Source of the DNA: Gigantopelta aegis
Taxonomy: Eukaryota; Mollusca; Gastropoda; Neomphalida; Peltospiridae
DNA length: 64,000 nucleotides
NCBI RefSeq assembly: GCF_016097555.1
Contig: NC_054702.1
Location: forward strand, 104,112,973 to 104,176,972
Reading direction: 5' to 3'
Shown here in pieces: positions 1 to 64,000 of the stretch. The notes under the pieces are model-generated. The model saw nothing but the letters and a program-made list of their open reading frames with translations, was not told the origin of the DNA and searched no databases. A program made the position numbers and the translations under genes. The number at the start of each line of letters is the position of its first letter. The stretch's first letter is position 1.

Positions 1-570
1 TCGAACCATGCCCAACGCTCGTTCCCTTTGTTCTTAGAACTCCGAGTCGTGGCATTCTTAATGTGACGAGGAATATGACACCGTTACGTGACTTTTATGT
101 GTCCATGATTGAGCATGTAGTGAACGCATTTCACACCATTTTGTGTTTCTGCTATTGTATGTGTAACGAGAACAAAACCAGGATTAAAACCCAGACAAAA
201 GTACCAATCAATGGCTTCCTCTCATAAATTGTTATTTTAAGTCCAATTAATATATTTTTTATTAATCACAACAAAATATTGAAAAATATCTGTTTTGCGT
301 TTTCATTGTGTGTCAGTATATATATATATAATAAAAAAAAAATAACAAAAGTCAAAACAAAACAAAACAAAACACACACAAAAAAGAAAGAAAAAAAAAA
401 AAGACCAAACAATAGTTGTTAATAACTTAGATGGGCAAGCCGAAAAGATTAAAGGTATATTGTGCCATTTTGTGTGGGTGTCCAAATACAAAATAGAAAC
501 TTGGATAACCAATAAAGATTCGAAGCCAATTCTAAGTGTTATCCAACAAACCTCAATAACAGCTCACAGA

Positions 571-607
<37 letters not shown>

Positions 608-635
608 CATACTCAACTAGATTACATAAATATGT

Positions 636-1290
636 ATTTGATCTCAGCGCATGGACCCCCACCCGCCCCCTTACAGGCGGTTCCACGCCAGTGGTAAGGA
701 GAGGGGAGGGATGCAGCTGGGGAAACCTATCACTAATCCTAACTTGTCAAAACACCCTACGCTTACGCATACCGGCCCATTTAACCCATCTCCAGTCCCC
801 CATCCCCATCCCCAAGCAGTCACACCGCCCCGCCCCGCGGCAGGCAACGGACCACGGCAATAATCGATCGTTTATTTTAAAATAATAATAATAATAATAA
901 TAATAACAACAATAATAAAAGAGAAACACACCAAAAAAAAACACACCAAAAAACCAAACCCCACAATAAAAAATAAAACAATAAAAAATTACAATAATAA
1001 TAATTTAAAAAATAGAAATAAATAAAAAGTAAACAAAATAAATAATAAAAATCGATCCCAGCGCATCGACCCCCACTCGCCTCAAGGCAGGAGGGTCCAC
1101 CAAGAAGATAAGGGAGGGGAGGAATGGAACTGGGGTAGGCCTAAACTAATTTATATTTTTCCAAACAGCCGTACGCCTATCAGCCCAGTTAGCCCGTCTT
1201 TAGTCCTCCATCCCCACCCGAAGCAGCTCCCGTCATTCAGTAGCATTCAGTGGACCACGGTCAAGATCAAACAAAAAATATAGATTTTAA
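636..1290. repeat. Duplicated GC-rich block in A/T-rich sequence
   Basis: About 230 bp at 636-880 and again at 1051-1290 share CAGCGCATGGACCCCCAC (one base different), GGAGAGGGGAGGGATG-like purine runs, CCCCATCCCCA and GGACCACGG. The copies are well diverged and separated by an AAT-rich low-complexity tract. Confidence 0.7.
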
Positions 1291-1770
1291 TCTTAAACCA
1301 ATCTTATTACTATTCGATTATCACTGTTTAAAAAATAATAAGAAGAATAAAAATTAAAAAAAAAAAAAATTAGTTACTTAGTTAATTAAAACAATCAAGA
1401 TTAATCATTAATTAGATTTAAATTTAAAAATACCCCCAACCCCCACCAACAAACAAAAACAAGAAGAACAAACAAAAAAACTACTCAAATAATAATACTA
1501 ACAACAACACTAGAAACAAATAAACACCAACAAAAAGTAAATAAATAAATTAATTAAAAGACCCAAACAAAAACAAACAGAAACCACAAAACAACACCTA
1601 AACCAAACAACAACAACCTTCATAAACTTTATTTAACTTATTTAAAATAAATAAATAAATAAATAATAATATAATAAAAATAATATAAATAAATAAATAA
1701 GGGTGGGGTGGGGGGGGGGGAGATAGAACTAGCTCGCGGATGGAAACTTTACCATATCAGTTTGCTCTCT

Positions 1771-1799
1771 CCCCCCCCCCCCCCCCCCCCCCCCCCCCC
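1771..1799 (+). repeat. 29-base poly-C run
   Basis: C29 at 1771-1799 after TTTGCTCTCT. Other long C runs on the plus strand: 3252-3265, 14865-14877, 20542-20563, 44521-44537, 50605-50623, 54327-54347, 59669-59684. One G run of 15 is at 57419-57433. Confidence 0.95.
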
Positions 1800-2104
1800 G
1801 TCCCCGTGGCCTCTCCGAACATGGCACAAGTCATGACGAGTGGTGGCACGAGGGGTTATGGTGCATGATGCAACCACGGTTCATTAAATTGTAATTAAAA
1901 TTCATTTATTAGTTAGCTAAAACAAAGGTAAATCAATACATAAATAAAATATATGTATAAATACATGCTTAAAATCACAGTGGCTAAAACAAAGGTGAAA
2001 TGGAATTAATGATATTTGCAATGCGTAGAGCTGAAACAAAATAGAAAAGGATTATGAGTTAAAACACCCACTTAAACATAAATACACATTAAAATATAAA
2101 AAGC

Positions 2105-2596
2105 TCAGTAACACATTGCTAACAAGAAAAAAAAAAAAAAAAAAAAAGAGAAAAAGTTGATGGGTTGGTCCGAAAGCAATAATATGAAATGGAAAGAGGG
2201 AATACCAAACCAAGCCGTCGATGTGGGAGGATAATTTTTTTTTTTTTTTAAATTATGATTACAAACAGGACAGTTAGGGGAATTTGTCATTTTCATTTTA
2301 AATTTTCCACACGCAAGAACTGGTGAGGCCCCAAACCTCATCCTGGTTAAAGTTTTTGTGTTCTTGATGTTTGACAGTATAGGCCCAGGGCCAGTTACAC
2401 AGGGCTTAATTGAATAATGCCACATTCGTGTTTTATGGTCCCAGTAATCCTGCCATGCTTTAAGTATTTGAGGGGCAGCTTTGGACTTTAACTCCCAAAG
2501 CTCAGTATTTAACCAGACATTGAGCTCTAAAAGAGCTTTTCTGGGCGAACTGATCCGCAATTCATTTCCAAGCCGATTGATTTGTAAATTGCACAC
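2105..2596 (-). mobile_element. LINE 3' fragment (C-terminal zinc-knuckle region)
   Basis: The 163-codon frame reads MCNLQINRLGNELRISS and later LTRMRFGASPVLACGKFKM followed by NSPNCPVCNHN. This Arg-rich stretch plus CPxC motif is the usual C-terminal end of non-LTR retrotransposon reverse transcriptases. The 5' part is absent, and the frame degenerates into homopolymer runs at its 3' end. Confidence 0.6.
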
Positions 2597-3366
2597 AGAA
2601 ATAGTATTTATTTGTTATTTCCAAAACACTTTTACTTTTTTTCTTACGTCAAACCAAACTGAAACTATTTACCCCAAAAAACATTTTAATAGAATGATGG
2701 GACGGACTATAGTTAATAAACTAGTTGCTGTATCCATGTCCCAACAGAGCTGTGCTATGGTTACAAGATGAGCAACAGGATAAAGCTGGGGGTTTTCGTA
2801 GCTCTGCCCTAAGTTTAGCCAGCGAACTTTTCGCCAAATTTCGCGAACTATTTGATTGGTTCCCGACGTGGCCATTTGGTTTACAATGAAGCGCATAAAC
2901 CAGTCTAGCGGACGTTTTTTTTCCGGTCGGTCTCAGCGCTTTTAAAAACCCACATTAATAAACCAATCCTATTCCGATTTAAATTCACTATTATAATTTA
3001 TATTCTACCACAGGAAGTGATAGTTTGGCGTCATTGGATGCTTGGATATATAAGATTTTTAGACAGGTTTACCTTTCCTCCCACGCATCTGTGATTTTTT
3101 GAAGTTTCAAAACACAGACACTTGGTCCCATCATAAGAATAACATAAATTGTAATCTGTTAGGAACTTCGGGCGGTTTTCGTTAGTCTCATCCAGTAAGT
3201 AACCAGTTTCCGTCACCTACCTTTCATCGTCTTGTTATTGTAGTCTCTCCGCCCCCCCCCCCCCCTTTTACTAGCCGCAGTGGTAACGCACGCACATTTT
3301 TTAGCAAACTATTGGAAAGAGTTCGACCCCTAACACTAACTTTAACCATTTATAGGGGAGTACCAG

Positions 3367-4060
3367 TTAAAGGGACATTCCTGAGTTTGCTGCATAACAC
3401 AGTCACAGTGCATTGTAAGATGTTACTGACTAACTTCACTAAGGTCGACGACAGTCACTTTTCGCACCCTTGTTTTGGCTTCGTACACAGTAAATAAAAC
3501 ATATCAAATGGTAATTTTTTGATATGATAAATTTGACAAAAGGTACTTTTTATTTCTTTCATCTTTTGAAACTTAACTATTAAGATTAATATTTTGTTCA
3601 GAATTATGAAAAATAACAAAATACCAACCTGTAAGCAACGTTGTCCGCTTATTATAGAAATTTGACAGGGGTCAAGGTTAGTAGACCAGTTTTTATTTTA
3701 ATGTGGCGAAGCATTGTAATAATATAGCCAATTTTGAATTTGAATGACGTCAGTATTCCAGTGATGTCACTTTGAATCGCCTTACAATAACCATACACTG
3801 GGTACATGACTTTTATGTTTTAAGAATGCTGGAAAAATTCCAATGCAAACTTGCTATTGTAAATTTTTTGTACATTACTAATGCATCTGAATGTGTTTGA
3901 AGAAAATCTTGTGATTAAAAAATTGTACCCTTTACGAAATATGGATTTCAAGTGAAATTACGGTAAGATATGCTATATTTATTGTGTACGAACCCAAAAC
4001 AAGGGTGCGAAAAGTGACTATCGTCGACCGTAATAAAATATTTATTGTCAACGTCCCTAA
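3367..4060. mobile_element. Foldback MITE with long inverted ends
   Basis: Starts at TTAAAGGGACATTCCTGAG and ends near AACGTCCCTAA. The arms share GGTCGACGACAGTCACTTTT and GCACCCTTGTTTTGGCTTC (plus strand about 3442-3484; reverse complement about 3980-4030). Confidence 0.65.
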
Positions 4061-5069
4061 CTGCATTATGCTTCCAACTCCATTCACTTTGTTTTCTCGT
4101 GCACTGTTCGCACAATTAACATCTGATTTGTCTCTGCTTGTCATTCATTTGTGAGGTTTGTCTTCACAGTTCTAAAACATTTTCCTTAACAATAAAGTTA
4201 AAACAAGTAAGTATCTAAATACAAAACTTTACAAACCCCAAAAACTATTAATTTTACCGAGTCGTTTTTGTTTATTCCTTAAAATTACCGATATCGGGTC
4301 CACATGACTCGTAGAAATTGACTTAAAATGGAGGAAGATAAATTAACATTCGGTGCGTGTGACATGACCCACACGTGCCAGATCAACAAAGCCAAATCAT
4401 TTAATTTGTATGATTTTTATGATTTCTGGTGTTAGAATTTGCTTTCAATTATTTTATTTGATCTGCAAAAGGTATGCTACATTTTTGTGCCACTACTGTA
4501 GTGAATAGTATTCATAACAATTGTAAATAATTTTGAGTGTATAAATTGTGTTAATTAAGAATCAATTCATTAAAAAGTTATATTTTACAAACTATTCAGT
4601 GGTATGAACGTAATGCCTATCACTATTGACATCAAGTGTTGGCATTGGGTGTTGGTAAAACACGGACCGGACTAGGCGGCTTGATAAATTGAATTTTTCC
4701 TTTTAAAAAAATATTAAACAAGTGTTCGTCAACTGTGCATAGTTAAGAAATATATATTTTTTCATGTAGTGGCCATAAAAATGGAAAATGACGAATCACA
4801 GATGCGCGGTATGATACTTTTTGGCAAACGCATGCTCCTGAATGCAGTTAGAAACGTCGCAATCTTTCCTGTTTACTGGAGGGTGTTTCACTTTTATTTA
4901 GTAGAATTAATTTGTTTTACATCCACATTGTTGATCTTTACGTTAATTGATTGCAGTCTATTTTGTTTCACGTATCGTAGCTAAAAAATGTAGAATAGTA
5001 TTTCCGTAAATATCGTATTCATGTTTTTGTTGTATGGTGAACGCAATTTTGGACATCGATGGTATATGA
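4061..5069. other. Unassigned A/T-rich interval upstream of consortin
   Basis: The 71-codon ORF at 4769-4984 (its first ATG gives MENDESQMRG) has no recognisable domain. A good donor-like AA|GTAAGTAT at about 4206 could end an upstream non-coding exon, but nothing confirms it. Confidence 0.4.
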
Positions 5070-5402
5070 TTAAACTTACATATTATTAATATTAAATATA
5101 TATTCTTCTTTAGAATATCAGTGTCTTTATATTCAATGTGTTTCTGGTCATCTTAATATTTGTAAGAAGCCCAAACTGGATTTTGTCTTCAAATAATTTC
5201 ATACGTACGAAAAAACATATTTTAGGAAATAGAATGAAATTTGACCTAGTACAAATATTAGAACGATCAGAAACATGTTTAATATACAGCCACTAATATT
5301 TTATGCGGAAAAATATATTTGATACATAATTACAATTGTTAAAAAGTCTGTTAATCGATAACATCTTAAAAATTGCAGCAAACTCAGGAATGTCCCTTTA
5401 AA
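5070..5402. mobile_element. TTAA-flanked MITE copy
   Basis: A reverse-orientation copy of the element at 11132-11522. It shares AGAAGCCCAAACTGGATTTT, ATTTCATACGTACGAAAAAA and the end GCAGCAAACTCAGGAATGTC before CCTTTAA. Confidence 0.7.
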
Positions 5403-5627
5403 CTCATGCCTGACTATTTTGACTTCTTGATGATAGCCTATTTGGCATGAGTTTGACCCGTACCCCACTTTCAGTGGTTAGGGTTAGTTTTAGGGTGAGG
5501 GTTATGGTTAGTTTTTAGTGCTTTTGATATAGAGAGATATATGTCGAACTCTTTCCTCAAATTGTCTTTTGACTGAATCAGGCTTTTGAATATTTGCACA
5601 ATCCATTGTACATTTTTATCCCGAGTA

Positions 5628-6156
5628 CTCTGATGGTAACAGAGCTAGATGGATGTTTGGAGACCTAGACGGACATCTAACCATCAGAGACCAATCTATA
5701 TCAATATTATGCAAATACTGCCTAACAAATGGTAGTCCAAGTCTTAATTTTTAAGTCTAATACAACAGCAATCCTATAGATGTTTGACGTTTAAATACCT
5801 TTAAAATGATTGTTTCCAAGTCCCTGATAAAAAAAAAATTAACATACTAATCACTAATACACACACTACAGGATAACCCCCATCAGCAAATACACATTTA
5901 ACCGGAACATAATTGAAATGTTTCTTCCTGTAGTGTGTGTATTAGTGATTAATAATTGAATTTTTTTTTTTTTATCAGGGAGCTCGTAAATGATCGATGT
6001 AAAGGTATTAAATGTCAAACATAGGATTGTTGTTGTATTAGATCAGGAATCTTTAACTACTGTTTGATAGGCAGAGATTGCACATTAGATTGGTTTCTAA
6101 TGGTTAGAGAGAGTGATAACTGTCCAAATGTCCGTCTACCTGTTTCACCGTCAGAG
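5628..6156. mobile_element. 529-bp foldback element flanked by TA
   Basis: Two arms of about 250 bp are inverted copies, meeting at CACTAATACACACACTACAG and CTGTAGTGTGTGTATTAGTG around a spacer of about 55 bp (5876-5929). Ends CTCTGATGG and CCGTCAGAG sit inside TA at 5626-5627 and 6157-6158, as in Tc1/mariner-type MITEs. Arms differ by scattered changes and small indels. Confidence 0.8.
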
Positions 6157-6508
6157 TAATTGGACTAAATCCATTTGTGTATGCCTTTATGGGTTATGCA
6201 AAAAGATATTTAGGTAACCCATTTTCTTTTTGTGCAACCTATATAAATTATGTCCTACATTTAATGTGTGAACAATAAAAGGGTGCTCAAAATTAGATTT
6301 GCTTGAAGGAAGCATCATTCTTGCAATTTTCAGAGGCCTACCAGTGGGCGCCGATGTTTACATGTATGTGTATTATTGTATATTACATGTATGTTACTGT
6401 TCATTGCTAATAGTATTAAATAATAAATAAATAGTAACTAAATACTTTAAACTAATGTTTGTTAAGCTTAGTACAACCATCAGAATGTTTTTTTTTTGTT
6501 TTTTTTCC

Positions 6509-6916
6509 TTAAATGGACAGACCCTAGTTTTTAAACATTAAGGCATATTTTTCACCTGGACCCTAGTTTCAACTCAGAAAAAAGGACACTAAGTGTGGTT
6601 AAATTACAAACTTGTAACAAATTTGGATACAACAGAGTGAAACAAGAGTCTGTGATGTTGAAATACCCTTAAACATCGACTAAAACGCGACTCCATAACC
6701 GATCTACTTCTCGATCAGACACACATGAATTAAAAAAAAATGAAACATGCATTTTGTGGTATTAGAAACACTAGGATGACCAGAAACACTTCGGTTGTAT
6801 GGAAATTGATAATCTAAACAATAAAATATAAGTAATGTTTGATTTCAGTGATCATAAATGGCTCTAATAGTGAAAAATATGCCTTAGTGTTTAAAAACTA
6901 GGGTCTGTCCCTTTAA
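6509..6916. mobile_element. TTAA-flanked MITE just upstream of the consortin 5' exon
   Basis: TTAA at 6509-6512 and 6913-6916. Ends GGACAGACCCTAGTTTTTAA and TTAAAAACTAGGGTCTGTCC extend to an imperfect inverted repeat of about 46 bp (AAGGCATATTTTTCAC and its complement). Its right end is 32 bp before the exon start at 6949. Confidence 0.85.
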
Positions 6917-7014
6917 GAAAGTATTTATTTATTCTTACTACTTTACAGATAAAGATTCAGTAGAGGTGAAGACTATTTACTGAAGGCTAGTTGAGGCAAC
7001 CAACTTCGACCAGT

Positions 7015-7684
7015 ATGGAAGAAAATTTGTCTAAAGACAGCACCACTGAACATACACATCTGACAAAAACACAAAGTGGTGATGTAGATAATTCGGAACA
7101 CTTTGAAGATGGTGTCACAGTATTTGTTGATCATTCTGAAGAAACCATTGATGATTCCAGCCCTGTAGTTATAGATCAGGTAGAAGAACACATTGGTGAT
7201 TTGAGCACTGCATCCGTGGAACAGATAGAATACACTGATGTTCATACAAGTAAGCAAATAGGTGCTGCAAGACATGTCGGCTTTGATCAACAATCTGAAG
7301 GTGGATCAGGTGACAGCAGCGAGTTTCATCGTTGTGATAATTTGTTAGGATTGACCAGGGAAGCAGTAGATGAACAACACAGTGAGTTAGATGGTGCTAA
7401 GGAAGTGATGATTGATGATGTAAACAGTAATGTAAATAATACCAAAGCAGTAATAGATAACACGCCACAAGCACTTGATGGTGCCAAAGAAATGACAGAT
7501 TATGTACAAAACAAAGGGGTGGATTATTCCAAGGAAGTAAAAGATGAACAAGATAAAGAACTACATATAGATGATGCTGGGATGGTTACCACTGATGTTG
7601 ACAGTTCTGATGCTGGAGAATCTATTTCTATGGAAGAAAATGTGAATGAGTTAGAAGAAAAACAGATCGATGAAGACCCTGTTG
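7015..7684 (+). CDS. CNST: Consortin-like first coding exon (acidic N-terminus)
   Basis: The 5' splice acceptor TTTACAG ends at 6948, leaving 66 nt of 5' UTR before the ATG at 7015. The open frame continues upstream through a TTG, but the first ATG is at 7015 (MEENLSK). The exon codes for 223 residues rich in D, E, S, T and V, with short degenerate repeats around VDEQ, VIDD and DGAKE, typical of a disordered segment. It ends at a donor G|GTATGA at 7685 with one base carried over. Confidence 0.7.
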
Positions 7685-10600
7685 GTATGAACATATATTG
7701 TATATGCATTAAGTGAAAACAAAGTTGAGTACGTAGCAGTGTTGTTATACATGTACCATAGCAATCATTTTATGTCTGTTTCTTGTGATGTGCTGATGTA
7801 ATTTACAGTGTATTAACGATTGTATTTACATTACAGGTGTTCCAAGGATCCTTTTTGCAAGTCTGTGTTATTATATAAACATCATAACTTTAAAGTTTAA
7901 TATACATGCATTCTGTCAAGACTATTTGTTAGATTCATTATTAATCAAGGACTGCAAACACAATATTATCTTGTCTTGATTAATTTGCACAGATATAATT
8001 GAATTAAATAATATTTTTCAGCAGATGATAGCAATATTTTTGAGTTTGAAGATGTGCTGCATGAGAATGACGAGTCTCGGATTCGGATGTTTAGCCAAGG
8101 CTTGGCTTTAGAAAGAGAAGGGAAGAGGAATGCTGCTCTCAAATGCTATCTTGGCTGTCTCTCCAATCTACAAATGGACTCCAATTTCGCACTTTTGCCA
8201 CACTGCTTGAGAAATGTGTGTTCTTGTAAAAAAAAAAAAAACTTTTTTTTTCTTTCTACTTCTCAGTTTTACCAATATCAGAATAGTTTCTGTCAGTTCT
8301 GAGATGTTTAAAATCCATTTCAGGTTATATTCATCATCATTATTTATGCCATCATGTACTCGTAAAGTTTTGTGGAAATGAAAGTATGGAAATATGACGT
8401 CATCACGATTTAACAAAGCTACACAATGACATCTCATACTTTAAAAAAGGTTTTCATTTACACATCTGTCTTTATTATTAAATTTGTAATAAAAAGTTAT
8501 TTTAATACAAGTCATTGCAGATATTTTGAATACAATAAATATAATTTTTAAATTATTTTTTCAATTATCTGTTATCGTGAATAAAATATAAAGTTATAGC
8601 AATACTCTAAATAGTATGTAAAGTTGTTGACATTTTTGCTATATACAAGTACATATATAGATATTAAAAAATGAAAACTCAACTCTGAAGTCATCAACAT
8701 TTAGTTACATTTATCATCTGCTATATAGCACTTTTGAAAGAAAGATTATGTACCCTACTGCGAATGTCCAAAATACTTTGAGAAAATATATATACTGTTC
8801 AGTTAAAAGGAGTATGGAAATACACTGGTTGAATACTGATGCTGTTGCTCCAAGAGTCCAATATGTTTTGTTTTTTGTACAGTGTCATATTCTGCTCCAT
8901 ATCTGTGCTAATAAAGTGCTTAATTAAAGAATATACACAACATGAAGTCCAAGGAATACTAGCTTTGTATAGTAATCATTTAATGCACCAAAGATACAAA
9001 AGGACATTAGCTTCTGACTCACGATCACTTTACCCTCGTTGGATAAACTTCCTGTACATAAAAAGGCTAAAAATAAATGCATCAATAACAAATTCAGACA
9101 ATCCAAGTCTGGAGTTTGGCAAAGTAATAAAGGAAGTAAACATTATTTATTTAAAAATCCTGTTGTACTAATTACAAAGGCATGTTCAACTTGTTTATGC
9201 TTACTGGACCCAGTATTTTGTACTTGCCAGTTGGCTACTACCTTTTAAGAAACAGTCACCTGTGAACAAAGGTTACTTGCAAATGCGAGTGGTTTACTCG
9301 CTGTGTAGTGCTCTGTATATTGTTATTTTGATATTTGGTTGAAAAGGAAAGAAGAAACCCTCCAGGGCCCTGTTCCACAAAAGAATTGGAGCTAAGGTTA
9401 ATTGTAGTGACTTACGTTGAATTTTACAACTGGCACCTGTTCCACAAAGCAACCTTACGGTAGTTGTAAGTGCCCCTTTAATGATTAAAATATTCTTTAC
9501 AAAGAAGTACGAATTAGTTATCTCCCGTATTTTCGTGTGAAAGTCGTATGGCCTAGAATGTTTTTTCATCGAATGGCGAGTTTTATAAAAGGTATTTGCT
9601 ATATATTAGATCCATTTTTATACAAAAGTTAGTATCCTTCTTAGAAAATGACCAAAATCATCATTTAACTGCCATTTGACAGCTACGTTAGTGGCTTACA
9701 ACTGCCTCGTACCTATTGTAAAATTTCACAGTAATTTACGACGATAGTAAGCTACACCACGTCATGGAATCAGATAAAAAATTAAGGTCATGATGGTAGG
9801 TATTTACGGCGATAGTAGTGCTAAGATCGCTTCAGGGCTTTAGATTTCACTAATTTGAGGTAAAATATTTTGATATCAGCTGGTTTGTAGTTAATTTGGG
9901 CATGATTAATGTTTATCGCCTTGACTTTGATGCAATCTAAAGCCCTGCCTTCTGCCATAATGTAGACTACTCTTATTATACCTATACAGCAAGGGATGTT
10001 TTAGATACACGTTTGATATATCATTCGTGAAACACTGGTTGGTATAGGATGACACATGCACACACCCCATGTCCATCAAAAGGAATGAATCCTTTGGCGA
10101 GCATTCTACCACCAAGATGAATCCCACCACAGTTTGGTCGAAAACAATGCCTGTGATCCTATCATATGTTAAAGCTGATAGTGTCGGAAGTGTGCCATTT
10201 TGACTTTTATGAATCAGTTGAGTTACAGCAAACATATATTAAATTTTTAATCATTGGCTTAATATATTTTGATAATTTTGTTTGTGTTTTGTTTGTGTTT
10301 TTTTTTTAATATTCAGTCTATAGTTTACTGTCAATTAAACTTTTGATTATTTATTTTACAGATAGCAGACATTTTCTTCCAGCATGGTGAATGTATCCTT
10401 TTGGACAATCTTTGTTTGCATTTGCATTGCATTGTGAACGACATCAGTGTTTGCTTTTGCTATTAGAATAGTATTCAGATTATTTGTAATGCTCACATAA
10501 ATTTAAGAAATATGCCATGTATTAAGGATTTTCATTATGGTTATTCATTATATACCATAATGGAAACATACCAAAAAATATATATATTACATAAGTCAAG

Positions 10601-13600
10601 GAAATACAGTTGGTATTTTGGATTTCTGTTGCCCCATTGGGCTATTTCTCGTTCAAACCAATACATCACGACTGGTATATCAAAGACCATAGTATGTGCC
10701 ATCCTGTCTGTGGGATGATGCATATAAAAGATCCCTTGCTACTAATGGAAAAATGTAGCGGATGATTAATAAATCAATATGCTGTAGTGATGTTGTTTTT
10801 AAAAAAAACTTTCTAGGTTATTGCATCTCGGTTTGACAGATTTAAATATCAATACTGACTACTGGACAAAAAAGAAATCCATTTACATTCTACAATTATT
10901 AGTTTGACATAATGACAGGTGTATGAGATATACCAAATATTCCTTAAATTCAGTATTATTTTAAGCATATATAAACAATTTGTAGATCCTTAACGTTAAT
11001 ATGCAGATGAAAAAGCCATTTGTTTCATCCAAGCTGAGAAGTTGTTTTATGAGAATGCATTGATTGACACAACACAAATTCAAAAGAAGTTGGGTAAGTT
11101 TGTGAAACTACGTTCTTACACAACTTTTATTTTAAAGGGACATTTCTGAGTTTGCTGCAATATTTAAGGTGTTATCGACTAACAGAGACTTTTTAACGAT
11201 TGTAATTACATATCAAATATATTTTCTATGCATAAAATATTAGTGGCTATATATTAAACATGTTTCTGGTCGTTCTAATATTTTAATAAGGTTAAATTTC
11301 ACTTTAGTTTCTAAAATATTTTTTTTCGTACGTACGGAATTATTTGAAGACAAAATCCAGTTTGGGCTTCTTACAAATATTAAAACGACCAAAAACACAT
11401 TGAATATATAGACACTGATATTCTAAACAAGAAAATATATTTAATATGTAAGTTTAATCGTAGAAATATTTTATTAGTCAGAAACATCTTACAATGCAGA
11501 AAACTTGGGAATGTCCCTTTAAACAAGATGGAAGACTCATATTTGACAATGCCTATAATCACACTGTTTTTCTATCTGTTGACACGATGTGCTATCATAC
11601 TGAATATATAACAGTGCTGTTTCATTATATCACTATTAAAACACTCATAGTTTGTAAGCATACGGTTTCTAAGATCAAGAGTGCTATTTCCTAGCTGCAA
11701 TTTAAAATATACTGAGGTGTCATTAAACACATTTTTTTCACCTATTTATTTTAGAGGAAATCCATACTGGTATGAGTGAATGTAAAGAAGGTGATGGCGA
11801 TTCAAAGATCTCTAAGGATGCTCTTCGTGCAGAAGAGTACGAACATCTGGCCAAACTGTGTATGGACAGGAAACAGTGAGTCCTTATCTACTGTAGCATA
11901 CTCTTTTTCTTTCCCGCCCCACAGAAGCAAACTACCATTTATACAAGTAATGTTATTTTGCAATGATTTATAATTATTACAAGTATATTTTGTGAAAACA
12001 TTTGATCAAACAATCTGTATGTGTTAATGATTAAATTTATCCATGTCTTTGAATTACTTCTTAAAGAACCCAAACAAACCTCAAAATAATGAAGACGTTC
12101 ATAGGTTGTTTCTCCTTCGGCTGTCTTCAGTTTTGGATGTCATGATATCCATGTTTAATATTAAATTGTTGTAAAACATGTATGATTGTCTTTTATGATT
12201 GGTTTTCATGGTTTGTATACATTATCTGTCTATTAAAAGTCAAATATTTCTATTAGATATACAGAGGATAATAAACGAGTTACCAGTTATCAAATTTATG
12301 TCCCTCATGAAATAATTTTCACTTGTCATGAGCTTTAGCAAGTGACAAGTGAAAATTATTTCATGAGGGACATAAATTTGATAATAACTGGTACCGAGTT
12401 TGTTATTCCATTACCCCAGCTATTATTACTTTTTTTAAAGCCTTTATTTTCGATATGGCCTACATCGGCTACACGTCCGTGTATATAGAAACAACGTAAA
12501 CTACTTTACTGTTCTGGGTATTGCTTTAACTTTGTATTTTATTCACGGTTCACAGATAATTTTGAAACCAGAAAATGCAAACACTTTAAACTATATGACG
12601 TCATTGTGTGTGCTTTCAAAATCGTGATGACATCATAATTAGTACAAGGTGATTGGTTTATTGGCGTCAAATCGTCCAATAGTAGTGTACGTTAAACCAG
12701 TGCATGATAATTTCTTAGTGAGAATTTTTTTTTTTTTTTTTCCCCGTTATGAGTGCCTGCTGGGGTAATAAATTTTAATAATTGATATTTTATTTAAGTT
12801 GTTACTGTTATTTGTTTTATTCTTCAGGCCTCAGCTTGCTCTGGAATATGCAGGCAAGGTAAGTAATATTCTACATTTGAGTTATACTGTTTTAAAAAAT
12901 GAAGGGAAATGGTTTTATCATAAATCTGGTTTGTTAATTTGTTGCATTATTGTTTCAGTTTTCAATCATATCAATTTAAAACAAACATGTATCAATTTAA
13001 AACAAACATGCATTTTGTTCCGTATAATTTATTGTTGATTTATAATAGTGTGTAACAATACCAGTGTGTATCGGTAACAATAATAAAACTTATTATAAAT
13101 TATCTGTCTTTATTTCAGGCAACAAAGATCAGGCAGCAGATTTATGGAGATGATCACCAAATCACCAAGGAAAGTTTGGACTACTTTGCCACTTTATATG
13201 CAGAGGTTGGGCGACATCAATACAATGGTAAATCTCTAGTCAGGGTTTATTTACTATCATTTGTTATGCCCAACTCTTTGACTTTCAGTAAGTGTGAGGT
13301 TCATTATACATACCCATAATTAAAAAAATATTCAGAGAATTTTTTTTAACACTTCAGTAAATTGTTTTCTTGGTCATATTGTAAATTTGCTTTCATAATG
13401 TAGCATGGGTGTGATCTTTAAGACTGATCCACAACTTTTTTTCATTTGTCATTAATACCAAATGTTGAACATATAACTCTGTGACCTGTAAAAGATACGT
13501 ATGATTTGCTGCGTTTCCTGTTTCAGAATTCCTCTCCCACCTGTCTCAAGATAAAGACTAATCCTGCTAATCAAGATGAGACTGCAGCAAACTTCCTGGT

Positions 13601-15504
13601 TACGATACATGTTTGATTTGCTGTGTTTACTGTTTCAGAATCCCTCTCCCACCTGTCTGAAGATACAGACTGTAATCCTGCTGAAGATGAGACTGCAGCA
13701 AACGTCCCGGTTACGACAATCCCTAGATCACCGTCCTCCATTCTCAGGCAAAGGAAATCAGGAGATGGTAATTTAAAAAAACAAAAAACACTTTTTTTTC
13801 TTTTTCTTAGGCCAGTATTTTTTAATTTTTAGATTTACGAACAAGAACTTTTGTGCACAAAGGTAGGAGGAAGGAAAAAAAAATAAAAAACCTGTTTGGG
13901 GTGATTTTTTTTTTAATATGGCTCCTTTGATAGATGTGGATTCTTTGTAACAAAATAAGATTGACAAGGCATCTCTGTGCGCAACCGTGCGGTGCATAGA
14001 AATTGGAGCGAAATAGCGAATCGGACCGAAAGAGAGCGACCGGAGACGAATTAACAATTTGTATCTACTACAGTATATTTATTGACGAAATAAGTGTTAT
14101 TTCTCACTGTTACCTTACGAAATGCGCCACAATAGACTAGAATGATAACTTTTTTTTTCTTTAGAGCTATTTGTGGAAGTCGGCGGCAAAAAAAATAAAA
14201 GTGAAAAATACACCTTTTAATTTTATTTTTTTTTGAGCAAAATTTACGTCTAATAATAAAAAAAATACTGGCCTTAACATTAAATATTAATAACTAGGAG
14301 ACATGTGGATGAAGATGAAACAAAATCAGGATGGTTATTTACATTATATTGGAAGCAAGATTCTCCAAGAGCCTAATTCACAGATCTCTCTTAAGTTACT
14401 ATTAGCCATAACCTGTGATAGTGTAGTATTTTATTTACGTTACATATTATAAATATTGTGTGTTGTGAGACTGCTTGAAGAAAGTTTTGAATGGCTCATT
14501 ATTTAATTGTTGTTTGTTTTAATGTTCAGATAAAGAGAAGAAGCAAGTGAGGTTTCAGGAGCCTCAAGAAACCAGCAATTCACGGCATCAAGGTTTGTTT
14601 ATCAATCTTTACTTCTCACAAATTAAATTACCAGTCTCGGTGGTGTTGTGATTAAGCCATCGGACATAAGGCTGGTAGGTACTGGATTCGCATCTCGGTA
14701 CCGACTCCCACCCAGAACGAGTTTTATTGACTCAATGGGTAGTGTAAGACCACTACACTGTCTTATCTCTCAATTAATAACTCAGGCCCGTACGCAGAAA
14801 TGCATATGGGGGTGCGTAATCGGCGGGCCAAAGGGCCGGAGTTGCTAGGGGGTCTGGGGGTATGCCCCCCCCCCCCCACAATTGTTTTATATCTAGAATG
14901 CAGAAGATGCATTTTCCTGCATTCTGAGTTTAAATTTCTACTGCGCATTACAACATGCGAAAACTTCATACAGTTCACATCGTCGGACTATTTTTTTTTT
15001 TTTTTACACATCCACGGACGGACCTCGGCACCCTACTGCGTACGGGCCTGTAACTAACGCACTGTCCTGGACAGACAGCCCAGATAGCTGTGGTGTGTGC
15101 CCAGGACAGCGTACTTTAATCGAAATTGGATATAAGCACAAAAATAAGTTGAAATGAATGAATGAAATTAAATGGGGAAATATTTTAACATTTGGACAAG
15201 ACTGCAAAATTAAACAATTGAATTGTAAAATACATAACTATTAATACAGAAATTAGATTTTTATTTAGAATAACTGTTGATAAGTCTTTTTAACATTTTA
15301 GAAGAATGGATTTCTCAAGCCTTGCTGTGTGTCCTGTTTGCAATATGTTTTTTTCTGCTGTTCATCCTGGGAAGCTGGCTCTACTGCAATCTGTACAGCA
15401 ACACCTTTTGTGAGCTGGCACAAGATCATTTTGAATTCTACGTGAGAAAAATCAAGTATTTTTACTATCAGTACGCATCCACTAAGAAGATCAAGTATTC
15501 TTAA
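7015..15504 (+). CDS. CNST: Consortin-like protein (connexin sorting), 10 coding exons
   Basis: Exons (all GT-AG): 6949-7684 (ATG at 7015), 8022-8215, 10362-10392, 11007-11093, 11755-11875, 12828-12858, 13119-13227, 13639-13767, 14530-14592, 15302-15504. Joined, they give 1,638 nt, or 545 aa, with phases agreeing at every junction. Residues 1-223 are acidic and low in complexity. About 225-430 form helical TPR-like pairs (ALKCYLGCLS, LLPHCLRNIADIFF, KAICFIQAEKLFYENALID, LALEYAGKATKIRQQIYG). KKQVRF at 461-466 fits the RVxF docking motif for protein phosphatase 1. One hydrophobic helix lies at about 485-507, followed by a basic, Tyr-rich 38-residue tail. Family knowledge: consortin is a trans-Golgi membrane protein that sorts connexins and is also listed as a PP1 regulatory subunit (PPP1R64). 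Human consortin is about 725 aa, so this version is shorter. The name is inferred from this architecture and remembered family sequence; no search was run. An upstream non-coding exon is implied by the acceptor at 6948. The 3' UTR end is not fixed. Confidence 0.72.
10620..10815 (+). mobile_element. SINE family A, 5'-truncated
   Basis: Starts in CCCATTGGGCTATTTCTCG, carries the core ATATAAAAGATCCCTTGCTA and ends in the type-I tail (GATTAATAAATCAAT, then CTGTAGTGATGTTG). It lies in a consortin intron. Confidence 0.75.
11132..11522. mobile_element. 391-bp TTAA-flanked MITE
   Basis: TTAA at 11132-11135 and 11519-11522. Inverted ends AGGGACATTTCTGAGTTTGC and AAACTTGGGAATGTCCCT. TTAA target sites are used by Kolobok and piggyBac elements. 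Lies in a consortin intron. Confidence 0.8.
12268..12407. repeat. Long perfect-stem palindrome in a consortin intron
   Basis: Arms of about 60 bp: TTTATGTCCCTCATGAAATA on the left and TATTTCATGAGGGACATAAA on the right, with a 16-bp loop at about 12328-12343. Worn relatives occur near 17370-17450 and 22590-22680, so it is a mobile palindrome family. Confidence 0.75.
13497..13608 (+). pseudogene. Decayed tandem duplicate of a consortin exon
   Basis: This 112-bp block repeats the acceptor region and first two thirds of the exon at 13639-13767, offset by 112 bp. It keeps GTTTCAG at 13520-13526 and the phrase CTCTCCCACCTGTCT. Against the live copy it has base changes and a two-base loss, and read in the exon phase it reaches a stop (GAC TAA) after about 11 codons. 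It has no 3' donor of its own because the duplication ended before it. It is therefore a pseudo-exon just upstream of the functional one. Confidence 0.8.
14631..15171 (+). mobile_element. tRNA-derived SINE (family B), split by a MITE
   Basis: The head GTGGTGTTGTGATTAAGCC with GGTACTGGATTCGCATC gives A-box and B-box-like motifs. The body includes TTGACTCAATGGGTAGTGTA and, after the inserted MITE, TGTCCTGGACAGACAGCC. It matches the copy at 35265-35485. It starts 38 bp after a consortin donor site (14592). Confidence 0.75.
14783..15050. mobile_element. 268-bp MITE with perfect 15-bp inverted ends, nested in a SINE
   Basis: Left end CAGGCCCGTACGCAG (14783-14797) and right end CTGCGTACGGGCCTG (15036-15050) are perfect inverted repeats. 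The 5-bp duplication TAACT is at 14778-14782 and 15051-15055. It splits a tRNA-headed SINE within the last consortin intron. The superfamily is uncertain: the CAGG ends suggest hAT, but a 5-bp duplication is atypical of it. Confidence 0.85.
15302..15504 (+). CDS. CNST: Consortin-like last exon (membrane anchor)
   Basis: The exon follows an ATTTTAG acceptor at 15301 and codes for EEWISQALLCVLF and on through a hydrophobic helix of about 22 residues, then YVRKIKYFYYQYASTKKIKYS-type basic and aromatic sequence to TAA at 15502-15504. A single C-terminal helix after a long soluble N-terminal part is the architecture expected of consortin. Confidence 0.7.
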
Positions 15505-18039
15505 GCAGCTGAGCTAAGGAAGGATATATGAAACAGACAAATGACTTTTGTATGTAACAGCAACTGATAAAATATGTTCAGTGTTGCTTTTGAATAGTAG
15601 TATGGTTTTGAAACTAGTGTGCATTTCATGGCAAGGTAAGACAAAATAGCAAATATTACGCACATCTTGCAAGACAACTCTTGAGTAATGTAAAATGATA
15701 TTAATTTACATTATGATACTATGCATACAAATCACAGTCGATTGAATATCAAAACATTTATTAAAAAATTATTTTATGTATATGTGTTATTATTTTATAT
15801 ACATATTGGAGAGTTTCATTTACTTAAAATATTTATGTGATATTTTGAATTACTTTTCATGGTGAATATTATTTTATTCGTTTTGTGTTCCTTGGTTCCC
15901 TCATTTGTCAATTTATTTTGTTTGATTTTTGTGTGTTTTTTTTTTATGTATATTAAGATAATGTTTAGTAAATAATTAATAATTGTTGTGAAGTTTTAAA
16001 TGGAATATTTTTTGTGCAACCATAGAGGTATTAGATACATATACTGAAATGCAGGGATCACCCTACTAATAGCAAAATTAACCCATTTTAAAAAATGGCT
16101 ACAATATTTAGTATTTGGCTAATAAAATGTTTAAATTAGACATTTTGCAATATTTAAAATCTGAAAATTGACTAAAACATTATTTGTAGTGTGAGCCCTG
16201 AAAATGCAAGTTCTAATCCCATTAAATTTTAACATATGTGGTTAGAATTTGTTTAAACATTTTGTGTTCTTTTTTATTAATTATATATGTTTTAAATTCT
16301 GTGATAAAAATTGATAAGTTGAAATTGTGTGTGAAGGTTCATTTAAAGATCAGTGGCATTTACGGGGTAGTTAGGTAGGACTCAAGGACGATGGCACTTA
16401 ATCTGAATAATGCATTTATTGAAGCAAAATGTTGTAACCTACAACTTTTGGGGTCAATTCTGTTTGTAGTATTCTAATAGGGTTTTAAATATTTTTCAGT
16501 GTTTAAAAATAAATGTAATTTTTCTTATAATCATGAAATGCTGCTTTCTTTAGGTTGTAAATATTTTAAAAACAATACCATTAAATTACTTTAAAATATG
16601 TACTTTTGACATATAATTTGAGATGAAAAACTGATTAGGCTTTCTCGTTAATCATGCAGTTACATTTATTGGTATACACCTGAAAAATAATTAAGCACCA
16701 CCAACTTTTGACCATGTGACTTACACTTCACAAGTAATTCTGACCATTTCATGAATACCAAACACAGAAATTAATGTTCTCTGTAGGCTGGAGACACACT
16801 GTTGTGCTTCCCCAAAGTAATTTATACATGCCATCTCGGTAAATACCCTGTAGATATAGAATATATATGTATAAAAACTCTCGTATCTACTTTAAACCTG
16901 TTGGCACGGACCAATAATTATTGGGCGACGTTTTGGCTGCAATACTATTCAGATAGTGCTTGATTAATTTCCTGGTGTATATTTATAATGTTGTTTCATT
17001 ATTCATCTCAACTTTTGTAATATACCATACTGATAGCACTGTTTACATAATACCTTACATAATATATCGTATATAACTTTTTAATCATACATTAACATTT
17101 AGTGCCTGTTATATTTTGTTGATTTGTAATTTGAAAGAATCTTGTTATGTTTAAAAATCTGCTGTTGCTGTTGATATTTATTGGTAATACATTGCAGGTA
17201 TATGTACTTTGGAATATATTAATGATACTTTACAGTGTTATGAATTTGATACACCTTATACTATTACAGACATTTTTAACCTTTTGAATGGATAAAACAA
17301 TTAAAAAACCCATATATATATAAATTAGAAGTTACCAAACATTAAGCTTAGGTCCCAAGTGAATCAATGTTCATTTGTCACAAGATTTTGTAGTGGCAAA
17401 TGTATTTTTTTAAGGAACATAAGATTAATAATGACGGATAACAAGTTTGTTATTTTATTTTATATTATTTTGTAGTTCTCATTAAAAAAAACTATTTGAT
17501 ATGTAGCAACTATTCTTCACAATATTTGCAATATTGCTATAACTTAGTTTTTTCTTTTTTATGGTATTTCATAAAAGACAGAAAACTATTCAGTTAAAAC
17601 AGAAAAAGTTAAAATATGCACACATATTTTGTTTGCATTTTAGCTATGAAAAAAAAGAAGAAGTAAATATAGGTTCTATTAAAAAACTAAAAAGTAAATA
17701 TAGGTTCTATTAAAAATATGTGACATGGTGGGAGCTTATATTATCGTAATGATATGTTTAATACTAACAAATATGTGTGTGACATTTGTTTCAATGAAAA
17801 ACTATGAAATATTTTCTGTTATGACTAAACCATGGCAGAATTAAATTAAATTATTTTCTTGCTTATTGCGACCTATGAAGACGCCCAACAACAGCCATTG
17901 ATAGGCTAGGTCCCAATAACGAGCTACTCTCGGTATACTAAGTTCAAAACTATACGTAGCTCCCCTTTATATTTTGGCGAACCATTCAAAAATGCACCCA
18001 ATTTCCTTCATAGAAATCGCGCAATAATTCTGTTTGATT

Positions 18040-18262
18040 TAATCCTATGGAACATTCAAAATTCCATAGCACCAACTACCGACTCATCGGACTGCTGGTG
18101 CTCCCTTGTACCTGCCAATGCGGGTGGTCCTCTTTCCCACTCACCCCAACCCTTTTCCTGTCCTGGACGAAGGAGCCAGCCAAGGCAGGCACTTGTGCCC
18201 ATGATAGGCATTTACTACAGCAGCTTGCTCTGACTGTATGTAAAACCCTATGACCTGACCTG
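18040..18262 (+). repeat. Interspersed repeat pair, copy 1
   Basis: Shares TAATCCTA, ACCCTTTTCCTGTCCTGGAC-like, GAAGGAGCCAGC, ACAGCAGCTTGCTC and CTGACCTG with 20425-20672. Lies between consortin and the oxygenase gene. Family not recognised. Confidence 0.65.
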
Positions 18263-19637
18263 CATTTTGCATTTATGACACTGATATATAATGCATTTAT
18301 TTGTTATAGAATATAATGCATTTATTTGTTAGACAAATAATATCGGATATTGTTTATAGTACTATGTAGTTTTGTTTTAATGTTGACATATTTGTAAAAT
18401 ACAAATTTAATGAAGTGTGTTATTTCATATCAAAATTTGTGATTTTATTGTTATAATTATTTACTTTGTTGATTATTAATATATTATGTACATTTTAAAA
18501 ATTGTATTTATTATTGTTCTTCTTGGGGACATATCAGATGCTTATTTGAATGAGTACTTTTTTGTTTATGAAATATACCAAAAACAATTTACAAGTAAAT
18601 TACAAGATACAGAAATATATACCTAATACATTTTCTATATTAGACCTATTTGTTATAAATTTAGCCAAATAGAGGGTTCCCACAGTCATAAAAACCCATG
18701 GAAAATAAAACTGTTATGGAAAAGTCCTGCAATTTTGTTCATGTTAAAAAATAAATCTTGGAAAAGTCAGGGAATTTCATCTCAGGTTGAGCACCACTGT
18801 AACATCATGGCTGTTGCAAGCTTTCAAATTATTAAGTTTAACAATGCAGTATAAAATCTTCTTATACATGTATTATGGATACCATTAGATGTTTTGGCAA
18901 TATCTGATCTTGCTAAGTGCTCCAAACTGAAAGGTTGAAAGATATGGGCATCTCTTTCAGACTAGGTCCTGTTTTTGTTGTAGGACTTGATGGTTGTCTG
19001 TATGTGATGGTACTATCCAGTTACAGGGATCGAAACTCTTCAGAAAAGTATGGTGGCCCCAAAAATATATCTGGGCCATTAAATTTCATTTGGCATTCAT
19101 GAATGTGCGTTCGGATTTGATCGTGTATTCAGCTGAGATGTTCTGAATGGTTACAAACTGGATCAAGAAGTCTTTGTTTTATAAAGACTACACCTCACTA
19201 CAAAATCAATGTTTATCTATAAATGGATGCTGACAAATTATGGTACGCCAGTTCGTTCAGGTTTGCAAAGCACAAGCAAGATTGTAATGTGGAGTAAATA
19301 TATGCAATACAATTATTAACAGTGGCTCAAATGATATAGAAAGAAGATCTCCCACATAATATTTTTGAACATTATTTTATATTTATAGTTGGCCAGAGGA
19401 CTTTGATCACATTTTGCGACCTGGGGACTGGCTGTTTTGCACCCTGCAATTACCACGCATTCACTCCAATGGAGCCTGATAAATGCTTCAGGTTGTTTAA
19501 GCAGGCTCGGCTTGATAGTTGGTGGATAGTGATGTTACTTTGTATGGTGTTTAACATGTTTAAGCTCTGATAGTGTTAGAAGACTGGTCCGAACATCCCA
19601 ACAGCCAATTGGATGGCTTAAAATCTTCCAATAAGTC

Positions 19638-19969
19638 CGGGCTTCTAGAATGTTTATAAAAAACACTAGCCATGGGATCAATGATTTTAAAAATGTACTA
19701 GCCATGATTAAAAATTCACTAGCCCTACTTTTGAGTAAATACAATTTTACTTACAGTAATAATCGAATATGTCACCTTAAGAGGAAGATAGAGCTTAAAA
19801 ACTCTTAGATTTGGGAAGAGGATATCCGTATTTACTAAATAAACTTAAACACCATTTGACAACAACTTTTTTTCACTAGCCATCGGACATGGCGATAGTA
19901 GTTATTTACTAGCCCAACATTGAATATCACTAGCCATGGGAGTGGGGCTACCATAATCTAGAAGCCCTG
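19638..19969. mobile_element. hAT-type MITE with 8-bp target duplication
   Basis: The 332-bp element has terminal inverted repeats CGGGCTTCTAG and CTAGAAGCCCTG. It is flanked by AATAAGTC at 19630-19637 and again at 19970-19977. An 8-bp duplication with CAGGG-type ends is the hAT hallmark. The interior carries repeated CACTAGCC phrases. Related copies lie at about 53805-53930 plus 55130-55250, and 59560-59796. Confidence 0.8.
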
Positions 19970-20424
19970 AATAAGTCCTCTGCTGCCTGTTCTGGTCTGT
20001 GATTGATCCACATTTAAAGTTTGCAACTAGCACTTAGCAGTAACCGAGCTGTTTTCTTATGTCTTTCAAATTTGACATAATGAATGCTTTAAATTTCCGC
20101 AGGATGCTAATTAATAGCCCTGATTAGTTTCCACGAATACAACTGCTATTCAAAGTAAGGGCCCACTGCTTCCAGCCAAATGATTATTTTCATATCAGTT
20201 GAATACTTACAAACAGTTTTAACATGGTCAGTAAACATATCATAAACTAACTTTTGAAATGTATAAAGCCATTTGTTTTTTTGGTTTTGAAGAGGATAGC
20301 TGTGGTGGGGTAAGCAAGAGCTTAATTTCGGCCAACTAAGTCAAATTACTCAAATGGCTCCAATTTAATTTCGATGAACCATTTCAAATTGTGTCAAAAT
20401 TACCTCATGAAATTATGCAACCTG

Positions 20425-20672
20425 TTTCATTTTGGAACTAATCCTACAGGATTTAGTGGCACCAACCCACCCCCCTCCTGCCCACTACCAACCCTGGTTG
20501 GGCCGCTTGTGCTCCTTTGCATATGACAGTGTGGACTCTTTCCCCCCCCCCCCCCCCCCCCCCGCCACAACCCTTTTGTGTCCTGTACGAAGGAGCCAGC
20601 ATAAGTTAACACCTGCACCCATGACTACAACAGCTTGCTCAGAATGTGCACATTAAACCCTCTGACCTGACC
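20425..20672 (+). repeat. Interspersed repeat pair, copy 2 (with C22 run)
   Basis: Matches 18040-18262 by CCACAACCCTTTTGTGTCCT, GAAGGAGCCAGC and ACAACAGCTTGCTC. A run of 22 C at 20542-20563 has expanded inside it. Confidence 0.65.
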
Positions 20673-22871
20673 GTAGGGCAAGTCTTTTTTCTTTCTTTTT
20701 TAAGTTTTTAAAAATTTAACATGATTACCTTTTCAATTTCCTGCTCGTATTTTCATACTAGCTTCCATATTTATTCATTAAAATATTAAAAAATTGTCAG
20801 TAAAAAAATATTTTTCATGGGGAAAGTCGTGGAAAGTTTTTATGAGATGTGTGAAAACCCTGCAGATAATATGAATTAATATAAAATATGAAAATGCACT
20901 ATATAGTAACATCTGATTTGCCCCTAAAATATGTTTTAAGATTTTTAGTTTGGGCATTTTATTAATTCTGTAAATAAAATGTCTGTATGGGTTTTTCATA
21001 TTAATACAAAGATTTTAATGCTTTTTTTGCCTTTTTATATACAGACACATGCAGATCCATCCTGCAAATCCAAATGTTGTTGGTAAACATTTTTAATTTA
21101 ATTTTGGGGTTAGGAATTGGTTTTATATTTTACTTAGATTTAATGTTTTGGAAAGTTATTAGTAGATCTATTATGTTTCAAATTCATTTTCAGTCTGCTG
21201 CTATCCTTACTGGTTTGCTGTAGAAATAGGATAATTTTAAAATCAAATGTGAGCACCTTGACCTTTGTAGTTGTATAGAATTGACAAACATGTTCAGTGA
21301 CATTGAAATATGAAATATGTTTTTGTTATACACACATCTCTGACGGGTCGTATTATGGTATGGTGTTGTCTGTCCGTCCATCCGTTCATAAAATATTAGT
21401 TTCCGGGCCATATATTCCGTATTAATTCATATAGGATAATAAAAGCTTTCATGCAAGTACAACTTGGGATGGCAGTGTGTTGTGACCTACTTTTGTTTAC
21501 AATTGGTATATTATTTGCTTTGTCTCGAACGATTGTGAGTTTATTTTAGGAGATGAGAGAAATGTGTGTTTTTAAGTTACAAAAAGTCAAGAGTAAACAA
21601 TGGTATTTGCTGTTTAGTATGTTTTAAATGGGGTGTCGTATCTGCTGATGATGTTTTGATAAAGCGATCAGTGGAAATGGATATTGTATTCCATTACATT
21701 CTAAGTTAATGTAAAAAGCAATATGGCAGCTTGGTGTTCATTGGCAAGTAGAAAGAATGAAGAAAAAACCCCTTGTTCTAATATTGACAATAAAAGATAT
21801 GTTCATTCAACCGTGTACATGTATCTGTTGACATATCCAAGATAAGCCAATTCCATTTCTTGCAGTCATGTCAAATGAATGCAGGTTTAAGCTTCCAGCA
21901 TTTGTGCCAGCATCGTTTTGGTCAATTATGAAGTCAGCTGAACATGTACTAACATTAGCTTTAATTAGATTAGTGTCTATCTTTGAGTATTAATTAGAAT
22001 TTAACTTGGTGTTCGATTCATATTTTGTTTTTGTGGGGCTTTGCAATCAAAGGATAACATTAAGGTGTTTTTTTTTTAGCAAGATTGGACAATCAGAATA
22101 GAGTAAATTGTATTATTGTGGCAGGTTTGTAATTATATGCTTATGAAAGTATAGTAATCTTCACCCTGCAAAAGATTTCATGGATTCTTTTTATACCATT
22201 TCCCTGTAAAATACACATTGGATAATTTGCACATTATCGAGCTACCTATGGAAGGCCAATAGTAGGAATCATTGTGATTGATAAATTGCAGGTTTAATAG
22301 TGATACATGTACATTACGTTTAGTAATTTAAAATAATGAACATTTTTGATGAAGCTGGTCTTCCCATTATATATTGGAGTTGTTTTATTATGAGCTATTT
22401 AGTATTTAGTAAATAAAAAAATTCTAATACACATGTAGTTGGTGGTTTTTATTATTTATACCAGTGGCCAGTCAGGACCTATCAAGTGGGTACTGTTTAT
22501 CAAATCAATGGAGCCTATATCTGGTGCAATAGGCATCAGACATGCATTTTGATTCTTAATAATTTCCTATGTAGAAAGTATTAGTTCCTCGGTAAAATAA
22601 TTTTAATTTTCCCTGAGCTTGAGCAAGGGACTAATGAAATGTATTTCACAAATTTCATGACAGCTAGTACTAGCTTATTACCTCAACTGGTTTTTTTTAA
22701 CTTTTATGAACAGTATTCATATATATACATGTATATAAAATAACTTTACACACTATTATGAGTATTTCTATAATTTTGTTATATTATATTTTTTATAATT
22801 TACTTTTTACAGTAACGGTCTACTTATTCTATTGAGAAACAAAAGAAGTAATGAATGGTATTAAATAACAT

Positions 22872-22891
22872 TTTATTACAAAACTTTTATT
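22872..22891 (-). terminator. Candidate polyadenylation signals of the oxygenase gene
   Basis: On the minus strand AATAAA occurs at 22877-22872 and again at 22891-22886, about 360 nt after the stop codon at 23246. Sequence alone cannot show which, if either, is used. Confidence 0.4.
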
Positions 22892-23245
22892 ACAAATTTA
22901 ACAATAAAAATGAAGACACGTAAATTCCTTAAACAAGGTGATGTGTCCTTTTATACCTTTTCCCAATAATGAATAAATACTGATTTTTATATATTAAAAG
23001 CAGATGTCATAACACGAGGGCAGGGGCAGTGAAATCATAATAAAATATGATCATGATAAGACTTGAGATCAGATCTGTTTATGAACATGCTTATAACGAA
23101 TTACTGCATAGAACGAATGGATTGTAAAGTCCTGTTTTAGCTCCCTATATATTAATGACCAACTTCTGCAAATGTGTACAATGAACTACTGCTATAACAA
23201 ACTATCATGGTCCCTTCCGGTTCATTACTTTACTGTAAATAGGTT

Positions 23246-26200
23246 CTAGTTGCCATAGGATTCTGATTCTAATGTTGGACATAGTTTGTATGCCTTTCTA
23301 TACAACTCCATTGCTTCTAAACATTCCCCGGCAGCCTGAAACGACACAAAGCAATACAGCACTTTGTAAACTTATTTGTCTTATGAAATTAGTATTAATG
23401 ACCCACTAATGTAATAAATATGTTCATATAAATACAGGGTTGTGAGAGGGGCTGGAACAAAAAAGCTTACTTTCTTCCCAAGTCAAACAAAGGCTTTCAA
23501 ATAACATATCCTGGATTGGACAAACCTGGTCAATCGCAGTGAAACTGACGAAATCCTGCCATGGGAATGTACTATGCGCGAATACCACTTGTGATCGCAC
23601 GATACTACTTTTGATCTAACTCTTGTGTGAGGTGTGGCATTCTCAGTCGGCCAAAAGGTGCATCGTTTTGGGGGTTGTTTTTATAGACGAAATGGAAAAG
23701 TGCATTTACATGTTTCCGCATAGTTCTCACATCCCTGTAAATAGAGCTTATGATTTAATGTATAAATATTATTGATAATTTTTAAAAAATAAGATACAAG
23801 GAACATTTTATTTTCAAAATCTTGATTAGCGATATTTCTAGTCAACTGAAAATTGTATAGCAACTACTGTTTAATGTTTTAAAATTGTGTAGTGATCTCT
23901 GAAATGAGCGACGCAATACTGAACAAAATGTTCCCTGGATATTGATTTTTAGAATGTATTAAGCTTCTCAAATCTCGTCTAATAAAAGGTCTTGTCTCAA
24001 AGTTGCATAATGGCCGCTTCCCAGTAATATTATTTAGTAACTTTTGCTTTGAAATGTAAACATACCTTCAACAATACGCTCATAAAAAAATAAATTACAA
24101 TTTTTAATTTAATGGTAAAAAAATATACTAATACATTGTATATATAGAGATTGGAGGATAACTGACAGAATTGAGGGTGTATCTGCAATGAACACGCCTC
24201 AACAGGAGGATGTTACTGACGAGTTTGCTGTCTTTGTGCAACTCATTAGTCTTTGATGGCGCTATCTAGCCACAGAGTGTCAACTTCACAAGTTATTTAT
24301 GTAAAGATTGTCTGCAGGATCAATTACTTACATGCATTTATAAAAATATTATTAAATATAAAAATAACAAAAATGGAACTTGTAACTATGCTATAGCACC
24401 TTTCATTTTTAATAAATCTATATACTATGTACTATAGTTATTGCACAACAGCAGTAATAATTTTTACTTTCAATGAGAAATGCAAGTAAAAATGGACTGA
24501 AATTCCAGAGGGCCCTCTCGATAAAAAATCCAAACTTCTTGTTCCAGAGTTTCCTAATTCTGCTTTTGTTTGTAAAAGTTACCTCTTTTCTTTCTGCTTC
24601 TTGTATCATCTGCAGCCCCTTTTCTTCATCCGGCGACAAGGATGGCTTACTGGTGTTTTTAAACATGATGTCTGTTCTCAGGATGTACTTTACGCCATCA
24701 CTATAAAAAGTAATAATTGTTCAGTTAAATACAATTTATTTACTTTACACTAATAAAACACAGAATTAAAAAAAATATGTAAATTAAATTTTTAAAATAT
24801 GAACTTTGTTAGCTGATCCAGTGTTCTAGTCAGGATCTTGACAGGGTAGAGCATTAATTTAATTGCTGGGCATTTTTAATGTGAATGTCATATTTTTAAA
24901 GGTTGTTCCCATCTATCTGTTGCTAGGTCTTTATTCATCAATACAATGCATAAGCAGATATAAATGAAGAGAATATTATTTACAGTATTATTCAAAGTGT
25001 CTACAAATATTTTACATGTCATACTGACACACACACATACATGTAGTTGTTAATATGAAAACGAACCCCATTCTAACCTTAATTTCTGTCCTTCATGGAG
25101 TCGTTGATGATTAAAGAGGATCCCCATTCCTGTTTCGGGTTGAATGCGATATAAAATATTTTTTTCTTCAGCACAGAACTTGCCATCAGCATCCTATATA
25201 TAGATAATATAGTTATTTTGAAATGCTTACGAAAATCAAATTAACAAAAATATATATACTGTACAGATGTGTTCTGTTATATCTACAGTGAGACCCTTCT
25301 AAAGGGGAACCCATGAGACCAAGTAAAAAGTCTGGTTTTAAGGGGTATTTGGCTTAGAGAGGTTCCATTCTGTACTGATATTTAAAACACTGTGAAAACA
25401 TCCGTTTATGAAAGTTTGTTTTGTTTAACGACACCACTAGAGCACATTGATTTATAAATAATTGGCTACTGGATGTCAAACATTTGGTAATTTTAACATA
25501 TATACATGTATATATATATAGTCTTAGAGATGAAACCTGCTTTTTCTATTAGCAGCATGGGATCTTTTATATGCACCATCCCACAGACAGGATAACACAT
25601 ACCACAGCCTTTGATATACCAGTCTTGGTGCACTGGCTGGAATGACAGGTAGCCCAATGGGCCCACCAATGGAGTTTGATCACAAACTGACCGCACATCA
25701 AGCGAGTGCTTTACCACTGAGCTATGTCCCGCCTCTTCTGATTATGAAGGGATTCTAGACCATAGACTCCAGTTTTGAGGGGTTTCACTGTATATACATA
25801 TATATATCGAAAACTAGAGATATACTAAAAGACACATAACAAATTATGAATCCACGGTATAAGAAGAAAACATTATTGAAACTGTAATCTTGTACTTTCA
25901 CTGTGTTCTGTTATACATAGTGAAACCCTTGTAATCCATGAAACCAAGTAAAAATTCTGATTTAGAGAGGTTCTTTTTGTACTCGTATTTAAAAACTGTC
26001 AGAAAAAACATATGATTTTTAAGGAATTCCAGATTACAATTTGATTGTTTTCACAGTATATACCTGTATATAAGATGAAAATTAATGATACTGACATACT
26101 AAAAGATGTATTACATTAATTAGGAATCCAAGGAGAGAAAAAAAAGATTATTGAAACTGTAATTTTGTACTATTGACTGCCCTAAACATTGTTTAAGTAC

Positions 26201-28249
26201 ATTCATTTTCCATCAAGGTACACATCAGACTAATACTGACATCGACAAAGTTAGTCCTGCCACCATTAAAATTACAGTTTTACCTTGTACAAAGTCTGCC
26301 TTTCATCAACAAAGTTAGTGCTGCCACCATTAAAATTAGTTTTACCTTGTACAAAGTCTGACTTTCATCAACAAAGTTAGTGCTGCCACCATTAAAATTA
26401 CAGTTTTACCGTGTACAAAGTCTGCCTTTCATCAACAAAGTTAGTGCTGCCACCATTAAAATTAGTTTTACCGTGTACAAACTCTGACTTTCACCAACAA
26501 AGTTAGTGCTGCCACCATTAAAATTACAGTTTTACCGTGTACAAAGTCTGCCTTTCATCAACAAAGTTAGTGCTGCCACCATTAAAATTAGTTTTACCTT
26601 GTACAAAGTCTGACTTTCATCAACAAAGTTAGTGCTGCCACCATTAAAATCTCCGTTGAGATATAACATCAGTGTCTTCATTGATCGCACTGTGGCACTT
26701 TCAACAAAATGACCATCGAAGTGTGGAGCAAAATGTCCACCAGGATAATATCGACATAATCTAAAGACCTGAAAAATATATATTAAAAAAATATTAATGT
26801 TTATGAACTATTTTTAAAGCTACTATAGTGCACAGAATAAGCATGCTCTTTTACATTTTGTAAAACTTGTGCTATATGCAAATACACAAAAATTGTACAT
26901 TAAAATATTAAAAAGTGGATACCCAGTACTTTGGACAAAATTATATTAGTCAAATACTAAATATTCTAGCCACTTTGTATTAAATATTAACAATAGGCTA
27001 CTTTGGCAATGGGCAGGCTGAGGCCTGTTCATGTCAACAAATCTCATTTTGTTTTTCAAATTGACAACTCTTAAAAAGTTGTATCTAAAAACTGTAAAAA
27101 TTTGTTTTAAAAAAAATGCAGTGGTAATATCTCATACCTTATTCAAACGATGTGGTTCCCATGTTCCCTGTACAAGACACTTGACACCATGAATGTGTTG
27201 TTTCGACGGATCTCCTTCAACTGTGATGTCTTTCAAGAAATCCTTAATTCTTTCCCATAACACAGATGCTAACCCAGAACTCTCAAATATTATTCTAAAA
27301 GACAAGAAAAAACCCCTACATGTATTAAATAAAATTGACTTTTGCATTAAATACTGGCTCGTACAGATTCCCCCATTAATTACATTTTCACCTATGTTTA
27401 TTGTCTGAACAGACTTCAAACTAACTAAAATAGAAACTTGACAAGATACATGATTAAGCAACCATTTTGATGACAATATAAAAATCAACACTAGATGATT
27501 TCTAAAATGCACATGTAATTACTTATGTGGAACAAGAGTGGATGGTTATGCCCCTCCCGTTTCCACCGTTATGCCTACCCTGTTCTTGGAGGAACACCCA
27601 CCCCTAACTCTTCCCCCTCCCAATAAGTTCTTGCCTTCAAATACATTAATTTTCACCATCAGACAATTGAATTGACAGTGCCACTCCCCCCACCCCCGTT
27701 ATCTTAGGACAGAATCAGCTCTGGGCTTATCACCTACAGCCATTAGTTCAAGATTAACTTCGAGTGCATTAGTTTATCAAGATAAACGTCTCCGGCACGA
27801 TATTTATTACTGTGTTTATTGCTGTGCCGTAACAATAAATGTTAAAAAACGAACCTTGGTGAATTACGATTGCATGTGCATGCACTCGAGGTTAATCTTG
27901 ATGAACTTACTGCAGCCATCACACATTTCAAGAGTTAAAAATCAAACTTTACTGTAAAACATTCTTATACTTACCTTTGACAGTCTCTGTAACTGCGTTG
28001 TGATGTTCGTAATTCACGAAATCCCGATATTTCGCCAGTTTCAATGTAGTGCTGACATTCTTTTGAACTCATCAGATTGTGCAACAGAAATCCTTGATCA
28101 CCAAAGTCACAAATGTCAGACTGTTTAACAAGTTTATCGTAACACGGATCTTCAAAACTATCAATATGCTGCAAAGTGTCAGCATCGTAAAGTATTTCTC
28201 CGTTTTCATTTGAACCATCCTCAACGCCGGGGACAAATACAGAAGTCAT
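23246..28249 (-). CDS. 2-oxoglutarate/Fe(II) oxygenase, prolyl 4-hydroxylase type, 6 exons
   Basis: Exons in gene order: 28249-27975, 27294-27138, 26768-26598, 25193-25078, 24700-24583, 23335-23246, giving 927 nt or 308 aa with consistent phases. The catalytic double-stranded beta-helix shows the iron ligands H160 and D162 (FAPHFDGHF) and H234 (NHQRLHEG). K244 (GVKYILRTD) sits exactly ten residues after the last histidine, as the 2-oxoglutarate-binding lysine does in prolyl 4-hydroxylases. No signal peptide or membrane helix is visible, so a cytosolic or nuclear enzyme is likelier than an ER collagen hydroxylase. After the domain come SLSPDEEKGLQMIQEAERKE and a TPR-like helix pair (AAGECLEAMELYRKAYKLCP) before TAG at 23248-23246. 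The substrate is unknown. Convergent with consortin and downstream of claspin on the same strand. Confidence 0.85.
25412..25734 (-). mobile_element. SINE family A, type-I tail, near full length
   Basis: On the minus strand it runs from a tRNA-like head (GGCGGGACATAGCTCAGTGG, A box) through GGGATCTTTTATATGCACC (as seen on the plus strand) to the tail ending CACTAGAGCACATTGATTTA (plus-strand view). It lies in intron 4 of the oxygenase gene. Confidence 0.85.
26240..26650 (-). repeat. Exon-tail minisatellite carrying copies of a splice donor
   Basis: There are about six copies of a 62-64 bp unit. The right-most copy is the 3' end of the oxygenase exon plus the first bases of its intron. GTTTTACC (the donor seen from the plus strand) recurs at 26277, 26339, 26403, 26465, 26529 and 26591. 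Unit spacings alternate 62, 64, 62, 64, 62, matching alternation of ATTAG with ATTACAG and of TCTGAC with TCTGCC. The array is therefore a 126-bp dimer repeat. The copies differ at only a few bases, so expansion was recent. Confidence 0.93.
26598..26768 (-). CDS. Oxygenase catalytic exon (H-x-D iron motif)
   Basis: This exon codes for 57 in-phase residues, starting VFRLCRYYPGGHF, with the HFD iron-binding pair (H160, D162), and ending DESQTLYK at a donor AAG|GTAAAAC. Its last roughly 53 nt, together with the donor, are the founding unit of the adjoining tandem array at 26240-26650. Confidence 0.88.
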
Positions 28250-28415
28250 TTTTCGTTTATTTACAATGTTTTAAGACAATCCGACACAGTAATTTTCAGT
28301 TTCTTTTACAAATGTCGAGATATCATATTAACAATAAATGCATGCTATATGCTTGTTTTATGCCCTACCCATATACTATTGCACACACATGTGATTGTTT
28401 AGTGAGTGTATTCAT

Positions 28416-28865
28416 TCATTCTATTCTGTGAATGACCACTTTATTTCTGTGTATATTGCACAACCAGGTGAAAGAGCACGTTGTTATTGTTGACGTTTCC
28501 GGGTTGTCACTCGAAGGTAACACGGAATTACCCGAGGTATCAACAGTATGAACAATCGGAGGCATTCGGAATAGTCCGTCTGTTACGCTCACGGTATTTT
28601 TAGTCAGAAAATTACTTATATTGTCGATGCAGAAGTTCAAAAACCCAGACTCTTGTTTTAAATATATGACCACAGTGTGGATAAACTGAGACTTCCAATG
28701 TATCAGTGTATGCTGATAAATACGATAAGTTCGAGCGTCGAATCGTGGAATTAGCCGAGGTATGCCGAACTTTTTAATAGATTTCGAGACTAATCGACAG
28801 AATTCACGAATCAAACCGTAGCTGCATGACAAGGTTGAATGCTTCTTTGGTGAAAAGCTGAACAT
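28416..28865 (-). CDS. Unrecognised 149-codon ORF upstream of the oxygenase gene
   Basis: This open frame starts MFSFSPKKHSTLSC and ends 167 bp before the oxygenase ATG, on the same strand. It is less AT-rich than its surroundings and contains several CpGs, as a promoter-proximal region might. I recognise no domain, signal peptide or membrane segment. It has no visible splice partner. It could be a small lineage-specific gene, an upstream leader ORF, or chance openness in a CpG-rich promoter; chance is the safest reading. Confidence 0.2.
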   Translation of the reverse strand: MFSFSPKKHSTLSCSYGLIREFCRLVSKSIKKFGIPRLIPRFDARTYRIYQHTLIHWKSQFIHTVVIYLKQESGFLNFCIDNISNFLTKNTVSVTDGLFRMPPIVHTVDTSGNSVLPSSDNPETSTITTCSFTWLCNIHRNKVVIHRIE

Positions 28866-29577
28866 TACCGATGACAGTAGCTAAAAGCACCGAACTGAGG
28901 TGTTGTCAAACATTATTTTCAGTTATTTACCCAAACTCTTCAATCTACTTCATGTCTTGTCAAAGATGAAATACATTTTTTCTTACCTAGGTTTCCCAAG
29001 TGAAGCTCAAAAGTCTATGCATCCCTGACACCAGTGTGAAATGATGAGTACATTTATTTTGTGTTGTCATCACACCTGGACTGTCAAATATAGGACAATC
29101 CATTTTAATTCAATGTTTTTTATCCATCATCTCAGAAGACATTTCAAATGAATTGTTGGTTTCTGTGAATTATATTTGTGTAATCAGTGAGTTACCTAAT
29201 CCTAACACTTATAGTATACTATGGTTTTGTACCACAATGACATTAACAATGTATTTTAAACTGATATTGCCACAAGATAATAACTTTTAATTAGATTTTT
29301 TGGAATATGTGAATCCTAATTTTGCAACTTAACAGTTCACTACAATTCATTGGTGTTGCACATAAATTTAAAACTGCATATCCAACACAAACAAAACAGT
29401 TGACATAAAATACTGTACTTTGCTTTTAAATAATTCTTATAGTATTCTGAGAAACATTAAAATATTCTGTCAAGGTGTTATTTCACTGAATGTTGGCAAG
29501 TGTTGTAAAAACTACAACTATTTTTATAGCAAATACCACGAATGTATATACATGTAATTGCACTTTTTGTGATTATA

Positions 29578-29945
29578 GGGGTGGAATCCCAACTCAGTTG
29601 GAAGAGTGATCACCTGAGGTGCTTGGGTTTATAGATAGAATCTTCTTGGGATCTTATAACTGGTATATATCAAAGGCTGTGGTATGTGCTGTCCTGTCTA
29701 TAGAAAAGGGCACATAAATGATCACTAATGATTTAAAATTATGAATCACAATTAAGTATATATCAAGAGCCATGGTATGTGCTGTATGAAAGTGCATATA
29801 AATGATCACTACCGGTAGCTGCTAATGATAAAATGTAGGTTTTTTCCCAGAAAAACTATGAATCACAATTACGAAGAAAAAGAAGAAGTTAATAGCTAAT
29901 ATTAATCAATGTGCTCTAGTGATGTCTTTGAACAAAACAAACTTT
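29578..29945 (+). mobile_element. SINE family A, diverged, with internal duplication
   Basis: A weak tRNA-like head (AACTCAGTTGGAAGAGTG) is followed by two successive copies of the TATATCAAAGGCTGTGGTAT core, about 120 bp apart, then a type-I tail (ATCAATGTGCTCTAGTGATG). Confidence 0.6.
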
Positions 29946-30442
29946 AACTTTATTTTTTGTGACTACTTTCAGTTAATATTTATGGATGCCGTCTTAGACA
30001 AGTAACCATGTCATTTTTCATAAGATTAATAATAGGTTGGTCTTATACATACAACTGAACAATATAAGTGACTATGCATCTTAAACTCCCAAACAATGAC
30101 AGCTTATGTGCTAAATAAAAATTTGTCTAGATATCTTGCTGTGAAAAAAATACTGTGACAAATGTTTTTTTCTCTTTTCTAAAGCTCATAACATTTATAT
30201 TTTGGGGTACATCTCCATTTATTCACTTTTTATGTCATGTGATTTTATGGACCATAATCCAAGTATCCTCTCACTATTGTTAACTAAACAACTAATATAA
30301 TGATATATATATATATATGAAAATATTTTATTCAAATATAAATATTTCAGTGGGTTTTTTAAGGAAAAAGTTTAAGAATAGCCAAGGCCCAAAATGATAA
30401 TTGATTTTTCAACAATTTGTCAAACAACTTAATTACTTTTAA

Positions 30443-30717
30443 GGGTGGGACGCAGCCCGGTGGTAAAGCGCCCGCTTGATGCACGGTCAGTTTGGGATTA
30501 ATCCCTGTCAGTGCCATTTCTCATCCCAGCCAGTGCACCACGACTGCTATATCAAAGATCGTGGTATGTGCTATTCTGTCTGTGGGATGGTGTATATAAA
30601 AGATCCCTTGCTACAAATGGAAAAATGTAGTGGATTTCGTAAGACTGCATGTCAAAATAACAAAATGTCTGACATCAAATAGCTGATGATTAATAAATCA
30701 CTGTACTCTAGTGGCAG
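30443..30717 (+). mobile_element. SINE family A, type-I tail, full length
   Basis: GGGTGGGACGCAGCCCGGTG head, B-box-like GGGATTAATCCC, core ATATAAAAGATCCCTTGCTA, tail GATGATTAATAAATCAC then CTCTAGTGG. Intergenic, between claspin and the oxygenase gene. Confidence 0.85.
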
Positions 30718-32176
30718 TGTTCTTACATTATGCCGCCCTCCTTTCAGGTTCAGCCACCCTCCTTTATTTTCTGCACCCTACTATAATTTACAGCACCGAT
30801 CTCTGCTATTTTGAAATGCAGTTTTCACACACAAAAATAATAATGAGTATGCCCACTGGACATCAAAGGAAACGAGCCGTGTTGTGTGTACGAAAAAGCA
30901 ACTGACGATGAACTTCAGTAGCTTATGACAGTTACCCTAATATAATTTAGCAGTATTTTTAACAGCCTCTATTTTGGCCCATACCTGTATCCATTTGCAT
31001 GTTTGATACACACAATAAAAGTTATATTTTATTTAAGCAATGAAAACATTTGATTTGATTCGGCAGTCTCTGAATGAAAAACCACATAATGGTGCCAAAT
31101 TTGTCACATGATCAGACCAGTCATTCTGTCTTTTGTTTCCTCTATCATCTGATATATTGTCCTCAATTGCAAATGTAATTGGTTGTAACTAATGAATTTT
31201 ACTTTCTGTCACTTCTGTTTATTCAGCAATTCTTTATAAAATATTATAAACTTTTCATTTATTCAGCAATTCTTTATAAAATATTATAAACTTTTCATTT
31301 TTTTGTGTGTGTGTGTGGGGGGGGCATATCACCACTTATAAAAACAACGGAAGTGGCAGTGTTTATAATTAAAATAATTTATCTTGGGTGCCAAAACATA
31401 TATATCCACAACCTTTCCAAAAAATAAACTACTTTTTATCAGTTGGTGATATCAAAGAGATCGATTCATTTGATGAAGATAAAAATAAAAAGAAAAGAAT
31501 TTGTTTATCCCACATTAGGGGATCACTTTACAAACGTCTTTATTGTTTTACATATATCTTGAAATATTTATTAATTAAAATACTAATATTAAAACTTTGA
31601 TAGGTTCAGCAAAATCGGAATTGGCCGTGAATGTAAGACCGACAACATCAAGACGGCTTTTATTTCTTATCAACTTTTTTGTACCAAATAATGAGAGGCA
31701 AAATAAGGAGTATGTATTGCCGCAAAGTTGGCCAACGAACACACAACAATATATGGTAACCAAGCTTCCCCCACTTTGTTCTTTGCTTTTAGGTGCTTCG
31801 CAACAGCCCTCCTGTTATGCTCATGAACTTCAGAAAAATTGTTATGTGCATGGCTATTGATTACTCTATGATATATTCAGACATATTCTTATAAGATAAA
31901 CCATTATGTTTCTACATTGTTACACCACAAACACATTTATACATGTCAAAATGCATATCATCAATATCGTTGCATTCTTATGCATCAAAGATTACAACGT
32001 TCTGGCAGTCAGAACTATTATGAAATCAATGTGTATGTCTGTTAGAAATACTGATTATTATTGTCAACTTCCAGCAATCTGCTACCACCACAAAAACAGA
32101 ACAAATGTTTCTGCTAAATGAAGCATTATTTTCCTATTTAATCCAAATATATAAAACTATATCTATGGGATCAACT

Positions 32177-32182
32177 TTTATT
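32177..32182 (-). terminator. CLSPN: Candidate claspin polyadenylation signal
   Basis: AATAAA on the minus strand, about 110 nt after the claspin stop codon and in A/T-rich sequence. It is the nearest such hexamer downstream of the stop. Confidence 0.5.
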
Positions 32183-32291
32183 CTTGAAAATAAAAATAAT
32201 AAATTAATAACTACAAGCTAAGGTTGTATATGCCACGGTCCTATAGAATATATATATATTCCTTATTTTGTAACAGTCTTCAAGGAATGCT

Positions 32292-32423
32292 TCATCTTTC
32301 CAGCAGATTAAAAATACTCTTATGTCGTTTCGGGGATTTGCTATCAGGTCTGGGTCTCTTAGATGGCGGATTCTGAATAGCTGATTTTCTTTTCTTGGTA
32401 GCAATAGCAGATTTTGATGCAGG
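32292..32423 (-). CDS. CLSPN: Claspin terminal coding exon
   Basis: The exon follows a TTTTACAG acceptor and codes for a basic, NLS-like tail (ATKKRKSA, SKRPRPDSKSPKRHK), then SIFNLLER and TGA at 32294-32292. Human claspin ends in a comparable SIFKYLES, supporting this as the true C-terminus. Confidence 0.88.
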   Translation of the reverse strand, partial: PASKSAIATKKRKSAIQNPPSKRPRPDSKSPKRHKSIFNLLER

Positions 32424-35400
32424 CTGTAAAAAAAATGCAAATACCGGGAACATGAATGTTTTTTTTAAATTATTATTTTTTTAAATTTTATTTAACGATG
32501 CACTCAACACATTTTATTTACGACTATGTTGCGTCAGACATATGGTTCAGGACCACACAGATATGAAACACGCTGTCAGCACTTCATGGGCTACTCTTTT
32601 CGATTAGCAGCAAGGGATCTTTTATATGCACCATCCCACAGGCAGGATGACACATACCACAGGCTTTGATATACCAGTCATGGTGCACTGGCTGGAACGA
32701 GATATAGCCCAATGGGCCCACCAACAAGGATCGATCCTAGACTGACCACGCATCAAGCGATTCATGAATGTAATGCAATAATAATTTATTTAATTAAAGT
32801 AAACTATAACAAACATAAACTATATTTAAATATGCAAAGTAAATAGGGGAGAAAAAGTGACCCACACTTAACATAAATGATATACTTAGAATCTGAATAA
32901 TTAAATTCTTCACAGAAGGCCTTGATTAACTGGTATTTGTTTGGTGAGACAGTAATTATATATGGAAATGCAAATTGACAACAGGAACTCATTAGTACCC
33001 TTAGCTTTGGAAAAAGGGGAAAGAAAAAATATGTTTTAAATAAACAGGCTGAGTAAAACTTTGAGTCTTGTTCATGAATAGTTAATCTAAAATCTTACTT
33101 TATTGCAAACCCCCACCCTACTGAAGGACTGGCCTGAACATTCCTACTGCTGATGAAATGGCAAGAATCTTACAATGTGTTAGATGGTATATGCAAGTTC
33201 ATGTAAATAATTACTTCAGATTTATCTTGAACCTTGTCTGGTGACACAACTTGAAAGATGAAGTTCTTAGAATTGGTCGGTCCTGTTGGATTCACCGTGA
33301 CCTTGGAACGAGCAGAAATCTGAGCCAGTGCAGCTTTACTGCGGGTCAAGAAAGAGCCTTTTCTAGCAATCTGAAAATTAATAAACATATACATCAAATA
33401 TATTCCAAAGTATGATTTTAAAAGAGATTACAGATTATGAAACAATCCTAACAATATTAAATACAATTTCAGCTGTATGTTTGCTTCTTTTTTTTAAAGG
33501 GATTTAAAAATGATAACTTAAAATGAATCTGAAATTAAGATAGACTTGATTGTTTGCCGTTCTCATACTATGTAACCGGACTTACCACCTATATATTCAT
33601 TTACTATACTTTTTTACTGTCAAAATTACCTGTTTAGTAAACACATCTTTCTCCTTGACATTTTAAGGTACAAACACAATTTATTGTAGTCCCATTTTTA
33701 TCTCAACCATCATTCTCCTAGATTCTGGTTTAGTGACTTTATTATTTATTATTTCTGTTCATTCATTTTGACTGGCTGTTTGGATGTTTGGGGGTGGGGT
33801 GGGAATTGAAATGAAGGGATATGCACTTGGGAGAGATGTTAGGTTAATGGATGAAACGGAAACTCTCTGTCCCACTTGATTCAGATGACTGATCAGGATG
33901 TGATTAATATTTAACTATAAAAGAATTGAAGAAACTTGATTGTTTTCTCTTGTCACAAATTCTTAAACATATCTCAAACTAATGGCTTAGATTTTAAGAT
34001 GGCAAAAGCAAAGTCATCCGTAGTGTAAGAGCGAAGGAGAAAAAAGAAGACAACTTCAATCACGTGCCATGAACAGGAAGCAGAGAATTCATTGAACAAT
34101 TTTTAGCCATCCAATTGGCTGTTGGAACAGCGGAAAATGCCATTAGTCAGGTTAAGTTGACAAGAAAATATTTGCTTCTACACTACAATGGGATGTGCAC
34201 ACTATAGAATCTTGTTGGGTCGAACTCGGAAGGATCAAATACACTGCAACGCTCAAACCAAAAACAAAGTCCTGAGTTACACTTACACAATGTTAACTGA
34301 ATGGTTAGGTCAAACTATCTGATGGGTCGAACACTTTCTCCAGCACTGACGGGGTTCGAGCCAACAGGATTCAACTGTACTTATAAAATATTCCAAAACA
34401 CTTACACTTGGTTTAAACACCTTGACTGGACTTTTATTTGGCTGCAGGGGCTTCTTAAATTCTGTTTCTTTTTTCTCAGTTGAAACTGTAAGAATATAAT
34501 TTTTAAAACATTAACACTAATAATTAAATTGTGGAAGAAAGGTTTATAAACATATGTGACCATGTCTGCAAAATATGTTTTTGGTATTTTTTTTTTATAG
34601 CTAATGGTCATACAAGTATCGTAAGGAGACCTATATTTATAAACGACCGTTGCTATCCAAATAACTACCCTTTTATTTGTATTTCAATGCTTCAAAAGAG
34701 CATTAAACTGGCTGCTATGTAACAAAGTTTCCTGCACGTGCATAAAAAACTGAAGTATGTATCAGTTGTAAATATTGTTAACTACATTACTTGTATCAAT
34801 GAGTAAAACCTTTAGTGATATATCTTACAGCCAGAATGAAACTTTTCAGTGTTTTATCAAAAAACATGTATATTGTCCAACAAAACATGTACTTATATAA
34901 TCAAAACTGAAACATTTCCAATATTTTAAGGTTACCGAACTTTTATCAACATGACTGCTAATTATCTTTATTTATTTCCTTACTTGCTAAAAAAACATAT
35001 TTTCAAGTGAAGAAACCCATGCAAGAACAAACATGTTTTTTGTTGTTTAATAGTTAAATTACCTTGTCGTAATAAAAACATTTTCCCCAGCTTTAAAAGT
35101 TGACTACCATCTTCATTTTCCTGTTCTTTTTCCTAAAATAAATAAAACATAATTAAAATTAAATGATATAATACATGAGTTGCTTTGTCTTAAGTTGGGA
35201 AGACAAACCAGTGAAATAAGCAGTATGTAAAACATATCTGTTAAACAGTTACAATTTTTAAAAACCGGCCTCAGTGGCTTATCAGTTAAGCCATCAGACA
35301 TAAGACTGATAGATACTGGGTTCGAACCCTGGTACCAGCTCACACGCAGAGCGAGTTTAATGACTCAATGGGTAGGTGTAAGGCATCTCTCTCACAAACC

Positions 35401-38400
35401 GTGTCCTGGACAGACAGCCTAGATAGCTTAAGTGTGTGCCCAGGACAGAGTGACTGAACCTTAATTGGATTAGTGGAAGGGAACAAAAGAGGGTATGAAT
35501 AAAACTTCAGCCATATCAGAAAACATACTCTCTGTTCTTCCAAGAACTTTTCTCTTTCAAATCTTTCCATTCTCCATTTTAATTCATCTGCGTTTTCTTC
35601 CTCAGGTCCTTCATCATCCGACCCATTTCCAAACATGTCTTCTTGGGACTCTTCATCTGAAAAATTCCTCACAAACTTTTATTCCAAATTTAAAAAGTTA
35701 AAGTTTATTTTGCTTAATAACACCACTAGAGCACATTGATTTATTAATCATCGGTAATTCTGACATGTTTTCCCAGACAGTACACACATATCACGGCTGG
35801 AATCAGAGAAATAGCCCAATGAGCTGATGGGAATCAATCCCAGAATGCTTAATTTTAATATTACTCTGTTGGTATTCTATAAAGCAATAACTCATTTGTC
35901 TTTATTTAAGTTTTTCTATGTTGATTTTGACAGAGAATGTTTTTAAAAATATAATCATTTTTTAATAAATAAACACGAAACAAAATGAAGACACCCAATA
36001 TCCCTGGTTTTATGAAATCTAAGGACAAGTAGTCAGATGAACCAATTTAAGAAAGGAATGGACAAAAATATTATTTCACAGAGATTCTTATTTTCAGAAG
36101 ACCTCTACAATTTGAGTAATTTATCATTATTTATTCTTCAATGGGTAATACCTGTTATTAATCCGAATAGCTGAACTAAAACTACTAGCTGTTACAAGTA
36201 TCTGGAATTCTCAAATTACCCTGATTACTCCACTTGAATCTCCTTGTTCGACCTTTTCCATCAGAATACAGATCACCATCTGGCAGGTACATTTCCTGGA
36301 GTCGCATTATGTCACGTTTGTCTTCATCTATTGTTCTTTTCCTGAAAACATACAGTATTTTATACACATTATATACGCCATAGATATACATAAGCCCGGC
36401 TGGGTTGAATGTAACAGATGAATGCAATACAGACTTTCATAAGATTGGGAATTTTAAACCAATACCTTGAAACCTTTTGTTTAAATTAGTCTATTTCTGA
36501 CTTGCTATTAAATGTATTGACCCTGGTTATTAGGCAGTGTACAATATTCCATTCCTGGCCTGGTGCTTATAAAACTTTTCAAGTCTACACTCGAGACTCT
36601 AATAGAGTCCAAGACACTAATGCCATACAAATTGTATTCGTGTGACGTCATTAGAGATTGAGTCTGGACTCTAAAACTTTTATAAGCACGGGCCCTGGTT
36701 AGAGATTTTCAAAGCTGTTTTAGTGCTATGAAATCATGAAACCGCCGTAAGCTATGACGTCACTATAACACAGGCCATAGTTATATTTTAGCCAAAGATT
36801 GTTTTACGATATCATAGTGCTAAGATAGCTTTGGAAATCTGGGCTCTGGCTATTACTGTTTTAATTAATTAGATGTGAACCAGAAAAAATAAATTATAAA
36901 TTTAACCTACAAGTGAACTCTTCCAACTTGGTCGCGGAGCTCCTCCTCGGAGATTGAGTTGTCCAGATCGCCTTCTTCCATCTCCATAATATCATCCTCT
37001 TCTGGGATGTCTAGATTTTCATCGCTGTCATACTCGCTTCCTATTTAACAGAAACATGGCAAATCATCAATATTCCCATTAAAGTGAACACTGCTAGGCT
37101 AGTTTAATACTTACAAACAATTTAACCAAAGTAATCAAGCTGGATTCAAAATTGTCCACAAAAAACAAATGCAGCCAACTTATACCTGTTCAAACAGTAT
37201 CTCTATTAAGACTTTTAATATATAGTAGGTTGCATTCAACAGTACAGTTATAGTACAACTTACCCTGTCTTAAGCACCAATCTGTCTTATGAATGACAAA
37301 CTTCACAGTAGCCAATTATATTTCAAAACTGACGTAAAACAAAAAACAATACCTGACAATTCTGCTTCTTCTTCCACAAAAGCTTGTCTGATTTTTCTAC
37401 AAAGAAACACATAATTATATTAATTTAACAAAGCACAAAAAAAAGAAAAGAAACAAAAGACAAAGAGAATCTTATTTTATTTGCAGACATGTTTATACTA
37501 TTGCAATATAAATCCTCTCCATCCTATCCCACCCAGCGGTAAAGTGCTCACTGGATGCACGCAAGGTTTGGGATCGATCCGCGTTGGTGGGCCCATTGGG
37601 CTATTTCTCGTTCCGGCCAGTACATCACGACTGGTATATCAAAGTCCTTGGTATATGCTATCCTGTCTATGGGATGGTGCATATAAAAGATCCCTTGCTA
37701 CTAATGGAAAAATGTGGTTTTCCTCTCTGAGATTATATATCTAAATTACCAAATGTTTGACTCCAATAGCCGATGATTAATAGGTAGAATAGATGTTTAA
37801 AGACACCCCAGCATGAACTGATTATTCATAAATCAATGTTCTCTAGTGGTGTCTTTAAAAAAAAAAAAATTTAACCACCCCATCCCATGAGTTTATCTCA
37901 GTACTTCTTCTGGGGAGGTGAGTGTAATATTTTCTAAGGTATCTAAAAAACAAGATGCTTTATTTATACTGAAGAACATTTCTGTGGCTTCCTCAATAAT
38001 ATTATTTTTAAATTGCCCTATTTCACAAAATGTAGAATTCTAGTAATAATTTAATTTCTGAAAAAAATAGAACACTTCCCTCCCTCATTCCTAAATTATA
38101 CTTCAATTTTCATAATTATATTTGTATCAAATTACTAGTTAATCAAATGCAGTACTTGCAGTTTGACGATTTCCATGTGAGTGAAAAACTGCTCGCCTCA
38201 TCACAAGAAGATATTGCTAATTTATTTTGCTCTAAATAACTGTGAATTTTATGCCGAGACAATTACTCTCCTACATAATTTCAGGAGAGCTCACCATCAA
38301 GCCATAAACACTGCAAATGTTAATGCTGATTTGTATAACTCACTTCGTTTTACTTGCAACAAATCCTTTAAAATGTTTCTTCTTAGATCTGACTTGAACG

Positions 38401-41400
38401 TCTGGGAGTTCTTCCGTGTCATCAGAATTATCGTCTGTCCGTTGATCATCATCATCAGACAACTCCTGTTAGACAACAATGAGAACATATTTTAATGAAA
38501 ATCTATTGTTTATCCATTAGTTGAAGCAAGTTGTTGGACAATTAACTAACGTATGACCTAAAAATATTACTCAAGAATGTTTCTCACCAAACATGCATGG
38601 TGTTCCCATAAATTGATTTCACTAGGTAATTTCAAAAAATAAAAGCATGATAATGCATATAATATAAGTTAAAAGTATGCTTAAGTTGTGGAAAGAAAAA
38701 TGTAATTTGTATACAATAATCCATCCCTATCAGGGATTTATCCAGGCATTCTCTGGAACATAGGCCACATCCCAAAAGAAAGTGGCTCTGAAAATTCCCA
38801 ATTTCTGTACTACAAATTCCTAATATATTTAATTATGTCTTCTGTAATAAATTAATTTAACAGTGGTATACTGCATCATGTATAATTTACTCGCACTAAT
38901 TTTCCCCAATTCCATCAAACATAGGACTCTTTTGAAAAATTCCTATGTGGTACATTAAAAAAAAAAAAAAAAATCCAGAAAGAGCTTGTCTAATGTCAAT
39001 GTGTTTGTTGATAGAGACAGATATGCTGTAAGTGTATTACCTTTTCACTATCCAGGTTATCTTCTCCATCTGACAGGAGATTGAACGATGTATTACTTTG
39101 TTCTTCATCGGTGGCTTTTCTTTTTGCATTCCCTGATGCCCCGTCTTTGTTACCATCTGGACAGCTGAATATAGAGTTAATAAGAAAAAAGAATCAGTTA
39201 TATTTAACATTATCATTATACATCTTTCAAATTATATAATTATAAAACACAGGCCCATCCCCAAAATGTTCTTTTTAGTTTAGAAGTGCTACTATTTATG
39301 GGAAAAGGTATAAACCGCCATCCACTAACAACACTGCTGTTTGTCTCAACTGAGCACATTCAATTCCATTGGTCATTCCCAAAAGATTCACAGATAAAAA
39401 AATTAAAAAAATTCTACTAGTAAATTAACTAAAAACATTTAATGGGCAAACAGGTCAGGGTATAATTGTACATTTCAAGCAAAAGTTAATAATTAATTAT
39501 GACAGGAAGCCACCATTATGCAATGTTGAAGCAGCACCTTTAAACAATACAGGGCTTGAACTTAATTACAGCACTTGTCATCGTTGAAATATGAATTGCC
39601 ATAGGTCGGAAGGAAGGAAATGGTTTATTTAACGAAGCACTCAACACATTTTAATTACGGTTATATGGCGTCAGACATATGGTTAAGGACCACACAGATA
39701 CTGAGGGAGGAAACCTGCTGTCGTCACTTTATGGGCTACTCTTGTTGATTAGCAGCAAGGGATCTTTTATATGCACTATCCCATAGACAGGACAGCACAT
39801 ACCACAGCCTTTGATGTACCAGTTGTAATACACTGGCTGGACCGTAGGTCGGAAGCATCAACGATGGCAAAATGTATACACCTGGAGAACATTATCTGCC
39901 AGTATATAAAATTTGTACACTTGAAATGTCTACATACAGCAAATAACAAACATGGGATATAACTTCTTACGTTAGAGCCCTGCAGAATACTATTAACACC
40001 TGGTAGTTAATGTTTAATGGTTATGGTTATCTGTACCTTGCAGGAAAGAAACCAGAACAAAGGCCAAGAAGCTCGTCCATGTCTCCTGTTGTGGATTTAG
40101 TACTGCCTCCAAACAGATTTTTACAAGATACTTTCTTGCCTTCCTCTTGGGTTTCTGGAATAATATTCAAGTCAGTTTTAATAATACATTACTTATATTG
40201 TGGTGAACACAAGAACATTTTAGAATCACTACAACATATTAATTATAGTGATTGTCTACTGCTTTTAATATACTATATTTTGTTGACTATTCAACGCACC
40301 TTATATAAACTGCCCCTTCTGATTTGGGGAAAATTTTTATATACAGCAATATACGGTAATGTTATCATTTTAAAGGATAGATTATTCCACTTTCTGCATA
40401 CATGTACCATACAGGTTTTTGTATTTTTAATTGGTCCATTAAACTTCCCCAATATGCAGATTATAAACCTCTAAAATATGAAAAGTATAACATATAATAA
40501 TAAAACACATAATAACTACATACCAACAAACTTTCCCGAACACAAGCCTAGTAGTTCATCCATGTTGTTCTGTGTACTAGACACATGAGACGTCTCGTCA
40601 ATGAAACTCAGGGACTCTTTAGACGGCTTTCTCAGGGATGTATTAACCTTCAGGAATCTAAAATATCATTAAAAAGATAATACTAATATATTAATAATAA
40701 AATAAATAAAAACTAAATTTACTTCAACACCATTTCATGGAATCTTTGTTATAATTAGTTTACTTTCTTCTTTGTTAAAGTATTTAAGTATTATTATTTT
40801 TTTTTTTAGCAGATTGTTCAATAAAAAGAACCAAAAATTTCAATCCAACTAGTTAATAAATATTGACCCGAAGATTATCATTTGTAACCTGGAACAATAA
40901 ATATTAAAAAAAAAAAAACCCCACAAAATCATCAGCCTTACCCATCTGCATCTAGCATCTGCGACTGCGAGTCGTCTAAGAGGAAGTTGAGACTGTCATT
41001 GGACATGGAAGCCTTGCTGGGAAGTCCTGCCATGCTGAGCGACTCAGTCTGTGTATCATCATACAGGTCTTGAGAATCTTCAATAGGTAGCGTCAGACTT
41101 GATCGCTTTCTTGGTTTCTGCAACAAAAATTAAACTTTGTTTTGTTTAACGACACCACTAGAGCACATTGATTTATTAATTTAGATTTCAAACATTTGGT
41201 AATTTTGACTCATAATCATAATCTTTAGAGAAAATCTGCTACATTTTTTGCATCATCGGCAGGGAATCTTTTTATATTCACTTTCTCACAGATAGGACAG
41301 CACATACCAAGGCCAATTAAAATATTTCAACAATTAATGACATCACAAGAATCTTTCATTGTAAGGGATGCCAAGTTCTGACCACAGGGCTAGCTGTGCC

Positions 41401-44400
41401 ATTCACCAAATTTGCCAACTGAGAATTTTAAACTCAACTGACAAATTTTATTTTAATTTGGCGAAATAATTTCATGTAATGACTAGTATTGGGGGAAAAT
41501 AAGGTGGGTCTTTCACTTCTTTCTGTTTTGCTCTTGTCATCCAGAGTCCCTGGACGATAAGACTATTTTAAATGGTCAGGATATTTTAAAATTTATTTAT
41601 CAGATTGTAGTGCTTTCTTTCTAATTCGGGGTGGGATGTAGCTCAGTGGTATAGCGTTCGCTGATGCGTGATCGATCTAGGATCGATTCCCGTCGGTGGG
41701 CCCATTGGGCTATTTCTAGTTCCAGCCAGTGCTCCACAACTGGTGTAACAAAGGCTGTGGTATGTACTATCCTGTCTGTGGGATGGTGCATATAAAATAT
41801 CCCTTGCTGCTAATCAAAAAGAGTAGCCCATGAAGTGGCGACAGCGGGTTTCCTCTCTCAATATCTGTGTGGTACATAAGCATATGTCCGACACTATCTA
41901 ACCGTAAATAAAATGTGTTGAGTGCGCTGTTAAATAAAACATTTCCTTCCTTCTTTCTAATTCCTAATAAACATGACTCACCTGTGTTTGTGTTGCAGAC
42001 AGATGCTTTGATAAGGGAGATAAACCATCTAAAGTATCATCATTATGATCTTTACTCGTCACTGGAAAACAAAAAGTACATTAAGACACATACCGGGTAC
42101 ATACAATTTTACACACCAATTTTTCCTTTAAATAATGTTTCCCCTACATTTTCTTAAAAATTGATGGTGAACTCAAATCTTTTTTATTTTTTAGTTGTTC
42201 ATAGTTTTGTGCCAAATAAATCAATTTGCACTCACACACTTAAAGTCAAATCAAATGAGGCACTTGTGAAAAAAAAAACCAAAATGATTTCGATTTACTA
42301 TAGGAATCAACAAAAATTGTGATTTCCGAATCTTTTAGTGAGTTCAGGATTTTAAGCTTTTAAAAAAATTTGTTTATCAAAATAACAAATTTGATTCTTA
42401 GCAATCCCCCTAAAATGTCCAAGCAGCACTATTGTTTTGCCAGCAGGTGTAAATTAATAAACAAAAACCCCACACACCACTAGAAAATGGTCTGGCATCA
42501 TCTGCAGTACTTTCAGTCTTTTTTGCTTCTTTTTCACCTGGTGCTGACTGCTGACTCTCTTCATCATCACTAATTGCAAGTTTTCGCAGTTTCTTTTTCT
42601 TTACTGCATTCTCTAAATAATAAATACAACAGCATTGTGTAAAACATGTTAATAATTTTGGTCTATTTAAAAAACAAATACCAATATGAACGAATCAGAT
42701 TTCAAATGCTAAGAGTCATTCAACATTAGTTATCTGTGCATCTTGAGGGCCACATCCTAATATTAATATACTTTGGTGAAAAACACAACAAACCTGTGAA
42801 AAAAACCCAGTAGTTATGTTGGTCATGTGGCCTCAATAACTGAGTAAATGTCTTATCTTGTCTTGTATAATACGGATTAAGATGACATTGGTAAAAAAAA
42901 TCAAAACAATGCAGGCTCTTGAAAAGTAGTTATTGTGAACTTTTCACGAAACATCAAGGATGGAACAGTTTTCAGGAGACACTGAAATTCGGAATTCTGG
43001 AAAATCTTAACATTTTTTTTACCTCTAAAAATAGTTAACATGTTATTTTGCAGGGGAAATTTCAATACATTCAGACTGAAAAAAAACTTTAACCAACTAC
43101 TAACATCATGGGAAAAGTTTCCATTTGAAAACTGATACATTACCAAATTTTTAAGCAAAAAACATTCTAAAAGTACTGCTAAAGCAATACAAGCCCCCTA
43201 CAGAGCACAACAAATTTTCTTAACTTCTAAATTCAAGGGCCATAACTCAATCAAAACTGGGTGAATCACCATGAAAGTTAAACTTCATCTGTAATAGTAC
43301 ATGATAAAGCTATATCCAAAATTACTGCTCAATATCTTGAAGCATTGAAAAACAAAAGTCTGGAAGACAAATGTCTGTATCATCCTAAAGTCAAGAGACA
43401 TAATTGTCACAAATTGGTAAATCGTCATTAAAGTCAAACTTGACGAACATAAAGACAGAGATGGATCAGTAGGGGACTAATAATGTTCAGCATTTCACTC
43501 ATACTATTTGGTATTAATAATATTCAGCATTTCACTCATACTATTTGGTATTAATAATATTCAGCATTTCACTCATACTATCTGGTATTAATAATATTCA
43601 GCATTTCACTCATACTATCTGGTATTAATAATATTCAGCATTTCACTAATACTATTTGGTATTAATAATATTCAGCATTTCACTAATACTATTTGGTATT
43701 AATAATATTCAGCATTTCACTCATACTATTTGGTATTAATACCGTGTGAATGTTCTTCATCGTCTGAAGAGTCCAGACGAAGTTTCATGGTGTCCGGTAA
43801 GTCTGTGTTTTCATCTGAGTCATCATCTGTAGAGTCTTCCCCATCATCATTATTATCATCGTCCTCTGCTTCCTCATCAGCAAAAGGATTTTCCTAAATA
43901 ATAACAAACTATAACTAGTTTGTTTTAAATCACTCAAAATACCATAGCATGTAATTTAAGGTTTGGCACACAAAAACACTTAAGCTGTAATATCACAATG
44001 GTGTGTGCTGTGGTGAAGTCACAGTCTACGATGATTTTACAATTTTGTAATGCTAAGAGAGCTTTGAAAATATAGGCTCTGGCTACTTACACAGGTTACG
44101 ACACACTTATCAAGTACATAATTCCCATTGTTTTAGTATAATAATGAACATTAATCGTATAAAAAAAATAATCGCCAAAGTTAGGAACATATTACCATGA
44201 CTGTACAAAAACATGTAGCAGGTTTCCTCTCTAAGACTAAATGACAAAATTACTAAATGTTTGACATCCAATAGCTGATGATTAATAAATCAATGTGCTC
44301 TAGTGGTGTCTTTAAACAAAATAAATTTTTGTACAGAAACAAAACAAGTAATTTATTAACAAAGTACTGGATTATTACTGACAAGTGCAGACCTCCTGCC

Positions 44401-47400
44401 AACCTAACAACTGTTGCAACTCATTTTGATGTCTGCATGAACTGAGATACTTTAAAGCATTCTAGTATTAGGTACAGTTAGGTACAAATACAACTTTTTA
44501 CACACACACACACACACCATCCCCCCCCCCCCCCCCCAAAAAAAAAAAAAATTTAAAAAGAAGAAAAAAGAAGACGAAGTAGAAACAACGAAATAAGAAT
44601 AACTTGCATCTTGTTCCTCGTCCTCGTCCTCATTTCCAAACTGCTCCTCAAACTCGTTGTCCTCCACATCCGTGTCCGTTTTATCTGACAGTTCATCCTC
44701 ATTGTCCAACATCGCTTCTTCTTCATCTTCCCCGGCAAATCCCTCCTCGTTTTCCAGCTCATATAACTCTACACGCTTCTGTCGAGCCTCTTCTCGTTTC
44801 ACCTTTATCTGAACTTTCAGCTGGTCCTTCAATTTCAGCAGTTTTGCACCTATAAATACAAATCAACATTTAAAATACATGGTATTTGTCATACAGTATG
44901 AAAGAAATATGCTGTTATCACACAGGACAGCCTTTAGTTCACACGGACAGCATATTTCTTGGAAGAGGAAAAGCTGACAAATCTACCGGGAAGAAGTTTA
45001 TTCAGTGAACAGGCCAAATCCTAATTTAAATTAAACTAATCCTTTTTGTAATCTCTCTGCATCTTAAACATTAACACTCTATGTACCCAAACCTTTTTTT
45101 AAATATATAAAAACATTCCAAATTTTGTTTGTTAGGTTAACAGAGTGAATTACACCTCAATAGGAACTATTTAGAGACGTAAAAACAAAAAGGACACTGT
45201 ATAAACTATATTTGTAAATGTGAATACTGAACCTTATGACTTAGATTTGTGCAGGTTACCTGGTGTATCAAGATTAACATCATCTTCCTCATCATGGTCG
45301 TCAACATGGTACGTGAATGAAGTCATCTTCAAATCATCTTTACTGCCATCACTGTGTTCCTTTTGAACAATACTACAAACAAAATTTAATATTTAAATTA
45401 TTTTATATACTTATATATATCTATTTAAATGACTGCTATTCAGAAATCATCTCAGACACTATATTAACAGGGGTCAAAATTTGTTGACATTCATACAGGC
45501 TATTCGGTCTGGTAAACTTCAAATTCTGTTGCCCATAATCAAAACCTGCTGGATCAAGTATGATTGACACAAAATTACTGTGTGAATATAAACGTGAAAC
45601 AAGCATTCTGAGAATACTGCTAAAGCAATACATGTCCCCTACCAGACACAACAGAGTCCAAGTCAAGGGCCACAACTCTGTGAAATATGGATAAATTGCC
45701 AGGAAAGTTAAACTTAATCTGTAACAGTACATAATAAAGTTAATTACAAAATGTCATCTCAATATACTGCAAAAAGAAAAGTTCGCAACACAATTTCATA
45801 TCTCCTAAGTTCACGAGCCATAACTCTGTAAAAAATGGGTAAAATGTGATGAAAGTCAAATTTGGTCTGTAACAGAACATGATAAAACTATCCACAAAAT
45901 TTTAGCTCAATATCTTGAGGCATTGCAAAAATAAGTCTGAAAAACTAAGATTTATATGCCTGTCAGGAGTTTGATTAATAAAGTAGGTTGTGGTGACAGT
46001 TATGTTATGCAACACAGTGCCATCTCAAGTTGTACTTGCATGCAAGGTTTGATAAGGAAGGCATGACCAGGACAAAGTTTTCCTTTAAGGTGCAGTAATG
46101 CGCGAAATGTAAGACCTAGTTATCCCAAGATGTACAATTTGCATACAAGGTTTTATGATCCTATATGAACTGATAAAAAAACCCCATATGCCCCAGAAAC
46201 GAAAGTGTATGGATGGACAATGCCATACCACAATACAACCTGTAAAAGATGGGCATATAAAAAAAAAAACATATTCCTGTACTAATGGAATGAAGTTACC
46301 CACTCCCAACCAGGGTTTTTAAGTTTTGACAAAATTAATTACTCTTATCATTACTGTATGATTTTCTTAACCCTAACCCCAAAGTTATCTTCTTGTCTTT
46401 CTGGGGGAAGCCCCATGTACCCCCTGTTGTCTGTGGTTGCATTCAGTTCAATAGCGCCATACCCAAAAATTTCTTTCTAGCAAAAACACTGCCAACATCT
46501 ACCTTTCAATAATGTTTATTTTACTCACAATTACAACTAAGATTACATACCTAATATCAATATCTTTTTTCGGCTTGTTTGTTTTTTTCTTTGAATGTTG
46601 TAGAAATCTGTCAATAAGGTTAATTATTCCCGGATTCTTTGGAGTTTGTGTCTCATCTTCATCCAAGTTAATGAAAGATGAGGGATCGCCACTTAACCGT
46701 GGTTTGATGTCCGTAAGTTCCGAAAAACGTTCTAGAATGGGTGTTTTCTTAACATCCATTTCTTGATGTGCAACACTCTGGTTGTTATGGTCCTCATTAT
46801 TTGAAGTAATTGTACGGTATTCAAGGTCCTCTTTATCCGAATTAATTGTTCTTCTATCATTACATTCATTCATTTTACTGTTCTCATTATCTGAATTCAT
46901 GGTACTAGTCTCACTATCAGCATTCTTTTCAGACTTCTCATCTGTTGCATTGTTATTCATTTTAGCATCTTTGTTCTCCATATTCTGTTCATGGTTCTCA
47001 CTTGATGTATTAATTTCCAAGTTTTCCTTCTCACTATTTTGAGTCTCCAGTCTCAACACAAGACTACATTCATCAGCCGAGTCTGAAGTTGTGTCCCTTT
47101 GACTAACACGACTAGATTCAACCTTGCTTCTCTCTTCTGCAGACCCTGCACCAATGTCTTTGTCATTATCAGAATTTGTTACAGAATTTGAAATGCTTTC
47201 TCCTTTTTTACTTATTCCTGTAAAAGCATCATTACTGTCAGAATTTATATTAATCGTTCTAGAATCTGGTTTTGAAACCTCTCCCAACGTCCTGGAAATA
47301 TTAGTTTCAGAATCCATTGAAATATCTGGCAGTTCATCATCATCACTTCCATACTGTAATGTTCGTTTAGCGGTATCAACCGTACTTGTGCTTTGATGAG

Positions 47401-50400
47401 ACGGCACGTCTGCACCAAGTGTATCAAGATTAATTGTACTGTGGGAAAGCACATCAATATTGGCTGTCATGTCCTTATCGCAAATTTGGTCATCCAATTT
47501 CAAAATATTTTCTGGACCTTTTGTTCTACGAGAACTAGAACTAACTTTAACCTTTGATTTACTCAACCGAGGCAATTCATCGGGAGTGACATTGGCAAGA
47601 ACATGCTGTATTACATGTGGTTTTCTGAAAGAAAGAAAAAAAGAAGCAACAAATAAACAATGCTATCACTGAGGATCCCAAGTTGTAACCTCTGCCATAC
47701 AAAATGTGTAGATTTTTAACCAAAGGTCTAACAAAGATTTAGTTGTCTTGACCTAATCATAACTGAATGAACCAGAAAGTTTGTTACTATGCAGACATAT
47801 TTTGTTTTTGAATTTAATTACATATGCCACTTTCTGTGTATCATATAAAATGTTTCTGCTACCTGGCAGAACTCAGTTGTTATTTGGAATTAAAAATAAA
47901 TTATGAATCAGAATATTTTTTTTATCCAAATAAACTTTTTTTTAAATGTTTTTTTGTCAGAAATTGAGTTATCCATATCATTACATTGAAAATATCACTT
48001 TGCATGAAGTGCATTGAGACTTACAAAAAAGGAAATACATCATTAGTCAACAAATACTTACTTGAACTCCTTAGCCCCCCGGAGAGCTTTGTATTCCTGT
48101 TGTTTCTTGGACGCTCTAGCTAGGAAGTCATCGAGTGATTTTGGCGTAGGATGGTGATATGGAATACTAATGCTAGATTCTAAAACATAACAAAAACTGT
48201 TACTTATGTGGTTGTATCACAGCTGTTAACACAAACATTAAAATTCACACTACAGGTATAATGACTGAGTGAAACATTGTAGTTGTAATACACCCTCTAG
48301 AATACAAAATAATCAATCTACACCATTTGTAATTTATCTTATCTTATCTTATATGAAGTGGGGAAATTCATATGAATTATCTCCCATATGATGAATGCAA
48401 AGTAGTCACATTTTGAATATCGTTATATGCATTTATGAGTGAGTTAAAACTTTAACTGAAGGAACATATCAGACACAACAGTTAATGCAGACTTAAATAC
48501 AAACATTGAGGTTGTTGCATTTACAAAAACTAAGACATTAAAATCTGAACATAAATGTGTGGCAACATGATATTAAAAATCCAAAGAAAGCACAAGATAA
48601 GGGTAAATGATCACCTCTAATGATTCTTTGAGTTTCACTGTGTAAGCCCAGCAAGTCGTCTCCCTTTGGTTTAGCCTTTCGGTCCCTTCTTTCCTTTGGC
48701 TTCCTTGCAGCTCCCTTAACAAAAACAGACAAATGTTTTGTAAAAGGCCGTTTTAAAAAATATCATAACAGAATAATCTATGAAAACAAACAGTCACTTT
48801 TGAATATTATGAATGAGTTCAAAATGTCAAATCCTATAAGCATCACTTTAGATCTCATTAATTTGGGCACAACAGGGTTGGTTTTTTGTCTGGTGGTCTT
48901 TTCCTTTCTTTTTCATCATAATGTTATTAATAGCTTCTTGTAGACCGTAAAAAATACACTGCAAACTATTTTATTGCAATTAAAGCTCAAAATGGTAATG
49001 GTTTTACGGTGAAAGTCTTTTTCATCATAATGTTATTAATAGCTTCTTGTAGACCGTAAAAAATACACTGCAAACTATTTTATTGCAATTAAAGCTCAAA
49101 ATGGTAATGGTTTTACGGTGAAAGTCTTTTTCATCATAATGTTATTAATAGCTTCTTGTAGACCGTAAAAAATACACTGCAAACTATTTTATTGCAATTA
49201 AAGCTCAAAATGGTAATGGTTTTACGGTGAAAGTCTTTTTCATCATAATGTTATTAATAGCTTCTTGTAGACCGTAAAAAATACACTGCAAACTATTTTA
49301 TTGCAATTAAAGCTCAAAATGGTAATGGTTTTACGGTGAAAGTCTTTTTCTATTTAATTTGAGCATATTTATTTTGGGCACAGCAGTTATCGCCTTGACA
49401 AAAAACCAAACCAATACTTTACAAAAGTTGAAATGGAATGAATGACAACCCAGCACAAAAAACCCACATCGGCTATAATGAAAAAGGAACGAAGGTATAC
49501 AAACATTAAAAGTTACATATAGAATTTTTTTAAACGTTCATTGGTTATGCGTATTTAAGAATCTTAAAATGTGTTTGACAAACTGTAAAGTTAATCAGTC
49601 TTTGGCTTGGTATCTAACCTTCATTTTCAAGAGCTTGGCCTTCAGTCTGGGATCAGTGTCGTCATCAAATCCTTCATCTTCCACCTCATTGTCCGACACA
49701 ACGGGAGATCTGTCAGAAGCTGAGCCTGAAACATGACCATATCACAAACCTCAATACACAAAAAAAAGAAAGAAAAAAAAGGACACATGAATGTAATTTT
49801 GCAACATCTCCACATCAAAGTACAAGGTAGATGGTAAAATCATCTCTAATTTTTGTTTGCATGGATTGATTCAACTGATTGCTATGCTGATGTTCAGTAT
49901 GATCCAATCATCCGGCTTTTAGTACGATCTATTCTAGTTGAAATATTAAAACTGGAGTAACCTTCTAATCGGTTTCCCTGTCTACAGCGTATTTTGAAGG
50001 CTGAATTACTATTGAATACTGAAAACAAACATATAATAATTTTACACAAGTAAAAGCATTTATGGGCAATTTGTGTACGATGTTTCCTGGGTTGATTTAA
50101 CAGTTTGATGGAATAAAACGCCAGTAGGCAGATGGAGCCGTACGTTGGTCCCAAAACGAGTTACAACAACATTTTTTGAAATCCTCTGGTTGAACAGGTT
50201 TGAAACGGGAACAAAAATTTTATATATAATTTTATTATGTCTCTTAGCACTTTGATTCTTGGCCATTCAATTTGTAAACGTTTATTTCATCATATTCATT
50301 CATTGCAGCATTCTCAAAAATCGTTAAACACAATATCTATGCTAGGCAGATTATACTTTAATATTTAATATTCACATCTGTCTCCATCTGGCCTGTATAT

Positions 50401-53400
50401 ATATATTCATATTATTATTATTAATTGTTGCTGTTATTGATGTTATATAATTTTATCTGTTTGACACCAGATTGTTTGGTATCGGGCAAGAAATTTGGTT
50501 GACTCCATATTCGGATTACGTATGGATATTTGACGCTCTAAATTTTTTAATGGTAATGACGTCATACATTTATGACATCATTTTGAAAAGGCTTACATAA
50601 TTCTCCCCCCCCCCCCCCCCCCCGAATATGTTAAAAACAGTGCTGTGACCTTGATGGTTTGCATTTAATTGCAAAGTTATCAAATTCTGAAAGTATATTA
50701 TCTGAAACATATCACATATTTTGTTTACACTGGATACACTACCTATTATATGATAAATAAACATTTATTTATTACAAGAATGTTTATTGTCAAAATATAA
50801 TTTCATTTCTAAGTGACTTCAGACTTCAGGTCAGCTGTAATTGTAAATTATCTTGGAAAGATTTGAGGGTTCTCAACCTATTCAGTCATAAACAATTAAT
50901 AAAATTATAACAATATATATTTTAAAAATAATGATGGTAATAAAAAACCCAAAAAAACACACCAAAAAACTAAAAAAATTTAGCTGTATTTTCATACTTG
51001 TAATTATTTGTGGCAGTTTAATAATTTTATTAGTTTGTGGCTTATAATAACAGTGGCTGTTTAGTCACACTTACTGACTTGTGGTTGTTTAGTCATAGTT
51101 CAATGTGTCGTGGCTGTTTACTCACATTTTAATAACTCGTGACTGTTCATAACAAACATATAAAATAATATAAGTTATAAGTTTGAAGAGATGTCATTAT
51201 AACATGGAAATATCTTCACCATTAAGGGGCTGTTTTTTACATTTTCACAAGCATACAAAGATACCTTTTTAATTTCCCCCTGTTAACAGTGTACTTAAAA
51301 AAAGAGAGGTGATTTTGCAAAGGATATTTTTTCCCACGCCCAAAAACATACCTTTCTCACTCCTGCATACATTTTTAGACTTGTGAAAATGCTCAAAATA
51401 AATCTTAAGGAATACATTTTACCTGAATTTTCCACATCACTATCTTCAGCATCATACAAATCATTATCAAACAGGTTGGGTCTCTGAAAGTAAAACAAGA
51501 GTACTGGTGAGGTACATGATACGCCCATCAGGAATTTTATGGAAAACCATAAATATTAATGAATACGTTACTGGTATGATTCAATTCTAATTATGTGAAA
51601 TGTCTGCAATGTGATGGGATGAACAGTTTGTTTTGGACTAACTACTGTGGACTAACTATCCATTGGAGAAGGTGCTGTCTGATTATTGAAGCTATTGTAC
51701 TTTATTAGAAAGAGAAATTTTGTTCAGCTTAGGGAAACAGTTTATGTATGTAATGTTAACAATATCGCAAAGAAATTAGCCTATGTACTGTCGGTGCTGA
51801 ATTGCATACTGGAAGAGTAATTATATTTTATAGACAGGACAAGTGACAAATTGTGATTTCATTAGTATTAGTACATCTGTATGCAAGATATGATCAAGAC
51901 AAGGATTTACTGTTATGTGCAGTAGACCGTGAAAAGTAGGCCACAGTGACCTAGTAATAGTATGCAACACACCACCATCCAAAGTTGTTAGTACTTGTGA
52001 GGTTTGATGGTTCTGTATGCAGCCGTATGTAAGATATGGTCTGGACAAGGATTTACTGTGATGTGCAGTAGGCCGTTAAAAGTCACAGTGGCTTATTAAT
52101 AATACACGACACACTACCATCTTAAGTTGTTCCTACATGAAAGGTTTGATGGTCCTGTATGCATCCGTATGTAAGATATGGTCTGGACAAGGATTTACTG
52201 TTATGTGCAGTAGGCCGTTAAAAGTATGTCACAGTGACCTAGTAATAGTACACAACACACTGCCATCCCAAGTTGTTCCTACATGTGCATCTGTATGCAA
52301 GATATGGTCCGGACAAGAAAAAGTTAGCAGACATGTACAGACAGACGGACAATGCCATACCATAATACAACTCATCATAGACGGGCATATAAAAAATGGG
52401 GTAAGAGTTAATTTTTTTCACTTATTAGAAAATATTAAATAAATTCCATCATACAAGGTTTATTCCATTTCACAAATTTTAGCAAGTCTGTCAAATTGCA
52501 GAGTACAATCTGAAATTAATAATTTATTAAGCACAACTACAGTGCTGTTTCCACAATTTTTCATAATTTTGAACAGCACACATTGAACAATCACCCAGTC
52601 AGTATCATGATATTTATATAACCAGTGGGATGGTGTTATGTTATTTTTAGTTAAGTGATAACAATTAAGGTGTGCTCGTGCACGTAAGTGTGATTGCACT
52701 CCTCAAAACTAAATCTACAAAAACTGAAAACAATCTATTCAGTAAATTTATTCAGTTTGTGCACGATGCATTTTATTTATTAGGTTTTTTTTTTCACCAT
52801 GCGTCACAAAATGTTCAGTAATGCAATAACTGCAGGTCTAGTATATGACCATTGTTACATAGTAATATCATCATAAAGTGTACAGTGGTTTTGTAAGGCA
52901 TTTGTACATTGACTTTTGAAACAAAGATATCAGAAACTTTAACACTTTCCCTCCCATTCTTGACTGCAGTCAAGAGGTGCAAAAATAACGTAAAAACCTA
53001 TTCTTGACACATGACCTGTCTTCATAAACACAGCTGTCAACATTCACAGGAGTTTGATTCTGTGAACTCTAGAACATAGTAGACTGACAATCGAACATGT
53101 TGAGTGTATTTTGTTGACTGGTATTCGTATTTAAGTTGTTATCGCAATACTAAAAAAGAAAACGTTCTAAATTTGTGTAAACATTATTGATGACATAATG
53201 TGCACATGGGTTCGATTTCTTGCTATTTGTATAATTATTTCTTTTAAAACATGTTGGACATTATTATTTAATGAAAAATGAAGATTTGTAAAGGATGTAT
53301 TCGCTGAAAATAACTGATAATACAGACTTTGAAGTAGATGATGGATGGATTACTCGTCGTCGAATGAAAGTGAAAATAAACTGTCATAAACAATGACGTC

Positions 53401-56400
53401 ATGGATCGTGATTGTAGGGTTTTAAAAAAATATCTTTTAAAAATATCAATAAGTTCTTCTGTAAATTTTATTTTGGTGATTAGACTCACTAATATGTCCT
53501 CTAAACTATGACACACATCAAAATAGTGTTCAATTATTTGGGTTTTTTTTTTACAATTTGAGGTTGAATAATTTAGTTTCAAAATTACGTATTTCATGTT
53601 GGAAACTTGAGACAGTGATGCGTTGTCTAGCTGTAAAGCTGGGTGGATAAGAGTTAAACACAACAAAAACTTACTTGTGTCTGGACATCTGAATTGCTAG
53701 AATCATCTTCCAAATTTTTCTTTTTCTACAATTTAAATTAATAACACATTAGAAAAATGCAAGGTCTTCATCTAAATTTGGTAAGGAATGTGCAAGTTTA
53801 TAAAATTCACTAGCCATGGGATCAGTGATTTTAAACATTTACTAGTCACGATTAAAAATTCACTAGCCCTATTTTACTTTAAGTTAATACAAAGTTACAA
53901 ATAGTAATAATAGGATATGTCACCTAAAGACACTCCTCATGCCTCGTTCCTCGTGCCGGATTTATCAGAGGGTTATGGAAACCCCAGGTTAACCCATGGG
54001 TTATTTAGATTGCACGTTTCACGTGCCCGGGTTTCAATAACCAGGTTAACCAGGTTACAATTACACTGCGCAATAAACCTGCTATCGAGCTGGTTTTTCT
54101 GCTTGAGATGGAACCATTTTGGCACGGTAATCGTTTTTTTACGCCAATATCAATGGGCCATGCGGCGTGAATGTATTTTCAGGGACCGTTTGGAACCATT
54201 AGACAGGTATGATGATGTTGAATTTCTAAAACGGAAACAGAAAAAATCCGGAAAGCATTATTGAAACTTAAAGAAAATTCTCTTCTTGACTGTTTAAGGA
54301 GTTTTAGACTATTACCTACTCAGTTGCCCCCCCCCCCCCCCCCCCCCAACAAAAAATCCTAGCTACGGCCCTGCTTTCTGATGTTTCTTCAGCTGAGATA
54401 CATCTTTTTTGGCTTAGCACTTCAAATGTTTCCAAAGTTCTTTCAGTTGTTCCAGGTCTCATTTTATGGAAGAGTGACTATTGAATTTTTTAAGTATTTC
54501 ATGCCATACATTCTGTTTCGCTAAATGTGTTTTCATATCACTTTTTTTACTTTCAGTTATTTTAATATTTGCATTAATCAGATCTATCAATAGACGTTTG
54601 TCATCTTCACTGAAGTTTCCTTTTTTTTTACCTCTAGTTTCAGCCATTGTGAAGATGTAACATGCATGTAATGGATACGATGGTTTATATACCTTCCAAG
54701 CGAAGAAAACCAGGGCCCACAACATAGTGGAGTCGCAGGGGCCACCCCTTCCCATGGTTCTTGTATTAGGAAGGTTGGAAATGTCGCATTTGGACACCTG
54801 AACATTAAAAATAATTATGCTGGGGTGGAGGACATGTCCCCGAAATTCTTAACAATTTCGGCCCTTTGGGGGACTAAAATTTTCACCACCACCCCGGATA
54901 ATTGCACTGACAGTGACCCCCACTTTCAAATGCACTCAGTGAACTCTTCAGATAACCCATGCAAAACCCCGTGGTTTTTCTAACACGTCTATAACCCAAG
55001 CATGTGAAAAGCCACCAGTCCACGGCTACAGGCTAAGGTTTTTGGCGTGTTATGTAGCCCCGGGTTAACCTAAGGTTATACGATAACCTGGTGTTACTTA
55101 GCACGCGCATGAGAAACTGGCCCACTAAGATTGGGGATGGGGGCAGAATATGCATATTTACAAAATAGACTTAAATGACAACTTTTTTTCACTATCCGTC
55201 GAGCATAGCAATATTAGTTATTTACTAGCCCAACAGTGAAATATAAATATGTCTGTCAAAAATAATAAAGCTAGAACCATTGTCATCCACTATATTAATT
55301 GTTTATTATTTATTAGGAAGATTTTTTTCTTCTAAATAAATTAGCAAATACACTCGGCCCATAGCTAAACGCTGATGGGATATGGCAGGTGTGTGGCTCA
55401 GGTAGCCACAAGAGACTGGGATGTGGAGATAGACAGCGAAAGAAGCTAAAAGATAGGAGTTGTCAAATCAGGGGGAAATGGTGGAAGGAAACAGAGCAGA
55501 GGAATAAAAAACATTCTTATACACCCGTTGGTGAGAACACCAAATGTTAACAATTTCAAGACATACGATTGGTTCCACCTAGATGAAGACCAGGTCACCA
55601 ATGCCATACATCCAATAAAAAAACAGCATGGTGGAAATCGATTACACTGTGACGTGTAGTTAACCTGACAATCATGTGTTTGTGACGCATTAGTCAGCTA
55701 CAAATGCAAGGGCTGTTAATAAGTTTTAGTTGAAAAATATGTTTTGCTTAAACCTGGGATTTTTTTTAAGGATATGTAAGATATAGAATAATACATTTGT
55801 GTCCGTTAAATACCATTTATCTCACAACTCGTTTAAAAATGTATCAAACTCGCTTTCGCTTATTAGATACATTTTAAAACAACTCGTGAGATAAATGCAT
55901 GGCTGTTAACAAAAGTAAAATGTTGTGACTGAAATTTCAAGGTACAGGGCATTCAAAATGGTAATGTTTTATATGACAATTGTAGTCCACTTTAAACATG
56001 TATTTCTCCCATCCCACACCATGTTATTTATTTTATTGGACAAAAACATTAATTTGATGGGTCCTGCAGTGAACCTGTATTAATGGAAATAGCGGTGGCG
56101 TAGGCAGAATTTTGTATTGGGGGGCTACTTGTGTAGTGGGATATGACTGGAACCTTTTTAAAGTTATTAATAAGCGAAAAGGTAAAAATGGGAAATAGTC
56201 CTATTAGGCTGATAGTTGCTGGGGTGTTCTTTCATAAGCTACGGCCCTAGTGATCCAGTGGGATCACTGCACACATTTACGTGTACATGTATAACTATTA
56301 CACGTATATAATCATTGTCATCATTATTATTACTATGTGTCTGATCTTACCATTTTATATTCTAATTATGTATGTTGTCCAATGTATACCATGGCAAGTT

Positions 56401-59400
56401 TATATGATTTATATATAAATAAATGATTTGATTTGATATTTTGGCAGATTAGGAACAAGATAAAAGAGTACGGCATTTGTTTAAAGTTTGCATTATTACC
56501 TGATATTATTTATTTAGGCTTCAATCATAAATAATAAAGAAGTAACATACCGCTGGTCAGTAAATGTTATATTTGACCGGATCAACTTTATTAAGTTTCA
56601 ATATCTATAATACGCAATCTAATATCTCCCAGCAGAACTATTACATTGTAACAGTGTTCAAACTCGCACGTTCTGTTCGTCACATGATGTTGATATCGGG
56701 TACGGCCATTACTTCAAAGGGCATGAGTAGCACATTTAAATTAAAGGTGGGGTTTTTTCCACTTAATTTACAACTATTGTAGTAACGTTTTTTGTTGGTT
56801 TTTTTAATTACAAAAACCATACCAAAAATGATTTTAAAAAATAAAAAATAACATTTGAACAAAAAGTACGAAACATATGTACACACCTTTTTACAAAATA
56901 AGATCGTCTGCTTAAAAGAGCACAGCAAATGATAATGCAGGGTGCACATTACTTTACTTCCTACGTCCGTTCGGACTATGTAAACAGCGGATTGGACGTG
57001 TTGCGATAGATCCCAAATATGTGTTAACGCAAATGGATGAATTAAAACAAAAACTTGTATTCTTCTACCAAAACTGTATTAGGCAATATCAGACAATGTA
57101 GGCATTATTACTAAAAACTACGACACAACAGACTATCAAAACAAGATACACCTAATTTGCATATCCAGGTCAGACTTGTTCGTCATGTGTTCGTAATCAA
57201 TCGGAAAACCAAAAGTTGAAAACAAAAGCTAAATTTGTAAACATTTTTATGAGTTCAAGTGTTCACAATGAGAGCAACTTTGGGAATCTTTATTGGGAAA
57301 CCGTTGGGTCGTAATTGGGAAAAGGTTTGATATTGGACTGGATTTATGTTAGGGGAATGGGGCCGTTCATCGGCCCCAAAATGTATGGTAGATTATACCC
57401 ATCCGATAGGTACCTAAAGGGGGGGGGGGGGGGTGTCAGTGGGGCAAAGAAAATGGCCGAAGTGATCGGGTTGACATTACGGAAACCGAAAACGGCCGAA
57501 GTGATTCTCATAAAAAAAAAAGACTGAAAAAATAATTTCCACAATTTCTCTGACGACAGAAATCCGTCTCACGATGGACAGTTAACAGCCATGTAAATGG
57601 TATCTAACGGCCACTCATGTATTATTTTCTGTATATCAATAATAAAAAATAAATAATAATTAGTAAATAAATTACACCAACCTTCCTTTTGATCGTATTC
57701 TTCTTTTCTTCGTCTTCACTACTACTGTTATCAAAAGCCTGTCCAACAAACGGACCTGTGATGAGAATAGAAATCGGAAAATCAAAACATACAAAGACCA
57801 TCCCAAACACATTCTGTACATGCAGTTTCTGCCAGAAAGAAATTTTTGGTTATGGCATTACAGAATTTAGTTTTTAGAATGCGGGTGCTATAAGAACAAG
57901 CTAAAGCAATACATGTCCCCTACCGACTCCAACACATTTTCGTATCTCCTAAATTCAAGGGTCATAACTCTGAAAAATGGGTAAATAAACCGTGAAACTT
58001 TAACTTGATCTGTAAAGCTATATACAAATGAAAAGCTATCTACATAATTTCATCTTGATATCTCTAGGCATTGCAAAAATCTGTAAAAAATTTCACATCT
58101 CCTAAGTCCAAGGGCCATAACTCTGTCAAAAATAAGTAAATCGTCATAAAGTCAAACGTGATCTGTAATACTACATGATATACACAAAATTTCAGCTCAA
58201 TATCTCAAAGCCTGAAAAAAGCATCCGGAAAACAGACGGAGATGAAACCTATAGTCCCTTCCGGCTGGACCAGTAGGAGACTAAAAATAAACACTAAACT
58301 TGAAGTACCGTATTTTCCCGTGTATTATGTGCACTTTTTTCCCCAGAAAATACAGGTTGAAAATGGGGGTGCGCACTATACATAGCAATAGAAAAAATAT
58401 CTTTTAAAAATGTCCAGCGATCACCCATGAAAAATTGCTGATCGGTAGTTTACGGTACTTTACAGGTTATTGACAGTGTTCAAAACAACGAAACGCCAAA
58501 ACCCTCTTAAAAATCGCTTTTCACTTGTGATGGTTGTAATAAATGCAAAATAAATCTACAAAAGTATCCATACCTCGCCAAAAAGTGCACAAAAATGACA
58601 AAACTGGACCGTAAATATTTTAAATTTCCATGAGATTTAATTCGGCCGGAAATATACCACACTATTATAAATCTCGCGCATTCACGTTAGCCACGAGAAC
58701 GAAATGTAATATGCTATATTTTAGTTTTCATATATTTATTAGTCATTTACAGTGTATGGGGTATATAACTTTGTTTTGATTTATGCACGTGTGAGTCTGT
58801 GACATGCAAGTACGCAAGTACTAGCCTTTGTTTAATGTGACATGTAGGTCTATGTACTCAAATACCTAACGTAAGTTTTGTTTCTTGGTTTCTTGAATAT
58901 ACCGCTTCTTTCGCTTTTCGTTAATTTTGGTGACGGGGGGAAAGCGGTACATCTTGCATTCACTGTCGATTTTGTGGTTTAAAAAAACGGTGCGCATTAT
59001 ATTGTGGTTCATGGGTTTTTTCTTGGAATAAACGTTCAAAGTGGGGGGTGCGCATAATACATGGGAAAATACGGTATATAAAAAAAATCATCCTCCAGCC
59101 ATAGGATCAGTGCCAAGCAAACTTTCAATTAAATAATTAATAATTAAAAATCCACTAACCCTATTTTTGTATACATTCCAGAATGTAACAACAAAACCTA
59201 AATTTGGCCAAAATACTTTATGTTTACTATAATAAATAACATGTAATATTTAACAGTGAGATGAAAGTAGACAGCCTAATAATGAAAGATTTAGCTCTAA
59301 GACAAATTTTAAAAGCCCTTAAATAAATGTTAATGAAATTCAACTTCAAGAGTGTTACAAACCAGCAGGCCGAAATTGTAAATCTAGTAGTAAACATACC

Positions 59401-62400
59401 ATCATCTTCTGTATCACTATTGAGGATAGCATCCAGAACTTCCGACACTGTCTGAAATTACAAAGGAACATGGATTACATTAACCACCTATCCGTTTACA
59501 CAATAAATGTAATGCACCAGTTAACATTTTATTTCAGTTAACGGAGTTATTGTAATAATCATTTATGTCACCTAAAAAGGGAGATAGAGCTTAAAAACAC
59601 TAACATTAAGGGTTGGAGTGGGGTCAGTATATTCATATTTACAAAATAGACTTAACTGCAAAATTTTACCCCCCCCCCCCCCCCAAAAAAAAAAAAAATT
59701 CACTACCCATTGGGCATAGCAGTTGTAGTTATTTACTAGCCCAAAATTGAATATCACTAGCCACGGGAGCGGGGCTACCATAATCTAGAAGCTCTGACAT
59801 TTAACATTATTCAATTGAAAATATGCTGTATAATGTATGAAATTTTAAAGTATGTAAATGCACTTAAATTCTTAATTTAAATTTTGAATAATAAAAAATC
59901 CATTAAAAAGTGTCCACAATGACGTAATGTCAAAGCACTATATACTATAAAACATAGCCATGCATTAATTAGTAACAATAATCTATTAAATATATTAGTG
60001 TCAACAGCAATACTTCAATAAGCATTCTGCTAATACTTTCTAATAAGCAACTTCAACATAACTGGCATCTATTGATTAATACATGTCAAAATTAATAATC
60101 ACAATAAATCTAATTCTAATTTAATTTTACCTTTTTACCACCATTCACTTCAGAGGTCTTTCCACCTGAATCAGAAAACAAATTTAACAGTGAATAGCTG
60201 TGTTTGCATATACCGAACTTCACATACATTGTTTTCACTTCCTATTTATTGCACAAGTTTATTTTGCGCAAGCATACATACCACAAAACTGCGAAAACAA
60301 TGTATGTGAAGTTCTGTATTTATTACATAGATTATTTGTTTTACAAAAATGGTTTTTAATTTAACATCGTCGTTTGTTATATCTATGATCAAATCTCTTT
60401 TTATGGATTTACTTAACGTTAAGAATCATACTGTGTGGCAACCGTGTGTCATTTTCAAATGATGTGACATAATTTGTAAATCATATATGACGTTAGTAAA
60501 TAAAAGGCACTAACTGCAGAAAAAATAAAAAGGAAATTCCCCATTTAAAAGTTCCGGTCCAGATTGCACATATGTGCGATACAAAATAAATTTATCACAT
60601 GGTTACAAAATGTCTTTATTACTATAGTAAGATTAAATAGGTATGCAATAAATGTTTTACCATCATTATTTTCTTGTTCCATCTGTTCCTCTTCTTCATC
60701 TTCATCATCATCTAAAATAACCTGACAAAATAAAGTAGTACATGTTTGCATGTACTATCCTTTACATCCAAGAAGTGCGTCTGCACGCACCTTAATTTCA
60801 CCTAAAAATGTGGCAACAGTACACCTCCCTTAAAAGAAAAGAAACTGCTTTGACCCCAGCTAGGGGCAGGATTTAGGTCAATCAGTTAAATGCTCGCCTG
60901 AGGTGCTTGTATTGCAAGATTGAACCTCCTTGGTGTGTCCATTTACTTATTGTTTTTTCTTGCTCCAACCAGTGCACCACAACTGGTCAAAGGCTGTGGT
61001 ATGTACTTTCCTGTCTGTGGGAGGATGCATATAAAAGGTCCCTTGTAATTAATGAAAGTGTGTTGTGGGTTTCCTCTCTAAGACTCTGTGTCTGAATTAC
61101 AAAATTTTTGACATTCAATAGCCGATGATTAATTAATCAATGTGCTCTATTCAAATTTTATTTGTGTAATTACTCACTAAGATGTCCCCTAAAATATTAC
61201 ACACATCAAGAGAGGGTTACATTTAGTTTTTTTCTTGTAATTTGAGGTTGAAAAATGTAGGAGCAAAACTACATATTTCACGTTGGAAACTTGGGTCAGT
61301 GATGACATTTTCTGGTTGTAAAGCTGGATGGATATGTGTTAAATCAAAATATCACCTGCCAAGACTTTCATCAGAGGCAAAACAACATAAAGTAATAAAC
61401 ATGTTACCTTTTTTTTAGTGACTTTTCTTGAAGTTATCACATCTTCATCATCATCATCACTTCCAAGATCTACAAATAAAAAAAACACAACAATTTTTTT
61501 TTTAAAGTATAACCAGTGATTATACCTAAGTACGGCTTTCTGCCAGAAAATAATTTGAGGGTTCATAATAAAAAGATAAAAGATCACAAATGGTTAAGAG
61601 TTTGAAATCTGTTGAAATTGGACTAGTATTTCCTGTATTTTGACAGCAGTTCTCTTTTCAATAATGTTTCTAAAAATTATTTGAAAATATATGTTAATTT
61701 CCAAGATTTAGATGTACCCTCCTACAAAAAAACTGCATGTACATTACAGTGTTATAGTAATTATACAAACAAGAGCAAAACAAAATAAAAAGTTTGCTTT
61801 GTTTAATGACACATTGATTTTTTTTTTTTTTTAAACGCCACAAACATTTAACACAGAGACAAAGACTCTTTTTTTGACATTACAAACATGGATGATGAGA
61901 TGAATGGTGAAGCCGCAGTATTTTCATTTCAGTATGGGACTACTTGACAGGGCTGTGCTTCACATTTGCTGTCAGTTAAGCTATCTCGGTATCACCTGAG
62001 CCCAGGGTACACGAAACCTGCAGTGCATCCCCAATGTGGGGTCAATCACTCTGGAGACACCCATAATCGCACCCGTGAAGTGGGTGAAAATCAGTGTATA
62101 TGGTTTTACCCACTGAGCCTAGCGGTGCACTCACTCTGGGTTAGAGATGGCACTGGCATGAAAAATCCCCTATTGCCTCAGGTTGGATACGAACCCAGTA
62201 CCTGCCAGCCTCGAGTCCGATGGCATAACCACTACAACACCAAGGCCAGTTGACATACTGATTTATTAATCATCAGCATATAGTCTCACCTTTTTTCATT
62301 AGGATCAAGGGATCTTTTATATGCACCATCCTACAGACAGGATAGTACATATCACAGCCTTTGATATACCAGTCGTGGTGCACTAGCTGGAACGAGAAAT

Positions 62401-63386
62401 GGCCCAATGGGCCCACTGATCGGGATTGATCCCAGACTGACCGTGCATCAATTGAGTGCTTTCCCACTGGGCTACATCCCACCCCTTACAAGAGCAAGGA
62501 ACTTTAGAAATTGATTACTTTTAAACTTGAAGTGAAACTGAAAGTTTGAACATATAGTGTGATATTCAGAATTTTGGAATCTATATATTAATGCATGCTA
62601 TCATGTATTAATCCATAACTTATGTACAGCAAATTAACAACACATTAGGCCTACTAAACAAATTGTTCCCCGAAGTGGGTGAGATTTGTTTTAATAGGCA
62701 GAATCACTTTGTTACATGGATGTAATACTCAAAATCTTCCGAGCAGGCCTAATTTAATGTTTATCGGGAGGGCCGTTTTTTCTTCTAGATAAATATTACT
62801 GAAAACATATACCTGGGGAATTTTCAGTCATATCTTCATCCATTCCTGAATCAGTTTTTTCACTTGATTCATCCTTCAATGGAACATGATCTTGCTGTAA
62901 AAAAAAAAAAAAGTAGCAAAAAAGGTTACTTCAAGTAACTTGTGCCTCAAATAATACTGCCTATTACTGGTAATTTTCTTTGTTCTGTATTTTGGGGAGT
63001 GAATAATTGCTTCACTATCTTAGATTATATGCAGAGCCATTAAAAATATTACTATTAATATTTAATTATATGGCATTGGCATCGGACATATGCCATGATA
63101 TGGACGTATTATGGTAGAGAGGAAATCCGCTGTCACTACTTCATGGGCTACTCTTTTCGATTAGCAGCAAGGGATCTTTTATATACACCATCACACAAAC
63201 AGGACAGTCCTACCGTATTATTTGTCATGTTAATCCTATTAGGACGGTTTTCGATCGGTCGAAATACACTATACTACTATTACTAGGCTCGAAATTCGAA
63301 CATTTATGATTTATGCATTAAATTCAAAGATCACCGATGCTCACAAACATGGCAACTACCTCATTAGTTCCTTGGACAACATTCAT
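32292..63386 (-). CDS. CLSPN: Claspin, replication-checkpoint mediator, 31 coding exons
   Basis: Exons in gene order: 63386-63360, 62894-62813, 61469-61408, 60721-60661, 60165-60131, 59451-59400, 57755-57682, 53725-53675, 51483-51423, 49725-49619, 48714-48615, 48179-48062, 47624-46551, 45372-45260, 44849-44608, 43893-43743, 42612-42478, 42061-41982, 41117-40942, 40657-40524, 40154-40037, 39164-39041, 38465-38344, 37396-37353, 37040-36911, 36341-36220, 35656-35529, 35132-35063, 34485-34406, 33370-33215, 32423-32292. Total 4,161 nt, 1,386 aa (human 1,339), phases agreeing throughout. Matches to remembered vertebrate claspin include LHSETQRIIR, IKPRLSGDPSSFINL, LPIEDSQDLY, SQMLDADGFL, LPDGDLYSDGKGR, NSKNFIFQVVSP and SIFNLLER at the C-terminus. 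Two Chk1-binding motifs ExxxLCSGxF lie at 968-977 and 1006-1015. Role in the family: fork-associated adaptor through which ATR activates Chk1, also supporting fork speed. Long acidic D/E runs fit a largely disordered nuclear protein. The first exon (MNVVQGTNE) is the least certain part. Confidence 0.93.
32485..32763 (-). mobile_element. SINE family A, type-II tail
   Basis: Shares the core GGGATCTTTTATATGCACC with other family-A copies, but the tail is ACGATGCACTCAACACATTT with GTCAGACATATGGTTCAGG, as in 39616 and 41628. Last claspin intron. Confidence 0.8.
35265..35485 (+). mobile_element. tRNA-derived SINE (family B), intact copy
   Basis: The head reads GGCCTCAGTGGCTTATCAGT and, in place of the T-arm, GGGTTCGAACCC, a perfect B box. 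The body shares TGACTCAATGGGTAGGTGTA and GTGTCCTGGACAGACAGCC with the copy at 14631. It lies in a claspin intron. Confidence 0.78.
35697..35850 (-). mobile_element. SINE family A, type-I tail, internally shortened
   Basis: Tail ACACCACTAGAGCACATTG joined directly to the head-proximal part (ATAGCCCAATGAGCTGATGG); the core is largely missing. Confidence 0.65.
36553..36850. repeat. Two adjacent palindromic MITEs
   Basis: First palindrome: GGTGCTTATAAAACTTTTCA against TAAAACTTTTATAAGCACGG (about 36556-36695). Second: GAGATTTTCAAAGCTGTTTT against AGATAGCTTTGGAAATCTGG (about 36703-36845). A partial relative of the second is at 44030-44085. Claspin intron. Confidence 0.6.
37521..37873 (+). mobile_element. 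SINE family A, type-I tail, full length
   Basis: Head CCCAGCGGTAAAGTGCTCAC, GGGATCGATCC B-box-like motif, core ATATAAAAGATCCCTTGCTA and tail CTCTAGTGGTGTCTTT ending in an A-tract. Claspin intron. Confidence 0.85.
39616..39845 (-). mobile_element. SINE family A, type-II tail, head missing
   Basis: Carries GCACTCAACACATTTTAATT, GGGCTACTCTTGTTGATTAG and GGGATCTTTTATATGCAC, and stops within CACTGGCTGGACCG. Claspin intron. Confidence 0.75.
40037..40657 (-). CDS. CLSPN: Claspin exons with the Chk1-binding motifs
   Basis: Two consecutive exons (40657-40524 and 40154-40037) each carry one ExxxLCSGxF motif: MDELLGLCSGKF with candidate phospho-serine S974, and MDELLGLCSGFF with S1012. In vertebrates, phosphorylation of the S/T in this motif creates the docking site for Chk1, and human claspin has three copies. 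FFP following the second motif resembles the third human motif (SGSFP). Confidence 0.9.
41131..41316 (-). mobile_element. SINE family A, type-I tail fragment
   Basis: Tail ACGACACCACTAGAGCACAT and a diverged core (GGGAATCTTTTTATATTCAC). The head is absent. It begins 14 bp beyond a claspin exon (41117). Confidence 0.7.
41628..41952 (+). mobile_element. SINE family A, type-II tail, best-preserved tRNA head
   Basis: GGGTGGGATGTAGCTCAGTG with TAGCTCAGTGGT as A box and GGATCGATTCC as B box, core, then AGTAGCCCATGAAGTGGCGA and AATGTGTTGAGTGCGCTGTT. Claspin intron. Confidence 0.88.
43185..43470. repeat. Interspersed 'gggccataactctg' repeat
   Basis: Shows AATTCAAGGGCCATAACTCA, TAGTACATGATAAAGCTATA and CAATATCTTGAAGCATTG. 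Further copies, each with two internal units of about 120 bp, are at 45620-45945 and 57890-58270. Claspin intron. Confidence 0.7.
43480..43743. repeat. 37-bp minisatellite starting at a claspin splice donor
   Basis: Seven copies of a 37-bp unit (TTCAGCATTTCACTCATACT then ATTTGGTATTAATAATA), with TTCAGCATTTCACT at about 43486 and every 37 bp after that. The unit's GGTATTAATACC palindrome is the donor of the claspin exon ending at 43743. Confidence 0.92.
44195..44335 (+). mobile_element. SINE family A, type-I tail only
   Basis: Only the 3' part: GTTTCCTCTCTAAGACTAAA to CTCTAGTGGTGTCTTTAAAC. Claspin intron. Confidence 0.7.
45620..45945. repeat. Interspersed 'gggccataactctg' repeat, second copy
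   Basis: Two successive units: GGGCCACAACTCTGTGAAAT and GAGCCATAACTCTGTAAAAA, each followed by AAAGT(C/T)AAA and CTGTAACAG. Claspin intron. Confidence 0.7.
46551..47624 (-). CDS. CLSPN: Claspin large central exon
   Basis: A single 1,074-nt exon codes for residues 277-635. It begins KKPHVIQHVLANVTPDELPR, passes through a long Ser/Asn/Glu/Asp-rich disordered stretch with degenerate NSDNENSKMN-like phrases, and ends with the conserved block FSELTDIKPRLSGDPSSFI and IINLIDRFLQHSKKK, which corresponds to the human IKPRLGADEDSFVIL region. The other claspin exons are 27-242 nt, so this exon is exceptional in size. Confidence 0.92.
48911..49350. repeat. Four copies of a 109-bp unit in a claspin intron
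   Basis: The phrase TCATCATAATGTTATTAATA starts at 48913, 49022, 49131 and 49240, exactly 109 bp apart. By eye the copies are identical, so the array is very young (or an assembly product). Each unit holds TTCTTGTAGACCGTAAAAAA and GGTAATGGTTTTACGGTGAA. Confidence 0.95.
51870..52395. repeat. Tandem array of 126-146 bp units
   Basis: AGATATG recurs at 51886, 52032, 52174 and 52300 within GTATGTAAGATATGGTCTGG and AAGGATTTACTGTTATGTGC. The right end reads ACAGACGGACAATGCCATAC. Related pieces are at 46010-46265 and, reversed, 21342-21390. Claspin intron. Confidence 0.8.
53805..53930. mobile_element. hAT-type MITE copy, left part (split by Harbinger element)
   Basis: Matches 19670-19770 by the phrases CACTAGCCATGGGATCA and AAAAATTCACTAGCCCTA, and stops at GTCACCTAAAG, where the Harbinger remnant begins. 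The continuation is at 55130-55250. Confidence 0.65.
53930..55130. mobile_element. Non-autonomous PIF/Harbinger element, internally deleted
   Basis: The segment interrupts a copy of the hAT-type MITE family (left part ends near 53930, right part resumes near 55130). On the plus strand, about 54160-54260 codes for RRECIFRDRLEPLDRYDDVE, the N-terminal signature of Harbinger transposases; the DDE catalytic part is missing. On the minus strand, 54648-54459 codes for MAETRGKKKGNFSEDDKRLL and FNSHSSIK, resembling the Myb/SANT-like partner protein of this superfamily. The ends share a loose inverted TCATGC motif and flanking CTAA, in line with a three-base target duplication. A 21-base poly-C run lies at 54327-54347. 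Confidence 0.6.
55130..55250. mobile_element. hAT-type MITE copy, right part
   Basis: Resumes the MITE after the Harbinger remnant, with TTTACAAAATAGACTTAA, a CACTATCC phrase and TTATTTACTAGCCCAACA. The terminal repeat itself is worn away. Confidence 0.6.
55810..55900. repeat. Palindromic repeat
   Basis: TTTATCTCACAACTCGTTTA on the left and GTTGTCACGAG-type complement AACAACTCGTGAGATAAATG on the right, around a loop near CTCGCTTTCGCTT. Claspin intron. Confidence 0.6.
57890..58270. repeat. Interspersed 'gggccataactctg' repeat, third copy
   Basis: Two units: GGGTCATAACTCTGAAAAAT and GGGCCATAACTCTGTCAAAA, ending in GAAAACAGACGGAGATG. Claspin intron. Confidence 0.7.
59560..59796. mobile_element. 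hAT-type MITE copy, right half
   Basis: Shows ATGTCACCTAAAAAGGGAG, TTTACTAGCCCAAAATTG and a right end ATCTAGAAGCTCTG, one base off the family terminus. A C16 then A13 run has expanded inside it (59669-59697). Confidence 0.65.
60215..60314. repeat. 22-bp perfect stem hairpin in a claspin intron
   Basis: GAACTTCACATACATTGTTT (continuing TC) at 60215-60236 pairs perfectly with 60293-60314 around a 56-nt loop. No mature-RNA evidence can be drawn from sequence alone. Confidence 0.8.
60865..61152 (+). mobile_element. SINE family A, type-I tail, diverged head
   Basis: Core ATATAAAAGGTCCCTTGTAA with a flanking CTGTCTGTGGGAGGATGC, tail GATGATTAATTAATCAATGT. Claspin intron. Confidence 0.72.
61975..62251 (-). 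mobile_element. tRNA-derived SINE, related head with a different body
   Basis: On the minus strand the head reads GTTGTAGTGGTTATGCCATC and TACTGGGTTCGTATCC (A and B boxes), close to family B. The body (CAGTGCCATCTCTAACCCAG) is different from that family. It abuts a family-A SINE at 62252. Confidence 0.65.
62252..62488 (-). mobile_element. SINE family A, type-I tail, shortened
   Basis: Plus-strand view: GGGATCTTTTATATGCACC, then CACTAGCTGGAACGAGAAAT and GGGCTACATCCCACCCC. Head complete, tail short. Claspin intron. Confidence 0.78.
63055..63210 (-). mobile_element. SINE family A, type-II tail, head missing
   Basis: Carries GGCTACTCTTTTCGATTAGC and GGGATCTTTTATATACACC. Sits in the first claspin intron, about 150 bp from the first coding exon. 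Confidence 0.72.
63360..63386 (-). CDS. CLSPN: Claspin candidate first coding exon
   Basis: This exon has ATG AAT GTT GTC and ends GAG|GTAGTT, leaving phase 0, which matches the phase-0 start of the next exon (QDHVPLKDE). It lies just downstream of the E2F-type promoter elements. Nine residues are too few for a homology argument, so the call rests on phase, the donor and the promoter context. Confidence 0.6.
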
Positions 63387-63500
63387 TTTAATTATAATAA
63401 GAAGAAAATGAGTGAAAACTGATAATTCCTTATCATTTGTTTTGACACATTTGGCGCAAGCATCATATTTCCCGCTTTATTCCACAAGCGCATGCGTTGT
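63387..63500 (-). promoter_or_regulatory. CLSPN: Claspin promoter with two E2F-type sites and an NRF1-like site
   Basis: Within about 115 bp upstream of the claspin ATG are TTTGGCGC (63450-63457) and TTTCCCGC (63468-63475), both matching the E2F consensus TTTSSCGC, and GCGCATGCGT (63488-63497), an NRF1-like palindrome. No TATA box is obvious. Vertebrate claspin is an E2F-driven S-phase gene, so the combination fits. Binding is inferred from consensus only. Confidence 0.65.
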
Positions 63501-63528
63501 TATTGCAATCTAGAAAGGGACACAACTC

Positions 63529-64000
63529 TTGCTTTCGTTTCTTTCTTCAGTATCCTGTAGCAAAGAGCTACAAACACAACACAACATAGGCTGGCATGCT
63601 TATTTACAAGATATGCTTGATAGTAACGACATTGACAAAAGTCTATTAACTAACGCTAAAATTCAGCCAAAATCAAAATCTAGCTACGCAAACAAAATCC
63701 TTGATGACAGATATTACGAACACTTTAAAATTAAGCTACAGAACTCTGAAAAGCTGCAAATATTTAAACATATTAAAAACAAATATGAAATGGCAAATTA
63801 CTTGAAATATATAAAAAAAATACCAATTTTAGACAAGCTCTCACAAAACTACGTTTATGTGCTCACAGACTGGAAATGGAGATAGGACGTTATAAGAATA
63901 TCCATAGAAATTACCGTATATGCCGGCTGTGCCAAAAAGAACCAGAAGATGAGATTCATTTTTTGACTCGGTGTAACAATAAATATGCATTTAAGAAAAA
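63529..64000 (+). mobile_element. LINE 3' fragment running off the window end
   Basis: The frame from 63529 (GWHAYLQDMLDSNDID, later KIKLQNSEKLQIFKHIKNKY) continues after about 63825 in another frame as FRQALTKLRLCAHRLEMEIG and RNYRICRLCQKEPEDEIHFL. The frame changes at an A-run (ATATAAAAAAAATACC), so a slip in that run probably broke the copy. The RLCQ...H..CNN region is the C-terminal zinc-knuckle of a LINE reverse transcriptase. It begins only about 30 bp beyond the claspin promoter elements and is truncated by the window edge. Confidence 0.75.

Follow-up and report, generated by a model that had tools for sequence, protein, structure and literature searches.

Minisatellite-like tandem duplications of exon-intron boundaries have been reported in the globin genes of amphioxus, following earlier cases in the amphioxus Adh3 gene for which the name "mirages" was used (PMC3087553). 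As reported there, many of the amphioxus repeats, but not all of them, contain AG/GT signals, and the Adh3 data together with globin RT-PCR suggest that regular splicing is undisturbed; for BflGb6, two haplotypes with 6 and 3 units are described (PMC3087553). TnC, along with similar repeats in PGBD5, has been added to the amphioxus cases (PMC3902484). An earlier note on the DNA analysed here, which held that few cases of a repeat array seeded by a coding splice junction are known, understated this literature, in which the amphioxus mirages (Adh3, BflGb6, BflGb9 and TnC) are reported as arrays of this kind.

The present analysis concerns such an array in Gigantopelta aegis, a deep-sea vent snail, within a window of 64,000 nucleotides of genomic DNA. 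The host is a 2OG-Fe(II) oxygenase-like gene, LOC121372442, whose six minus-strand exons were joined by hand; in a protein search the spliced product matched P0001, "uncharacterized protein LOC121372442 [Gigantopelta aegis]", with 100% identity over 308 aa. The parts of the gene that matter here are as follows.

23246..28249, minus strand: whole coding span with 6 coding exons; the 927-nt CDS has a translation identical to P0001
28249-27975, 27294-27138, 26768-26598, 25193-25078, 24700-24583 and 23335-23246, minus strand: the coding exons that make up the 927-nt CDS
26598..26768, minus strand: exon 3, 171 nt, with the HxD motif (H160-x-D162); translation identical to P0001; Pfam PF13640
25194..26597, minus strand: intron 3, 1404 nt, with GT...AG boundaries; contains the array
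25078..25193, minus strand: exon 4, 116 nt, with the RLHEG histidine; site of the stop in the product of decoy 1

The family assignment comes from a Pfam match to PF13640 (2OG-FeII_Oxy_3) at aa 148-247, with an E-value of 3.6e-08, strong enough to pass the family's own cut-off; a MIT match at the C-terminus is too weak to pass its own. A comparison with solved structures returned none at E below 0.05, the top one being a prolyl 4-hydroxylase at E 0.069. The protein search with the same product yielded 59 proteins at E up to 0.001, many of them with molluscan names, and 20 of the 59, P0001 counted among them, were aligned.

The array occupies positions 26240-26650, where Tandem Repeats Finder reports a repeat with a period of 126 (3.3 copies, 96% match, score 780), and the same interval at a period of 62 (6.5 copies) scores lower, 704. 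In minus-strand orientation the units begin at 26650, 26588, 26524, 26462, 26398, 26336 and 26272, giving six full units (62, 64, 62, 64, 62 and 64 nt) and a partial seventh of 33 nt. Unit 1 comprises the final 53 nt of exon 3 and 9 nt of the intron (GTAAAACTA). The motif GTAAAAC is found in all six full units, the authentic donor included, and is missing from the partial seventh. The gene's own donor is at 26597, ACACG|GT decoys are at 26535, 26471 and 26409, and ACAAG|GT decoys are at 26345 and 26283.

26589..26650, minus strand: unit 1, A type, 62 nt, with the authentic donor (first intron base 26597)
26525..26588, minus strand: unit 2 (64 nt, B type), containing decoy 1 (26535, ACACG|GTAAAAC)
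26463..26524, minus strand: unit 3 (62 nt, A type), with two substitutions found in no other unit and containing decoy 2 (26471, ACACG)
26399..26462, minus strand: unit 4 (B type), the same sequence as unit 2, containing decoy 3 (26409, ACACG)
26337..26398, minus strand: unit 5 (A type), the same sequence as unit 1, containing decoy 4 (26345, ACAAG, score equal to the authentic donor)
26273..26336, minus strand: unit 6 (B type), containing decoy 5 (26283, ACAAG, score equal to the authentic donor)
26240..26272, minus strand: partial unit 7, the opening 33 nt of a unit, 93.9% identical, without a donor

Units 1 and 5 are identical at 62/62 positions and units 2 and 4 at 64/64; any other two full units are separated by 1-4 substitutions and a gap of 0 or 2 nt. 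Between 62- and 64-nt units the difference amounts to 1-2 substitutions and the 2-nt gap, or 3-4 substitutions and the gap when unit 3 is in the pair, and because of these pairwise differences the reading as a 126-nt dimer holds. The earlier note had located the array at these coordinates, with five decoys split between ACAAG and ACACG, all of which is correct by sequence, and its view that the alternation of 62 and 64 makes a 126-bp dimer the true repeat is confirmed by the Tandem Repeats Finder scores and the comparison of units. A full seventh unit was considered and rejected, as the sequence past the 33 nt aligns no better than shuffles do (a fraction of 0.352 of 500 shuffles reach its score). 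At the two ends of the array, the distal partial unit is 93.9% identical over its 33 nt, and the unit on the exon side matches unit 5 at every position. Immediately before the last G of the exon, at 26599-26606, lies an 8-bp palindrome, TTGTACAA. The ACAAG copies have it as well; in the three ACACG decoys it is disrupted by an A to C change.

The direction of copying can be read from the protein. Five residues encoded in the repeated stretch (F185, G188, T190, F192 and Q197) are identical in 20/20 aligned proteins, the snail's own included, and G187, N191 and L199 are the same in 19/20; among the more variable positions are S196 (8/20) and N186 (2/20). Since the repeated codons encode conserved residues, the exon represents long-standing coding sequence from which the intronic units were copied, and the proposal that the array was seeded by the tail of the exon with its donor therefore stands. 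The opposite possibility, with the intron as the source, was rejected for the same reason, the residues in question being conserved across molluscs, Lingula, nemerteans and Balamuthia. A dispersed repeat was likewise rejected as the source: blastn at E up to 1e-3 found no copy of the array or of 26651-26800 elsewhere in the window. Compared with unit 1, full units 2-6 carry 4 substitutions, all of them amino-acid-changing (S196R, D194G, T198S and K201T), and one 2-nt difference; partial unit 7 contributes two more, S189R and a synonymous one at V193, so that 5 of 6 substitutions change an amino acid in the frame of the exon. The copies thus give no indication of coding constraint, though little can be proved from six events; for a judgement on selection at the decoys, 4 variable columns out of about 62 do not suffice. 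The identity of units 1 and 5 and of units 2 and 4 points to recent turnover.

Other repeats are present in the same intron and in the wider window. The rest of intron 3 (25268-26179) contains an older tandem duplication of about 75% identity, in which 25268-25346 pairs with 25902-25971 and 25774-25903 with 26040-26179, and which is apparently interrupted by a dispersed repeat at 25408-25737. The latter is SINE-like by its spread, with relatives on both strands, for example at 62290-62487, 32597-32760, 37534-37782, 30444-30714, 41630-41820 and 10633-10753. Further tandem arrays are found at 48907-49350 (109 bp, 4.1 copies, 100% identity, hence either very young or an assembly fault), at 43478-43741 (37 bp, 7.1 copies, 97% match), at 51879-52285 (about 142 bp, 2.8 copies, with dispersed relatives of the unit at 21402-21484 and 45980-46053) and at 46868-46929, the last within the open frame 46502-47662 and short of its ends. 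The minus strand of 33173-51555 holds a series of acidic, exon-like open frames, which by eye we take to resemble claspin; Pfam gave no match for the four of them that were searched (35343, 36188, 44455 and 46502). A minus-strand frame at 54462-54848 encodes a Myb/SANT-like DNA-binding domain (PF13873, E 1.6e-10, Pfam), and a plus-strand frame at 13056-13316 has a weak TPR match (E 0.0023, under the Pfam cut-off) and possibly belongs to the same gene as the frames 6991-7713 and 8012-8299.

Use of decoys 1-5 would extend exon 3 by 62, 126, 188, 252 and 314 nt, to 233, 297, 359, 423 and 485 nt, and reading on from the authentic donor meets TAA after 21 codons, at 26534-26532; the earlier note had given the same extensions and the same stop, and both are confirmed from the sequence. 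Its further statement that every decoy truncates the protein is right for all five, but decoy 1 does so by a different route. The TAA is formed by the GTAA of decoy 1 itself, so that use of this decoy splices the stop away, and the frameshifted product ends inside exon 4 after 259 aa; the products of decoys 2-5 do stop at 26534-26532, after 222 aa. In all five products the RLHEG histidine of exon 4 is lost or out of frame, and each stop precedes the last exon junction by between 122 and 485 nt. With a stop that far upstream, nonsense-mediated decay would be expected by the established rule.

Donor strength separates some of the decoys from the authentic site. A human donor table, applied here to a snail gene, gives 7.04 for the authentic donor as well as for decoys 4 and 5, 4.83 for decoys 1-3, and 6.81-12.46 for the other four donors of the gene; the corresponding U1 duplex energies are -6.8 kcal/mol for the three sites at 7.04 versus -5.5 kcal/mol for decoys 1-3. 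The authentic donor is moderate, with 6 contiguous U1 pairs and an A at +5, and decoys 1-3 fall below it by about 2.2 bits and one U1 pair. They are not exceptional as donors: scoring covered 117 GT sites across exon 3 and intron 3, and four that lie outside the array beat them (25602, 26063, 25691 and 25666, with scores of 6.61 to 5.04). Decoys 4 and 5 have scores equal to that of the authentic site, and strength alone cannot tell these three apart. An RNA structure that might hide the decoys was considered and rejected, as the 481 nt around the array do not fold better than shuffles (z -0.82; 18/100 shuffles at least as good), and a scan for bacterial promoters and terminators found nothing, its bacterial models being uninformative for a snail.

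Position may decide the choice instead. In human genes, the upstream of two near-equal donors is reported to be favoured when both flanking introns are above 250 nt, and in human minigenes (n=5) with two identical strong donors the upstream one was used exclusively (PMC9225289). According to the same source, weakening the donors left the upstream preference intact for smaller exons and led mostly to skipping of larger ones. When the strength filter is dropped, about 60% of human events favour the downstream donor, and a classical finding from in vitro work, that the intron-proximal site is preferred, is also cited (PMC9225289). The introns on either side of exon 3 measure 369 and 1404 nt, both >250 nt, and under this rule the upstream authentic donor would be favoured; this rule derives from human genes and from tests with two donors, and its application to a snail gene with six donors is our extension of it.

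On this basis, we consider it quite probable that the array is a recent, mostly neutral mirage that is spliced out with intron 3 after choice of the first donor. A tandem duplication would have taken its unit from inside coding exon 3 across the 5' splice site, and unequal exchange or slippage would then have expanded it as a 126-bp dimer, each new copy falling downstream of the authentic donor. Because both flanking introns exceed 250 nt, exon 3 is probably exon-defined, and because it is exon-defined the first donor, which gives the shortest exon (171 nt), should win over identical copies downstream; the array would be removed with intron 3 during splicing, and use of the first donor in the animal would be nearly exclusive. 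Several observations run counter to this account. Two of the decoys, 4 and 5, equal the authentic donor in score and lie within the same 53-nt exonic context; the authentic donor is of moderate strength, and unfiltered human events mostly favour the downstream site. Judging by the assembled sequence, the exon-side unit is also undiverged from the interior, unlike the boundary units of amphioxus BflGb6.

The earlier note suggested that tandem identical donors could compete for U1 and make expression depend on repeat number. If the decoys took a share of splicing and their products were decayed, repeat number would set the fraction of transcript lost and the array would tune expression. Five intact GT donors, two of them equal in score to the authentic one, and stops 122-485 nt upstream of the last junction in every decoy product are what such a tuner would need, and the human ABCA7 and TERT genes are reported to have intron VNTRs linked to splicing. 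An abalone gene has a 27-bp intronic minisatellite reported to vary in copy number among individuals, so that repeat-number variation does occur in gastropods (PMC6905558). Against this, the exon-definition rule favours the upstream donor (PMC9225289), the nearest decoys (1-3) are the weaker ones and are outscored by four GT sites outside the array, and amphioxus mirages are reported to be silent, which together make tuning unlikely. It is equally doubtful that the serial donors, as a natural competition array, cause a measurable, repeat-number-dependent loss of transcript while exchange moves S196R, D194G, T198S and K201T into the exon. The public model of LOC121372442 equals the product of the donor at 26597, a protein model being unable to reveal products removed by decay.

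That the PacBio assembly inflated or invented the copy number is somewhat less likely still. The published host genome, from which we infer that the window comes, was built from PacBio reads corrected with Canu and assembled with wtdbg2, then polished with Racon and, using Illumina reads, with Pilon (PMC7895826), and an amphioxus precedent exists in BflGb6, whose mirage seemed aberrantly assembled in a draft (PMC3087553). The Illumina polishing speaks against such an error, as does the length of the array, 411 bp, far shorter than the 8-50 kb fragments reported to have been selected for sequencing (PMC7895826). Moreover, substitutions and a 2-nt indel distinguish the units in an orderly way, which argues against a pure artefact, although the exact copy number may differ; a second, independent short-read assembly of G. 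aegis is reported (PMC7736800). Least probable of all, in our view, is that the units are on their way to becoming new exons or intron borders, as proposed for the amphioxus globins. A model of this kind has been published for mirages (PMC3087553), novel introns in human duplicates are reported to be linked to variable repeats at exon-intron boundaries (PMC2812944), and the 126-nt dimer is in frame. However, units 2, 4 and 6 end in TAA in the frame of the exon, inspection of the units by eye revealed no strong acceptor, and the public protein LOC121372442 lacks such an exon. The array is thus best regarded as real and as a mollusc member of the mirages, most likely splicing-silent.

Boundary-spanning minisatellites, best described in amphioxus, thereby gain a mollusc example, and the array offers a natural test of how the spliceosome chooses among several near-identical donors. 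Exon definition, if it explains the silence, predicts a genome-wide enrichment of such arrays at exons with long flanking introns, and, more speculatively, it could filter where boundary arrays survive. Donor copies fall downstream of the authentic site, acceptor copies upstream of it; both would therefore lose in exon-defined genes and be harmful in genes with short introns. Among the literature matches listed, none describes a boundary-spanning array in a mollusc, which is weak evidence of absence since most subscription journals were outside the search; the available text of the papers on the abalone TSSK1-like gene and on cone-snail toxin genes describes no array of this type.

Among known systems, the human ABCA7 and TERT VNTRs share with the snail array a tandem repeat within the intron of a coding gene; the snail units carry the donor of the host exon. 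In human segmental duplications a minisatellite over an exon-intron boundary and a potential change in splicing are reported, but those cases concern recent paralogues, and most of the intron modifications are reported with repeat-retaining transcripts (PMC2812944); the protein search with the LOC121372442 product had one G. aegis protein among its named matches. The amphioxus mirages are, as reported, boundary-spanning, minisatellite-like duplications in which many units bear splice signals. The snail unit likewise crosses an authentic exon-intron boundary (53 nt of exon and 9 nt of intron), and its copies carry the splice signal of that boundary, GTAAAAC, in 6/6 full units. In amphioxus, both 5' and 3' boundaries are reported to be affected, with units of 10-72 bp in Adh3 and about 150-160 bp in the globins, and for BflGb6 concerted evolution of the interior units and diverged boundary units are described. 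RNA splicing, length polymorphism and somatic instability have been reported for some amphioxus mirages, and the snail array is known from one sequence. It differs from them in its mollusc host, in the gene concerned, in its alternating 62/64-nt dimer and in its five intact decoy donors.
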